Position numbers and translations under genes: made by a program
Part shown: positions 1-64,000 of the stretch, one piece after another
Position numbering within the stretch: the stretch's first letter is position 1
Layout: the number at the start of each line of letters is the position of its first letter
DNA from: Gracilariopsis chorda
Lineage: Eukaryota; Rhodophyta; Florideophyceae; Gracilariales; Gracilariaceae
DNA: 64,000 nucleotides
Direction of reading: 5' to 3'
Assembly (NCBI GenBank): GCA_003194525.1
Contig: NBIV01000014.1
Location: forward strand, 471,406 to 535,405
The notes under the pieces: generated by a model
Database searches by the model: none
What the model was told of the DNA's origin: nothing
What the model saw: the letters and a program-made list of their open reading frames with translations, nothing else

Positions 1-1146
1 CTGATTGCTCTGCTTAACCGAGAGCTGTCAAAGACTTTAACATTCAAACAAAGGCTTAACTCCGAAGGAAGACGACGTCGTGATCGTCGCATAAATCGTT
101 CTGCTTTGCTATTGCCATCAAAGTCCCCGTTTATATACGTTTTGAATTCAATGTCTGATCAGTCTATGATAACTCTAACAGGAATTGATCACGTTACATT
201 CGTGTATCTTCTGACACTATTCGAACCATTGTACTACCGATACACTCCACACGCCCGCAATGGAGATATAGGACTACGATTCAGCAAAAGTGGCCGTCCC
301 CGCTCTATGACAGCCGAAATGTGCCTTGGTCTTGTGCTTTCATGGCATCGCACAAGAGGGGCGATGTGGAATTGGTGCCTATTATTCGGAGTTACAAACT
401 CTGTGTGCTCTATGTTTCTTCGGTTTTGGAGGCGTTTGCTACTGCGTGTCTTGTCCCGCGAAAAGCATGCTACTATAAGAATGCCAAATCTAGTTCAAGT
501 ACAAGAATTTAAGGAAGCTATTTCTGAGAAGTATCACAAACTAGACAGCGTCTATGCCATTGTGGACGGTCTCAAACTGTTGTTGGAACAATCTGGTGAT
601 TGTGTTATTCAGAACATGTTCTACAATGGATGGACTCACGACCATTATGTTGGAAACGTTTTTGTGTTTGCTCCAAATGAAACGATCATAGCATGTTTGC
701 TTAATGCTCCTGGCAGCATGCACGATTCTGTTATAGCAGATCTTGGAAAGCTTTGCAACAAACTTGGCGCTAAATATGCCGAACATGGCGGCCTTTGTCT
801 GGTAGATTCAGCGTTCTGCAAGAAGAATCACCCGTTTCTTTTAAAATCTGCCCAGGATGAGACAAATGTGACCGATCCAGACGACCTCGTACGCCTCCGT
901 CAAGCAGCCTCAGTTCGCCAAGCCTCAGAATGGGGCATGCGCGCATTTCGAGGAATGTTTCCGCGAATGAAAGACCGCTTCATGTATGAAGAAAATGGAG
1001 AAAGGAGGATAATGCTGCTTTTCACTGCGCATCTGTTTTATCTACGAACACGCAAAGCCGGCATAAACCAGATTCTGTCAACCTATATGCCTCAAAAAAG
1101 TGCAGATGTGAATTATTATCTGCAGGATACCTTTAACCTCTACTGA
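1..1146 (+). CDS. Harbinger transposase, DDE nuclease (5' partial)
   Basis: The frame is open from base 1 to the TGA at 1144-1146, giving 381 visible residues; the start lies to the left. The catalytic acidic residues of the Harbinger (DDE_Tnp_4-like) fold can be followed: Asp in the VDGLK segment near base 570, the GSMHDS motif near 715, VDSAF near 805, and Glu in SEWGMRAFRGMFPR near 930. The middle and C-terminal parts have no internal stop, so the gene may be intact. Proteins of this family cut and paste the element with help from a Myb-like partner, which here is the convergent gene at 1140-1919. I am confident of the family; activity is unknown. Confidence 0.85.
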   Translation: MIALLNRELSKTLTFKQRLNSEGRRRRDRRINRSALLLPSKSPFIYVLNSMSDQSMITLTGIDHVTFVYLLTLFEPLYYRYTPHARNGDIGLRFSKSGRPRSMTAEMCLGLVLSWHRTRGAMWNWCLLFGVTNSVCSMFLRFWRRLLLRVLSREKHATIRMPNLVQVQEFKEAISEKYHKLDSVYAIVDGLKLLLEQSGDCVIQNMFYNGWTHDHYVGNVFVFAPNETIIACLLNAPGSMHDSVIADLGKLCNKLGAKYAEHGGLCLVDSAFCKKNHPFLLKSAQDETNVTDPDDLVRLRQAASVRQASEWGMRAFRGMFPRMKDRFMYEENGERRIMLLFTAHLFYLRTRKAGINQILSTYMPQKSADVNYYLQDTFNLY

Positions 1147-1919
1147 GATTTCGATGTCTTTGCGACCAACATGAGCATCATCTCCGTCAATTTCTCGTGA
1201 CGACGACTTTCGTCAAGACATTGCAGTCGGTTCTCCTCTCGCTCCTCTTTGCGGCTTTCTAAGTCCTCCTCTCTCCGCTTCTGGTCATTCAACATCGACA
1301 ACCTAAATAAATCCATAATATCGTCTCTATTATCCTTCCCACGCATCATGGGGCAAGGACGAACTAAAGGGCGTGCGATCCTTAACGGGGTTTGGACCAA
1401 AGTCTTTTCCGCAATCACATCTTTCGTTTCATTCGTGTCGTGTGCACCCTCCCTATCAGTCTCCACTAATGTTGATAACTGTGTTTCGTTAAACGAAACT
1501 TCTACTGCATCCTCAATATCTTCGTCCACAGCGATTTCGGCACGCTTGGTGATCAAATCTCGTATTGATTTTGCACGATGGACATAATAAGGAATCAGCG
1601 GATCCTCTGTCTGCATGCGATGACGGTGAAGAGAGAAAAACTTGCGTTTGAGTGATTCAACACTTCGCTCTCGCTGAGAGAACGTTTTTTTGTGTTCGCT
1701 GAGCAATGCCGCCCATTCTTCACTTCCAATAGGAAGATACTTGTCCATAAGATCCAATAAGAAATCCGTTTTCTTTTGACAAAACCCAAATATCCGTGGA
1801 GCTGTACTAGTTTTCTTTTTCATGGTTTTTGCATGCGGTTTGAAAGGCGGTGGTAAAACAGAGTCAATCGGATTGCCAGCAGAGAAAGACGTACTGTCGG
1901 GAAGAAGACGTGGAGTCAT
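1140..1919 (-). CDS. Myb/trihelix-like DNA-binding partner of the Harbinger element
   Basis: 259 residues from an ATG at 1919. A Trp-containing helical domain at residues 45-110 (FLLDLMDKYLPIGSEEWAALL and following) resembles the Myb/SANT-like domains (DUF6818-type) found beside Harbinger transposases. It is followed by an acidic stretch and a C-terminal Arg/Glu-rich coiled coil (about residues 205-250). In characterised Harbingers the partner binds subterminal DNA and carries the transposase into the nucleus; that role is inferred here from family and neighbourhood. Its stop codon overlaps the transposase stop by 7 bp. Two E2F-like motifs lie 110-150 bp upstream. Confidence 0.65.
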   Translation of the reverse strand: MTPRLLPDSTSFSAGNPIDSVLPPPFKPHAKTMKKKTSTAPRIFGFCQKKTDFLLDLMDKYLPIGSEEWAALLSEHKKTFSQRERSVESLKRKFFSLHRHRMQTEDPLIPYYVHRAKSIRDLITKRAEIAVDEDIEDAVEVSFNETQLSTLVETDREGAHDTNETKDVIAEKTLVQTPLRIARPLVRPCPMMRGKDNRDDIMDLFRLSMLNDQKRREEDLESRKEEREENRLQCLDESRRHEKLTEMMLMLVAKTSKSQ

Positions 1920-2027
1920 TATAAAAGAAGCTGAGCAGGTTTTGTTAAGGCAGAAGGCGTTTTGATGGCTCAGAGTGGGTGCTGAGATTGGGTTATGTCA
2001 AATCGAGTACGCTGTTTTGGGCTCTGG

Positions 2028-2035
2028 TTTGGCGG
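2028..2035 (+). promoter_or_regulatory. E2F-like site
   Basis: The bases read TTTGGCGG, a match to the E2F/DP consensus TTTSSCGC-type sites, 109 bp upstream of the Myb-like gene's ATG. The motif is short; its pairing with the palindromic site at 2057-2068 is what makes it worth listing. Confidence 0.3.
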
Positions 2036-2056
2036 CATTCGGGTTTTGGTAACCTG

Positions 2057-2068
2057 TTTGGCGCCAAA
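2057..2068. promoter_or_regulatory. Palindromic E2F-like site
   Basis: The bases read TTTGGCGCCAAA, a perfect palindrome and an ideal E2F/DP site on both strands, 138 bp upstream of the Myb-like gene of the Harbinger element. It could tie expression of the transposon gene to S phase; this is inference from the motif only. Confidence 0.35.
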
Positions 2069-2378
2069 AGAGCGAATGCCGCATTTTGCGGAACAGCTCG
2101 TATGGGGCGGAGGCATCCCCGACTTTCGCATTTTGAGTGCACGCTAAAGCTCTGAATTAATGAATTTGAGTGTGCGCTTTTTGCGATTTGAGATTTTAGG
2201 AGTCGCCCAGTGCGAGTATCACTTTGGAACTCTGCTGCACTAGCCTGTATGAAAACAGCTTGATAGCGGGGGTGGTGTTCTTCATAGATATATATTTTTT
2301 CGGCGTGTGTTTAGCGGATTTTTTAAACTTCTGTGAGAAGTTAATCGACCTTTTGTGCAGAAGTGTCCAGTAAGCTCT

Positions 2379-2741
2379 TCAGATAGGCATAATATCGAAC
2401 GGTGAGTTGGTAAACAAAAAAACTGGGACCAGGTCGTTGACGTCTCTTGAGATGCTGTTTGTGATTAACGACCGGCAGGAAACAAATACTTTTTGCTTTG
2501 CATCTTTGTCGGCTACAAATGTTGAGTGAAGAATATCAGAATATCTATGGATCGTTAATATGTCTTTGAAGCTTGCTTGCCATTGTTTGAAGTTTAACTT
2601 TGTCAAGTCTTTCAATGTATCGCTGCTAAAATTCCGTGGCCACTTGTTTGTGTGATTCAGCGAAGTAAAAAGTTGCTGGAGCAATTTCAAACTTAGGGTT
2701 TCGTCAGAGAAGTCAGGTGGGCGGGGGACGGGTTTGGCCAT
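2379..2741 (-). pseudogene. Copia-type gag-like fragment
   Basis: A 120-residue ORF from an ATG at 2741. The segment LTKLNFKQWQASFKDIL, followed by a DILHSTF-type stretch, resembles the start of Ty1/copia gag (the 'L-x-G-x-N-x-x-W-x-x-x-M' region, UBN2/DUF4219). No protease, integrase or reverse transcriptase follows and no LTR was found, so it is either a relic or a small domesticated gag-like gene. The family call rests on a weak motif. Confidence 0.35.
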
Positions 2742-4219
2742 TTGTAGTGTTAGCTAAGCAGCAAAAGAACAGTGATGGTCGATTGTTTGCTGTCTACGCT
2801 GGAAACGTTATGCACGCGCGTGATTGCGCGTTTCCCGTTCAGCGGGGGAAGTATATGGTGTTTTGAGTACGTGTTGGTGTGTTAACACCGGACGGGTTGC
2901 TCGGTATTATGGCACATAACCTGTGGGAGCAATGAAGGTGAAGCCCGTGGCTTTGTTTATTGTTGGAGATGCTGCGGTCGGTGTTTAAAATGTGCTTGTT
3001 TGCCGTCGCTGTTTCTAGGTGGCTATGCTGTCTGTCGTTTGACAACACCCAGTACAGTAAGCTACGTATTGTGTGGTCGTTCGTTCGTTCGTATCCTTCC
3101 TTTGTTCCTTCCCGACACGTCATCGAGTGTCCCAGAGGTGGCGCTTGTATCTATGATAGGGAGCACAAGAACCTACTGAATTGAAGTAAAGGTTAGCAGT
3201 CTCACCTTTACCGCACTTGGTCTGGAATGCAGTGTGCATGCGTTTACCAAGGGTAGAATGCTATCCTAAAGATGATACTACTGCTGGCAGTGCTTAAATG
3301 TGCTCATGGAGATGGTCCGCGCTGGGGCGGTTGGGCGACTAGTCCTGGAGCTACATGTGCTTTTCAATCATACGAGATCGTGACCGTGAACACCAGTAGG
3401 GTCGACCAATCCGAGCAGTAATTTGGACTGAAACACGTTCTCCACTCCTGAACGGTGGATATAATGTTCATGTATAGTCAAAGGGAGAATGTTTACGTAT
3501 CAGAAAGCGTGTTTTGGAGATCGGTGCTGTGGGACAGCTCGAATTAGGTACACGACCGCAAAAAAACCCCCACTCTCGATATCCATGCCCCTATCCAAAC
3601 TTCATCTTATTTCTCCGTCCTTCGAAGGAACATGCTGAGGGGAGGCGCAGGCTTCCCAGAGTAGCTTTTTTTGCCACAGGAGTGACAAAACCTCCCCGCA
3701 CTCTCAGTAGAAAAAATTGCTGCAACAAACACGCCAAAAAGAGTAGAGGGGCAACGCCACACGCACTAAAACCTCGTCATGACCCACTTTGATTCCATTT
3801 TACCACCACCACTATGCACTTTATGCTTCTCCTAGTGACGACCTCATGCACACTGTTTCCAAAAATGAAAATCAGGCTCCACCAAGGTAATGCAAGCTGA
3901 ACAGTCCGGATTCTGATTTGTATCGTCGCTCCCAAAAGAAGCCAACAACAGCACTGTCCGTTGCAACAAACCAACATGTCAAAGCTGTTGCCATACGGAG
4001 TTGCACTACACGTTGAATAACTTACGAAGGATACTCTCGATGCGCAGACAACCCAATGCAGCATCAACACTTTGCGCATTGAATTCGAACGCGAATGAAA
4101 CGCCGCCACGACATGAAGATGCTTCATTCACTGCAAACAAGGAGCATTCTGTATCACCACCGCAAGTAGCAACATGTATCAGTCAAACTGTCCGCACTCC
4201 GACCGTCTCTTCTGGACCG
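2742..4219. other. Gene-free stretch
   Basis: Several short ORFs occur on both strands, but none shows a domain, biased composition or a spliceable structure. I see no repeat or RNA gene here. The last 200 bases are presumably the promoter of the gene at 4306. Confidence 0.5.
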
Positions 4220-4227
4220 TATAAAAG
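4220..4227 (+). promoter_or_regulatory. TATA box
   Basis: TATAAAAG lies 79-86 bp upstream of the ATG at 4306. It fits a transcript start near 4250 and a 5' leader of about 55 bases, and supports the following ORF as a real gene. Confidence 0.6.
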
Positions 4228-4305
4228 GAACACAGGCCATCGTTCAACAACCTACCCACTTCGTTCACCTCCAGTCACAACTGTCAAACAGCCTAAGAAC
4301 CTAAG

Positions 4306-4938
4306 ATGAAGCTGTTATTGAACGCCGTTCTCGCCGCCACCGTCGCTACCATCACCGCAAAACTGGTGTCCGATCACGTCGAACGGGCAACCCGAGCAGC
4401 GCGGGAGGAGGCAAAACACGCTCTGGAGAAGAAGGAAGACGACTTTGAGCGCGAAAAGCAAGCGCTCATTGCTTGCATTGAGGAACACAAGGCCGAGCAC
4501 GCAGCAGCCAGAATAAGAGAACGAAGCGCTGCGAAAGAGTTGGACGCACTGCAAGGGGATGTGCAGCAACTTCTGCTAGCCAGCACGAGGTTGAAATTTA
4601 TGGCGCAGCATTCGTTGCGTACGAAACAACGCCGTCGAAAAGCTGGAGGTGGGAGAAGCGGCGAGCTCAGCCGCCGGAAAGAATGCGCTGTAGGATCTGC
4701 GACGGTAAAGGGGGGAACGCAAACGAGACCACGCTTCGGGGCACGGAAGCAAAGCGATGACAAGCGACGCGAGCCAGAGAAGCTGAACGGAAATCAAGGG
4801 CTTGCTCTAGTCAACTGCGTACGACAGCTCTTTGGCCTGGATGAGAGACATGGACAAAGGCGGAGAAATGAAGCGCCCACTCTTCGCCTGGAAACGACAA
4901 CACCAAGACGGGCGAACCCGAACAAAGCCACCCCGTAG
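4306..4938 (+). CDS. Small membrane-anchored coiled-coil protein, unrecognised
   Basis: 210 residues. Residues 1-20 form a hydrophobic signal peptide or anchor (MKLLLNAVLAATVATITAKL). Residues 25-90 are a highly charged heptad-rich coiled coil full of Glu, Lys and Ala. The remainder is basic and rich in Arg, Gly and Asn, probably disordered. No family is recognised. A TATA box at 4220 and a short leader support expression. If residues 1-20 stay uncleaved, the coiled coil would sit as a tethered rod on an endomembrane. Confidence 0.6.
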   Translation: MKLLLNAVLAATVATITAKLVSDHVERATRAAREEAKHALEKKEDDFEREKQALIACIEEHKAEHAAARIRERSAAKELDALQGDVQQLLLASTRLKFMAQHSLRTKQRRRKAGGGRSGELSRRKECAVGSATVKGGTQTRPRFGARKQSDDKRREPEKLNGNQGLALVNCVRQLFGLDERHGQRRRNEAPTLRLETTTPRRANPNKATP

Positions 4939-5958
4939 CCCACGAGGACCGCCGGCCTTCAACACACTCATCGCGGAAGAACGCCGATGCCAGTGCGCCT
5001 GCGGTCATACCAACGGTACCGACGGAACCTGATAGTCGTTCTTACCTGTTATACAACATGATGTAGATATAAAACAATTTTGAAACTGCAAGTATCAACC
5101 CGCCGCCCTTTTCCTTGTAATTTATTAATATCATTATTCTTTACCCTTCGAGCAGAGTAGAGAAGCTTGAAGAATGTGTCATGCAAACGGCACGCGTTTC
5201 TTCATGGATTGCGTCCTTGTACAATCAAGGACTGGGGCAACCCAAGGAGGGCAGTTGCAGTGGAGGGGCTAAACAGTTGGTAACTACATTAGTTTGGAGC
5301 CAATGTCTCTTCGTTGGCGAGCAAGCTCTTTTCAATGCAAGAAACTTCAATACCCTATGTGTGAAGTTTCCTCCGAGCGGACAAGCGTCTGCACAGCTCG
5401 CTGCAGTACGTATCTGCATCCAGCGCCGCCGTAAGTCGTGCAAATCAGCTTGCATGCTTAGACTAACAAGCCTTGTACATCACGAGACAGGAGTCCTGTC
5501 TCGTAGTGAACAGATATGAAATGAGCAGACACGAGGAACTGTGAGCCAGTCAATGCTTTGACCTAAGCCGAGCGTATCGAGAAGCTGTATTCTAACCGCG
5601 CTGTTCTGGAAGGCTGCAAAAACGCGGCGACAGAATACAATCGCAACTGCGACGGCGCTGCTCGACGCTCCCGCTCTACTCTCTCATGGCCGTTTCTTTC
5701 CCTCCCAAACCTCACCTATGGCACCCTTTTCACATGTCCATTTATTTGCGGCAACAACATTACGTAGTTTACAAACGTCTACACTTTTCTTGAGATTTAT
5801 TGCTGAACCTGCTTTGATTAAAATGTAAGTTCTTCAAGTGCTTTCACTACAGAAAACTATCAATAAAACAAACTCGAAGAAGAACAATCACAGTCTTTAT
5901 CTCCGCCCAGAATGACAGTCCACTGAGCAAACAGAATGTGAACCATCCTCAACACACT
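4939..5958. other. Gene-free stretch with a short palindrome
   Basis: No supported gene. At 5482-5504 there is a 23-base palindrome with 11-bp arms and a one-base loop. The region around 5110-5140 is very A/T-rich and may hold the 3' end of the upstream transcript. Confidence 0.4.
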
Positions 5959-6765
5959 CTACTTGAGAAAATAGGAAAATGAGTCAAATACTGTATCGAG
6001 TGCATCGCAAACCCTGCTGCCGAGCTTCCTGCAAAAGCGCCGAAAACCTCCCTGTGGGTTTTCGCCATGTCTGTTTAATGCTTCTTTCAACTTCTTTTCC
6101 AGCTCTTCCACCATCTCTTGCAGCCTTTGAACAGTCAGCTCAAAACCATTGGCGTTGATTGCAAACGATTTGTTCCTGGACATGTCAAAGGCTGGCGCTG
6201 TTCTTAAAAATTCCTTGTACACATTTGAGTCAGTTGTAACAAGAACGTTATGCTTTCCTGCAGCATAGTCTCTGTATGGCATGTACGCAATTCTTCCCGC
6301 AGGGGCAGCAGAGTTTAAGGGAACTTCTAGCATGGCCCTGTTCTTCTTATTCTCGAGAAGCTCCAGCACCTCTGGTTCACACTTGTTGATGATGATGGAA
6401 AACTGCTTGGCAGGGTCAACACCAACGCTTTGAATTGCCTCTACGATAATTCTCATAGTGGCAAGATCAGTGCTTCGCAAACGACCGGCCTCGAGTGTCG
6501 AGACAAAGATAAGCTTTATCTTTCCGCCTCTTCGAAAAGCATACGAGATTTCCTTGGCAGCCCTATCACGTATACGCGCATCATCAAGCCCAGGGGTGTC
6601 AGAATATAAAACGTTTCCGATTCGCTTCGAGTCCAGAGCGGTAGTCAGTCCGCTCCCAAGAGAGATCCCGGACTCGAACTTCACTCTTCCAATGATGCTG
6701 TTGAGAATCGAAGACTTCCCAGAGCCGGGGTTTCCAGCAACGATCACATGTTCTTGCCTGGACAT
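5959..6765 (-). CDS. AIG1/GIMAP-like GTPase, copy 1
   Basis: 268 residues from the ATG at 6765. The frame is open upstream to about 6917 but holds no earlier ATG. The G domain begins almost at once: G1 GNPGSGKS (residues 9-16), the FESGISLGSGLT segment, G3 DTPGLDD, and G4-like IIINKCE in place of NKxD. A charged coiled-coil tail follows (about 205-250). The family is the septin-like AIG1/paraseptin group of P-loop GTPases, often membrane-associated and linked to stress or immunity in plants and animals. Two paralogues follow within 4 kb (7952 and 9751) with the same FESGIS/TPGLDD/LEAGRxRS pattern, so this is a local duplication. It is the shortest copy. Confidence 0.75.
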   Translation of the reverse strand: MSRQEHVIVAGNPGSGKSSILNSIIGRVKFESGISLGSGLTTALDSKRIGNVLYSDTPGLDDARIRDRAAKEISYAFRRGGKIKLIFVSTLEAGRLRSTDLATMRIIVEAIQSVGVDPAKQFSIIINKCEPEVLELLENKKNRAMLEVPLNSAAPAGRIAYMPYRDYAAGKHNVLVTTDSNVYKEFLRTAPAFDMSRNKSFAINANGFELTVQRLQEMVEELEKKLKEALNRHGENPQGGFRRFCRKLGSRVCDALDTVFDSFSYFLK

Positions 6766-7951
6766 AGAGACTATCAAGCCACGGCTAAGCGTCTGGATTG
6801 GATCTTTGTAACCTGTTGGGGATGGCTCTAAGTCGCAATTCTTGATGATACTGGTATAGTAAGCTTGTGCCCAATGAACAGCAGATGAGCAAAGGGGAGA
6901 GTGGAACAGGAATCAGGGGAAGCTACACTTTATTAGCGACAGAACGTAACGGAGAAGTCACGGAGTGGCACCAATGCTTGTTGTAAATCTTCGTTTTGTA
7001 CCGCTTGCAAAGGCGTGTCTCCTTTTATCTTTTTGGGAGTATCCTCAGCGAGCGACCAAAGAATAAGGTGTGCGTTTGCAATACTAACTCTGTAGGCCAT
7101 TGTTTGTTGCAGCAACACAAGTGACCAGTGCATTTTGATATTAGGAAGGGTCCTACAACATATAACTGTCGAATATGCCCTTCTGCTTTGGGAGCATCCC
7201 GTGCGACAGGTGCTCATCCCTCTTAGGGCAGCAAGGCTACACAAATAATCTGCGTAAAGGCCTTATCCACCATGTGTTACACGGATACAGTGTATCTTTA
7301 TACTGTACGGAACCTTTGTTTGACAACTTCTAGAACGTAATAGTAAGGTTTCTCGTATAGATACAGCTGCAACCGCACAAAGGGTTTCGTAACATCCGAC
7401 GTGTTTGAAACTCTTACGCAAATCTCCGACATGTGACCAACACTCCAGCACATAAAAATTTACGCCAACTCCGACTACGAGCGGAACACGGTTGCGCATG
7501 TCTCCCATCGTTGACTAAAACGATAAAACATAATCACGAATACAGATCACGCCTGTCTCTCAATTTCAATCCGGCAGAAATGATATCCGCCAGCATCAAG
7601 AAGCTTCTAGGAATTCAGGGGATTCCACTCGACATTATTTCACGGGATTATTGTTGTAGACGGAGACAGTGCACAGCAATTCACTGCAGTGTGCGAAAAT
7701 CGGCGACTATATATCATACGAACCTTGGATGGTTTTGCATCGTTCCAATAAGTGTCGTGAATAAGAGGAACAGCTCCAGACTTCGTTCGGTATCTTGACG
7801 GATTTCCAACTTTCTCCGAGGGACTGTGGCCTAGGAACTAGACCAACGCCTACAACGCGCTTCAAAACGAGACATCCAAACTGCTTCGTACGTGCAAGTT
7901 AACCGTTAAGCTTTGATTCTTGCCTACCAAGTACAACCGTAACTGAGCAGA
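6766..7951. other. Gene-free stretch between divergent GTPase genes
   Basis: About 1.2 kb separates the divergent starts of GTPase copies 1 and 2. It should hold both promoters. Short ORFs are present but none looks coding. An upstream exon for copy 1 cannot be excluded, because its frame stays open to 6917 with coding-like composition. Confidence 0.4.
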
Positions 7952-9160
7952 ATGCATAGATCTCAAGCTTCTCTTCAACATGCTCAAAGCTGTGAATACG
8001 TTGCCCATCCATGTGGTAGGAAAACATGTGGGATTTGTGATCAACAGCGGCCACAGAGATCGTATTCAACACCAGCACGGGCGTCATCTCCCAGTATGAA
8101 ATCACTAAAACACCAAGCCGCTACCCCCGGGAGAAGAACCGATCTTTCTGTTTGCCAAAATTGTGATAGATCGCAAGGTGAGGAGACGAAAGAGAAAAGC
8201 ACTTCATCTGACAGTCAGACGCTCTCTGTCGTGTCCGACACGGAGCATTCGCAAGTTCTGCCCAACTCAGAAACTAAAGCACCCACAAGAGTGATTGTGA
8301 TTGGCAATCCAGGGGTCGGAAAGTCAACGATCCAAAACACCCTACTCCAGAAGACTGTATTCGAATCAGGAATTTCATTGGGTGGAGGTCTTACAAAGAG
8401 TACGGCAACGTGCACCAAAGGTGACTTGACGTTTGTTGATACTCCAGGTTTGGATGACTTGTACAATAGGAGAACAGCAGCCAAGGAGATTTCAGCTGCT
8501 TTGCGTGGACCTTCTACGGTGAAAATGGTCTTTGTAACTGCTTTGGAAGCCGGTCGTGTGCGCTCAGCTGACGTTTGTACATTACAGACAATTGTGACGG
8601 CGTTGAGAGAGGTTGTGGGGGATATGACAAGAAAGTATACGTTGATAATTAACAAGTGTGAAGACTCACTCGCGCAGACGCTAACAAAAAAAGATTCTCT
8701 AGAGCTTCGGGCAAGCGTGTTGGGTCCGTATTTTGCGGTTGAAGAGGCGAAACAAGTTGAAATCATTCGAGCTGAGACGAGTATCCGAGGAAAGTCCGGT
8801 ACTTTGCTTAACAGGCAAGCAGCGGAGAGGCTTCGAGGCCTCATTGAGCGTGCCCCAACTATCGACCTACCTGCTGAACCTGTTGTGAGGTTGAAATTGA
8901 AAACTTACGAAAAGAATGCTCAACAAATAGACGAAGAAATGCGTCGGTTCTACAAGGGGTCTGCACAGAATGAAAAGATCAGTAATAAGAGGGCGGCCAG
9001 GAACGAGCAGAAAACGCAATTCTACCCGCAACCTTGTGTCGGTGATGAAGCGAATATGGAAAGGTTCAAAGCACGAATGAGCCACTATTCGAACAGAAGG
9101 GGGGCACAAAAACGCAAATGGTGGGCAGAAGTCTTTGGCGGAATGTTCAACACCCCTTAG
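7952..9160 (+). CDS. AIG1/GIMAP-like GTPase, copy 2
   Basis: 402 residues, the longest of three paralogues. An N-terminal extension of about 110 residues is Ser/Thr-rich and probably disordered, with CxxC pairs (CGRKTCGICDQQ) that could bind a metal. The G domain follows: GNPGVGKST, FESGISLGGGLT, DTPGLDD, and LIINKCED in the G4 position. The tail after residue 290 is basic and coiled. It shares the box around AAKEISAALRGPSTVKMVFVTALEAGRVRS with copies 1 and 3. The N-terminal extension is unique to this copy. Confidence 0.75.
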   Translation: MHRSQASLQHAQSCEYVAHPCGRKTCGICDQQRPQRSYSTPARASSPSMKSLKHQAATPGRRTDLSVCQNCDRSQGEETKEKSTSSDSQTLSVVSDTEHSQVLPNSETKAPTRVIVIGNPGVGKSTIQNTLLQKTVFESGISLGGGLTKSTATCTKGDLTFVDTPGLDDLYNRRTAAKEISAALRGPSTVKMVFVTALEAGRVRSADVCTLQTIVTALREVVGDMTRKYTLIINKCEDSLAQTLTKKDSLELRASVLGPYFAVEEAKQVEIIRAETSIRGKSGTLLNRQAAERLRGLIERAPTIDLPAEPVVRLKLKTYEKNAQQIDEEMRRFYKGSAQNEKISNKRAARNEQKTQFYPQPCVGDEANMERFKARMSHYSNRRGAQKRKWWAEVFGGMFNTP

Positions 9161-9750
9161 AAACATGTCGACTCAGCCTGTCGCTATTCGCATTCACTTA
9201 AAACGCAAATCGACGCTTTGTGAAGGCCCTAGTGTTTAGCTGAATACAAAAATTGCACGCAGCTGTCGGACAAAGACATGATGCTGTTTCAAGTTTGTGG
9301 GAGCTCACTACAAGTATCGCTGCCTGTTTTCTCCGGTGCCTTGGATGACGCTCTTCATGGCAATTAAGTTTATACCTCAGTTGTCATAAATAAACTATCA
9401 TAATAAAGGGGTAGACGTGCAACTCGACATCGAGAGACCACCGTTTAGTTTTAGTTTGCTTGTCGCCGCGACTTCTAGACGTCCCGATTTAGCCCAAGCC
9501 TGTTATGGCAGCTTTGGACTCTGAATCGCTGAGGATGAAGATGAGCAAAGCGAACGTGACATAAGGTTTGCAATCGTTGGAAACTATTATACATGTACGT
9601 TGCAGCATATGCTAGAACGTTCTGCAACAGGGAAGTTGCACAAAACTGCTCTGCTTAGCCACAAGCCCAAGCTGTAGTGACCTTTAGGAGCACGAATAGT
9701 TAGACAAGAAGAAAGTATACCTCAGAATAACCTGCTAAATCATGTCAACG
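9161..9750. other. Gene-free stretch between convergent GTPase genes
   Basis: 590 bases between the stops of copies 2 and 3. No ORF of note, and no repeat seen. It presumably holds two 3' untranslated regions. Confidence 0.4.
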
Positions 9751-10671
9751 CTACAGAAAAGCCAAGACCAAGCTACAAGCCATCTGCGCAAGTCCTACCC
9801 AGGGTTCAAGTCCGGCCAGCAATTCTATCAACTTCCCCATACCTCTTCTAAACCTTCCCAACCCCCGCTCGCCATCTACCTCGCTAACAAGACTACGAGG
9901 AGCACAGTATTCTGGATCACTGATACCTCCCCTCGAATTATTAAGTTGAAGCGCGCGGTCATACGTGTTGTAGAACACCTTGATGTCTTCTTCAATTTCG
10001 TTCTTGCAATGGCCGAAGTTGGTGAAGTCCAGATGCAGAATTGGGTTGTAAGGTAGCTTGATGGTTGGAGTAGCCACAATCACGTCACGGAGTCTCTCAA
10101 TGTTTGTATCCCGGAGCAAAACATTTGCCTTCCCACTTGCGGTTGGTTCACGTCGAATCAGTGCAAATCGTGAAATCCCGCCGAGCGCCTTAAACGGGGC
10201 TAATACGCGCGTGCGAGTTTTCACCTTAGTGAATTCATCCAAAAGACTGTTGTAGACGGAATCCTCGCACTTATTGATGATAAGCAAGTATCTGTCATCA
10301 ATATTTCCAACCACATGCCTCAGTTCATCCAAAACAGTGGCAAGAGTGGCAAGGTCACCACTCCTTACTCGCCCAGATTCTAGAGTGGTTACAAACACCA
10401 GTTTAACACGGCACGGGCCTCGTAGAGCAGCTGAAACTTCTCGAGTGGCGTTCTTGCAATTGTATACATCATCTATGCCGGGAGTGTCCACGTACACGAA
10501 ACGACCCAGCGGAGATGAGCGTGCAGCGTTTGTAAGGCCTCCGGCGATCGAAACACCGGATTCGGATGCTCTTCTACCGAGAAGAGTATTGTATATTGTT
10601 GACTTTCCCACGCCCGGATTACCGAGCAGTACGATCTTGGTCGGAAGGTTGTCAGAGGAAGTTAAAAGCAT
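9751..10671 (-). CDS. AIG1/GIMAP-like GTPase, copy 3, hydrophobic C-terminus
   Basis: 306 residues from an ATG at 10671. G domain: GNPGVGKSTIYNTLLGRR (G1), SGVSIAGGLT, DTPGIDDVYN (G3) and LIINKCEDSV (G4-like). The last 22 residues (near LAQMACSLVLAFL) are hydrophobic, as in tail-anchored GIMAPs, so this copy may sit on a membrane. Copies 1 and 2 lack such a tail. The three genes lie in - + - order, which suggests duplication with inversion. Confidence 0.75.
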   Translation of the reverse strand: MLLTSSDNLPTKIVLLGNPGVGKSTIYNTLLGRRASESGVSIAGGLTNAARSSPLGRFVYVDTPGIDDVYNCKNATREVSAALRGPCRVKLVFVTTLESGRVRSGDLATLATVLDELRHVVGNIDDRYLLIINKCEDSVYNSLLDEFTKVKTRTRVLAPFKALGGISRFALIRREPTASGKANVLLRDTNIERLRDVIVATPTIKLPYNPILHLDFTNFGHCKNEIEEDIKVFYNTYDRALQLNNSRGGISDPEYCAPRSLVSEVDGERGLGRFRRGMGKLIELLAGLEPWVGLAQMACSLVLAFL

Positions 10672-12083
10672 GTTTCGTTGAATAAGATGGACGAAAAGTC
10701 TCCAAAACTGGAGCTGAAGACTGATTCCGGGTTAAAGGTGTTCGAGCTTACTCCCCGACAGGAAGGTGGCTGAGAGAACAATGAAATGAGGGCTGTGTTC
10801 CCCAAGCCGTGTTCCGAAAGTATGTTTGGCTCGCACCTGATTGTGGCTGAGTATCTCTTCATCAGATTTGACAACCCTCGCAAGGAAGAATGACGATAAA
10901 ACATAGCAGCGCTCGGCCATGGCTTCTTTAAGGCTAACCTTACCAAGGAATCTGTGGGAACTCGCTATACAGTTGTATCCGCTCCTCCGGTGTCCTGGCC
11001 GGGGCACTTCCTTTAGCTCAGTCGTCACAGTATTGGATAGCACACCTCGCACTGTTGGCGATGAACGTGCAGGGAAACGTCCGGTAAACGGGCTGTCCTT
11101 TTTTTCTACTCTGGCGATTAAGTTAAATCAACTATTGGACAGCGGATATGGCAGTGCACAACGATGCACGAAAGATTTAAGGGTTTCTATCATATAGTTA
11201 GATAACTGTTCGGCATAAAACTCGTCGGTTTAACTGTAATTCGTCGTTTCATATCAAAAACCGTAATCGACGTTTTGCAGAAAACGAACGTTTGGAGCGC
11301 CAGTCTCTGAACGCTCAGAAGCCCACCCCTCCAAGAATCCGTTATCATTCCCCTCTAAACTTCGTTAACAAGACCCTTCATGAGCTTCGTGCAATCTCAC
11401 AAGCTTTCAGCGTAATCAAATGAGGGGAACAAATTTTACCAAGCACACGAACAACAAGTGTCCCGCAAAACGCCCGATTAACGACACCAAAGCTCCAAAA
11501 CAGTCAACGCAAGCGCTATTTCACATAAATTGGGTGTTTGGTACTCGGGGTACACGTTCAAGCACGGTTGTGGTCGTTTGAAGGATATGACCTTCACTTG
11601 GCGGCGGTGATGTAGATTTGTGATTAATTTTGGAGCTGTTGGCACGCCGCCAACACGCGCGACGAATTTCATTGATATTGGAAAATGGCCTCGTCTGACG
11701 ATGTCCATTGTTTCTGTTCTCCCTTTTGAAGTACTATGCCGTCCGCTACGAAACTTTCATAGCTTGTAGTCTGCTCAACGAGCGATTTTTACAAAGCTTT
11801 CAAAACGGTAATTAGACACCTATAAGCTGAGTTATGGATTCTGAGATTGTTTGCAGTTCGAAGACGGATTAAGAAAAAAACTTGGCAACTGGAAAATTTC
11901 CAGTTGCCAAGTTGTTTTCTTAATCAGTGGAAATATAATAAACAAAACTATATTCATTCATAAAAATTATTTTTCGAAAGAAACATTTTAACTGTCTAGA
12001 CTAGCTTGGCGTGATCCCCAACTTTTCCAAAGCGACGACGACAGGGTGAAACGCGTCGCTCTTCAATCACCTTCACTGGGCTC
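10672..12083. other. Gene-free stretch with a strong hairpin
   Basis: No convincing gene. A 76-codon minus-strand ORF at 11478-11708 has no recognised domain. The notable element is the long hairpin at 11867-11925. An ACGCGT box (MCB-like) at 12051-12056 lies just ahead of the WD40 gene. Confidence 0.4.
11867..11925. repeat. Near-perfect 59-base palindrome with one-base loop
   Basis: Arms 11867-11895 and 11897-11925 pair over 29 positions with a single mismatch around the central base 11896. The ends are A/T-rich (GATTAAGAAAA / TTTTCTTAATC) and the core is ACTTGGCAACTGG / CCAGTTGCCAAGT. It lies 158 bp upstream of the MAK11 ATG. It could be a tiny fold-back element, a small-RNA precursor or a cruciform. 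Confidence 0.8.
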
Positions 12084-13199
12084 ATGGTACGCCAATCCAC
12101 GTCCCCATCTCCCACCAACGTTGTGTTGGGAGGCTACGATGGTTCGCTTGCAGGTCTCTCTCTAGCCGCTGATGACACGACCGCGCTAACCTTAACACTT
12201 AACTTCGCCTATGCTCCGCACGCCAACGCCGTACGATGCGCGGCTCTGCGCTCTTCCCTGCTAGCCTCGGGCGGCGTAGATGAAACCATCAGGATCTACG
12301 ACCTCGCGAAAGCTGTCGAGGTGGGAACACTGCTCCATCACGACGGAACCATAAATGCGCTTCAATTCGTTCGCGACTCGCATCGAAACCTGCTCTTCTC
12401 ATGTTCAGATGACGCTTCAATATGCGTGTGGCGCTGCTCTGACTGGACGTGCATGAAGCAACTTCGCGCCCATCATGCACCAGTCGTCGACATGGCTGTG
12501 CATCAATCCGCGCGGGTGGCGCTCAGTATCGCGAAGGACCGCGCGCTTTGCATGTGGAATTTGTCTAAAGGCAAGGTTGCCTTTTCTTGCAAGACCAAGG
12601 GAACCAAAGCACCTTCATCAGTTCATTGGTCACCCAAGGGGGATGAATACTCCCTCACTAGTGGGACCCAAGTCACACTGTTCAGCGTTGAAGGCAGGTC
12701 CAACTCAGTTTTGAAACATCAATACTCAGTTCTGTGTGAGCAGTTTATTGATAACCACACGCTTGCTACCGGCGGTGAAGAGAAGACTGTCCGCATATGG
12801 GACACACGGCAAGCCACCACCAGTGTGGCCGCGTTTGACCATGATAAGCGAGTACGAAGCCTGGCTTTTGTCGACGACTTGTTGCTTTCTGCAGATTCTA
12901 ACGGTGGTATCAAGATATGGGATGTCAGAATGCGAGGCCGTCCTCGAATCGACACATGTATAGCAGATGGACATCTTCGTCTCACCTGCATGACGGCCGC
13001 CCATAAGCGCGACCCTCCTGCAACTCCGAAAATCCCGGAAGACGAGAACGAGGTACAAGTGTCGGATGATGAATCTCCATTGTCGCCAGAAGCCGACAAG
13101 AAAGCAACCACGCAGTCTCAAAAACCGAAACTCCCCGAGGGCACAGCGTCACAAAGGAAACGAAAGAAACGGAAACTCATGAAAGCAACACAGAAATAA
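12084..13199 (+). CDS. MAK11: WD40 ribosome-biogenesis protein, MAK11/PAK1IP1-like
   Basis: 371 residues, single exon, ATG at 12084. Five to six WD repeats span about residues 40-300, with WD-type endings such as IRIYD, ICVWR, LCMWN, VRIWD and IKIWD. The order and wording (LLASGGVDETIRIYDL; CMKQLRAHHAPVVDMAVH; ALSIAKDRALCMWNLSKGK) match the MAK11/PAK1IP1 family, which helps assemble 60S pre-ribosomes and the 5S RNP in the nucleolus. The C-terminal 70 residues are charged and end in a Lys/Arg-rich nuclear or nucleolar signal. It converges on LTV1, another ribosome-assembly gene, with stops 175 bp apart. Confidence 0.8.
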   Translation: MVRQSTSPSPTNVVLGGYDGSLAGLSLAADDTTALTLTLNFAYAPHANAVRCAALRSSLLASGGVDETIRIYDLAKAVEVGTLLHHDGTINALQFVRDSHRNLLFSCSDDASICVWRCSDWTCMKQLRAHHAPVVDMAVHQSARVALSIAKDRALCMWNLSKGKVAFSCKTKGTKAPSSVHWSPKGDEYSLTSGTQVTLFSVEGRSNSVLKHQYSVLCEQFIDNHTLATGGEEKTVRIWDTRQATTSVAAFDHDKRVRSLAFVDDLLLSADSNGGIKIWDVRMRGRPRIDTCIADGHLRLTCMTAAHKRDPPATPKIPEDENEVQVSDDESPLSPEADKKATTQSQKPKLPEGTASQRKRKKRKLMKATQK

Positions 13200-13374
13200 A
13201 GGCCACTCTCGTACACCGCACTCCTTCTTCACATGCGCTGCACACCTCCATGGTACCGTTGTGCCTACCTTGTCTGAACCCCCTACTAAACTACTAAGCT
13301 CTACGATCACACAATTCTGCTGGTAAACATCCGCTAATCGTTACAACCTGCACCATTGTATGTCATTAAACCAC

Positions 13375-15114
13375 TCAAAATTTGACTGCGACCTTAGCCT
13401 TGCCCAGAGTAGTTGCATGACGCCCTTGCTTAGTCCGTTCTTCTCCAAATGCTTTCTTCATCTCACTCTTCAGCGCTCGCCGTTCTCTCGAAGCCAACTT
13501 GGCTGCATTCTTACGGGCCTTTTTATCAGCCTTACTCTCCCCCTTCGAACGCGCTGGAACGTTTGCAATGGCGCGTCTCGTTCCGTAATCAGTAACGTGC
13601 TCGGAAACGGTGTCATTTCTCTCTTGCACAAACTCGGCAGGTGCCTGAGTACGCGGATCTAACTGGATGATGGCGTTTCTTGGAGCTGTACGCCTTCGTC
13701 GTCCGGACGGAGCATCGATAACACTTGGGTGGTTTTCCAAATTAGTGTAGGTGGAGATGATAGTTTCACAGTCCCACTTCTCTCGTTCCTTATACATCTC
13801 CTCAAATTGAGAGTCAAGCTCAGAATCGTGACCGTCGCTCTCAATGCCAAGATCAGTGAGTTGATCGACACGAGCCTTCTCCTCCTCCTCAGCGATTTGA
13901 ATGGCCTCTTTGGTCTTCTGCACATCATCAAAAGCATCAAGTGTCTGTTCCGCTGTAGCACGAACATAGGAGCCTAGCAAAGTTTCCATCCCCCTTTCAA
14001 ACTCGGCAGTGGCGTACTGTTGAAACTCCTGTTCACGCGCATTTCGAGATTGAGAGGCGCCAGGGAACCCAGTTGGAAGCGGTATTGTGGAATCATGTTG
14101 TGGGCCTTGACTTTGATCATCACAGTTCAGAGATGCCAAGCCCTGTATCAGATCCTCATCATCCAGCAAGCCATCCGCTTGCTCCGAGGTCATGTACGCG
14201 GGATCATTCTCGTATCTGTCTGCCTGCTCTCTAAGCTGTTCCCGGAATTCTTCATACTCTTCATCGGTAGAGTCAACTTGAAAGCCACTCATGAACTTGT
14301 CAAACTGTTCGTCAAGAAGCCTAGGCTCTCGAAACTCTTTAACTACGTTACTCCACAAATCATCATCAACAGGTTGGCTTTGATTTGCCGGAAGCGTATT
14401 AGCAACTGCAATAAAATCATCGTCAAGTAAATCAGAAGTGTGCACAGACGCAGCATCATCTGCAAGCCCAACGGGAAGTTCGTCGAATAGATAGTGATCA
14501 ATGTTTGCAGCGTCGGATGCAGTGGATTCAAGGTCTCCATCCGAATCCAGTTGTGCAAAGATTTCATCGAGGTCTGGGTTATTCTTCCTCTCGCGCTGGA
14601 TCTGATGTATGGCTTCGATTCTTTCAATCTCGTCTACTGGATTCCTCCACGGCTTGTCAGATGGGTGCGGCGACTCTGATTGCGAGGGCTGCTGAGCGTC
14701 GGTCTGAGTATCTTTGAGCACTACGTGGTCAGAGTGTGGATGATTTTTGGACTTGGAAGCGTGCTTTGAAGAGGACTTAACAGCGTCTGGATCCGGTAAA
14801 CCAGATACAGCGTCCATAAAGACGCCGCCGGCGCCTCCAATTGGACGAAAGTGCTGCGAATAATCATAACCGTCGTCAGGAAAACCGTATTCTCCGTATT
14901 CATAGTCGACGCGTTTATAGCCTTCTTCTTCATCTGAAATGTGGACAGAAGCGCTTGGGTTGGTTTGAACGTTTGCCGAGTGTTGTTGTTGAGAGTCGCC
15001 AGAAGTTACTGGAACGAAGACATGGTGAGAGCGATTTGTATCAGTCGGTGCATTGACCAGTTGAAATGTCGTTGCACGAGACCTGTCGATGAAAGTTCTC
15101 TTACGACGCGGCAT
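13375..15114 (-). CDS. LTV1: LTV1, 40S ribosomal subunit assembly and export factor
   Basis: 579 residues, single exon, ATG at 15114. The N-terminus carries the LTV1 signature RRKRTFIDRSRATTFQLV (residues 3-20). Long acidic, low-complexity regions rich in Asp, Glu and Gln follow. The end is strongly basic (KADKKARKNAAKLASRERR near 535-555), as in LTV1 homologues. LTV1 binds ribosomal proteins uS3 and eS10 on pre-40S particles and is released by casein-kinase phosphorylation; several Ser-Asp/Glu sites here would suit that. The length is near that of animal and plant homologues. Confidence 0.88.
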   Translation of the reverse strand: MPRRKRTFIDRSRATTFQLVNAPTDTNRSHHVFVPVTSGDSQQQHSANVQTNPSASVHISDEEEGYKRVDYEYGEYGFPDDGYDYSQHFRPIGGAGGVFMDAVSGLPDPDAVKSSSKHASKSKNHPHSDHVVLKDTQTDAQQPSQSESPHPSDKPWRNPVDEIERIEAIHQIQRERKNNPDLDEIFAQLDSDGDLESTASDAANIDHYLFDELPVGLADDAASVHTSDLLDDDFIAVANTLPANQSQPVDDDLWSNVVKEFREPRLLDEQFDKFMSGFQVDSTDEEYEEFREQLREQADRYENDPAYMTSEQADGLLDDEDLIQGLASLNCDDQSQGPQHDSTIPLPTGFPGASQSRNAREQEFQQYATAEFERGMETLLGSYVRATAEQTLDAFDDVQKTKEAIQIAEEEEKARVDQLTDLGIESDGHDSELDSQFEEMYKEREKWDCETIISTYTNLENHPSVIDAPSGRRRRTAPRNAIIQLDPRTQAPAEFVQERNDTVSEHVTDYGTRRAIANVPARSKGESKADKKARKNAAKLASRERRALKSEMKKAFGEERTKQGRHATTLGKAKVAVKF

Positions 15115-15437
15115 TTCGATTCAATAGTGCACGTCACAAAGCGTCGGTTGTCATCACCCGTGAACGCGCTGAAACACTACTCGCCGTCCCAAACACGCGG
15201 GCGGGTCGTCGAGCGTAGCACGGACACTTGCGTTTGGAGAGAGAATGCATACAGGCGCGGTGGACTAACGAGTTGAGTAACCGTTGGCCTCGGGGACACC
15301 AAACGTGCACAATCTTACACTTGATCATGATGATGATGCGTGCGCAACACGCTGCATCCTCAATTCAGCGCCCTTACAAAGACTTACACCGATCCGTTCA
15401 CCGAAAGAACTGCTCGCACACACAACGCGCCACGGCG

Positions 15438-15445
15438 TATATATA
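15438..15445 (+). promoter_or_regulatory. TATA-like element
   Basis: TATATATA lies 238 bp upstream of the ATG at 15683, in the 570-base gap between the divergent LTV1 gene and the small Pro-rich gene. It would fit a transcript starting near 15470. The rest of 15115-15682 shows no gene. Confidence 0.35.
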
Positions 15446-15682
15446 GCCCTTTCCCACGCATTCGTGCACCTGATGCAACCGACCGATATCTAACAACGGT
15501 ATTACTGTAGGGTACACCGACCCCTACAATCGCCGCCAGTAGATCCTACAAGCAGACAGTCCACCTGAGCGCCCCCACACCAGCCACCACAAAAGCCGCA
15601 GCCGCGCCCCCCCACAGCGCTTCCCCAAGCTCGTCCGCACCACGCTAAGCCATTATACCCCGTTCCCACCTCCTTCAGCCCA

Positions 15683-16183
15683 ATGCCCTCGCCTTATCCC
15701 CGTCCGACAGCCCGGCAGCTGGCCTCCCTCTGGGAAAACCGTCTTGCCGACGAAGCTCGAGCCAAAACGCCATCCCCGCTGCTCACAACGCCCACAACGC
15801 CCACAACGCCCACAGCGCTGACAACCCCACCCCCGAAAGCACCCACCTCTCCCTCAAGTTTTCAACGGCCCCGTAAGAGGATATCCGGCAGCAAACCACC
15901 AATGCCGCCGGCACTAGCCCCAAACCCAATAACCCCAACCAGAGAAGAGGTGAAGCTGACACACGCAATGGTAGATGCCATATCACCCGTCTCCAGTTTT
16001 CACAGCTCCACACCTTCGTCCCCTTCCGCACCCACCTCGCCATTACCACCCGCCCTTGCTGCACAAGTCGAACAGCTTTCCAGGACACTGTCAGAATGTG
16101 ATCGTCGAATGGATAACCTCGAGATTCAGTTTAGAGAAATTTCTTCTCGCATGACGCAGCTGAGAATGCATCGTGAGCGTTGA
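15683..16183 (+). CDS. Pro/Thr/Ser-rich protein with C-terminal coiled coil, unrecognised
   Basis: 166 residues from an ATG at 15683. Residues 30-115 are Pro/Thr/Ser-rich, with a run of Thr-Thr-Pro units coded by a 9-base tandem repeat near 15785-15816. Residues 120-166 form a heptad coiled coil (VEQLSRTLSECDRRMDNLEI and onward). No family recognised. The clean coiled coil and an upstream TATA box suggest a real gene. 16184-16594 shows no further coding signal. Confidence 0.5.
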   Translation: MPSPYPRPTARQLASLWENRLADEARAKTPSPLLTTPTTPTTPTALTTPPPKAPTSPSSFQRPRKRISGSKPPMPPALAPNPITPTREEVKLTHAMVDAISPVSSFHSSTPSSPSAPTSPLPPALAAQVEQLSRTLSECDRRMDNLEIQFREISSRMTQLRMHRER

Positions 16184-16928
16184 TATCACCCTGTTCATAC
16201 TGGCTCTATACATCACAAGCTTTTCGTATCGTTCAGCCGCTCGACTACTCGTTCCGCGATATGGCTGCCCTCGTACGACTAGTGGATTGTTGGAATATCT
16301 TCGTACCACTTTGCCAGAGTACACGCTACACACACTCACATCCTCCGTCTCGTTCACAAAGCTCACGGCTCTCACCTTAAGCATTCTCACCTTCTTGTAC
16401 ATATGACTGCTATCACATTCCCGTCTCGCGCATCAAAGCCACGGCGAAGCACGAGAATTGGACCGTGGTCTCCCTTCAGCTCAACCGTTCCCTCCACAGT
16501 TGGCCCGCCTCGTTTCGCGCCACTTGAAAGCCGTGCGTCCCTGAAACAATACTTTCTGCCAACAACAGTTTAAACTTGGCACACATCGCTTCACATGCTT
16601 TCAAAGCGCGTAGGAGCTGTATCTATAAATGCATTTGCAAGCTTTATTATTGTCGTACTTTTCCTACTGAATGCACTCCCTTTTGATCTGTCCCATTCCG
16701 TAACCTTACCTTTGGTGTTTTCTACCGAAAGATCCCCTGGCAAGCTTGTTGGTTCCCAACAGTTGCCCTCCGTGTGTCACAACCTTGTCCTCGTCCTTAT
16801 CCCCGTGCAGCTTTTCCTCCAGCATAGCATTAGTCACCTATCTGGAAGGCCACTTCAGTCGCATTGATGAACTGCGCTCAGTAATTTCAAAATCTGCTGC
16901 CAATTCCCAAATCCACATCACGTGTCGC

Positions 16929-18013
16929 ATGCTCTCCCGAACCGCCCTGTTTCGTTTCACTCACCCCAAGTCGCCTGCGCGCCTACTTTACGTGATGGAC
17001 TTCAGTTCAGAGCCCCTCAACAACCCTCCGATCGAATCGCCTGAACAGAACAAGAACCAACAATCTAGGCACAAAGATGAACAGGCCATGCTAAATGAAA
17101 CTCGACAAGTTACTCCATACATTGCCACAAAACGTCGCGAGAAACCTCCCATGCGATATACAGATGATTTTGAAACGCCCACTCAAGTGTCTCTGAACAC
17201 AATTGGAGTCGTTCGCTCTCTTTACAAGGTAAGCTTTTCGCAAGTACCGCTTCATTCTGTTCTACCAGCATCCGAAATGATAAACTCTTACATGTGAAAA
17301 ATACAACAACTCACACACTCAACTGCAGGAGCGATTCGGAACACCGAGACAGCCAAATGTCACCAAGAACACCCTCGGCAACCAAATGCAACCAGCCACC
17401 ATTCAGCTGTACGAAAGCTGCAAGTATGATCTAGCTCTTCGTGGACTAGCACAATTCGAGTATTGTTGGGTAATATCTTACTTTCATCTTAATCAAGGCT
17501 TCAATCCACTCGTTACTCCTCCGCGAGGTCCTAGGAAGAAGCAAGGTGTTTTCGCTACGCGATCTCCACACAGGCCGAATTCTATAGGCCTCTCGTGCAT
17601 TAGGATAACCGGCGTAGATGAGAAAAAGGGGTTGATCCATGTCTTAGGAGTTGACCTGTTAGACGGTACCCCTGTTTTGGATGTAAAGCCATGTAAGTTG
17701 AACTGGTCTCTTTCGATTCTTTTTCCACACGCATCCTGTCCAGTGAGACTTGCAAAACTGACCTACCAGTTCCTTCGATATGTGTATAGATGTACCCTAC
17801 TGTGACAGCTTCCCTAAAGCCAAGGCTGGTTGGCTCGACACCCTACGAGAAGACATGAAAGCACCAGATGTGCTCGGATACTACCCGCCCCCAGCGCACC
17901 TAACGCGTCAGTTCGGTTCATCAAATAACAATGAGTCACTTACCACGTCGCAGAATGTCAGTCTGGAGAATGGAGATGCATTAACTGAAGACGCCGGTGC
18001 ATCAAACAAATAG
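16929..18013 (+). CDS. TRMO: tRNA m6t6A37 methyltransferase TRMO (TsaA/UPF0066)
   Basis: Exons 16929-17228, 17329-17692 and 17790-18013 give 295 residues in one frame. Introns are 100 and 97 bases with GTAAGC...CAG and GTAAGT...TAG borders. The TsaA/UPF0066 fold is clear: IGVVRSLYKERFGTPRQP across the first junction, LAQFEYCWVISYFHLN, GVFATRSPHRPNSIGLS and VDLLDGTPVLDVKPYVPYCDS across the second. It uses SAM to N6-methylate t6A37 in tRNAs. The start is uncertain: the frame is open back to about 16704, with helical residues before the ATG at 16929. A hydrophobic ORF at 16595 could be an upstream exon, since plant TRMO proteins have an N-terminal membrane helix. A later ATG at 16995 is also possible. 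Confidence 0.82.
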
Positions 18014-18722
18014 CAATGAACACATTCATACTGCTGCTCCTCACAGGGAAGGGACAGATACTTGTGCCAAATATGCGCCATTCCAAGCATGAACCGTGTT
18101 GACCGCTGACTGTTCATCGTAACAGCAGACGATGGATGCTCATATGAGTCGACTGGCCATACGATTGACCTTTTTGTTTTGCATAGGCTAGACCCAGAGA
18201 TTGTTTTGTCGCTGAGATACCAAGGCTCATGTATGCTAGTATTGCATATCAATATGTCTCAAAGGGCTGCAGTTTTTGTGGACCTCATCCACTGCGTGTA
18301 TTGGCTTAGCAACAGGGCACCCTTGTATTCACTTCCAAGGGCGAATGATGCATCCATGGGAAATTTGTACAAACTGACAATTTGCAAATTGGTTGTCCTA
18401 GCCGACGGGGCGGGACCATGTTTCCTCGCAGTACTAGAAGTGCAGGGGTAGCCCATAAGTATTATTCTTCTCTATGGGATCGTTCCGCGCTCAGTTGCGA
18501 AGACAGTAAACGAGGAAGCATGTATTTACTACTCTGAACCTGATATGTAATGAGTTTTGTCTCTTGCTGAAAGTTTCTAAAAGCATGTCAAGGTTTGAAC
18601 GAAATTGAAGGCTTGAACGCAGGTGGATACTACCACTTACTATCACTGACTGCCCGAATCAGAACAATGGCGAATAAACGCCATCCTCGTACAGGACAAA
18701 AGAACGCTGCGAGCTAGGTTCC
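18014..18722. other. Gene-free stretch between convergent genes
   Basis: About 700 bases between the TRMO stop and the Mpv17-type stop. Only short unsupported ORFs on both strands; no repeat seen. Confidence 0.4.
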
Positions 18723-19679
18723 CTATCTTTCCGTTCTTGATGCCTGAGAGATCAGATAAGCATTCCAGAAAAAGGCAACAACACTTCCAAACAACACTCG
18801 CAGTTCCAGAGGAATGACCATGTAATTAATGAAGTTTGCTGGGACCCACAATGACCAATTTTTCTTCATAATGCCCAAGAGTTCGCTCTTCAACCTTTTT
18901 GTAGTCGTCGCTACACTTCGATCTTCAGACAGCGCTCGAAAGTAGAAGTACAATGAGGTAAAAATTGGGGCAAAGATGAATTGATCAATAATCAGCTTAC
19001 CAAGAACTACCGTTGGAGAAGTCTGCTTTGCACCCTTGAAAACCACCTTGTCCAGGAAATTGTGGAACGCGTGAATCAATGGACCTCTACATTTGAAAAC
19101 GCCATTCATTATTTTCAGCAAAGGTAAAGAACAGGAATAGTCAGTAACTCTAAGGGAGAGACGTAGAAACCGCGCGTTAACTACCAATGTCACGAGAGAA
19201 ATGGGGACTGCGCAAGATGGCCCAGAATGAAAGGCATCATAGAAAATCGTCATCAGGGTCGTCTATACAATTGATTCTCGCTAGAACGGCAAGAAGATAC
19301 GCTAAAATCAAATGTCGTATGTACATCGAAAAGAAGCAAACTTGTAGGAAAAACGTACCGCAGAACAAGTCCGATGGTCAATTCATGCATAGCCGCAGAT
19401 GATTTCAAAGGCAAATTCCTCAGTCTCTTAGCGAAAACTTCACTGCACACGGAAAGAACAGCTGAGGTGATTGCCTGACATCATTACGTATCATACGATA
19501 GAAGATTTGAGCATATAGAGATCATCAAGAGAGCGACATTCAGGCATCTCAGTAAGCAACAACTTGATTGCGTGAGAGAGTTTCGGAATTGAGCGTACCT
19601 TGGTAAGAAGTGGGTCCTTTTGCAATCTCTGTAGATATGACCGCCATGCCACAGTGATTACAACGGATGGAAGTGGCAT
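18723..19679 (-). CDS. Mpv17/PMP22-family organelle membrane protein
   Basis: Three exons: 19599-19679, 19359-19474 and 18723-19086, giving 186 residues in frame. Introns are 124 and 272 bases with GT-AG borders (GTACGC...CAG and GTACGT...TAG). The family pattern is complete: W-x-x-Y-L-x-x-L-x-x-x-P-L-L-T-K then AITSAVL (exon 1/2 junction), GPLIHAFHNFLDK (exon 2/3 junction), KLIIDQFIFAP, and the C-terminal W-x-L-W-V-P-A-N-F-I-N-Y-x-x-x-P-L-x-x-R box ending FWNAYLIS. The length is typical for the family. Members are four-helix proteins of the inner mitochondrial or peroxisomal membrane, thought to form channels; which organelle is not decided by the sequence. Confidence 0.85.
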
Positions 19680-20178
19680 TCTAGGTGATAGAAGAAGATT
19701 CATTGCTGCGACGGTATGCAAAATCAACGACGCGAAACGAGAAAGCTGTAGAGGATGTGTTTAAGTTGATGATATCTCTCTCTGCAGGTTTGAATTGTTG
19801 GGTAGTAGTCGTACTTCGGAATTGTCACGAAGTTTACGCTTGGGAGTTACGTTATAGGTTTCTTTCTCCGTTCGTGAGAGGAATCCCGCCATTTCCGCGA
19901 CTTAGGTTTCTCAGATATTTCGCCCTTCACACATGTATATATTATACGAGATTTGAATCGTGAATCTCGTCATGATCAAATTTAGTGAAAGGCTATTGAA
20001 AATAAACGAAGATTATTCGCGGGATACTGGCACGTCACCCTCAGAGCTGCTCCGGCATGTGGAGCAGCATTTTGCATTTTGGTCGACCCTATCGAACCCA
20101 TTTGCATAACGCACATGCCATCAAGATTCCATACTTCGTTGCCATAGCGTGAAAGGGAACAACCCTGCCAGCACCAAT

Positions 20179-20685
20179 ATGAGTGCGACTCGCAGATTAT
20201 TGCGAACAGTATGCTCAAAAGCGATCTCAGGTTCGCCAGCGGCAGGAAACAAACCCATTAGCGCCCATGATCTCATTCAGGAAAGCCACGTCCAAGCCCT
20301 GCTTAGCAAATCCTCTTTATCCAGCAGTCAGGAAATATTGGATGCGACAGTGAAGATGGATATTTTGAAGCACTACGCCCTCAAGTATCGCATTCCGGTT
20401 GCAAGTAGCGCATTCTCAACGATGAGAAGCGCGCAGGATATTGCAGAATGGTATTCCACTCAGCTTCATCCGAGAGGTCCCCAGTCGCACGGAGACCACA
20501 TCGTTCTCAACATGATAAAGAGTGGTGAAAAAGAGAATATGCCGGAAGATCAAATAGATCTGGCAAGTGCAAAGCAACGAGCTGAAGTTCTCGAGTCATT
20601 ACCGCAAAACCTTCGTCTCGACGAGAGGGCGTTTCGGAGACCTCAGTTTTCGTTGAAGGGGAAGAAGAAACGCACCCCTACCTAG
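20179..20685 (+). CDS. Probable mitochondrial ribosomal protein mL50
   Basis: 168 residues from the ATG at 20179; the frame is open slightly further upstream without an ATG. The N-terminus is basic and Ser-rich like a mitochondrial presequence (MSATRRLLRTVCSKAISG). The segment KMDILKHYALKYRIPVASSAFSTMRSAQDIAEWY has the layout of Ribosomal_L50, where the animal protein has LLAxLAxxxxHxVPNSxLHxMxxVxDVLxFY. The later ESLPQNLRLD matches the LPxNLxI end of that family. I make the call on this pattern alone. The C-terminus is basic. Confidence 0.5.
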   Translation: MSATRRLLRTVCSKAISGSPAAGNKPISAHDLIQESHVQALLSKSSLSSSQEILDATVKMDILKHYALKYRIPVASSAFSTMRSAQDIAEWYSTQLHPRGPQSHGDHIVLNMIKSGEKENMPEDQIDLASAKQRAEVLESLPQNLRLDERAFRRPQFSLKGKKKRTPT

Positions 20686-21678
20686 GCGATCAACGAGCAC
20701 CATAACCATGCCTCTTTTGCGTACAGCGAGGAGTGTGATTGGGAGGATTTTATATGCATGTGTATGTACGTGTGTGGGTGCATGGCAACCGTGTCGGAGT
20801 TAATGTCCTTTGGAGATCCGATCGCGAGTCTATTTCGCTTCCATTACTTAACGAAAGCGAAGGCAGGCACACCTCGTGAAGGGGGATCAGTTTGTGCCCA
20901 GGACTTTGTTTTGAGAAGTATCTCGGTGTCTAAAACGATACAGAGATTACATAATTTTCGGAAAGGGGTGTGATAATGACTAACGGGATCTGGAGAAGGA
21001 TCACAATGAGAGATGAATCGGTAATGCATCAAGCACGGAGTGCCTTATTTTTTCTGACGTTGGTCAAAGATAGACATGCGCGTCTGTAGCTGCAACCTCA
21101 ACGAAGAAATCTGGGATTTGAGTCTCAGCATCGCCTTATCGTTCCATCATTGGCTGGGAAAACGGCTGATGTTTTCAACGTTCACAAAGGAAAGCCGTTT
21201 GCCATTTATCGAGGGTCCCTCTCTCACACTTTGCCGAAAGGGGTGCGAGCGAGGGGTGCTACAATGAAAAGCTGGCTATCCTGCATCACAGAGCGACAAG
21301 TAATCAAGAACGATGTGTTCGACAACCTTGGATCGACGTTTCTATGTAGCACAAATATCTAAAAACAGTGTTAAATTATCTACCGTTTGCTGCGGAGGAA
21401 AACGAATAGGCTGCCGTTGTTATGTATTTAACTATCAACTCCTTAAAACACACCCCACTCATGATTTCTTCTCTCAGCAAACCAGGATCAACCGAAGCGA
21501 CGACGTTTATCTCTAGCTTGCACTGTTCAGAATTGTTTTCCCGCTTTCCGAAAACATGTACTGCTCCATACTCTGACAAATAATCTGATCCCAGCGACTA
21601 CGAGCTTCGACATCGAGCTTCGACATTGAGCGATTTCTCCGTTGCAGAGCCAGAAAGTGTTAACAACTTGTAAACACC
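20686..21678. other. Gene-free stretch upstream of EFL1
   Basis: About 990 bases with only short ORFs (up to 71 codons), none with a recognisable domain. The EFL1 promoter must lie here; no TATA box stands out. Confidence 0.4.
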
Positions 21679-24600
21679 ATGAATAACGCTTCGCAACCCG
21701 ATGTGCAAGTGCCTCCTTCTCGAATATGGAACGTCTGCATGATTGCCCATGTCGATCATGGGAAGTCAGCATTAACGGACTCCCTAATAGCATCCAATGG
21801 AATTATATCTACCAGGTCCGCCGGGAAGACACGTTACATGGATTCCCGGGAAGATGAGCAAAGAAGAGGGATCACCATGAAATCTTCTTCTATAGCCCTC
21901 GGGCATCGCGTTTCCGGTAGGTTCACAAAGCGCTTTCTACTCGTTCATGAACTTCGTCATAAGCTTTGTTCTGACATTCTTGACCCAGTAATCGATTTCG
22001 GTCCAATTCCCACACTTCACAGACGACGCACCTTTGAATATTATAAACCTAATAGACTCCCCCGGTCACGTGGATTTCACAGGTGAGGTTGAAGCAGCTA
22101 TGCGAATATGTGATGGAGCTTTTCTTGTCGTCGACGTTGTAGAAGGAGTACGCGTTCAGACGGTTACCGTCTTGCGTTCCGCGCTCAAACACGAGATTCG
22201 TCCGGTCCTGGTACTTAACAAAATCGATCGATTGTTCACTGAACTTAACCTCGATCCTCAGGAGGCTTATGAACATATCGTCAGCACTCTCGCAGAAGTG
22301 AACGTGATCATGGGGGTCAGACAAGTTGAGCAAATGATGGCTGCTGCGTCGGAACTGGAAACTGAAGGAGAAAATGAGTCAGGCTGGAGGCTCCAAGAAG
22401 ATCCTTCTGACGATGTGGAAAAGTCCATTAGTGGATACTTCTCTCCAGAGATGGGAAATGTTGTATTTGCTTCTGCACTGGACGGTTGGGCATTTCGTCT
22501 AATAGACTTTGCAAGAATATTCTCCGAGAAGCAAGGCATATCCCGTCGAGTACTAAACAAGACTCTCTGGGGTGATTATTACCTTCATGCCAAGTCAAAA
22601 AGAATTGTCAAGCGGAAAGTCACTGATGTTCGAACAAAGTCGAAACCCATGTTTGTGCAGTGTATCATGTCAAACATTCACGCTGTTTACGATACTCTGC
22701 TTAAGACACAGCACGACCACGAACTGACGGTCCAGAAGAGAAAGCACTTCGTATCTAAACTGGGTGTTAGTGTCAACGCCAGGGATATCAATCATAGAGA
22801 TGCGTCTACTGCGCTCCGGGCCATCATGAATTCCTGGCTCCCGGCGTCTTCTTGCCTTCTGGATACGGTAGTCGGAAAATTGCCGAGTGTAGCAGAAGCA
22901 CAGTCCTTGAAGAATCGAGTACGAGCTTTGTGGGGAGATGTAGATGATTTGTGCAGCTCCAAGTCCTCAAGTAAGAAGATTAAGGCTGAAGTCATTGAGA
23001 GCTTCAAGCGCCAACAGGAGGCCATATCGCAGGCCTCAACGAGCAAGGCCGAACCTTTCGTTGCATATGTAGCAAAAATGATTGAGAAAGATCGCGACGC
23101 GGGAGGGGGAACCATGAATATCCGAACACCAAAGACTCTGGAAGAACGGCGGAAAATCAATGAACAAGCGGCACTAGAGAACACCAGAAACCAAGACTCG
23201 CCCGAAGCATCGATGATAGCATTTGCTCGAATTCTATCTGGAAGACTCACCATAGGCGACACTGTTTTCGTGTACTCCCCAAAATACAGAGTCTCCTTGG
23301 ACGGTCGCTATGGCGAGGAATCGGTTATGAAAACAACAGTAACAGAACTTTATCTATTGATGGGAAGGGGAATGGATCCCATACATTCCGCCTCTGCAGG
23401 CTGTGTCGTCGGTATTGGTGGTCTAGAAGAATGCGTTCTAAAGACAGCTACTCTTGGCTCTGAACCACCAGGCCATTGTCTACCCGTCGGCTTCAATTCG
23501 TCCACAATGATGAGAAAAGACCGAGAGGCTCTAGTACGCATCGCTGTGGAACCTCACTTACTCAGCGATGCTGGGAAGCTTCAAAACGGACTAAGGCGTC
23601 TCAATCAAGCTGATCCAGCAGTGGATACTTTCCTCACCGCCAAAGGAGAGCACATCATCGCAGCAAATGGAGAGTTACACCTCGAACGATGTCTAAAGGA
23701 CTTACGAGAACGTTTTGCAAAAGGTGTGCGCATACATGTTTCGAAACCAATTGTACCATTTAGAGAAACGGTTTACGGAGGCTTTTCTCCAAATGTTCCA
23801 CTTCCAGAAAGTGCGAAATCGAAAGAGCAGGTTCCGAAGCGAGAGTCGGAAACATCTATCGTCGAATCAACCGATAATAACAATGCACATGAAGCAACAT
23901 CAATATCTGTCAAATCGCTGCCATTCAGTTCTTCATGGCGAGTGAGCATTGAAGCGAACGGTGAACCACTGAGCTACATAGATTCAAGCGTCGTTAATCA
24001 CGGATTGTTTGTAACTGTGAGCAATGAGTCCATGTCTTTCCGGATGACAGCGGCACCCCTCCCGGCTCCTCTGGCAACGGTGTTAGACAGAGCTGGAAAC
24101 GTTTTCAGAACTCCAGAGCTTGATGGGAGAGATCTGGACAAAGCAGCTGCCTCCGCACGACAGAGCATCAAAGAAGCCATTGAAGATTACGCCAAGGAGT
24201 CCAGTTCCCGTAAGCAATCAAAAGCGTCCATCGTCAAGTTTTGGAACGAAAGCATCTTTCCTTACGTGTGGTGCTGTGGCCCTAATCAGTGCGGATCGAA
24301 CTTGCTCGTGGGCCCGTATCCATACTCTGGCAAAACAGAGATCACGGAGCATATCTTCGGAACGAGCAAAACTATTGAAGATCGTTTTCGCGCGTTAGTG
24401 GATATTGAGAAGGCTATTGTTACTGGATTTCAGTTAGGGACACGGGCTGGTCCTTTGTGTGAAGAACCGTTGCATGGGGTGGTGATCCTACTGGACAGTT
24501 TGAAAGCGGAGGGTATTTTGGAAGCTGAGGATGCGAAGTTGGGCACAGGCTCTGCAACGGGAGCAGAAGCCGGTAACGGTGAGGTGGACGATGAAGTGAA

Positions 24601-25150
24601 CGAAATTAGCAGCATGCTTGGTCGTTCAAGCCTAAAGAGCTCGCCAATGTCTGGAGTGTTGATAGGGTGCATGCGAGAATCAGTGCGAACCGCGGTGATG
24701 CACGGAAACCCAAGACTGATGGAGAGCATTCTACACGTAGATATCTCGGTACCAGGCAGCGCCCTAGGCAAGACGTACACAGTTCTGGGACAGAGACGCG
24801 GTCGAGTGCTGAAGGAGGAAATGAAAGAAGGGGTGAATGTTTTCGGTATTGAGGCGTACATGCCGGTGCAGGATTCTTTCGGGTTTGCTGACGTGCTGAG
24901 AAAACAGACGTCTGGATTTGCGGTGCCGCAAATGGTGTTCAGTCACTGGGAAGCGGTTGACCTTGATCCGTTCTGGTTTCCGCAGACGGAAGAGGAAGTT
25001 GAGGACTTTGGGGTTTCGGATAGCACGGCGGAGAACAATAATATTGCACGCAAACTGGTTAACGGGATTCGGCGGAGGAAGGGACTTAAGGTGGAAGAAA
25101 AGATTGTTGATGATGCTGAGAAACAACGAACTCTTTCGAGAAAGAAGTGA
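21679..25150 (+). CDS. EFL1: EFL1, elongation-factor-2-like GTPase of 60S maturation
   Basis: Exons 21679-21916 and 22023-25150 join in frame to 1121 residues, close to yeast Efl1/Ria1. The 106-base intron (GTAGGT...CAG) falls between the GITMKSSS switch and the [11 protein letters not shown] box. G motifs: AHVDHGKS (G1), DSPGHVDF (G3), NKID (G4). EF2-like domains II-V follow, with a long insert of about residues 285-420 typical of EFL1, and the domain IV/V region near [22 protein letters not shown]. Together with SBDS, EFL1 drives release of eIF6/Tif6 from cytoplasmic pre-60S subunits. The length and the insert distinguish it from EF2. Confidence 0.92.
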
Positions 25151-25761
25151 AGTGGTGGGCGGGACAGGGCAGCTATTAGTGGCAATTAAACGGGAGGGCG
25201 CGCGTGCGGCGATGGGCTAGGTGCATGGTCGTGCGGATATTAAGGCTAGGGCAAGTGATGCCGAACGTGGTAGGGGTGAGCCATACGCGCTGTATTCTTT
25301 GTGCGAATGAGATATGATCCGACGTCAAGGTGAAACGACTTTGTTTGAAGCGCGAATCATTCTGCAGGCATGCTGGAAACTGTGTTCACGTCGTATGTAC
25401 AGGGTAGTTGACATTGCAGATAGATAGGTTGCTTATGATTATGAAGATCCATGAAACCCCTTCATCTGTCTATCAATCTATCGGCGGTTAGCGATCGAGA
25501 GAAGCCTACGGCTCCTTGAAGAGCGCGATATAGAGGCGGGCAAGACATTCGTCAGCTCAACGAGGGAGCGGATGCCTACTGTAAGCCTTCTCTCCATTAC
25601 AGTCTGTGTGCACGCTCGCCAGCATCATGGCAATGCACCGAAGAATGAGAGCAACTGGTGGTGGCGTCGAGCCGAGTTGCCGAGCTGAAGAAGAAGTAAG
25701 TGGTCGACCGCCGTCTTCCAGCGCGCACCCTCCAAGTTCCGTCAATTCAGCAGCCGACGCC
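25151..25761. other. Intergenic stretch before NDUFS7
   Basis: 610 bases between the EFL1 stop and the NDUFS7 ATG. An open minus-strand frame at 25557-25898 is antisense to NDUFS7 exons and looks spurious. No repeat found. Confidence 0.4.
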
Positions 25762-26869
25762 ATGACCGCCTCCTCCCTCCGATACGCTGCGCAAGCCGCC
25801 ATCCGCGCCTCCGCCGCTGCTTCAAAGGTACGCGCTCCCCGCCCAACCGTCCCCACACCGCCCAATCGCCGGCATCTAACCGCACAATCACCACGCACTT
25901 GCCCAAGAACAACGCCGTCGGCCTAGCACAGCTCTCCTCCCCATCAGCTCTCGCCAACTACGCCCCGCAAACCGCCCTGGCAATCCCGCGCGCCATTCAC
26001 TCCAGCTCCGCGCGAGACAGCAAAATCGCCCATCTCAAGGGCATGCAGCCGTCGAACCGCGCCGAATACGTCGTCACCAAACTGGACGATCTAGTGAATT
26101 GGGCGCGCAATAACTCGCTCTGGCCAATGACCTTCGGTCTCGCCTGCTGCGCCGTGGAGATGATGCACGCCGGTGCTTCTCGCTACGATCTCGATCGCTT
26201 TGGATTTCTCTTCCGTCCCTCCCCTCGACAATCGGATTGCATGATTGTGGCCGGCACACTTACCAACAAAATGGCCCCCGCCTTGAGAAAGGTCTACGAC
26301 CAGATGCCCGAACCTAGATGGGTCATTTCCATGGGGAGCTGCGCGAATGGAGGCGGATACTATCACTACTCTTACTCCGTCGTCAGGGGCTGTGACCGAA
26401 TTGTTCCGGTTGATATCTACGTCCCGGGCTGTCCACCCACCGCCGAAGCTTTATTGTAAGTGAACAATTCTATGCTTAATAATGCGTACTATGCCTTGAC
26501 CATCTGTTACTAACCACGCCTTACTTTTCTCATGTTCCGTGCTCCGTTTGTATCCTCACAGATGTACGTACGACTAGCTGAAGCACCAAATTTTCGTTTC
26601 CAGAACCCGCTCTCTAACTCACGCTTCTTCTCTTCTCTAACACCTGTGACAAACTTTTCCTCGCACATCCACAGATGGTAAGTCATACCGTCCTCACTCC
26701 TCAACTAACCCACTCGTCCATCTCTCTGCCTCCCCCTCGCGCAACTACCCCCTCATTTGACCGCGCCAAAAGTACTGACACCTCCATTCTTTCCTTCTCA
26801 CCAGGTCTCATGCAGCTCCAGAAAAAAATCAAGAGACAGAACACCTTCTACGCCTGGCTCAAACAGTAG
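25762..26869 (+). CDS. NDUFS7: NADH dehydrogenase (ubiquinone) complex I subunit PSST/NuoB, five exons with two micro-exons
   Basis: Exons 25762-25827, 25908-26455, 26562-26563, 26675-26677 and 26805-26869 give 227 residues in one frame. The protein holds the N2 iron-sulphur cluster at the quinone end of complex I, on the matrix side of the inner membrane. Visible landmarks: a mitochondrial presequence (residues 1 to about 50), [12 protein letters not shown] with the Cys pair, [19 protein letters not shown], and [12 protein letters not shown]. The conserved C-terminus [15 protein letters not shown] can only be read if a 2-base exon (AT) and a 3-base exon (ATG) are included. All four introns (80, 106, 111 and 127 bases) have GT-AG borders, and each of the three around the micro-exons has a CTAAC/TACTAAC-like or TACTGAC branch site. 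It converges on the antiporter at 27003. Confidence 0.9.
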
Positions 26870-27002
26870 TTCATTCTTGCACATCACTGCTAGTACGAAC
26901 AGCATTATTGAGCGCCTACCACCCCAAGCTGTTCCGTAAAGTTGTACTTTGATATCAAATACATGATACACAAACACACGCACGCAAAATCAATTGCCCC
27001 TC

Positions 27003-28775
27003 TTATGCGCTAGGTGTGTCGCCCCGTTGGGCGCCCTGAGCCGCCCATCTGCGGGCAAAGCGGATGATGTACGGCGTCGCCAGCATTGAAAGTGCTGTTG
27101 CACCGTTAATCATTCTGGCTTCCGACGCCGAAAACAACAATAACGCTTGTCCCTTTGATGCTACCACAAACGTGAATTCTCCCGCCTGCGCAATCGCTGC
27201 GCCGCACGCCATCGACGTTCGAAGTGGTAGTCCACCGAGAACGCATATAACCGCGCCCATCACAATGCTCTTTACTACCAGAATGACCACAAGCAGCACG
27301 GCGATCTTGGCGAAATTCAGGTAGAAGTATCTCCAATGGATCATCATGCCAACGGAGATGAAGAAAATCGCAGAGAACACGGTACGAATGCTTTCCACGC
27401 TACTCTCCACACGATGTTTGTGACGTGACTCGGATAGCATCATTCCGGCTGCAAACGCACCCAGTTCGATGGCCAGTCCCATTTCTTCAGAGAGATACGA
27501 CATTGCTAAACAGAACACGACACAGCCAATCGTAAACACTTCTTGACTCTTTGAAGCATCCAACCTCTCAGAAAGAGTGGGAAGTACAAACTCGGCAAGA
27601 ATGAGACTAAGGATAACGAAGCAACCCAATCGCAGGATAGCGCTCATGAACTCCTCCAAAAACTGTCCGACAGAGCCCTGCAAAGTAGGTAACAAGGCGA
27701 GAATGAGCCCTATCATAACGTCCTGAAACACGAGCAAACCAAGCATGGTTTTGCGACTTCTCGGGGCATCAAAATTGAACATGGATGTCTTGCCCATCGG
27801 AACAGAGGGGGTATCCGGCGGGGAAGCGGTGTGATGGGCATGTTTCTCGTCGTCGGAGCCCGGATGAGTCGTTTCGTGAAGCGAGTTGTGGGAAGAGTGG
27901 GTCGGGTGCGGCGCGCCCTGTGAAGAGGCGGAGAGGCATTGTAGGACGACGGCAGTGGACGACAGTGAGACGGCGAGACCGAGTGCAACAGCCTCTGGAA
28001 TGGACTTGACGAGGGAGAGAATGAAGGAGAGCGCGCCCGTGCCAAGGACGATTCCAATCATACTGGAAATGCCACCCGCGACAACAACGCGACGCACGCC
28101 CTGCAACTCAGTGATGGAAAACTCGACGCCGAGCGAAAAGAGCAGAAAGGCAATTCCCAAGGAGGCGAGCGTCTCCACTTCAACAAGTTCCGTAACAATA
28201 CCCAAGCCGCCCGGACCGACGGTCATACCGCCCAGCAGAAAGCCGATAAGCGGGGGTTGTCGGAAGTTGGTGGCCACGACGCCCGCAATCGTGGCGGCGG
28301 AAAAGACGATGACGAGATCCTTGACAAAGATAATGTCCTCCTGAAGAGTCATTCGGGGGTCCTTTGACGGATCCTTTGTCTGTTTAAGATTGGACAACTG
28401 TTTGAAAAGCAGATCAAACTCGCCCTGCCCGACGGAAAGCGTCTCTCCATCAATGGTGATATCATGCGTTCCGGGCGGTTTATCCGTGTGCGCCGACGGA
28501 TGATGCTCTGTTTTCTTCTTGGTGAGCAATTTGAGTAATGCCGCGACCTCCTTCTCATCCAACTTTCCGTCACTATCGACGTCGAAATGCTCAAACAGTC
28601 GCGAATGCGCGTGCGTGGAAGCGACTGAAGCGGCGTCCACAAGCACGCGCAGAGAGACGTTGGCGGGGAGAGAGAGGGGCGGGGGGGGGGGGGGAACGGG
28701 TCGAGCAGCGACAAAGACGGGTTGCAGCAGGACGCAGGCTACGGTGAACAGCGCAAAGAGGCGAGAAAGAGACAT
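27003..28775 (-). CDS. CPA2 monovalent cation/proton antiporter with N-terminal EF-hand (KEA/KefB-like)
   Basis: 590 residues from the ATG at 28775, chosen because it starts a clean signal peptide (MSLSRLFALFTVACVLLQPV); in-frame ATGs further up (e.g. 28841) add only a basic, low-complexity leader. A Pro run (coded by 14 consecutive G on the plus strand, 28681-28694) is followed by a canonical EF-hand loop at residues 65-76 (DVDSDGKLDEKE). From about residue 155 a Na+/H+ exchanger-type membrane domain of 11-13 helices runs to the end. It resembles plant KEA4-6 and bacterial KefB, without the C-terminal RCK/TrkA-N domain. A His/Asp-rich loop (about residues 310-350) interrupts the helices. Calcium control from the luminal or external side is inferred. 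Confidence 0.8.
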   Translation of the reverse strand: MSLSRLFALFTVACVLLQPVFVAARPVPPPPPPLSLPANVSLRVLVDAASVASTHAHSRLFEHFDVDSDGKLDEKEVAALLKLLTKKKTEHHPSAHTDKPPGTHDITIDGETLSVGQGEFDLLFKQLSNLKQTKDPSKDPRMTLQEDIIFVKDLVIVFSAATIAGVVATNFRQPPLIGFLLGGMTVGPGGLGIVTELVEVETLASLGIAFLLFSLGVEFSITELQGVRRVVVAGGISSMIGIVLGTGALSFILSLVKSIPEAVALGLAVSLSSTAVVLQCLSASSQGAPHPTHSSHNSLHETTHPGSDDEKHAHHTASPPDTPSVPMGKTSMFNFDAPRSRKTMLGLLVFQDVMIGLILALLPTLQGSVGQFLEEFMSAILRLGCFVILSLILAEFVLPTLSERLDASKSQEVFTIGCVVFCLAMSYLSEEMGLAIELGAFAAGMMLSESRHKHRVESSVESIRTVFSAIFFISVGMMIHWRYFYLNFAKIAVLLVVILVVKSIVMGAVICVLGGLPLRTSMACGAAIAQAGEFTFVVASKGQALLLFSASEARMINGATALSMLATPYIIRFARRWAAQGAQRGDTPSA

Positions 28776-29180
28776 GGGGAGACGCGGACGGGCGTACGGC
28801 CGTCGCGTGAGGCAACGCGCTCTCGCCGTTGTCGCTGCCATTGAGCGCGTCTGCTGCTGCGGCTGCGCGCTGTCAGGGCGGGTGCCGCTGCTCGTCATAG
28901 CGCTGGCGTCACAGCGGCGACAGAGGCGCTTGCCATTGGGCATGCGCCGTGCGCCCACGCTGCACACGTTGCACAGCCCTCTATGCTCCCAATGCCGCAC
29001 ACTGCAATTACGAATCACAGCGACGTGTCCGCTTGCAACTGTTTGTCAACCGCATCGCCCCGCCCCCCCTTTCTCCATCGCCGATCTTCTCCCTGTCTCT
29101 ACAACTCGCGCCCGTTTGCAACCATCTTCTCCCCGTCATCATGCCGCTCACATACTGCAATGTCTTCCCCCATCCCGCGC
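28776..29180. promoter_or_regulatory. Shared intergenic region of divergent antiporter and cell-wall-type gene
   Basis: The two genes start back to back about 510 bp apart. Apart from the TATA box at 29181, no repeats or motifs stand out. The upstream leader of the antiporter frame stays open to 29018 but looks like GC-rich chance coding. Confidence 0.35.
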
Positions 29181-29187
29181 TATATAA
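29181..29187 (+). promoter_or_regulatory. TATA box
   Basis: TATATAA lies 100 bp upstream of the ATG at 29287 and is followed by a C/A-rich leader. It is the same layout as the 4220 TATA box (79-86 bp from its ATG), which suggests a common core promoter type for strongly expressed genes here. Confidence 0.6.
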
Positions 29188-29286
29188 GCTCGCCCTCCTT
29201 CCCCACCAATCCCATACCCGCTCACTTCCTCATCCAACTCATCAACAACAGCTTCAACCCAGCTCACATTCCAACACTCAACTACC

Positions 29287-30692
29287 ATGATGCTTAAAGC
29301 CATTCTCACAGCCGCCTTCTTCACCTTTGCATTCGGCCAGTGCATCTACTCCGACACGGAATGCCAGTGCGTCCAGGCACAGGCCGGTCGCACCTGTCTC
29401 CGCTACTTCAGCGGCTCCGGCGCCTCCACCCAGTGTGAGACCTACGAATGTGGTACTGGTTTCGTCTGCGATTGTGAGTTACCATCTGCACCACCATGCG
29501 CCCCACCCACGCCATTCATCAATCATCCCGTCTTACTAACCCTTCTCAACCCTATTCTTCTTCTTCTTCTTCTGCTCCAGGCGCCGGAACTGAGATGTGC
29601 GACGTCACTGATTGCAGCCTTATGCGCACCGTTTACCGCCCGGTTGGTACCACCACGCTCACCGTCGGTCAGATCGTTGACTGCCAGATGGCTACCCAGG
29701 TCACCTGCGTAACGCCGAGGAACGCCGCTGTGCCCTCTGCATCCGCTTCGCCATCCGCCTCTTCATCTGCCGCACCGTCTGCCTCTTCATCCCCGGCGCC
29801 CTCGGCTTCCTCATCCCCGGCACCGTCGTATTCCTCCTCCCCGGCACCGTCGTCTTCCTCATCCCCAGCGCCATCGTCGTCCTCATCCCCGGCACCATCG
29901 GCTTCTTCATCTCCGGCACCATCGGCTTCATCCTCTCCGGCACCTTCCGCCTCCTCCTCACCGGCGCCGTCAGCTTCGTCCTCGCCTTCTGCCTCGCCTT
30001 CCGCATCGCCGTCTGCTTCGCCGTCCACTTCGCCCTCCGCGTCTCCGTCTACCTCGCCGTCTGCCAGCGCATCCACCACTCCATCCGCCACGCCGTCCAC
30101 CAGCCCCTCGCCGTCGCCGTCCAGCTCAGCCGCTTTCGTGCCCCTCGGTGGTGCGTGCACTCCCACCTCCACCTGCGCCACGGGCACGTCGTGCTCATGC
30201 ACAGGCTTCTGCGCCACCAATGTCAACATCCAGATCGATGCTCAAGGAGACGATACCGTGGTGCCAGTGGTTTGCGGTACCAACCTCGGCGCCGTCACGA
30301 CAGGCTTTGGCGACGCTGGAACCTGGTTCTACACGGGAGCTTGTAACGATGTGTACCTGCTCGTTTCCAACAGCAGGGGTGGACACACTGGTGTGGCCGC
30401 ATCTATTGTTGATCAGACCACCAATACGCAGTATATCACTCGCGTTGATGGCTCAGACCTCACCGGTACCGTTTTGGACAACCCGCCCAACCTCGATTTC
30501 TTCACCGACCCCGCGTACGACTTCAGCATCTGGTCTCCCGTCGTGTTGCAGACCAAGCTCATCAACGACTCTCCGTACATCAACTTTGCCAACAACTTCG
30601 GCGGCGCAACGGTGTGGACCCATACCGACGGTCATCTCGGAGCGGGTGACCTTGGCAGTGCCTACTACAGGGTGCAACTTCCATTCTGCTAA
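29287..30692 (+). CDS. Secreted Cys-rich protein with long Ser/Ala/Pro repeat linker (extracellular matrix type)
   Basis: Exons 29287-29473 and 29581-30692 give 432 residues in frame. The 107-base intron has GTGAGT, a perfect TACTAAC at 29534-29540 and CAG. Residues 1-18 are a signal peptide. A Cys-rich module follows (about 19-110). Then comes about 140 residues of Ser-Ser-Pro-Ala-Pro-Ser-type repeats. A C-terminal globular domain of about 190 residues begins with CTPTSTCATGTSCSC and ends LPFC. The plan is that of hydroxyproline-rich wall or matrix glycoproteins, where the repeat is a rigid O-glycosylated spacer between binding domains. No named family is recognised for either end domain. 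A TATA box and short leader suggest strong expression. Confidence 0.75.
29740..30125 (+). repeat. Coding minisatellite of the Ser/Ala/Pro linker
   Basis: Tandem, slightly diverged units of 12-24 bases encode Ser-Ser-Pro-Ala-Pro-Ser and, later, Ser-Pro-Ser-Ala/Thr repeats. The unit pattern changes near 29985, from SSPAPSAS-type to SPSASPST-type. Such arrays change length readily between alleles. The repetition also creates long spurious antisense frames. Confidence 0.8.
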
Positions 30693-32592
30693 GCGCACAC
30701 TGATGTGGAAGCCACGGCGCTTCATCGGTACTGCAGCTGCAACGGCACTGATTGGCGGGTGGTCGTTAGCTTAACGACATGCTGTTGATCTGTGGGAATG
30801 TTGCATGCCTCAGTATCTTTTGTTCCAAGTTGTTCTCAATGCTTCGGTCCTAATGTTCTCGAGAGTGTTTCGAGAAGTGTGCTTTATCATAGTTTCGTGA
30901 TCGCTTGGCCAGTGATATGTTTGACAGCGCGGTATCTACATATCATGGTATACTGGAGAGCACGAAGAGTTGTTGCAATCGCTATTTCAGAGCACTGTCG
31001 CATACCCAAGCAAGGGTATGATACGTAAAAATGACATGATTCTCTTTTGTTTGCTGTTTTGAGCTCCGCTGCACATACTCGTGCACCTATCTTATGCCCG
31101 CGGGCACGAGTGCCCCTTCCCCTACTGCGGGTTGAGTTCAGATTCAGACACACATGACCGGCCCAACCCCATGGGTCCCGGACGGAAACCGAGACTTGAC
31201 GTGGGGTCAGGGCTAAGGTGAACAGTCCGCCCCGTAGATAGTGTATGTACCCTCTGTAGCTGCACGTCTGAAATGCGCGCTATCTACCTGGTCGTCTCGC
31301 TCACCTCTGCGGATTGGACATCTGCGCTCGTTGCGGCGTACCTGTTGTGCCTTCGTCTCAACTATTGTTCGTCGTGCTGTGCTCACTTCACAACGACGCC
31401 TTGCTCCATCTGTTCCATTTTCGTAGCTGCGCCCGCTGCTTTGCTTTTCCGTTCCTACTTCTTACGCCAACCAAATTTCACTTGTATCCAATGCTGCTTC
31501 AGCGCGTGCAGTATGTGCGCTCGCTCCGGCACGGTAGCAAACCCGTGCTTCTGAGAAGGGGGAGTACCTCATACACAAAGCTCCTCCCTATCTCACCTTG
31601 TCGTAGTGAGGGAGCCAGACCACCTGATTCTTGCAGCTAACACGATAAACGACCATAACCTTGCATTCCGAATGTCTTGAAGTGTGTCTACAAACTCATC
31701 TCGACTTTGGTAGGTTTTGCGGAAACGAGTCTCTCGGCAACGGCTTGCGTCCCCGCTTGTGGCGCAATGTATTACTCTGCCCATCGTGAGGTGCCAACCT
31801 TCTCAACCACTTTGCGCTGCTGAATCAGAAGGCAGCCAAAGCGAAACCACGAGTCGCACTTCCGGGGAAGAGGCTCTCCATAAGGTAGCAACTAGCTCCT
31901 CGAGATGGTACAGTACCACGCTTTCGCAGTTTGCTAAATCGCCCGAATTCACACCCATCTACACAGAGACACTATGCACTTGCTACAATACGGGCGGGTG
32001 GTGTTGGGTCTTTGTTAACGTAGTGCGACGGAATGAGATAAAGACAAGTCTGTTCATGAACAAACGCTTTGGTTTCTCAGCCACTTCTGTGACGCAATGA
32101 GCTTCACCTTTGAATGTAACAAACTGCTCAGTCATTAGGGGGAATTCCGCGGAGTGTGTAAGATCATGCGCAACGTGCCGCCATCAGGTCGTTGTCCGCG
32201 TAGTGGAAAGCTCTATCGGAACGTCGCACTAGTCGTTCGCCCAGATTTTCTCCGGATTAGCCACGTGCGAGAACGGTCACGCGCCCTCTCGTTTCTTCAG
32301 TTTTTCTTGGATTCTTTGCAAACACATGAGCCAACTCTTGTTTTGTACCGCAACACACACACACGCACACAATGCTGCACAGAGCCACCCCCAGCGTCGG
32401 TCACAGCGTGATCAAGAGCCGCAATTTTCAACCCGACGTCGCACAAGCTTTGTGTTCGACGCAATCTTCTTGCAATAGTTCCTCTTCAACAAACTGAACT
32501 TCCGCAAGACACTCATTTCGCGTCGCGCAGCCAAGAACCTAGCCAGGAGCCCCTGAAACGGTGTGTATGGATTTACCCAGTGCACGATGAAT
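30693..32592. other. Gene-free stretch of about 1.9 kb
   Basis: Many short ORFs on both strands, none with recognisable features. A CA-rich microsatellite lies near 32351-32370. No transposon protein remains were recognised. Confidence 0.4.
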
Positions 32593-32643
32593 AAGGTGTG
32601 ACGCTAACATCATTGTACTACAATGATGTCAGCGTCACACCTT
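32593..32643. repeat. Near-perfect 51-base palindrome with one-base loop
   Basis: Arms 32593-32617 and 32619-32643 pair over 25 positions with one A-C mismatch around base 32618. The arm begins AAGGTGTGACGCTAACATCA. It lies 248 bp upstream of the IDH ATG. The 25-bp arms would make a small-RNA hairpin or a minimal fold-back element. Confidence 0.8.
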
Positions 32644-32890
32644 TTACAATGATTGTAGAAGCGTTTCATTTATTACTGCTCTCAACGGGATTTCACGGGT
32701 TTGCCATCTGCACGAGCACCCTGCATTCCCTGCTCTGGTGTGCAGATCGGCAATATTTAGCACTAGCTGTGTCACCACGTGTATCTAATCTTAGGGCCTC
32801 ACCCCGTCGCGATTGCAAAGCAGTTCGCTGAAAACCAGACCACTCACTGTTACTTCTCCGTCCGTCGCTTGGGTCGCCCCTATCATCGCG

Positions 32891-33997
32891 ATGATCCGTT
32901 CGCTTTTGCGTCGATCGCCGCAGGCGAAGACGCTTTCTAAAGCATTTTCCACCGCCACAACAGCAGCTGCTCCTTCTCAATATACTGTCACGCTCTTCCC
33001 CGGCGACGGCATCGGACCAGAGATCGCCGAATCCGTCAAGCGAATTTTTAATGCAGCCGATGTTCCAATCACCTGGGACACCCATATCATTGACGTGCAC
33101 GCCGCGAAACCAGGTGAAGATCTTATCTCCAAGGAAGCATTAGATTCGGTTCGACGCAATGGATTCGGACTTAAAGGGCCGATGGCCACTCCAATTGGGA
33201 AGGGCCATAGAAGTCTCAATCTCACGCTAAGAAAAGAACTCGGACTCTACGCGAATGTTCGTCCGTGCGTTTCAATTCCTGGCGTTGACACGCTGTACCA
33301 TGACGTAGACGTTGTCACTGTGCGAGAGAACACTGAAGGAGAGTACAGTGGTCTAGAACATGTTGTATTTCCGGGCGTTGTGGAAAGTCTTAAAGTCATT
33401 ACTAGAGATGCTTCTATGAGAGTTTGTGAATATGCCTTTGAATATGCTATTCAGAACAATCGTAAGCGCGTTACAGCCGTGCACAAGGCATCTGTCATGA
33501 AGCTCTCAGACGGTTTGTTTCTGGAGTGTGCCAACGAAGTAGCGGAACGGCACAAGGACTCTGGAATCGAATTTCAAACGCTTCTCATTGATAATGCTGC
33601 TTCGTTATTAGTGTCTAACCCCGCGCTTTTGGATGTTATGGTCATGCCCAATCTCTACGGTGATATCATCTCCGACCTCTGTGCCGGCCTTATTGGTGGG
33701 CTTGGACTCACTCCGTCTGGAAACATGGGCACTGGTTGCATGTTGGCTGAAGCTGTACATGGCACTGCCCCGGATATTGTAGGTCAGAATAGAGCCAATC
33801 CTACAGCTTTGTTGATGAGCGCCCTAATGATGTTGCGCCATATGCAACTTCGGCCGCAAGCTCAATTGATCGAACGCAGTGTTTATACTGTCTTGCAAGA
33901 GGGCGTTGTTCGTACTGGTGATATTGGTGGTACATCTACTACAACAGAGTACACGGACGCCATCATTCGCAAGATGGATCAACTCAGAGCGTCGTGA
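32891..33997 (+). CDS. IDH3: Mitochondrial NAD-dependent isocitrate dehydrogenase, catalytic-type subunit
   Basis: 368 residues, single exon; the ATG at 32891 opens an Arg/Ser-rich mitochondrial presequence (residues 1 to about 30). The isocitrate/isopropylmalate dehydrogenase fold is complete: [11 protein letters not shown] at the start, the substrate-binding [29 protein letters not shown], and the conserved Asp residues in [31 protein letters not shown] forms the NAD site. The [10 protein letters not shown]-type box and the intact catalytic residues fit the catalytic (alpha) subunit of the TCA-cycle enzyme, which oxidises isocitrate to 2-oxoglutarate. A regulatory subunit is not in this window. 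Confidence 0.88.
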
Positions 33998-34368
33998 CAG
34001 TTTTCGTAACCGTTTTGTAGTACCGCTTGTCTAGTTTGGATGGGAGCTTCTAGCAGTTCTTTTCCTTTCGGCGCAATAGCGTTACTCAAGAGCATTTATC
34101 ATTTGGTTCAAAGCAGGCCTTATACGATCAACGACGTTCATAGACCGTTCCCAGTGACAGCGAACCACAGCCTCGTAGCGCTATCACTCTGAATAGATAC
34201 ACAATCCTCGTTCTTCAAAACGAGGCAAGCAAGTGCGCAACTGATAAGCCTTAGAAGGCTAACACCGTGTTTATCTAATCACTAAACGACACAAATTCGG
34301 GCTAGCTACGCTAGTTTTCAGACAGCTGTCTGTTTCCGTACCTCATCGCTGCATCGCAGAAGCAAAGC
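33998..34368. other. Short intergenic stretch
   Basis: 370 bases between two convergent stops. Nothing noteworthy apart from A/T-rich 3' untranslated sequence. Confidence 0.4.
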
Positions 34369-36853
34369 TCAGTAGGCTTCTGCACAAACTGGAGTCATGA
34401 CAGTCTGACCCGCTTCACCAACAGAGAAGTCGATGCACTGGCACTCACCTGTCATGTTATCGTATACTCGTAGGAGCTTACCTTTCTCAATCCACTCGGT
34501 TGTTGGCGCTTTTGATTCTTCATGGGGGAGGCTGTACAGCATGAATATGAACTTTGTTCCTGTCGATCTAGTCTTGAAAACCACCTGCCTCACCTTCTGA
34601 TCACGAGGAGCACTTTCTTGCAGTTTCGGAATCTGTCGGAACGAACACACCATGCTTTCCATATCTTCGGCAAGGTTCCTAATGACCAATCGCCTGTTCA
34701 TATCACCCTCGGTTTCAATCAATGTGGCGTCGGTTGTATCGTTTGCACCAAAAGGGAGCAAGTGCACGTCGTCAGGTGTGGTCATTGCCCATGAATATTC
34801 GTGTTCATCCTCATCCTTCTTAACATCATCGACTATGATAATGAATGGCCGGGACGCACGAACCATCAGCACGCTTCGTATGACCTTCTCAACGGTTGCA
34901 AACCTCTTTCGCCACTGATGAAGACCGTGAAAACCTACATTGCGTTCACCGTATACTTTTCTTGGGGCCCACCAAGGCTCAAATCCAAAATGAGACGGAT
35001 CGTTGGGCTCAGGTTCGTACCCTCTGTGGCTATGGTCTGAGTTCTCGTTTGCCCAAGTGGTCCATGTCCAATTGTAAGCGTACTTCAGGTCTGCGGAGGC
35101 AAATGAAAACCTCTCCTCTTCAATGCGTATGTCAAGCAGCTTGACGAAAGGTGCCTTATGCTCTTGCCCGACTCCGTCAATGTGTGGGATAGAGTAATCA
35201 TCAGAATCCCTAAACTTGTTCCACTCTGGACATGCACCCCAAACTCTTCCATCAGAATTAAAGACAAACGCCCCCCTTGAACACACATCGTGTCCAACAA
35301 GAAACCCGTCAGGTCTTGCATCGAGAGTAAACCACATCGCTTGATCAGTCCAGTCAGATCTCATGACCACCTTGCCACGATGGCGGCATGCAAAATCGAG
35401 ATCAAGGTTCAGGGTACGCGGATTCTCAGGTTCTGTAATTGACAAAGAGGGAATAGCAAAAGCAAGGACCACCAACCTCGATTGCATCTTCTTCAGTCTT
35501 TCGAACTGCTTTCCGCCTTGGCACATGTAATGCCTGTAGACATAGTCAATGATAGGATCCTTAGGAAACATGTACTTTGCAACAATTGTGGCAGAGGGAT
35601 ATCTAAGTTTGTCGGAAGTTCAGTGAATGTGGACGGTTAGTGTGCCTGTTTCATTAGAAAGCACATAACGCCGTTCAGCAAGAGGTAACTTACTCAAAAC
35701 TGTTGCCAGATGATCCGCCATAAACTCTTCCACTCTCATGAGGCTCAAGTGCAAACGGCATCCATCTTGTCCAAATCCTTTTGTAGTCTGATGGAATGGG
35801 TAAACAGAAACCTTGTTAGCTGCTCCGGAGATGTGAGCCATTACGGGGAACTAACATGAAAACGAAAGGATGAACAAACTTACTTGGGTGATTGAAAACG
35901 TTATGGCCTCTACGAGCCATGACCAAGAAAGCAATAGAACCCTCGCGCATTCCCAAGTTTAGTGCATAGCAGTCTTCGACGGTATGACCGCTATCATAGA
36001 CACCATACTCCAAAAAGTTCACCATAAGCTCTGAAAACAGATCGTATACGTCCTGATCAAACCCCTCTTCTCCTTCAACCACCGCCGAAAGAGCGAGTAA
36101 GTCTCCATGATACCCAGCCCAGTTGCTTTGAATTTTTCTTCCCGGCCAACCCATGCCCCAACTCCTCCTGCCTCTCACAGCTGTTGTGATTGCACGACGC
36201 ATCAGATTCTTTTCACACTGAGACAAGTCGTTGTAGATAAGATCATAGAGTAATGCGTAACTTGATCCTCCGAACATCCACCCAATATGAAGGTCCCATT
36301 TGCTTGACTTCCACACATGAAAAGGCTTCTCTTCATATCCATATGCATCTGCCAACTCTTTTGATTCAATGATTACTCTGGCGTAGAATAATGCAGCTTT
36401 CTTCGCCTTCTCGATCAAAGCTTCATCGCCGTTCATGATTCCGGAAACAAAAGCAGCCAAAAGGCTCACGTTCCTCCCATCATCTGAGGTAAAGAAACGT
36501 TCGATGGTTGTTTTAGATGGTTTTGCTAGTTCTTCTTGACTCAGACTCTCAATCTCGTCGTAATACACATTAACAAAACTTCTTTCAATGTTTTTCAGTA
36601 CTCCTTGCAAGGTATGTGCAATCCCTGAATGCGTAAATCTTGCTACCAAAGCTGGAATCTCAGCGGAAGTAAAGAAGAGGCGTGGATGCTGACCTGGTGG
36701 TGGTAGCTGAGGTAGTATGCGGCAACCATTCCTGTCAACTAGAACATCCGAATGCCATGGTACTTGTTCAGTAGAGCTGAAACTCCGACTCTGTCTTTCG
36801 TCGATCCCCCGGCAGAAAGTAGAAACGTCTTCTTTGCAGAGAACAGCCCCCAT
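34369..36853 (-). CDS. Heparinase II/III-like polysaccharide lyase
   Basis: Exons 35884-36853, 35694-35787 and 34369-35602 give 765 residues in one frame. Introns are 96 and 91 bases (GTAAGT...CAG and GTAAGT...TAG). The start has HPRLFFTSAEIPAL, typical of DUF4962/heparinase-type lyases. An alpha-barrel part follows with NWAGYHGDLLALSAVVEG and DSGHTVEDCYALNLGMREGS, then HPNYKRI across the first junction. The beta-sandwich C-terminal half has RGKVVMRSDWTDQAMWF, AFVFNSDGRVWG and an IIIVDDVKKDEDEHEYSW core. Such enzymes eliminate uronic-acid glycans such as alginate, heparin-like or ulvan-like chains. No signal peptide is evident, so the location is open. Substrate unknown. Confidence 0.75.
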
Positions 36854-37658
36854 TTGTTCAGGCCCAAGGAATTTTCAACAGAACTGTGTCTTTGCTTCGT
36901 GAAGTACTTGAGAGTTCGTGTTGTGCAGCGATCACTTTGGCGAACTAGGCAAGTTGTTCAGTGATGATGAGCTTCGCTGCCTCTCCTGTACTGAAATAGC
37001 CTTGTGTCGTGGCTGAACTGCCGCGACTGCGTCTCCCAATCGGGGAACATGAAGAATCTGGAATGCCAACTGACAGTGTGCTACCTACGAGTGCGTTCCA
37101 GTGATGGAACTCTGGGTGACCTGTGCCTTCTTTGAGGTTCCTTTACTAGGGGGTTTTAGGGTTCTTTAGGGGACTATGCTGTATATAGCAGAGTGGCTGG
37201 TGTCTGAACTTGGTTTTGAAACCACTGACAAAAACCTAGAGTTGCAATTGTACTTCTGAAACGAGTTACCGTCGGTGCCCTTAGCAGTAACGAAAATCAG
37301 GTGGAGAAGTGCAGTCACGGCTGTGACATTGTTGAACACCGTGAAGCCGAAACTGACAAAACAAATTACCAAAGATACGTATCGGAATGGGATAATCTGC
37401 TGGGGAATTTTCGAACCGAGATACCTTTGGTACCTTTCACAAAAGGCTTGAATTGTACACTTTTCAAATGTTCTCAAGATATCTCAGAAACTATTTCATT
37501 TTGGCCTTTGAAATGTTGTGCAATCGCTCCGGCGTACTCCGTTCCTTAGACTGACCACTTCACGACCATCCACCCCTTTCTTGACCCCCTCTAGCCTCTG
37601 AACACCGCCCCCGATTGCCGCATCAACTTTACACCGGTTTCAAGGTTAAATATGGAAT
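36854..37658. other. Gene-free stretch beside pogo element
   Basis: About 800 bases with no supported gene. A minus-strand ORF of 103 codons (37166-37477) has no recognised features. The end of the pogo-type element probably lies in its right half, but no clear terminal repeat was found. Confidence 0.35.
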
Positions 37659-39650
37659 CTACTCAACACCCATAGCACCGCATACCAAGTCCGCCACAAC
37701 TTCCGCAGCCGTCTGCATAGCGTCCAACAAGCTCGCTTTCTCACCCGGCAACTTTCGAGCCCAAACCGATCGCCGCATCCGTCTAACGCTTCGCACTCCA
37801 CTCTTAACAATACGTTCACGAACTTTTAAAGAGTGCATAAGGGCTCTCTTTTCGGCACGTTCTGCTTGTCTTGCAACCTTTTGTGCTTGACTTTGCACTT
37901 TTTGAGCGTCCTTCTTTTCGCGTTCAATCGCCCTGCGCTGCACTTCAAGCTGAGTTTTCTTTTCCTTTTCAAGTTTATCAGCCTCTTTCTTTCGACGTTC
38001 TTCAAGCATCTGGGCTACCGTTTTGTGTTCCGCCGGCGCTCCACAGTCTAACATGGCTAACTTTGGTTGTAAATGAATGTCTCCCAATACCTCTTTCTCG
38101 GTCTTAATCGGGGTTATTGTATTCATTATGATGCTACTAGCTGTTTCTGCGCTTCGAAGAAGTTGGAAAAGTTTGTGGCATACCATCACATCGCTCGTTT
38201 CCGTTGCTAGAATGTGACGAGCTTTGCTGCAAACTTCTGCATCTGTTCGTCTTTTTTGGACATGGCGAGTTCTGTCCGCAACGTTTTCAACCGAAGCGAT
38301 CTTCACACTAACCTCTTCCGGATCCTCTCGTTTGTACCTTTTCGCAAAATTTGAGTTGAACGGAAACAGGCCTGTGTCTTCAAAAGAGGACTTGATGATT
38401 GGAGGGGAGATTGTCTGATGTGCATAAACTGCACACGCAAGGTTGAATCGAGGTGTACGAGTCTCAGGAACTACTGAGCGTGCGAACTGATCTCTTAGGT
38501 ATCGAAGCGACTCTTTGAATGTTTTGTTGATACGACGGTCGCACGGTTGGAGTATATGTGAGGTGTTTGCCGGCTTGATAACTGGGATACATCGGTTTTT
38601 CTCACATTCCATAACCCAGCGAATGCCCTTTCGCGACGAGTGGCCATCCATCGTTAGAAGGTAAGAACTCGACTCTGGAACATGCCTTCGAACAAAGTTG
38701 TTAACGTGTTTCATGAAACCTTCTAGAATCTGACTATCCATCGAACCATTTTATGTACACTTCACCACAGCATCCGCAGGCATCCAGTTCGGCCGCTGGA
38801 ACTCGTTACAAACTGCAGCGCTCTTCTTGTAAATACCGGGAAGGGGTTCCATCCAGTGCTGCATTACTTTTTTTCCGGCAACGATATAGAATGGAGGGGC
38901 TTTCTTTCCGGATGCAGAGCACACAAGAACGGCGGTAATGTGTTTGTCTACACCTTGCATCTTTTGGGCGACCTTGCATCCGCCCTGTTTTGAAGACTTC
39001 GAGCCATAGGCTTTGGTTGCCTTGCCCCACGTTGCATCCACAGCCGTTTCATCCATGTTCCATATCCGAGATGGATCATCAAGGAGACCACGATTTTCTT
39101 CACCAATCTTACCAACCACATCGAAGAAAGTCTGAATGTGTTCGTATGTCTCTCCTTTCAGCTTTGCATTATCCTTCGGATAATGGGTTTTGAACGTTAA
39201 ATCTCTATGCCTGGCGCGAAAAGATCGAACAGCATCGTCTGATGGGACATTATTTTTCCATCCTGTTCTGCGGTCAGCCGCTACGCGAGCCATAACATAC
39301 TTCAATGTGTCATTATCAACTGCGAATCCGCGATCTGCTGCCTCTTTCAACCTGTGAACAATCAAACTCTCTTCTTCGTGAGTTAAAACCGTTTGGGCTC
39401 CTTTGCGTGAATATGAATTGTCAGTAAGCTGTTGGTTTAATCGGTCGTACGCTTTGCTCTCGATAAGGTGTTTGAGGTTATAAACTGTGCTTTTGCTGAG
39501 ATGGGTGGCTGTGACGATATCGCGGATTTTGTGTTTAGTGTTTTTGTCTTGGAGCATTACTACGGCGTTTTGTTTCATTCTGCGTTGATGCTCCGCTCTG
39601 ACTCGACTTTTTTGAAGTCGGTTGGCTTGTTTGCGCATGGACAGAGCCAT
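37659..39650 (-). pseudogene. Pogo/Tigger-type transposase interrupted by one stop codon
   Basis: Read from the ATG at 39650, the frame continues to 37659 (664 codons) except for one TAA at 38751-38753. Before the stop: a helix-turn-helix (KIRDIVTATHLSKSTVYNLK), a CENP-B-type helical domain, and DDE_1 starting IWNMDETAVDATWG with the first catalytic Asp. After it, in the same frame: LTMDGHSSRKG (second Asp), HILQPCDRRINKTFKE (third) and a long basic coiled C-terminus. All catalytic residues survive, so it was disabled recently, is read through, or the stop is a sequencing error. Tc1/mariner-type ends and TA duplications were not identified. Confidence 0.8.
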
Positions 39651-39674
39651 CGCAAAGATTTGTGGAGGGAACAA

Positions 39675-40366
39675 GGTCTCGAGAGTGTGGAACAGTGACC
39701 TACGGGGAATGGAAAGAAGCTCATGTGCAATAAAGATGACGCCGTCCAGTACGTTTTTATTGGTATCGCGCGTCTACTGTTTGAAGGTTCCGCCTTTTTC
39801 ATATCAAACTCTTTGTCTCATTGAGACAAATGTGATGAGATGATTAGATTTGAAATCGGAGCCAGTATGGCCAAGGTATGAGGTCTGGAAGGACAGTTTC
39901 CAACTTCGACCTTTTTCCAGAATTAGCCTTTTGTGAACGGTACCAACGGTTGTGTTGATACCCTACGTGGACAAAGCGTTGGTGCGCAACTTCAGCGTTC
40001 CTGAGCCAGCTGTGAGGGACGGACCCATTGTCAAAATACAATTCCATTTTGCCGCTAAAACGCACAATACTCTAATACCCAAGGGTACAGGACTACTGCA
40101 GCAGCCGTCAACCCCCGTCAAAGTGCAGCGCACAACGGCCCTTCATGAGCCTGGGCCCCGTTCACTTAGATCCAATATGTCGAGTTTCCCCGTTTCCTTC
40201 CTTCCAATATCCTTGTAAGGAGATGCGATTCTTTTCGTGACAGTGGAGTGCTTCATCTGTATGCACATTATATTTTGTTCTTTTTCAACGCCTAACTGCG
40301 AGAGCACAAGATTGGTAGTCGGAGCAAGACGTATTCCAAAGAGCACTTTTCCACAACCGATATGAA
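39675..40366. other. Gene-free stretch
   Basis: About 690 bases between the pogo transposase and the allantoinase stop. Only short frames; no repeat recognised. Confidence 0.35.
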
Positions 40367-42043
40367 CTAAGAGTATTGGGAAAACTCTGTAGATAACCTC
40401 TGAGAAATTGTGCCGTCTCTCTTTTCCCTCATCAGAAGACGACCAGGGGATGGATGTGTGTTCGAAACCGCCAGACTTTCGGAGTTTCTATTGTACACAG
40501 GCCTTCCACGCAACAGGGTGTAGTAAACCTCACCCTGTCCCTTGTAGCCGTGGAATGCGGAAACTTTGTGACGATGCAGGCAATTACCAGGATTCAAAAC
40601 AACGCTGCTTTCCGGATCCCATATTAGAAGATCCGCATCTAGCCCTGACTTTAGAACTCCTTTCATGCCATCAATACCGAAGACTGAGGCGGGTCGCCCA
40701 GAAAGAATATCTGAGAGCTGGATAATAGTAAGATTCAGTTCCTTTGCAACAGACCAGGTACCTTGAAGACGGTATTGTAATCCCGATATACCTCCCCAAG
40801 CCTTGGTGAGATTTTCCCCCTGTTTTAATTCTGGGGGACAGGGAGAATGGTCAGAAGCAACGAAGTCAAGGGAAGCGGATTCTCTGTCAATACGAAACAA
40901 GTAACTTCTAAGCTTGTCCCTGTTTCTTACGGAACGGATTGGAGGAGCGCATTTATAGGATGTTGACCCCGGTGGAATTTCTTCTTTTCCCCAGACAAGA
41001 TATTGGGTGCAGGTTTCCGCAGTAATCTTCCCTTTGAACGAGTTTGAGCTTCTGAGCTCGAAGATTCGTTGAGCCGCTCTATGAGAAGACACATGCGCTA
41101 TGTGAATGTGCACCCGTGTGTTGTTCGCAATATTGGCCGCGAGCTCGACAGCGTTGGTTTCCCACGAATGTGGCCTCGATTTTTCGTAATCGTCATAGCT
41201 TGTGTGGTCATATGTGCCTTGAGTTGTCGCTCGGGACCCAGTATCTGGACCGAAGTCATCAAGTTCTGCGTGGAGGATGTAGGGCACTTCCCTTCCAACG
41301 TAGTTTGAGTTCGAAAATATTCGATTGAGTTCCACGACGGCATCCTTAAGGTCAGCTGCGTTTACATGTGGAAAGTGTGCGGACTGTGAATCGATCATAA
41401 AGGATTTCAAAGCAAGTACACCGCCATCAATTAAATCCCCAACGCTTTCTTTGTTCCCGTGTACTATACCCCCAATCAGCCCTACATCCACAACAGAATC
41501 CGAATGTGCCCAAGCTCTGATCTTCTTTTGGAGGGATTCTGCATCTATGGTGGACGGAACGTTGTTCAGCGGCATGTCCAAAATAGTCGTCGTTCCCCCT
41601 GCTGCAGCTGCTCTTGTTGCATGCTCAAACCCTTCCCACTCTTCCCTTCCTGGTGCGTTAACATGTACATGAGGATCAATTAATCCCGGCATAACGACGA
41701 GCGGCGAAACATCAATGACAACCTTTCGCCATTCAGAAGGTGTTCTTGCCAGGGACGGGCAAAGATCGTGTATTTTACCCTCGGAGGTGATCAAAATGTA
41801 TGAAGGTTTGATCGTTCTAGATGGCAAAACGACTCTAGTCGAAAACAATGTGTAGGGCGGGCTCGGAAAGTACGTTGGACTCCTATGAAGCTGGATAATG
41901 TTAGCAGTATGGAAAAACGAATGTGTAAGTTTAACAGTCACCAGATTACTTGGGGCGACAAAGCCCAAGAAAATCGCTATAGCGGGCACGATGACGAAGG
42001 TAAACAGCCCTTGCAAGAACACGATCCGTTGAAACTCAAGCAT
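40367..42043 (-). CDS. ALN: Allantoinase, membrane-anchored
   Basis: 558 residues, single exon, ATG at 42043. An N-terminal hydrophobic segment (about residues 8-30) acts as a signal anchor, as in plant allantoinases of the endoplasmic reticulum. The dihydroorotase-like metal site is complete: MPGLIDPHVHVN (two His), ALKSFM with the Lys that becomes carboxylated, ILHAELDD, HIHIAHVSS and ASDHSPCPPEL (Asp). GGISGLQYRL is a family-specific stretch. The enzyme opens allantoin to allantoate in purine nitrogen salvage. No other ureide gene lies in the window. Confidence 0.9.
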   Translation of the reverse strand: MLEFQRIVFLQGLFTFVIVPAIAIFLGFVAPSNLVTVKLTHSFFHTANIIQLHRSPTYFPSPPYTLFSTRVVLPSRTIKPSYILITSEGKIHDLCPSLARTPSEWRKVVIDVSPLVVMPGLIDPHVHVNAPGREEWEGFEHATRAAAAGGTTTILDMPLNNVPSTIDAESLQKKIRAWAHSDSVVDVGLIGGIVHGNKESVGDLIDGGVLALKSFMIDSQSAHFPHVNAADLKDAVVELNRIFSNSNYVGREVPYILHAELDDFGPDTGSRATTQGTYDHTSYDDYEKSRPHSWETNAVELAANIANNTRVHIHIAHVSSHRAAQRIFELRSSNSFKGKITAETCTQYLVWGKEEIPPGSTSYKCAPPIRSVRNRDKLRSYLFRIDRESASLDFVASDHSPCPPELKQGENLTKAWGGISGLQYRLQGTWSVAKELNLTIIQLSDILSGRPASVFGIDGMKGVLKSGLDADLLIWDPESSVVLNPGNCLHRHKVSAFHGYKGQGEVYYTLLRGRPVYNRNSESLAVSNTHPSPGRLLMREKRDGTISQRLSTEFSQYS

Positions 42044-43714
42044 AGTTCATGGGGACGTCGTTAGACGTTTCAGTCTTTGCAAACTCTGTGTTATTTCGGG
42101 CGATCTTCTTGCAGTACTCTTTGGTATCGAAGTATGTTTCTCTCACCCCTATGATCTCTAATCAAACTTCAGAGCCGTTTCGCTCCACATCAGGGCCCGT
42201 CTCGAACACACTGTGATGCTGGCGAAGATTCGTTTCATCCGGTTCGGAACCGAAATTTATAAAATACTGAATGATATTCATATAACCCTTACATGGGCGC
42301 ATCCTTTCCAAACCCAAGAAATCTAGTCCTTGTTTGAGACAGATCTCCACGAGTAAACCGAAGAATCGTGTGCGCCTGTCGACCAGGAGTGCTTAACGAC
42401 GTGGACCACTTTGTTCTCAGATGTCCACTGAGAACGAGGTCTCGTCGTATCTGCCTGCCGAGTTTGCGAGAAAGGCAAGGAATGACGGTTAACGATATCA
42501 TCAAGAAGTGGCCTGAAAGTATGCTGGTCTTCCTAGCGAGAGAACGCTTCTTCCACATGAAGCGGTCTACACTACGTAGGAATTAGACTAGTGTGCCTGT
42601 AAATGAGAGAGAGAGAGAGAAACCGACTTGGTGATAGAGTAATTCAAAAAGCAGAGAGTTCTGTGACGTATGACACTACAAGAAGCTGATTCTGGTAGAA
42701 AGAGCGCTGCGTGAACTCAATTGAAAGGTGTGAGGGATGCCCCAGGGGATAGTGCTATTGCTCACAATCAGAAAAGACCGGAACAGAAGCAAGCCAATAC
42801 TATGATAATGATGTTCAGAGTGATCGTATTCAGATAAACATAAATCATGATGTATTACAGCACAAGCATTATCTTTTAATATGGAGAGCACTCCAAAACA
42901 CAGAAATAATCTGTCCGCCCTGTGCTGCTCCAGTCCTCCGAAAAACAGATCCTGGCTCGGTAGTTAGGGAGAAAGCATTTCATCCACAAACAAACTAGAC
43001 TCCGTTGTTCGACACGAAAGGCGTGTAAGAGGTTAGAGCTTCCGCCTTTTTTTGTGAAAGAACAGGAAAGATGTAGCTGATATTATCCGTCAGTAGCCGA
43101 AAAAGGTGTTATCTACCGGTCTCAAGAAGAGGGATGTTCTTCTGGCAAGAATTTCTGCGACGACGTCGAAATAGGCATCTCGTGCCTACGCAAGGAAAAA
43201 ACAGCGACCCGTCTCAAGGTGGGGTTCAAGCCATTCCCCTCATGATACAAGACAAAGAAAAACGTTTCTAATGCTCGCTCCGAGAAACAGGTGCCAAGGC
43301 TCATTGTGAATTTTAATAGCTGAGTGATTGTCAACTATTCAGTCCTTACGCAAACTCCGAAAGATATGGACTAGATGCGATGAAGTCACCAAACGCCGAC
43401 TGTTAAAACGCAACACACTGTGCAATGATATATTACTATGAGCCGACGTGGATGAAGTGAATTTGAGCGCACTGGTATTATGGTAAGCTAGCGGTGAGCT
43501 TCGATGGCAGTTTCGATCGCAATATTCATAGCAGGCGATCAGCGAACTGCGATTGAGATAGAAGTAGCACCACAAGTCGAAGCCCAAACGCTTAACGGCT
43601 CATCGCCTTGGTGTGCTACTGTGATGAATCCGGAGACTCCGCCGGCTTTGGTGCACGTGCTCTAACGTCAGTGACAATTCTGCCGACAGTTTGTGGGAAG
43701 TTGAGTAAGCGACG
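42044..43714. other. Gene-poor stretch with a retrotransposon tail
   Basis: Besides the LINE-like fragment at 42350-42586 and a GA microsatellite (about 42606-42622), no gene is supported. Short ORFs at 42676, 43122 and 43339 (minus) have no recognisable features. Confidence 0.4.
42350..42586 (+). pseudogene. Non-LTR retrotransposon 3' fragment (zf-RVT-like end of ORF2)
   Basis: The frame around CACRPGVLNDVDHFVLRCPL has the Cys-x-His-Cys layout found at the C-terminus of L1/Tad-type reverse transcriptases, followed by a helical tail (VNDIIKKWPESMLVFLARERFF). Nothing of the polymerase remains upstream. A (GA)n run begins about 20 bases past the stop, consistent with a LINE 3' end. It is a 5'-truncated dead copy. 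Confidence 0.5.
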
Positions 43715-44136
43715 ATGGACGTTATCCACTCCATTATTCCACCATTGACAGAACCTTCGCGCTATGAAGCTCTCAAACGACTCCGTCTACAAATTGGATT
43801 ATGTAAGTTTGCATGAAGGAGGTATTATACACGCGAACGGTTAGCGGCTTTGAGCTCCAAAAAGTTTGGAACGCTGCGTATGACCTGTGATGCTGAAACA
43901 CAGAACGCATGATGGTGAAGCACAGAATGCAACGAACGCATAGCAATAAGAAGGAGATGGAACTTACAGGCTGCCTACTCCGCGAGTTGATATCGGAATC
44001 TGGGTGTTCCCCACGATCGCGTCCAGTCTCTTCGCTTGTTCATCTGCGCTTTTCCACACTGATCTGTGAACCGAAAAGCCGCCGACGCAGGCAAACAAGA
44101 AGCCTGCCGTCCCAGAAAGGATTACGTCACGCATGA
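43715..44136 (+). CDS. Possible small two-exon gene, unrecognised
   Basis: ATG at 43715 opens a helical peptide (MDVIHSIIPPLTEPSRYEAL) that ends at a strong donor (GTAAGT at 43803). An acceptor CAG at 43967-43969 continues in frame to a TGA at 44134-44136, giving 84 residues. The C-terminus is Arg/Ser-rich. No family match, and the branch site is weak, so this could be chance or the first exon of a different gene. Confidence 0.25.
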
Positions 44137-44652
44137 CACACCAGGAAGACGCGAGGAACAGCCAAGGCGGACCACCAACGTCTCAAACCAAAGTTCTTAC
44201 CTCGAAAGCGGGCGGAAATGCTCTTCTGAATAGACACAGTGATGTGCTGCTGTGTGAAAGGGACAGTCGACAACCGATGCGAATTCTCGTCACTGCGTGT
44301 GCAGATTTGCTCAAATCTTGAAAAGCAGCTCAGATTTCAGTGCACGTGTACAGTAATGCGTTAGCGAATCCTTTTAGGCGCCACGCTCCAGAGTCATGCG
44401 CCAGTTCGCTTTCACTGTTGTGTGCATCATCTTCATTGTTTCAAGCGCCCAGATTTCGTTCTTTGTTTCTAGCATAGCTTCAAGCGTCTCTCTCGTGCGA
44501 CGGTACCCTTGACCTCCCCGTCTTTCCATTTTCGATAATAGCGCGAATCTTATTCAGTAACTTCTCTGCACCCCATTCCATCCTTGGCATTGGCATAATA
44601 CCCGCTTCACAGACCAGGAGGAAGTGCCAGTCCAGCCTTTCTACAACTGATT

Positions 44653-45294
44653 ATGTTCTCCGTGTTTGACAGGAACAAGACTTTCAAACCGCGTCGACGA
44701 ACCGAAGCTTCTAACGCTCGATACGAAGTACATAAACTGGCACATGAGGTTCTCAAAGCATCCCTCGACACAGGGAACCTGAGAGAGGCTGTCAAAGTAC
44801 CGGAGGGCTACGATGTCAATGATTGGATAAGTGTTAACGTTGTCGACCTTTTCAACCAAATTAATCTTATATACGGCAGTATGTGTGACAAATGCACCCC
44901 GGAATCATGTCCAGTTATGTGTGCTTCACCCAAGTACGAATATCTGTGGTCGGACACCGACCGTTACAAGAACGCAATCAAAGTTTCGGCCCCGCGCTAC
45001 ATCGATTTACTGATGGACTGGGTAGACAAGAAACTATCCGATGAGGACCTCTTCCCCACTATGGAGGAATCGAAGTATCCCGAGAACTTTCGCCCAATCG
45101 TCAAGACTATCATGCGACGACTCTTCCGCGTGTACGCCCACATCTTCCATGCTCACCTCGATGAAATAGTTGAATGCCGCGCAGAACCTCATCTGAGCAC
45201 ATGCTTCCGCCATTTCATGTACTTCGGCCAGCTCTTCAGTCTTCTCCCACCGAAAGAGCTCGAACCACTGAAAGACGTAATCGCATCCTTGTAA
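44653..45294 (+). CDS. MOB1: MOB1-type kinase activator
   Basis: 213 residues, single exon, almost the length of animal MOB1. Family landmarks: NLREAVKVPEGYDVNDWISVNVVDLFNQINLIYGS cut across residues 40-75, the zinc Cys pair in MCDKCTPESCPVM, the WSD segment, and the two zinc His in RVYAHIFHAH. MOB1 binds and activates NDR/LATS kinases (Hippo and mitotic-exit networks), controlling cytokinesis and proliferation. The 44137-44652 interval upstream shows no other gene. Confidence 0.92.
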   Translation: MFSVFDRNKTFKPRRRTEASNARYEVHKLAHEVLKASLDTGNLREAVKVPEGYDVNDWISVNVVDLFNQINLIYGSMCDKCTPESCPVMCASPKYEYLWSDTDRYKNAIKVSAPRYIDLLMDWVDKKLSDEDLFPTMEESKYPENFRPIVKTIMRRLFRVYAHIFHAHLDEIVECRAEPHLSTCFRHFMYFGQLFSLLPPKELEPLKDVIASL

Positions 45295-45467
45295 TCCCTG
45301 TTGTATTTGACCACTTCATTTGCACCTGTTTCACAAACTGCGCGGCACTTGCACCGTACTCGTTACCAGAAACTCTACAATATGTTACCGCACATGGTTC
45401 ATATGCATTAGCATATATTCTCTTCTCGTAGCTCAACCGCATCGTCAACAAGACTAGCTTTCTGAAC

Positions 45468-47249
45468 TTAGTAGCGCTTTTTCTTTTTCCGGAGCTCCTT
45501 CTTGTTGACTGCGACTGAACCCGTGTATGTACTCACGCCCTTGTGCGTTTCAAACGGCATCAAAGCCTCTCTCGTAAAGACACCAACTCCACGCGGAACA
45601 CACACTCTTAATTGTATGCTTCCTGAGCCAGTTAATGCCACCCACCCAAGTCCAGAAAACACGATGTCTAAGCATGATCTCTTCCAACCCTCGCCTTCTG
45701 CCGTTAAAGACTTCCCTGTCCACTCGCCAAGCCGTTCAAACGCCTCCGGTGAAGAGGGAGGTCTCAGCAGTCCGCCAATATGTCTCTCCGTAAATTCTGC
45801 TGAGTCTTCCAACTTTCCGGGATGCACTTTAACTTCGGGTGAGAAAAACGATGTGAAAAAGAATGGCTTTCCAGACAGAACCTCTATCCTGGCTAGGCCC
45901 CCGATGAACAGAGCTTTACCTTCGCCGAGCCGGAAAGACACCCTCTCAACAGTCTTGGATGGAAGAACGGCACGGAGATCAGCAGCATCGAGATAGTTAG
46001 TCAGCTGATGAGGCATCATTAGACCGGGAGTGTCATACAAATTAACCGAGGAACCGAGAGGGATCTTGATCACGTCTAGAGTCGTGCCAGGAATCACACT
46101 GGTAGTAAGGGCCTCGCTAGTTTTCGGCCTTTTTACCGCCTTCTTCGACCTTGAATGTCCTTCTTTGCGGTTTAGCATGCGGACGAGCTGATTAATGAAC
46201 GTAGACTTGCCCACGTTTGCTGCACCAATGACATAAATGTCGGAATGGCGTTTTTTCGCTATACGCACTGCATCGGCTAGCAAAAGCTTGACGTTTCGAC
46301 CTTTTACAGACGAAATAAGATGGACACCACCGATGTTGAATAGGCCCATGCCCGCACATTCATGCCGTATCCATGTTTCGACACGATTGTCCTTCATATC
46401 TGATGGTAATAGATCCGTCTTATTGACAGCGAGCAGAATAGGGTTCTTAGAACCAACAATATCTCGAAGAGAGGGAATGAAGGTACCGTGGAAGTCGAAT
46501 ATATCAACAAGATAAATGATGACACAGTTGATCTTTTGTAGGCGCTCCAGATTCCGACGAAACTTGTCTGGGGATAATTCTGAAGACACCTGAGTATCAT
46601 CCGACGTAGCAGTGGCCGGAACACGTAAGGAAGGATCGATCATACCATAATGAGTTAGGCGATAACATCGCTGGCACACGGCTCGACTTTGAGTGTCTGC
46701 TACCAACTCTGGTTCTGCTGTCGGTACGTCTTGCACGTCGGAAGTTCTAATTTCGGTGCCTGGAAAGGCTTCTTGGAGGCGCCTTTTGGATTGCACACTT
46801 GGGGGAAGGAAACCAGGCCGATGAGACGAATCCGACTGCAAAGTCACTCCGCAACCGTAGCATCTGTTCTTCGGGGCTGCAACCGTAAGCTCTGGCGGTA
46901 GAGAAACTAGACTTTCCAAGCGATTTAGATACTCATCATGAGCCGCTCTCTGTCGCGACAAACCGGGCTTTAAGCGAGAATCTATGTCATCCTGTATGTT
47001 GTCCAAGGTTTCTTCGAACCTTGATAACAATTCTTCGGAAATCTGCCCTTTCGGGAGCTCACTTGGACTTCTGGGGGTAGATTTCGTTTCATCACTTTGA
47101 GGGCTCGTCGAAGAGCACATTGTAATGGATCTCTTGGGAAAGAGTCTAGGCACATGTCGATGCGAGGAAGTGGCGCGAATGCCACTGGCCATGTAATGTG
47201 TACGAAGCCAGACCACATTTTGAAACACCAAAGTTGATACTGCTCTCAT
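45468..47249 (-). CDS. Circularly permuted organelle GTPase, YqeH/NOA1 family
   Basis: 593 residues from the ATG at 47249, chosen because an organelle-targeting leader rich in Arg, Ser and Thr follows. A zinc finger CYGCG...CQRCYRL (about residues 135-205) precedes a GTPase with permuted motif order G4-G5-G1-G3: NKTDLLP, then SSVKG, then GAANVGKST, then YDTPGL. A TRAP-like C-terminal domain and a Lys/Arg-rich tail follow (KELRKKKKRY). Members (bacterial YqeH, plant RIF1/BPG2, animal NOA1) assemble the small ribosomal subunit in bacteria, plastids or mitochondria. Plastid versus mitochondrion is not decided by the leader. Confidence 0.87.
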   Translation of the reverse strand: MRAVSTLVFQNVVWLRTHYMASGIRATSSHRHVPRLFPKRSITMCSSTSPQSDETKSTPRSPSELPKGQISEELLSRFEETLDNIQDDIDSRLKPGLSRQRAAHDEYLNRLESLVSLPPELTVAAPKNRCYGCGVTLQSDSSHRPGFLPPSVQSKRRLQEAFPGTEIRTSDVQDVPTAEPELVADTQSRAVCQRCYRLTHYGMIDPSLRVPATATSDDTQVSSELSPDKFRRNLERLQKINCVIIYLVDIFDFHGTFIPSLRDIVGSKNPILLAVNKTDLLPSDMKDNRVETWIRHECAGMGLFNIGGVHLISSVKGRNVKLLLADAVRIAKKRHSDIYVIGAANVGKSTFINQLVRMLNRKEGHSRSKKAVKRPKTSEALTTSVIPGTTLDVIKIPLGSSVNLYDTPGLMMPHQLTNYLDAADLRAVLPSKTVERVSFRLGEGKALFIGGLARIEVLSGKPFFFTSFFSPEVKVHPGKLEDSAEFTERHIGGLLRPPSSPEAFERLGEWTGKSLTAEGEGWKRSCLDIVFSGLGWVALTGSGSIQLRVCVPRGVGVFTREALMPFETHKGVSTYTGSVAVNKKELRKKKKRY

Positions 47250-47662
47250 TTGTGTAGTGAAGCTGAAATCGTCAAGGGAAACGGGACAACTGAACAAAGA
47301 GAGACGAACCAGAAGCTAAAACCTTCGAAGTCCGAATCCCTACGATCTTTCCCTTTTTGCTGATCCAAGGAACCTTTTTATTTTGTAATTATCCTATTGC
47401 ACAAGGGTACTGAATTTCAGGATTGCTGATCTCGGGCCTTCTCTCCTTCCGTCATCGCTGAGGTTTGCAGTCTAAACCGCATCACCACCATTGCAGTCTA
47501 CAGGTCGGCGTAAGTACAAACGTACCGTCCGTAGATATTGTAATGTATTCCTGAAAACAGGTTGTTTTTTACGTACACAAAACAGCGGAAGTCTTCAGAA
47601 GCGTCATCAGAAGTACCCGGAACTGCACGTCTGCTCCCTCACCCCACTAGACTGACAGAACT
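47250..47662. promoter_or_regulatory. Divergent promoter region
   Basis: 413 bases between two divergent starts (YqeH/NOA1 and DUF3326). Both products look organelle-bound, so the shared promoter may co-ordinate them. No TATA box seen. Confidence 0.3.
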
Positions 47663-48994
47663 ATGCCCTCCATAGAATCCAGTGTTATCGCTATGTTTTC
47701 CCAGAGAAGCCCCGGCCTACTCCACTCGTGTTCATTTCTCACATTCCCAAGCTTCACAAACTCGCAGTTGAAGCGAGCCACTGATGTTCAAGCGCTGCAT
47801 CGGTGCCCGCGTCGCCTTTCTGTCCGAAGTCGAGATGCATTGGTTATGTCTTCGCAGCACACAACAGTGCTCATAGTCCCCACAGGTGTTGGGGCTGCCA
47901 TCGGCGGGTACGCTGGGGATTCACTTCCGGCTGCAAGACTTCTCTCACAAGTCACTGACACGCTCATTACTCACCCGAATGTTCTGAACGGGGCACTAAT
48001 GTATTGGCCAATCCCCAATGCGTTATACGTGGAAGGATACGCTCTTGATCGATTTGCTTGTGGTAAAATGGGTCTCAGCCCAGTGCCATCTACATCAAAT
48101 CGTCTCGGAATAGTACTTGATTCAGGAATGCCCGAAGAGGCCATCCTTCGCCATAGACAGGCCGCAGATGCAGCTCGTGCTACATTAGGCTTGAATATCA
48201 CGCACTGCACGACAACGCCGAAACCATTAGTTGTCGAACTAGCGTCATCGAAAGGAGGCGCTTCATGGGGAACTATCGCTGATCCACAGGCTTTGCTGCA
48301 TTCAGTTCAGCACCTTGTAAAGCATAGCTGTCAGGCTATAGCAGTTGTGTCCCAATTTCCTGAGGAAGACCAAGTACAACTCGCAAACTACCGATCTGGA
48401 AACGCAATTGATGCGATTGCTGGTGCAGAAGCAGTGATCAGCCATCTTGTAACTCGAGAATTCCACGTACCCTGCGCGCATTCTCCATCACTTCAACCGC
48501 TGCCAGCAGATGGTAGCGTTTCACCGAAGGCAGCAGCGGAAGAGCTTGGCTATACATTTTTGTCCTGCGTGCTTGTCGGGCTTTCTCGAGCACCTCATCT
48601 GATTTCCAACAATCGGACGGACGTAGACCCTTCGGTTATTACGGCTGCGAATGTTGACGTCCTCGTCATACCGGCAAATGCCTTTGGTAGCCCTGCAGTG
48701 CTGAGTCTAGCTGGTAGAGCCGACGTAATGGTGATTGCAGTGGACGAAAATGTCACAACACTCGACGTCATAGCATCAAGTGTAGGTATTGATGAATCAA
48801 GGGTCGTTCATGCTAGAAGTTACGCTGAGGCTGCTGGCCTAGTCGCAGCACACAGGGCCGGTATAGCTATCTCGTCGCTTCAAACGGCTGTAGCTCCTTT
48901 ACAGATTCATCCGACAACAGCGCCTTCCACGGATACTGCCCTGCTTCGGACTTCTGACACACTACAACATAGAACAAACTCAGTTCCTCTGTAG
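47663..48994 (+). CDS. DUF3326 protein of cyanobacterial type
   Basis: 443 residues, ATG at 47663. A leader of about 65 residues, rich in Ser and Arg with few acids, looks like a transit peptide. The DUF3326 body starts VLIVPTGVGAAIGGYAGDSL and has THPNVLNGALMYWPIPNALYVEGYALDRF, the family's hallmark. The family is conserved in cyanobacteria and plastid-bearing algae; its function is unknown. The final 40 residues are Thr/Ser-rich. Its stop overlaps the convergent rhomboid gene by 15 bp. The plastid location is inferred from family distribution and leader. Confidence 0.85.
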   Translation: MPSIESSVIAMFSQRSPGLLHSCSFLTFPSFTNSQLKRATDVQALHRCPRRLSVRSRDALVMSSQHTTVLIVPTGVGAAIGGYAGDSLPAARLLSQVTDTLITHPNVLNGALMYWPIPNALYVEGYALDRFACGKMGLSPVPSTSNRLGIVLDSGMPEEAILRHRQAADAARATLGLNITHCTTTPKPLVVELASSKGGASWGTIADPQALLHSVQHLVKHSCQAIAVVSQFPEEDQVQLANYRSGNAIDAIAGAEAVISHLVTREFHVPCAHSPSLQPLPADGSVSPKAAAEELGYTFLSCVLVGLSRAPHLISNNRTDVDPSVITAANVDVLVIPANAFGSPAVLSLAGRADVMVIAVDENVTTLDVIASSVGIDESRVVHARSYAEAAGLVAAHRAGIAISSLQTAVAPLQIHPTTAPSTDTALLRTSDTLQHRTNSVPL

Positions 48995-50023
48995 CAACCG
49001 GCGGATAAGATAAATTCGACTTCTTACATCGCGTATGACAAGAGACAAAACAGGCTCATCACGAATTACTGTGCGCCCTGATCGCAATCTCCTAGCGACT
49101 AACCTTGGACCAAAAAGATAGGAATACGCAATTCCTCCCAGGAAACCTCCGAGATGCCCGAAATTATCTATTCTTGAACCTGGAGACAGACCCATGCCAA
49201 AGTTCATGATCACAATGTAAGCCAAAGACTGAAGTCCTTTTCGCGCGCGTGGGCCCAACAGCTCTTTGTGGCGGGCAAGGATGACAGCTGATGCCCCGAC
49301 CAAACCAAAAATGGCACCTGATGCTCCAACTGATGGTGTCGGTGTGCACATGAATGATAGCACATTTCCGCAGACACCTGAAACCAAGTAGAGAAACAAG
49401 AAGCGCCGTTTTCCAAACCATGATTCTACAGAAGGTCCAGTTGAATTCAAGGAGAACGAGTTGACGGCTAGATGGGTTAAACTGGCGTGTAAGAACATCG
49501 GGGAAAAAAGACGATAGTATTGTCCACACGCAATGGCACCATTCACTTTCGCACCGGCCATCAGAATTGCCGATCCGCCCAATAGTTGTAGGCAAAAAAC
49601 AGCTACATTGATTGCTAGCAAAGCTTGACACACACGGATTTCTTTCAGAAGGCGTGTGAAAACTTCTGGTACACTAGATCCTTCGCGTTCGGAATACCTA
49701 TTGCGCATCTTCGCCCGCGGATTGGTGGCTGTGAACAGAGCAGGAGAATAGGACCAATGACCATCCCCGTCATCACCTGAATGCTTATGCATATTGTTCG
49801 TAGGGATATCATTGCCACCGCCGCTCTTATCCCGGAGGTACTTGGGAAGTTTATACTCTTTTCCGTAGTAAAAGGCTCGATAAGCCCCATCAATAGAAGC
49901 CCAATGCAAGCTGTTGGTGCGAGCATTGGGAGGAAGCAAGGAATGTCTGTTTGCTGGTAAGCAAGCATAAGATACAAAACATTTGCGACGAATAGGTAGA
50001 CATGAAACGAACGAAATGACCAT
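48980..50023 (-). CDS. Rhomboid-family intramembrane serine protease, organelle type
   Basis: 347 residues from an ATG at 50023. An N-terminal region of about 130 residues without membrane helices precedes six helices. Catalytic Ser in GASGAIFG and catalytic His in NFGHLGGFLGG are present, as is the HASLTHLAVNSFSL helix with its conserved His/Asn. It resembles plant plastid RBL10/11-type rhomboids rather than secretory ones. Rhomboids cut membrane proteins within the bilayer. The leader could be a transit peptide. The C-terminal 50 residues are basic. Tail-to-tail overlap with DUF3326 is 15 bp. Confidence 0.85.
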   Translation of the reverse strand: MVISFVSCLPIRRKCFVSYACLPANRHSLLPPNARTNSLHWASIDGAYRAFYYGKEYKLPKYLRDKSGGGNDIPTNNMHKHSGDDGDGHWSYSPALFTATNPRAKMRNRYSEREGSSVPEVFTRLLKEIRVCQALLAINVAVFCLQLLGGSAILMAGAKVNGAIACGQYYRLFSPMFLHASLTHLAVNSFSLNSTGPSVESWFGKRRFLFLYLVSGVCGNVLSFMCTPTPSVGASGAIFGLVGASAVILARHKELLGPRARKGLQSLAYIVIMNFGMGLSPGSRIDNFGHLGGFLGGIAYSYLFGPRLVARRLRSGRTVIRDEPVLSLVIRDVRSRIYLIRRLLQRN

Positions 50024-50341
50024 GATAGATGTGCAAAGAGAGCAGGAAACATGGCACAGGCTTCCTGACGGTAGACATCATCTCTACTGCACCTCGATCA
50101 CTGCGGCAAATAGTGTCCAAAGACAACGAACTGTTGCAGTGAGATAAGCCCTTGAGAAGGGTACCGTTGGTGCCCATGTAGAAGTTATTTGGAATTCTTG
50201 ACTTTGGGATGTATATTTTGAAGAGGTCGAGAATAAAATTGTGCAACATTCCATATCAATTATTCGGAATGGCACCTTTTTGACTTTTTCAGTTATCTAC
50301 ATGGATATAATCCACGTTCTGTTAGCTTTCAAACGAGACCA
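50024..50341. other. Intergenic stretch before Helitron
   Basis: No gene supported. Ends at the proposed Helitron 3' terminus. Confidence 0.35.
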
Positions 50342-50567
50342 TTAGCGAAAGAACAAGGAAGAGCGGCCTTCGGCCGCGCTTCGCGCCGCGGCCAAAAGTT
50401 TGCATAATATATCCGCACAAATTTTGGTTTACGCATAAACAAAACTATATCAAACTAATGACGCCCCTCTACAAAGTCGACAGCTTCTTGTAGAACAGCA
50501 TTTTTGATGCTCACCGGCATTGGATGAAAATCCTGCGCATTTTGGGGCGTCTCGTCTTCACTATGCA

Positions 50568-50948
50568 TCAAAAACACATCATCAGATGTTCTGACACGCT
50601 AAAGTCCAATATAGACCTGACCGGGTGAAAAAACGTTTCTTCAATGTCCATTATCATTTTTTTCAGCGTTTGTTCTTGCTCTTTATGCATAGTTGCTGCA
50701 AATGCCAATCTTATGGGAAAATGTTGACGTTTGATTTTCACATCTGCAAACTCGAAAAAAAAGTCAATGCGGTGCAGTAAAAATCTTTGCTGAATTTTAT
50801 AATGTTCATCAATGCCAGAAAGTCTAATCTCTCTGCGAGAAATGCTGGTAACGTTTAATACCCTTTCTTTCAGCAAGTGAGGACAAAGTACATTTCGAAT
50901 CACCAAAAAAGTAACACCCAATTTCAATTTCAAATGGTCGTGCAGCAC
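50568..50948 (-). pseudogene. Helitron helicase, C-terminal fragment (Pif1-like)
   Basis: The fragment carries HLKLKLGVTFLVIRNVL and the end motifs of Pif1-type helicases: FPIRLAFAATMHKEQEQTLK, where active copies have a Lys-Ser-Gln-Gly-Gln-Thr box. The altered box and the broken frame show decay. It continues the helicase seen at 51295-51894. Confidence 0.65.
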
Positions 50949-51294
50949 TCCATTTGGAGCTTAATTATACGTCATTTCAGCTACAATGATACTACTTGTG
51001 TGAAAATTTTCACCGGTTTGCCCTCGGTTGGGAACGATCGTCGTTGCAGACTTCAAGTTAAACATCCTTCCTAAGAAATACTACAATGCGTTCTGGTTAT
51101 GTTCCTCCACTAGTTGGTTTGTTGGCGCAACAATCAATCGTTTGAGCTTGACATCTTCTTTCTTCCATGATTTAAACCATTTCCAAAGCAACTTTTATGC
51201 TTCGTGTACATCTGACGTATACATGAGTGGAAGCCTTGCAGATGCTAGAAACGTCCCACGACCAAAACTGAGCAAACCTTCTGCAAAAACTGGA

Positions 51295-51894
51295 TCATCT
51301 TGTTGACGAACCTGTTCTGTAAGGCGAAAAACTTTGACTATTCTGTCCTAAAGCTCGCAAGAGTACCATGGAAGCTCCAGTAAAAGACTCACTGGAATAA
51401 CACGAATTGTTCCATCCCTTTCGGATACTGTTCTTGTTCTTGGAATCACTGGAAGAAGTTACATATAGTCGCCTTACATAACTACGACCATGCCTCCAAA
51501 GTCTTTCGTAGAGTTTCTTAAGTCCTTCAGTACGGTGTTCACATTCCCGAAGAGCATTTTTGGGCACATTGAAGCTTCATCAATTAGCAGCAAGACAGTC
51601 TTTCGTATTGGTTCTGCTCTCTTTGATCGTGGTCTGTACTTGGAAAGTGTCCGCAGCTCTCTACTCTGCCAATCTTTTGTTTTCATCAACTCCCAATCCA
51701 AGCAAACTATGCAAAGTTCTTCCGCCTTCATATAGAGCAGCAGCAATACCTGTCGTGGCAGTCATCTGCACCAATAGGCCTTCGTGCTCAACAATATCTC
51801 TCAGCAGAGATAGGAGATATGTTTTCCCTGTCCTCGCTCGTCCTTGTAAGAAGAAAACGCTTCCGTGTGTTTTGCGTCTTTCAGACTCTCTCAT
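51295..51894 (-). pseudogene. Helitron helicase, N-terminal part (Pif1-like), frameshifted
   Basis: Walker A is visible as QGRARTGKTYLL (near 51840), then MTATTGIAAAL and GRTLHSLLGL, and in another frame the Walker B LLLIDEASM (near 51590). The pieces lie in different frames, so at least two frameshifts separate them. The GRARTGKT loop has Arg and Thr where Gly is usual. Confidence 0.65.
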
Positions 51895-51981
51895 TCTCTC
51901 TCGGTATTGTATTTCTTTCGTTTTTTTGTCAAAAACTTGCTTTTGGCCTTCTTTTAGATCATCATATCGCTCTTTTAACCT

Positions 51982-52638
51982 TCATCTGGACCTCGAAGAA
52001 GAGCTGCGACGTACTTCAGCTTGTTTCTCTGCTAATGACAGTTCGTTCTCTCTGAGATGAAGTTGTAATACAGTATGATGAAAGAAGGGATCATTTCTGA
52101 AAAGCCGACTGCCATGTCTGTCCGAAATTTCAATGATTCTTTGAAGTAGTTCTTCTATCCTTCTTGCTCTGTTTCCTTCGGTTATATCTGCAGTTTGAGC
52201 TCGTTCGTGATTTTCAATCACAGTTTTAGGATTTACCCCTTGTTGAAAAGAAGTGGCGACCAAGTAACGCAGCTCAGCAGGAGTACAATGGTATCTTACT
52301 GCCTCATCAAAAGCAGTTTTGTACTCGTCACCGTGGGTATGTAGTCCACGGGCTACTGCCGCTTCTCTATAAATTGAGTAGGATTTGCTCCCAACACGTT
52401 TCGGATCATCAAAGGAGCTAAATGCAGATTTCATAAGGAATATTCGAAGAGCGAAGAGTTCGGGATTTGCGGGAGAAGCAAATCTAATTTGAGTCAAAGT
52501 TCGATCATTTTCTGATCGTTGAACGACGTACAATCGTAGATTTCCTCCATCCCGAGTGGATTCAGACTCTGGTACAGAGCTGGTTGGCTTACCATATACA
52601 CGTACAGTCAGGTAGTATGTCATGTAGTCCAAGTGCAT
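51982..52638 (-). pseudogene. Helitron central region
   Basis: 218 codons between the Rep and helicase parts. YMTYYLTVRVYGKP near its start lies where Helitron proteins enter the pre-helicase region; TPAELRYLVATSF resembles the segment that precedes the helicase (usually LR-x-LF). The end is a Ser/Arg run. Assigned mainly by position and order. Confidence 0.5.
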
Positions 52639-52699
52639 GTACGGGAGGGTCCTTTGAAATATATTTCCAGCAAAGAAGACTTCAGACGTCTAGGCAGTC

Positions 52700-54217
52700 T
52701 TACGTTTCGAACCAAAACCTGTCGTTCTCTACGGAGAGTGTGTGAAGTGCCTGTACAGTTCGTTTGATGCGAACATGCCTGAACTCAACGAGGTTCCATG
52801 CAGCTTCAACCCCTCCCAACACTCTCGATCTCATGTACGCCCTGATCTCATTTTGAAGCATGTAGCTCTGTGCACTGGATTGGCTTTCCGTTCGACTTGA
52901 TACATCCAAATCCTGCTCTTTAGCACCCTTGGAAGCATACTTCATCGGGTATGCTACAGCACAGCCCCCTTGGGTTCGTTCGAAATAGATGTGAGCCTTG
53001 TACGTCATTGTGAGATCTGGATTGTACGGAACCACTTTCAAATCTTCTTTCCTTCTTCTTCAGTAGTTCACTCGGTTTGTGTACTCATTTATCGTTGTTT
53101 CAGCCACAATTTCTTGTCGATCATACCCATATCTGCACCTCCCGTCAGAGGTACGACCACCGCAATATGGAGATGGTCTGTGCATATTGAATTTCTTCAC
53201 CAGTTTTCAGAGTTCCTGGTCCCTGGTCCTCAGTCCAGTCACCCCGAGGGAGTTCGGCTTTAAATAAAAGTTTCAATGATCTCAAGATCTTCAACCACGC
53301 CCCCCCTCCAACCAAAGAAGAATGTGATGATGTGGAGTATTTCTCTCCTGGAACTCAAGTTTGGCGGCAATCTCAATTCCTTTCAAGCCAAAGAGTTCTT
53401 CTGAATTATTCTGTAGATCCTTCATGATTGAATGTACATACTGGTTGTACACTCTTCCAATAAGATCTGGCCTATCAAAAGAACGGCTTCTCTCTCTTTC
53501 TGGAGAAAATGCTCCGGTGTTTTCGTTGTCCATACTAAGCCTTTTCATCTCTTCCCGCCATACGTTCATTGTGATTGTAACGAAAAGCGTAGGGGAGCCC
53601 AGTCGAGTGACCATTGCTTGCACACCCAGTCGTTTTTGTCTCCAGTACGCCGGAGAGGTTTTGTGATTACCGGGAAGGAATAGTTTACCGGGAGGGCCAG
53701 GTTCATCTGTTTCGGTATGATTTCCAGCCTGCAGCTCCCGTTCTTCAATTATTCTCATCTGTTCTGTTTCCAAGTAACGAAGTCTCAAGTCGTCAATGTT
53801 TGTGCTAGTACGAAGAAACCATTACTGAAGAAGAGTACCAGAGTTCAGCAGCACATTATCGGTGTACAGTCTTCGCTGAGAGTTTTCTGCCCATGTTAGG
53901 CTCCTTTCGTCTCGGATGTTCACATCCTTCGATGAAATATATGTTGCTGTATCATATGGGGCATGAATCTCACCGTAAAGGTAGAGCAGTGGAAAAGCTC
54001 CTTTCTCAGCTTCCATTGAATGAGGCTTCAAACGCTTGTACTTGACAACTTGACGTCGAAGATCTCCGGTTGACTTGCGATGGGATTCTCTTCCGCCTAC
54101 CAGCTGGGCAACTGGGGCTTCCGACCTGAACAGTCCACTTGGCTCTACGACGAAAGCTCTCATTGCAAGAGGTCTGCCTCGACTGTCTTCTGGTAACGGT
54201 CCGGCACCAAACCTCAC
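52700..54217 (-). pseudogene. Helitron Rep region (Helitron-like N domain), frameshifted
   Basis: Three pieces in order: 53822-54217, 53291-53788 and 52700-53041. The second has LGSPTLFVTITMNVWREEM, FDRPDLIGRVYNQYV and LEFQERNTPHHHILLWL, which is the Helitron_like_N pattern with the HUH motif degenerated to His-His-His. The third has VVPYNPDLTMTYKAHIYFE and NEIRAYMRSRVLGGVEAAW. Stops and frameshifts between the pieces show the gene is dead. Confidence 0.75.
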
Positions 54218-54462
54218 CTCGATTTGGGCTTCATGGGCACCTTGATATTTCCGGACGACTATTCCTTCGTCGGTGTTTTCGGAATGCTAGTTTGACAATC
54301 AAAAGGGAAAGAATTGAAATGGACGGATATCGACTCTTAAAACCCACTTTTGAATGAATCAATTTCCATCAAAATATTTTCACACATTCAACACTGCTAG
54401 TTTTTTGAAAGTATAAACTAGTAAAGCACTTCACATTTCCAAGTTATTTCGGACCAAAAACC

Positions 54463-54499
54463 GAGTCCGGACTCCGCGAAGTGGAGTCCAGACTCCACT
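54463..54499. repeat. Nested short hairpins at the Helitron/Plavaka boundary
   Basis: GGACTCC at 54469-54475 pairs with GGAGTCC at 54483-54489; overlapping it, arms 54480-54488 and 54491-54499 form a second hairpin with a two-base loop. The second ends in CACTA followed by CTACAT, reminiscent of the termini of CACTA-like elements. It may mark the left end of the Plavaka-type element. No matching right end was found. Confidence 0.35.
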
Positions 54500-54596
54500 A
54501 CTACATACCTTCACATGTGAACGTGAGATTGAAAATCTGACCGGACCACCGGAACTGCCCCTTCAAATAGAAGGATAGGATGCTCAGATAAATACA

Positions 54597-54602
54597 TATA
54601 TA
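54597..54602 (+). promoter_or_regulatory. TATA-like element ahead of the Plavaka transposase
   Basis: TATATA 26-31 bp before the first in-frame ATG (54628) and 230 bp before the ATG at 54832. With a normal 25-30 base spacing, transcription would begin at about the first ATG, which favours the second ATG as the start. Confidence 0.3.
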
Positions 54603-54831
54603 GGAAATACATTAGAGTTTACAAAACATGATAGCCCTCGCTATCCTTCACTCGTTGTCAGTGTCTGCGGCCTTGCATAGCATGCACCAGTCCACGAGCC
54701 AGCGCAAAACGCTCGGCATCACCTGCTCCACTTCATCCCCGTGCGCCATAATAATTACGCTCCCGCATTTCGCTCTCCAACCCCTTTGCTCCCCTTTCTC
54801 CTTCCAATCCTTCAACTCTCCTTCCCGCACC

Positions 54832-57348
54832 ATGTTCCCCTGTTGCTACCCTCGCTGCTCCTTCCACGGCCGCACCACATACTCTCTTCAGAGTCACCAA
54901 CGCAGGTGCCCCCATCGCCTCACCGCCAACAAGCGTTCCTCCTCCACAGCCACCGCTCCAGTTCAGTTCCCTCCCAGGACCAAGAAGCGAAAATCCGTTC
55001 CCAACCTCTCCATCAATTCTCCTCCCCTTCCCTCTCACCGTCCTTCCGACAACGTCCCCCTCGCCGATGATGATCCATATGAACTTCAACAGGCTTCCCT
55101 CTCTCTTCAAACCCAAGACGCTTACCATATCGCAAGTCACGCCATCGGCTCCGTCTCCTCCTCAAACCCCCTTCTCCCGCCCCCTTCTCGTTCCCCTTCC
55201 CCTCTCGCCGACAACCCTCATCTCGAACAACTCGTCCTCTACATCTCCTCCATCGCATCCTCCGTCAGCACCCGCAAAGCAGACGAGCTCATCTCCATCC
55301 TCAACCATCCAGACTTCTCCAAGTCCTCCTTCCAGACCTCCATCTCCTCCGCCAGGCAGTGCCTCGCACTGCAAGAGGACCTCTTCAAGCAACGCATCAG
55401 CTCCAACGGCTTCATCCCTTCCACCATCACAGACAAGCGCAACACCTTCTCCGCAACCCTCTTCCAGAAACGTGCCATCGACGTCCTCAAGCAACAACTC
55501 GCACTCGCACACCTCAACAACACCTTCTTCCAGCCGGTATCTCAATCTTTCTCATCTTCTTCGTCTTCTGGTCACCCGGCTTTCGCACATCCCATGGCTG
55601 CAGCCCTCGGAAAGAAAGTCGTCCCAGCCATCAAACAGGAAATTATGCAGTCCCCCGTCGATGACATCGTCTGGCACACCCCCCAGGAAACCGGTATCGA
55701 ATCATTCATCGGCCTCGTCCAGCTCTACTCGGACAAGTCCGCAACCTCCCTGAAAAGCTCCTCCGTCAATTCCTACCCCCTCCACGTCACGTTTCTCAAC
55801 TTCTCCGATGCCCTCCGCCGAAAGTGTATATCCGAAAATCTCACACTCCTCGGATACCTTCCAACCTCCTTCTCCCCGTTTACCGCCTTCGACGACGGCG
55901 GCGACTACGTCCCGAAATCATCCTCCAACATCCCACGCGAGACCAAAATGAACCTCATTCAGCGCGCCATCTCTACCATCCTCAACCCACTCCTCACCTC
56001 TGCGCTCCCAGGATTCTCCTTCCGTGACGCTCACGGTGTCCTCCGCCACTGCCACCCCATCCTCGCCAGCTATTGCGCAGACATCCCCGAAGCAAAGGAC
56101 ATCCTCGCCATCTCCCACGGAACACGGCCGCAGCACCCTTGCCCGAGATGCACCGTCCCTCGGGAACACCTCTTCCTCAATACAGATCCCATCCCCTTCC
56201 GCACACAACTCCAAACTCGAACCAATCGCAGACAGCACACCTGCCTTCTCCGCGAATCCGAGGAAGCGCAACTCGCCCGGAAACCAAAAGTGGCACGCAC
56301 CAAAAAAGAAGAGGCAGCAACAGCACTTCATTCTCTCTCCCTCGCAAAGTACACTTCTCTCTTCGAATCATACCCCATCTTCAACATCACTCCGCTTCTC
56401 TCTTCTTACAACATCTTCGCCTTCGAGCCACTGCATAACTTCCACCTCGGCGTCTCTAAACTCATCAAAGCCACCGCAATCGAACGTCTCCGATCCGATT
56501 CCCTCTTCTCCATTGTCGGTCCCAGCAAATCCAAGAGATCCTTCCAATCCATCCGCACCTCCATCCTCAAACACTCCAACTCCATTCTTGCGGCCATCGA
56601 AAAAGATTCCCCTGCAACTGGACTCCACATAGACTTCTCCACCTCCGACAACGCTCAAGCTCTTAACGGCTTCTTCACCACAGAAGGACTCCGTGGAATG
56701 CTCGAAGCAAAAGATTACCGCGCACTCGACATGGTATTCCCCTTCATCGGAGCATTCTTCGACAGATGCTGCAACGAAATCGACTCCTCCCCAATCACTT
56801 CCGTCTTCACCAAGTACACAGATCTCGTTCTCTACGCCATGCGATACAACTCCACTTCCGAATGGACCGAAGACTCTCTCAAATCACTCGAACGACAGAT
56901 CAGATCCTTCAAACTCACAGCCACCACCGTCCTCGGACCCTACCACTCTTCGCACCTCGGTACCCTCAAGTTCCATCTCCTCGATCACATCGTCGACGAC
57001 ATACGTAGATACGGAGGTCTGCACTTCAACGACGCAGGCATATTCGAACATGCCCACGTCCTCTTCAAATCTCACTACTCCAAGACATCCAAACATTCTC
57101 CAATTCCTCATGGTGCCGTTCCCTCACTCTCTCCCATGCCACCCCAATTATGTTCTCCAGAGCAAGCGGGAGATACTCACCAAACAACTTTGAAAACAAT
57201 AACTGCCGTTTTCCTCCACGGCCCACATTCGTGTCCAACGCAGTCAAAACACATCCGATCCAAGCATCCAAGCGTGCCAAATGCATCACAGTTCCATCCA
57301 CATAATCTGTCTTCCCTTCGCCTCCCGGTACCACCTCATATCCCATAA
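54832..57348 (+). CDS. Plavaka-like (CACTA/KDZ-related) transposase
   Basis: 838 residues from the ATG at 54832; the frame also opens at 54628, adding 68 low-complexity residues. The chosen ATG directly precedes a C2H2-type finger (CCYPRCSFHGRTTYSLQSHQ). The body has Plavaka landmarks: FIGLVQLYSDKSATSLKSSS then PLHVTFLNFSDALRRK and LLGYLPTSFSPF (first acidic site), HPCPRC zinc knuckle, and FEPLHNFHLGVSKLI. The last conserved part is HFNDAGIFEHAHVLFKSHYSKTSK near 57090. Beyond it the protein reads antisense to the neighbouring gene and is low-complexity, so the true C-terminus may be spliced or truncated. No stop breaks the domain. Confidence 0.7.
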   Translation: MFPCCYPRCSFHGRTTYSLQSHQRRCPHRLTANKRSSSTATAPVQFPPRTKKRKSVPNLSINSPPLPSHRPSDNVPLADDDPYELQQASLSLQTQDAYHIASHAIGSVSSSNPLLPPPSRSPSPLADNPHLEQLVLYISSIASSVSTRKADELISILNHPDFSKSSFQTSISSARQCLALQEDLFKQRISSNGFIPSTITDKRNTFSATLFQKRAIDVLKQQLALAHLNNTFFQPVSQSFSSSSSSGHPAFAHPMAAALGKKVVPAIKQEIMQSPVDDIVWHTPQETGIESFIGLVQLYSDKSATSLKSSSVNSYPLHVTFLNFSDALRRKCISENLTLLGYLPTSFSPFTAFDDGGDYVPKSSSNIPRETKMNLIQRAISTILNPLLTSALPGFSFRDAHGVLRHCHPILASYCADIPEAKDILAISHGTRPQHPCPRCTVPREHLFLNTDPIPFRTQLQTRTNRRQHTCLLRESEEAQLARKPKVARTKKEEAATALHSLSLAKYTSLFESYPIFNITPLLSSYNIFAFEPLHNFHLGVSKLIKATAIERLRSDSLFSIVGPSKSKRSFQSIRTSILKHSNSILAAIEKDSPATGLHIDFSTSDNAQALNGFFTTEGLRGMLEAKDYRALDMVFPFIGAFFDRCCNEIDSSPITSVFTKYTDLVLYAMRYNSTSEWTEDSLKSLERQIRSFKLTATTVLGPYHSSHLGTLKFHLLDHIVDDIRRYGGLHFNDAGIFEHAHVLFKSHYSKTSKHSPIPHGAVPSLSPMPPQLCSPEQAGDTHQTTLKTITAVFLHGPHSCPTQSKHIRSKHPSVPNASQFHPHNLSSLRLPVPPHIP

Positions 57349-59173
57349 ACTCTGCCAGCACTTCTACCGCAGCTCCGTTCTTAAAGTACATGTCCTCCCC
57401 ACCAAAGTCCCTTAACCTTCGAGCAACTTGAAATCCAGAATATGTAAGATCGTCAATCGCACTCATTCTCCATGCACATAAGATTCGGCTCTTCTCTACC
57501 TCCTTTCCCATTAACTTGCTTCTCGCTTCCTCTAACTGCTTCTTCAATTCCACATCAAGCTCCGTCCCCTCCTGAGGTCTCACACGTCTTGCTATCAAGT
57601 CATACCCAAGTAGCGAAAACAACTTTTCCCGTGCCGCCCGCTTCCGAACCCCAATCACATCGCTCAACGTTTGCTTCATACGCTGCCTCAAACACCTGTC
57701 CCGAGCTACGTCCTGCATACACTGAATCTTCTTACCCGCTTGTCGAATCGACTCCCATCTATGCCCTTCAATCTCAACACCAATCAAATACTTCAAAAGT
57801 TCATTGCTTCCTCCTCGCAAACTCGGTGTATACGCCCTCATCTCCGATACGATCTCAAAGGGACACCGAGGAACAATTTCGTTCCCTCCCACTACGAATA
57901 CACTCGACTCCGTCCCTTTCCCTAAGATCTCACACCGGTTCGTCCAGTTCCTCTCCATTCGATCCGTAGTAAAACAAAGCTCCGACACTTCCAACTTTGC
58001 GTAATACAATATCCTATCATACACTACCCTAGCAAATCCATAAAAGCTCTCGTCCACATCAACCACATACTTTTTACGCCTCGTCAAATCAGTGTCTCCC
58101 CCTTCAGCTCTTCTTCTCTCCGCACTCCTTACCTTTATCCCTTCCCTCAAACTGTCAATCAGCATGTTCTTCTCGATCATTTCTTCCCTCATCCTCTTCA
58201 GTTCCTCCTGTGTCAGCTTCAAAGATATCTTTAAAGTAGTATGGTCCTCCTTAAGGCTTCCAAGTTCTCCCTTTAGCGAATTCACCTTCTGAACCAATGT
58301 AGGTCTAGACAACACACCGATCTCATCATCATCAAGGTCCTTCACAACATCGGTACTCACCACTTGCTCATCACGGGGTGACTTATTCACATTCTCTTCC
58401 GCCTCCAATCCCATTTCGAAAGATCGGTCAAATGATACCGAAATTCTTCGCCTTCTCTCCCGCATTCCTTCCGGTGTACGCAGCGGATTGCGTCCGCTTT
58501 CTTTCTCTACGTCAGGGACGATGTCCATATTCCTCGATCGGATGGGAGTGCCACCATTTCCATCTTGATCTCTCGTGGCCTCATTCTCATGAAATACATT
58601 AGAACACCGCCCGTGCTTCTCACGTGCACTTCCTTCGGTACACCTCCCCTTCGTAATCTCATCTTCGCGCTCTCCTTCGCTCTCAGGCAAATAAACATTC
58701 ACCTCTTCTTGCGCGCGCTCTTGATTACCACTGGGAGCTCCACGTCGCTTGGAGTTACGACACTCCTGCACCTCCTTTCCACACGACAAGACCTTCCTCA
58801 CTCCTGAGCCTTCAGCGCGTGCCTGCTCGGAAACACCATCTCCCTCCACTCCGCTCCTGTCGTGTTTCGCAGCTTCCTCGTTGGATCTCCGCTTCATCCG
58901 TTGCACGCGCCTTGGTTCCTTGCCAGACCGCGCCTCTCGGGAGAGCTCGGGCCTCAAATTATCGTTTATCGTGCGATCCGATGCGCCACTTGGGTTTGAA
59001 CCCCCTGTCCCTCCTTTTCTCCCGGACAAACCGCTCCTCGGAACGCGGGTAGCTCCTACCTGAGGTCCTTTCGTGCCACTCGGACTTCGTTCCTCCACAC
59101 CCCTCCGTCGCGTTTTCGGTGCATTCGTCGCGCCTTCCCTCCCGGCGCCTCTCTTCTTCCCCTTCACGGGCAT
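57065..59173 (-). CDS. 702-residue basic coiled-coil protein of the transposon zone, unrecognised
   Basis: 702 residues from the ATG at 59173; earlier codons are open but lack an ATG. Residues 1-220 are very basic and low-complexity (GKKRGAGREG at the start). About 290-360 is a coiled coil (VQKVNSLKGELGSLKEDHTT). A compact C-terminal domain from about 370 on has YAKLEVSELCFTTDRMERNW, GGNEIVPRCPFEIVSEMRAY, a Cys-containing helix (IQCMQDVARDRCLRQRMKQ) and LFSKLFGEYLPLALENIIGV. No family is recognised. Its last 284 bp overlap the transposase antisense. It lies 260 bp downstream of the methyltransferase-SET gene on the same strand. A DNA-binding accessory protein of the element is a guess. Confidence 0.6.
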   Translation of the reverse strand: MPVKGKKRGAGREGATNAPKTRRRGVEERSPSGTKGPQVGATRVPRSGLSGRKGGTGGSNPSGASDRTINDNLRPELSREARSGKEPRRVQRMKRRSNEEAAKHDRSGVEGDGVSEQARAEGSGVRKVLSCGKEVQECRNSKRRGAPSGNQERAQEEVNVYLPESEGEREDEITKGRCTEGSAREKHGRCSNVFHENEATRDQDGNGGTPIRSRNMDIVPDVEKESGRNPLRTPEGMRERRRRISVSFDRSFEMGLEAEENVNKSPRDEQVVSTDVVKDLDDDEIGVLSRPTLVQKVNSLKGELGSLKEDHTTLKISLKLTQEELKRMREEMIEKNMLIDSLREGIKVRSAERRRAEGGDTDLTRRKKYVVDVDESFYGFARVVYDRILYYAKLEVSELCFTTDRMERNWTNRCEILGKGTESSVFVVGGNEIVPRCPFEIVSEMRAYTPSLRGGSNELLKYLIGVEIEGHRWESIRQAGKKIQCMQDVARDRCLRQRMKQTLSDVIGVRKRAAREKLFSLLGYDLIARRVRPQEGTELDVELKKQLEEARSKLMGKEVEKSRILCAWRMSAIDDLTYSGFQVARRLRDFGGEDMYFKNGAAVEVLAEFMGYEVVPGGEGKTDYVDGTVMHLARLDAWIGCVLTALDTNVGRGGKRQLLFSKLFGEYLPLALENIIGVAWERVRERHHEELENVWMSWSSEI

Positions 59174-59433
59174 AGCTGTTAGATAATGTCGCGTGCTTGT
59201 GGCGGGGAAACACCGCGGCCCTAAAACGACGTGTGCCGAGCAGGAAGAACTCACGAAAAGCCACGAAGGGTTTTTGGCATTAGTTCCACCTCTCTGAAAA
59301 CATGAAAAAAATTACCCTGATGTTCCTACCACTCGTTAACCGAATGGGTCCCCTGACATATCGCCCCCCCATCAAGGACTTTTTCACTAAAGTAGCTATG
59401 TGGTTTACAAACTCGGTTTCTTTAGTATATAAG

Positions 59434-61454
59434 CTAGTCAATTACAATAGCTCCATCATCTATACGCAGATGCGTCTGAGTATGCCAATCATAGACATTT
59501 CCGTATTCACTAAAGATTTCGTCCCCTTCCTCTATTTCAACAAGGGCTTCCAGCTTGATAAGCCTGTAGTCTGTTAGTTTCCTACGGTTCAGCCCTAGGC
59601 CAGGTGAACGTTTCATCCGCACGTTAGCCTCACGCTTTTTCACAAGGCCATCTACCGTAGCATCTAAGTCCTTATCGCCTTCGATATACTTAGGGTCGTT
59701 AATATACCCTGCAACACAAAACGGAGCTGGAACAACCCAAAGAATCGGGTTGGTTTGTTTTCCATGGTTCAGTGTTCTCCGATGAGGTAGTGCAGAGAAC
59801 TGATGCCCATGAACATCCACCTCCACCGCATATTTTCGAAAGCGATCCTTCGTCACACCCATAACTCCGTCCCCGTAGGTCTTGTGCACTTCTTTACGGT
59901 TCGTCAGATCATGATACACGAGTGTCCCATAGAAGTAGCACACTACCTCCCCTACAGCAATTCGACGAGTTGCAAACACTCCAACACCAGCGTTATCGTG
60001 GCGAATAGTAGACTTGCTGATTCGTAGTCCATAATGCACAGCTTCCATTGCCAGCAGCGAGTTCATGTTCTCCAGATTCATCCTACCCTGCAGCACGCTA
60101 GGCCATTGATCGAAGGTCCTGCTCTTACCCAATTTGGCTACCTCTTCACTGCTCCACAGCGTCGACAGGAACTGGACGACGTGTGGGGGAAGCATCTGGT
60201 ACGGAGAAAAGCCATTGACTGCCTTCCATGACAAGGTATGCCTCAATCTGCCCATTGGAAATGCGATGACAACAGTATGGGCCATCTTCCTGAGCTCTTG
60301 GTTCTTCTCAAGATTGGTGTTTCCCTCCCGGATTATAGAAGCAAAACGAACAATAGCAGCATGCTTTGCGTGTTCAAAGCAAGCTTTATCGTCTTCACAT
60401 CCTACAAATATCCGGTGCTTCGGCAGTTCCATGCATGCCATCGCTGTAGAGAACGTCCCCGCAAAGAGGTCAACCACTAGGTCTCCTGGCTGACTAAACC
60501 TGCAAATGAGTTCCTTCAGCAATGCCCTACACTTCTGTTCCGGTCGCACCTTTTTCCTCGTAGTGATTCTCTCCGAGTTTGTCACATTCCATAGCAGAGT
60601 TTCGCCATAAGACATAGGCGGCACCTGGTCTATGATTGCGTGATATGCCGGGTAGCGTGAAGGGATAAAATTAAAGTTCTCATAGTTCACCATTCTGTGC
60701 TGTTGGGAATACGGGACCCCAGAGCGCACTGCATGTACGGCATACTCCGACGTCTGGTACAGCCGACAGCTCCGCCTCCCCGGATTACCCATCGAGTTGC
60801 CCATGGATCGTACGAACTGGAGGGGTTGTTCGTCCACGACAAAAGAAAAACGAGTTGTGCCAGAGTCATCTGTGTACGTAACACTCCGCAGCACCTCCCG
60901 CCACTTCTGTATCTGATCCCACGAGCAGAACAATATAACATGCCCACCGGGACGTAGCAACTTTGAAATTCTTTTCCCTGCCCGGGCCATGGTCTTCTCG
61001 GTGAGAACATCATGACCACTGTTCTCCCGATTACGCTCCGCACGAGTCCCATATGGGGGATCCGAAAGCACGAACTGTACCCTTCCTTCAATGGATAGTT
61101 CGCTGTCCCCGGACTTGTTGTCGTCGACTTCGACAAGGTCTTGGAAACTGCAGTTGTGAAGACGGAAGCTGCGGGACATCTGCCTCTCACAGTACTCGTA
61201 CGACATCAACTGATCTAAAGTCTTCGGATACGGTGGAGGTTGAACACCAGTCTCCTTCACGCTGTACGTCAGTCTCTGAGACAATGTCGTTGTCTGCAGA
61301 CCAGTAGTAGCTCTTGGAGCAGCCACACTCTCCACCACCTCTTCGACCTCATTATCCCCACCCAGCTGTTCAGAAAAATCAAAAAATTAGTGTAAAATGA
61401 ACCATGCATCTTCCGCCCATGACCTACTAGGTCGTACCGCAGATGTCCGTTCAT
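59434..61454 (-). CDS. DNA amino-methyltransferase (N6A/N4C type) fused to SET domain
   Basis: Exons 61428-61454 and 59434-61365 join in frame to 652 residues. The 62-base intron has GTAGGT, a CACTAAT branch-like site and CAG. Residues 100-345 form a prokaryote-type amino-methyltransferase: catalytic DPPYGTR at 111-117 comes before the SAM motif DLFAGT at 308-313 followed by FVGCEDD. This is the beta-class order of N6-adenine/N4-cytosine enzymes; DPPY favours N6-adenine. Residues about 455-635 are a SET domain: GVGVFATRRIAVGEVVCYFYG, YINDPKY, REANV and GDEIFSEYG, so its SAM and lysine sites look intact. The pair could write DNA and histone marks together. No stop or frameshift. Neighbours are transposon genes. 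Confidence 0.85.
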
Positions 61455-61509
61455 TCCAGACACTAATTTTAAACTAATTTTTGATTTTCGGAACTGCTGG
61501 CCGCCACGT

Positions 61510-61595
61510 GGTGGAGGTCCCAGGACCGGAGTGTCGTGGCGCTTCATCAGGCGCCTGATGAAGCGCCACGACACACCGGTCCACGGACCTCCACC
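61510..61595. repeat. 86-bp palindrome upstream of the methyltransferase-SET gene
   Basis: Two 43-base arms meet at 61552/61553 without a loop. The inner 44 bp (61531-61574) are perfect; the outer part has three mismatches per arm. It starts 55 bp upstream of the methyltransferase-SET ATG. It may be two element ends fused head to head, a recombination or replication hairpin, or a protein-binding site. Confidence 0.9.
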
Positions 61596-61741
61596 CCCAA
61601 AAACAAACTTCGAATACCAATGCAAAATCATTACAGGTGCATTGCAGCGCCGCCTAAATGAACTTAATGGTTGTCAGGAAACGTCTTCAATACCATGTAT
61701 TTCAAAAGTATAGATGCTCACGTCGCCTGAACCGAGCAGAC

Positions 61742-62974
61742 GTGATCACGAGAGCATCTTACGCGACTGGGGTGCCACGACAACTTGATCACGCGAACGC
61801 TTCAAGATTGCAGCGTGGTTCTCGGCCGGAATAAAGAGTTCTACGAAGACGAAGAAGCATTGTCCCAGGAAATCCGCCTTCGCTGCGAAGGCCTGACATA
61901 GAAATGCCGACTACGCGAGGAAAAGCGAAAAGCATGGGCTTGGTGCGCATATGCGTTTCTGTTTTCATTAGCCATTGGTGCTCTTTATGGGGTATTGAAA
62001 CCGCTTTTGATGCATTATGTGGTAGGGGATGTTCGAATGTCTCCGAAGATGTTGATTGTGGTAATTCTGGAGACTGTTTTGCATTTGTTTATCTTCGATA
62101 TGGTGTTTGCATTGCATAGAAGGCATTTTGGTTCATTGGCATACGTACCTTTGCGGGACAGCCAGCGAATGGCACGGATTTCTGTGATTCGAAAACAGAC
62201 TACTTGGATTCACGATGGCAGGTCTTTTGCCGTTGAATGTTTGTATTTTTGTTGGCTATCACTTCTTGGAAGCGCCAATTTCGATTGGAATGGAACTTAG
62301 GACTGGTGCTCTTGCATTTTCACTGGTGGTTTCATGTTTGGGGGTATGTCGTATGTGGTTGAACGGCTAACGATGTTTTTTGTGACTAGGGACAGCATTA
62401 ACAATGAGAGAGATAGCTCCCATATGTGCAGAGAGGTAGTATTGGGCTGATTTTGGATGTGTGCAGGACCGTATACGGTGGTTTGAATAAGGTGCTTGGG
62501 TTTAGAGATGGTGTGGCTACTATGAGGCTCTATATCGGAAGGGTGTTCCCTGTTGTGTTTACCTACTTGATTTTCACGTTCCTGAGCGATACTTCTTTGC
62601 ACAAGGTAAGGGGACTCGCGCCTGTAGTGGAGAATACTATCTTTTTCGTGCTGCTTCTTTTGGGTATGGCTGTGGATATGGACTTTGGAGTACCATTTTC
62701 GAAGGTATGTTGCGAATCTAGGAGAGCACTGTAGGCCTGTTGGTTCTCGTTTTGAACCATTTCTTTAGACCACGTTCGTAGTTCTACCTGTACATACCTA
62801 AGTTAGTGTGATAGAGTTGTAAACTGAAGGAAGTGTTAAACTAATGTCGTTCTAAATTTTTCGTTTCAGATTATTGGTGGGACACGACTCGGTGGGAAAT
62901 GGCGCGAAAACGGGCGAGTGAAAAAATGCGGTTGGATAAGTACCTGGGGAGTGCTCGCTTGGTGGTTGGGTTAG
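61742..62974 (+). CDS. Multi-exon polytopic membrane protein, unrecognised, possibly broken
   Basis: A hydrophobic reading chain can be followed: an exon ending 62221 (AYAFLFSLAIGALYGVL; ILETVLHLFIFDMVFAL), an exon from 62301 (TGALAFSLVVSCLG), a long exon from 62467 to 62704 (IGRVFPVVFTYLIFTFL; NTIFFVLLLLGMAVDMDF) and a last exon 62870-62974. The borders 62222/62300 and 62705/62869 are good GT-AG sites with CTAA-type branches. The splicing between 62345 and 62466 is unclear; the best frames need introns of only 31-42 bases. Upstream coding-like sequence (EDEEALSQEIRLRCEGL) is cut from it by one TAG at 61901. Five to seven helices predicted. Family unknown. Confidence 0.4.
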
Positions 62975-63012
62975 GAACGGGAGCGCCGTTGTGGTGGGGC
63001 GTGTAAGTAGCC

Positions 63013-63766
63013 ATGTCTAGCGAAGACGTGAATGATGAGGAGCTACTGGCGTTGTTGGATAAAGCGGAGAAGAGGGAGGTCCCCGAGACGCCTCCAAGGA
63101 CGAAGAAGGAGGAGGAAGGGAAGGGTGATGGTGAAGAGGGCAAGGGAAGGAACGTTGTTGGGTTCGGGGAGCTGGGGTTGGGACGATGATGGGAGGGATG
63201 GGGGGAGGGAAGTGAGGGCGAGGGAAGTCGAGGAGGACGGGGAGGAGGAGGAGGTGGGCGCGGGCGAATGAGTCGGTTTTTACCCGCGATGTGAAGAAAC
63301 TGGTGAGGAGCGTGGGCGGAGGGCTTAAGGAGCGTTTGGATGAGTGTATCGAGAGGGTTGTGGTGGAGATGGGGGGATGGTGCTGAGTTCTTCAGAGGAA
63401 GGGTGCCTATGGGTGCTGTGGCTGAGCTGCGTAGGAGGGCAAGGGAGGCTGGGGTGTGGGCGGAAATGCATGTCGATGGGGTTGTGGCGGGTGTGGGTGA
63501 GGAGCTGAGGAGACTGTGGAAGGAGAACGAGGAGATGCGTAGACGGGTTTTGGTGTTGGAGAAGCAACTTTTACTGGTTGGTAGGGCTGTGCATAATCGA
63601 GGAAATGCAGAAGAAGGTGTGTGATGCGGAAGGGAGAGCTGTTGTCGGGGAAGGCACTCCTGTTACTCCCGGTCGAGGGGCTGTAAGGAAGAGGTTGGAG
63701 GAGAAGGACGACGAAGGAATAGAAGGTGAGAGTCGGTTGAAGAGGAGGCGTGGAATGAGAGGATAA
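63013..63766 (+). pseudogene. Frame-broken acidic/coiled-coil protein
   Basis: The ATG at 63013 opens an acidic helix (SSEDVNDEELLALLDKAEKR) ending at a stop at 63189. Coding-like sequence then continues in other frames: 63261-63381 (VFTRDVKKLVRSVGGGLKERL), 63400-63624 (EELRRLWKENEEMRRRVLVL, a leucine zipper) and 63590-63766 (a Lys/Arg-rich end). The breaks fall near long G runs. Either several frameshifts have killed it or homopolymer errors hide one gene. The composition recalls the 702-residue protein at 57065, but no direct similarity was seen. Confidence 0.4.
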
Positions 63767-63769
63767 GGA

Positions 63770-64000
63770 GAAGAAGGATGGTAAGGATGGTAAGGGAGGT
63801 TTTATGTTTGGTGTTCAAGAGTGTGGGTGCCACCCAGTGAGGCTGAGAGAACAGTTGGGCTCCAAACTTTGACAATTTGAAGTTTGAAATCCACGAGATG
63901 GAAATATGTAAGTTAATTTGGGTTGCATGGGGGTGGGGCCGCTGGCCGCTACGCCGGCCAGCGCCATTTCGAGCCCTCTAACTAGCGTTTAGTGAGCAAA
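63770..64000. other. Right-edge stretch with a GC hairpin
   Basis: No gene. A GC-rich hairpin has arms 63940-63948 and 63955-63963 with a six-base loop, followed 15 bases on by CTAACTAG. This recalls a Helitron 3' end, but the base after each CTRR is C rather than T. Confidence 0.35.

What the first reader, a model, noticed from the sequence alone, without database searches (positions are those of the whole stretch)
59434..61454. DNA amino-methyltransferase fused to a SET domain in a transposon zone
One intact protein carries a beta-class N6A/N4C methyltransferase (DPPY before the DLFAGT SAM motif) and a SET domain with its conserved ends. The first marks DNA, the second usually histone lysines. 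Eukaryotic 6mA enzymes are normally of the MT-A70 type with a different motif context, so a prokaryote-type domain suggests capture by transfer. Its position beside a Plavaka transposase suggests an element that writes its own chromatin state, either silencing itself to be tolerated or protecting its DNA. I know of no described system with this exact pairing.
Basis: partly seen in the sequence, partly recalled or inferred. Interest (0 to 1): 0.92.

Follow-up and report, generated by a model that had tools for sequence, protein, structure and literature searches.

The report
Algal gene joining DNA-methylase and SET
An apparently intact gene from what is probably an alga joins a bacterial-style DNA-methylating enzyme to a SET domain of the kind that usually methylates histones, which would let one protein mark both DNA and chromatin, although neither activity is tested and its tie to the neighbouring jumping gene is unproven.

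Summary
One open frame (59434-61386, minus, 650 codons) carries a beta-class amino-methyltransferase (PF01555, E 1.5e-18, DPPY before FxG) and a C-terminal SET domain (PF00856, whole profile, E 5.9e-5). The methylase core is modelled well and resembles CcrM-type N6-adenine enzymes; SET could not be modelled. The proposed first exon and intron lie inside a long near-palindrome and are doubtful; Met61 gives 590 residues with both domains. The neighbour is a Plavaka transposase. Its ends are uncertain: the preferred candidate (54367-59322, TTC duplication) leaves the gene 112 bp outside, weaker ones enclose it, so self-written transposon chromatin is unproven. A cyanobacterial-type gene 11 kb away suggests an alga. 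No close relative was found in phages, plasmids or viral contigs; eukaryotic databases could not be searched. Seven paper searches pairing SET with DNA methylation listed no such fusion. Most likely a prokaryotic or phage DNA methylase captured by a eukaryote and coupled to a histone-type writer: a new variant on the bdelloid N4CMT theme.

The parts
59434..61386 (-). MT-SET open frame, 650 codons plus TAG stop; first Met inside it is residue 61 (codon 61204-61206), giving 590 aa
   Evidence: longest ORF in 200 shuffles 242 codons
60364..61080 (-). PF01555 N6_N4_Mtase, residues 103-341, permuted beta class
   Evidence: E 1.5e-18; AF2 core blocks with pLDDT about 90; Foldseek to CcrM, M.BceJIV, M1.HpyAVI
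61051..61062 (-). catalytic motif IV DPPY, residues 109-112
   Evidence: DPPY found in 78 of 80 viral-contig ORFs
60445..60471 (-). SAM-binding motif I DLFAGTFST, residues 306-314
   Evidence: an aromatic residue in place of the second Gly also occurs in 4 of 80 relatives
60034..60255 (-). helical linker between the domains, residues 378-451
   Evidence: AF2 secondary structure at low confidence, block pLDDT about 30-75
59500..59988 (-). PF00856 SET domain, residues 467-629, whole profile; N-terminal GVGVF and C-terminal GDEIFSEYG present, INDP where most SET domains have NHSC, no post-SET cysteines
   Evidence: sequence; consensus motif names recalled; AF2 of this part failed
61510..61595 (.). 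43+43 nt palindrome with no spacer, 93% complementary, upstream of the gene
54616..57348 (+). Plavaka transposase ORF, 910 aa stop to stop; neighbour, probably not the same element
   Evidence: PF18759 E 1.7e-21
57065..59173 (-). ORF2, 702 aa from the Met at 59173, no Pfam or PHROG family; convergent with the transposase
54367..59322 (.). preferred candidate for the whole Plavaka element: CATCA..TGATG ends, TTC on both sides; weak
   Evidence: 20 of 1000 shuffles as good; inverted repeat beyond CATCA not significant, 632 of 2000
53294..53821 (-). Helitron_like_N of a decayed Helitron, same strand as MT-SET; helicase-like remnants in broken frames down to about 50.1 kb
   Evidence: PF14214 E 1.7e-21; frames read by eye
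47651..48991 (+). DUF3326 host gene, used to place the host
   Evidence: PF11805 E 7.5e-138; 79 of the 80 loci kept bear cyanobacterial names

Best explanation
The gene encodes a two-headed methyl writer. Its N-terminal half is a permuted beta-class DNA amino-methyltransferase of prokaryotic or phage type, most likely making N6-methyladenine (DPPY, CcrM-like fold). Its C-terminal half is a SET lysine methyltransferase domain of eukaryotic type, joined by a helical linker. A eukaryote, probably an alga, or a mobile element in it captured the methylase and fused it to SET, so that DNA methylation and lysine methylation of a nearby histone are laid down at the same place. Shown: one open frame, both domain families, conserved methylase motifs and modelled methylase core. 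Inferred: catalysis by either half, the base and lysine, the coupling, the silencing or protecting role, and the fusion history. The nearest Plavaka is more likely a neighbour than the carrier, by weak evidence.
For: Both domains above curated cut-offs in one frame. Methylase: DPPY and FxG motifs in beta order; conserved columns shared with six named relatives and 28 viral-contig relatives; Foldseek E 6.2e-12 to CcrM (6pbd), M1.HpyAVI with target TM-score up to 0.76, bdelloid N4CMT 8s9o E 4.6e-10. The sequence relatives seen are phage, archaeal, bacterial or viral-contig enzymes, 18-30% identical in the alignments, with short segments up to about 47%. SET: whole profile matched; weak PDB matches are eukaryotic KMT2 and KMT5A enzymes, best E 0.017. 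Eukaryotic, photosynthetic setting: eukaryotic genes and a cyanobacterial-type DUF3326 gene. Precedent for coupling an amino-methylase to chromatin: N4CMT (PMC8885841, passages).
Against: SET scores only 1.5 bits above cut-off in the full protein, is not modelled, and has INDP in place of the usual NHSC, so it may be inactive or act on a non-histone protein. DPPY does not by itself fix 6mA over 4mC. No second copy in the window and no ortholog was found, so there is no test of selection. No expression data. The start of the protein is unsettled. Mean model confidence for the whole chain is low (pLDDT 53.7). Codon usage does not distinguish the frame (-0.010 in frame against -0.027 and 0.005 in the two other frames).
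Confidence: 0.5

Rival explanations
1. Transposon cargo (not exclusive of the best explanation): MT-SET is an accessory gene of a mobile element, either the Plavaka itself (candidate ends 54717-63191), another element, or the decayed Helitron that the Plavaka may have split, and it serves to hide, silence or unsilence that element.
For: Transposase ORF ends about 2 kb from the gene; the Helitron remnant is on the same strand. The CATCA..TGATG pair 54717-63191 (2-bp duplication, 12 of 20 alike) would enclose transposase and gene; the pair 58330-62012 (3-bp duplication, 12 of 20) would enclose the gene but not the transposase; the unrestricted best pair 53497-61872 (21 of 30) would enclose both. 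Transposons carry TET/JBP genes in fungi, Plavaka included, and SET genes in Phytophthora (PMC12730594, passages).
Against: The pair with a 3-bp duplication that holds the transposase excludes the gene. None of the enclosing pairs is beyond chance: 54 of 1000 shuffles gave a pair with 2 bp or more and 12 of 20, 388 of 2000 for the repeat of 54717-63191 itself, 5 of 60 for 53497-61872; 58330-62012 begins inside ORF2 and was not tested separately. No Helitron ends were sought. No second copy in the window.
Confidence: 0.3
2. Only the methylase works: the SET half is a degenerate or binding-only module that steers the DNA methylase to chromatin, as the chromodomain is thought to do in bdelloid N4CMT.
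For: INDP replaces NHSC (consensus recalled), the SET score is marginal in the full protein, and the fold could not be modelled.
Against: The whole SET profile is covered with both ends kept, and the frame is open throughout. The failed model is uninformative because it had no alignment.
Confidence: 0.25
3. Endogenised viral gene: the pair comes from a large DNA virus or virophage-like element and is a relic.
For: The methylase relatives include many viral contigs and phages; endogenous viral DNA carrying a Dam methyltransferase is reported in another protist (PMC11244446, passages).
Against: Of the 28 viral-contig relatives aligned none exceeds 28% identity. Of 80 relatives, the 9 with ORFs over 330 aa end at most 22 residues after the methylase match, so none of these carries a C-terminal SET; the other 71 are too short to hold both domains in that order at full size, but were not searched for SET. 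Three single-protein scans of viral contigs found nothing.
Confidence: 0.1
4. Already widespread and ordinary (not exclusive of the best explanation): the fusion is a standing, unnamed family in algae and their relatives, and only looks new because eukaryotic databases were not searchable here.
For: No eukaryotic sequence collection was available; single-protein scans reach close relatives only.
Against: Untested. PMC8885841 says that the bdelloid N6_N4 methylase has no eukaryotic homologs (passage), which if it holds generally argues against a widespread family.
Confidence: 0.35

Closest known systems
Bdelloid rotifer N4CMT (PF01555 plus chromodomain)
   Same: Captured prokaryotic permuted amino-methylase in a eukaryote, chromatin domain C-terminal; its structures match the model (8s9o, E 4.6e-10)
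   Different: Chromodomain reads lysine methylation, SET would write it; SPPY and 4mC there, DPPY here; N4CMT has five conserved intron positions and activity tested in E. coli (PMC8885841, passages)
CcrM and M.BceJIV, N6-adenine DNA methyltransferases
   Same: DPPY (recalled for these two) and fold
   Different: 17-20% identity in the structural alignments, free-standing bacterial enzymes, no SET
MetB of early-diverging fungi
   Same: Bacterial-type 6mA writer gained by a eukaryote (PMC13297926, passages)
   Different: PF02384 family, not PF01555; no SET mentioned in the passages seen
SET genes of HarbingerS and MuDR transposons in Phytophthora
   Same: SET methyltransferase gene carried by DNA transposons (named in PMC12730594, passage)
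   Different: No DNA methylase in the chain is mentioned there; here the gene is probably outside the element
Transposon-borne TET/JBP genes in fungi, including PlavakaB
   Same: DNA-modifying enzyme near a Plavaka transposase (PMC12730594, passages)
   Different: Acts on 5-methylcytosine; lies inside elements with defined ends

Membership tests
N6_N4_Mtase (PF01555), beta-class amino-methyltransferase | Profile match above the curated cut-off | tested here: met
   68 bits against 26.7, profile 1-220 of 221
N6_N4_Mtase (PF01555), beta-class amino-methyltransferase | (D/S)PPY before FxG, permuted order | tested here: met
   DPPY at 109-112, FAG at 308-310
N6_N4_Mtase (PF01555), beta-class amino-methyltransferase | Fold of solved beta-class enzymes | tested here: met
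   Foldseek to CcrM and others, core blocks of the model with pLDDT about 90
N6_N4_Mtase (PF01555), beta-class amino-methyltransferase | Methyl transfer to adenine N6 or cytosine N4 of DNA | not testable with these tools
   needs enzyme assay
SET domain (PF00856) | Profile match above the curated cut-off | tested here: met
   23.9 bits against 22.4 in the full protein, 27.4 for the half alone
SET domain (PF00856) | NHSCxPN-type pseudoknot motif (motif recalled) | tested here: inconclusive
   INDP at that place, then a long insert before REANV; placed by eye
SET domain (PF00856) | SET fold | tested here: inconclusive
   single-sequence model with mean pLDDT 29
SET domain (PF00856) | Lysine methylation | not testable with these tools
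   needs enzyme assay
MT-A70 (usual eukaryotic 6mA family) | MT-A70 profile (PF05063), DPPW | tested here: not met
   no MT-A70 match up to E 1, and DPPY instead of DPPW (DPPW from PMC8885841). Human METTL3 chains do appear in the fold search, at E 6.5e-5 and weaker, far below the beta-class enzymes
PlavakaB transposon cargo | Gene lies between CATCA..TGATG ends with a 2-3 bp duplication (ends from PMC12730594) | tested here: inconclusive
   the 3-bp candidate that holds the transposase excludes the gene, the 2-bp candidate encloses it; both weak
Helitron cargo | Gene lies between Helitron 5' and 3' ends | not tested
   only strand and neighbourhood seen

The most novel reading that the evidence does not exclude
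A mobile element of an alga carries a single-chain epigenetic writer that lays down DNA N6-methyladenine and a histone lysine mark together on its own copies, a self-contained heritable chromatin state written by one protein of mixed bacterial and eukaryotic origin.
Probability: 0.12. Interest if true: 0.92.

Novelty: new variant of a known kind. Interest (0 to 1): 0.6.

Why it matters
If both halves work, one protein would couple DNA amino-methylation and histone lysine methylation by covalent fusion, a coupling that the bdelloid system is proposed to reach through separate readers and writers. It would be a further instance of a prokaryotic DNA methylase recruited to eukaryotic chromatin, with another domain than the bdelloid case, and would make the disputed question of functional 6mA outside the MT-A70 family directly testable in an alga.

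Tried and rejected
Close relatives: whole protein, SET half and methylase half in viral contigs gave no relative. Phages gave 61 records (20 rows seen) and plasmids 12 (12 rows seen); every row seen covers the methylase half only. ORF2 and a 500-aa piece of the Plavaka transposase gave no relatives in viral contigs. DUF3326 gave no match in plasmids.

SET structure: the full-length model with 28 methylase relatives left residues 449-638 below pLDDT 50; the SET half alone failed. I did not look for bacterial SET proteins to deepen that alignment: I had no genome to centre such a search on, and from memory some of them are injected effectors.

Transposon ends: for the CATCA..TGATG pair 54367-59322, 20 of 1000 and 18 of 1000 Markov shuffles were as good with a 3-bp duplication, 54 of 1000 with 2 bp or more. 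A gapped comparison of the first 40 bases gave no support beyond CATCA: 632 of 2000 shuffles as good for 54367-59322 and 388 of 2000 for 54717-63191. Over the whole window 26 of 1687 CATCA..TGATG pairs at 1.5-12 kb have a 3-bp duplication, and 3 of these have 11 or more of 20 bases alike, among them 58330-62012, which encloses the gene without the transposase. Without the CATCA rule the best pair is 53497-61872 (21 of 30), matched or beaten in 5 of 60 shuffles. TGT, CAC and CA ends were also tried and not used.

Codon usage gave no usable signal. The tRNA scan and the Rfam scan at gathering scores found nothing.

Papers: ten searches. Seven of them (15, 16, 27, 28, 33, 41, 81) paired 'SET domain' with a DNA- or adenine-methylation term; their listings are capped (20 of 338, 20 of 245; the other five were listed in full) and I saw titles and starts of abstracts. 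PMC8885841, PMC12730594, PMC13297926 and PMC11244446 were read as passages, and one short section of PMC12730594 in full. Two papers that I recalled as relevant (looked up by DOI) are not held. So 'unpublished' is only as wide as these searches.

Full report
What is there. The frame 59434-61386 on the minus strand is open for 650 codons and ends in TAG. Shuffling the bases of 59001-62000 two hundred times never gave an ORF longer than 242 codons. Pfam finds N6_N4_Mtase (PF01555) at residues 103-341, E 1.5e-18, over almost the whole profile, and SET (PF00856) at 467-629, E 5.9e-5, over the whole profile; the halves searched alone give E 4.3e-19 and 4.8e-6.

The methylase half. DPPY at 109-112 comes before DLFAGTFST at 306-314, the permuted beta order. 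Named relatives are the PhiCh1 adenine methylase (27% identity, E 9e-11), other phage enzymes and a few plasmid-borne bacterial and archaeal ones. A motif scan of viral contigs gave 152 relatives, of which 80 were kept. Of their 80 ORFs, 78 have DPPY, and 4 have an aromatic residue where this protein has Phe in place of the second Gly of motif I, so that change occurs elsewhere in the family. AlphaFold2 with 28 of these relatives gives pLDDT near 90 for the core blocks, although the mean for the whole chain is only 53.7. Foldseek puts CcrM first (E 6.2e-12), then M.BceJIV and M1.HpyAVI, with the bdelloid N4CMT at E 4.6e-10 and human METTL3 at E 6.5e-5. DPPY and CcrM suggest N6-adenine, but that is inference. 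No MT-A70 profile match was found up to E 1.

The SET half. Both ends of the domain are readable: GVGVFATRRIAVGEVVCYFYG and VEIEEGDEIFSEYG. The middle has INDP, then an insert, then REANV, where most SET domains (from memory) have NHSCxPN. There are no post-SET cysteines. PDB sequence matches are weak and are mostly KMT2 and KMT5A enzymes (best E 0.017). No model could be made. Activity is open.

The 5' end. I would not build on that exon. Met61 (codon 61204-61206) gives 590 residues with both domains complete; the AF2 helix 57-73 begins four residues before it, which leaves the point open.

The neighbourhood. The ORF 54616-57348 (+) is a Plavaka transposase. ORF2, 57065-59173 (-), has no known family. 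According to PMC12730594 (passage) PlavakaB elements end in CATCA..TGATG with 2-3 bp duplications. Two left and eight right candidates around the transposase give 16 pairs; two have a duplication of 2 bp or more and at least 9 of 20 bases alike: 54367-59322 (TTC, 12 of 20) and 54717-63191 (GG, 12 of 20). The first holds transposase and ORF2 and ends 112 bp before the MT-SET stop; the second would enclose MT-SET and begins about 115 bp before the transposase ATG. As good a 3-bp result arose in 20 of 1000 shuffles (18 of 1000), a result with 2 bp or more in 54 of 1000, and the repeats beyond CATCA are no better than chance for either. Two further pairs would enclose the gene: 58330-62012 (3-bp duplication, without the transposase) and 53497-61872 (no CATCA ends, 5 of 60 shuffles as good). 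So I favour 'outside the Plavaka' at roughly two to one and no more; that is a judgement.

The Helitron. Left of the Plavaka is a Helitron in decay on the minus strand (PF14214, E 1.7e-21; broken helicase-like frames read by eye). With the Plavaka taken out, MT-SET would lie next to it in the same direction, but the joined site shows no frame linking the two; one frame is open for 83 codons across the joint and belongs to neither.

The host. No genome is held for the window. The other genes are of eukaryotic type: EFL1, LTV1, Mob1, mitochondrial NAD-IDH and others. The DUF3326 gene at 47651-48991 gave 445 candidate stretches in prokaryotic genomes, 365 of them relatives; of the best 80, which alone were listed, 79 bear cyanobacterial names (genera judged from memory) at 52-58% identity, and one, L140, is titled a Gracilibacteria MAG. 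The frame also has about 70 residues before the domain. That is what a plastid-derived gene looks like, so the host is probably an alga. A red alga would fit the long single-exon genes, but this is a guess. In a protist, genes of Plavaka-flanked giant repeats have their only database hits in lineages such as dinoflagellates or red algae (PMC11244446, passage).

How it most likely works. A DNA methylase of prokaryotic type and a histone-type lysine methylase in one chain would put both marks at the same place. In bdelloids the parallel enzyme reads a histone mark and writes a DNA mark, and SETDB1 variants are suggested to close the loop (PMC8885841, abstract and passages). Here the loop would be in one chain. 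Silencing of transposons is the likeliest role by that analogy; protection of a mobile element is the rival. Neither was tested.

Novelty. Seven of the ten paper searches paired SET with DNA or adenine methylation, and no DNA-methylase/SET chain appeared in their partly capped listings; four papers were opened, as passages. Eukaryotic sequence databases were out of reach, so a standing algal family cannot be excluded. I rate it a new variant of a known kind, captured amino-methylase plus chromatin domain, with interest 0.6.

Noticed in passing
61510-61595, 11864-11928, 32588-32648, 39799-39843, 5474-5512: Five near-perfect palindromes with 0-1 nt spacer and unrelated sequences (arms 19-43 nt, 73-94% complementary); four of the five lie within about 150 bases upstream of a long stop-to-stop frame (MT-SET, WD40 at 12015, IDH at 32795, and 38754-39773 beside a pogo-like DDE_1 frame).
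   Followed up: partly
47651-48991: DUF3326 gene of cyanobacterial type with an N-terminal extension in a eukaryotic contig; 79 of the 80 loci kept bear cyanobacterial names.
   Followed up: partly
57065-59173: ORF2 of 702 aa, rich in charged residues with coiled-coil-like stretches by eye, no family, convergent with and overlapping the Plavaka transposase frame; possibly the second protein of the element.
   Followed up: partly
1-1997: DDE_Tnp_4 transposase next to an opposite-strand DUF6818 protein, which looks like a two-gene Harbinger element.
   Followed up: no
5962-6912, 7943-9157, 9754-10731: Three AIG1-type GTPase frames within 5 kb, a local gene family.
   Followed up: no
27006-29045: Na/H exchanger frame that also has EF-hand matches, these below the curated cut-off.
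   Followed up: no
62874-63800: A second purine-rich, coiled-coil-like stretch on the plus strand in shifting frames; ORF2 has no tblastn match there at E 1.
   Followed up: partly
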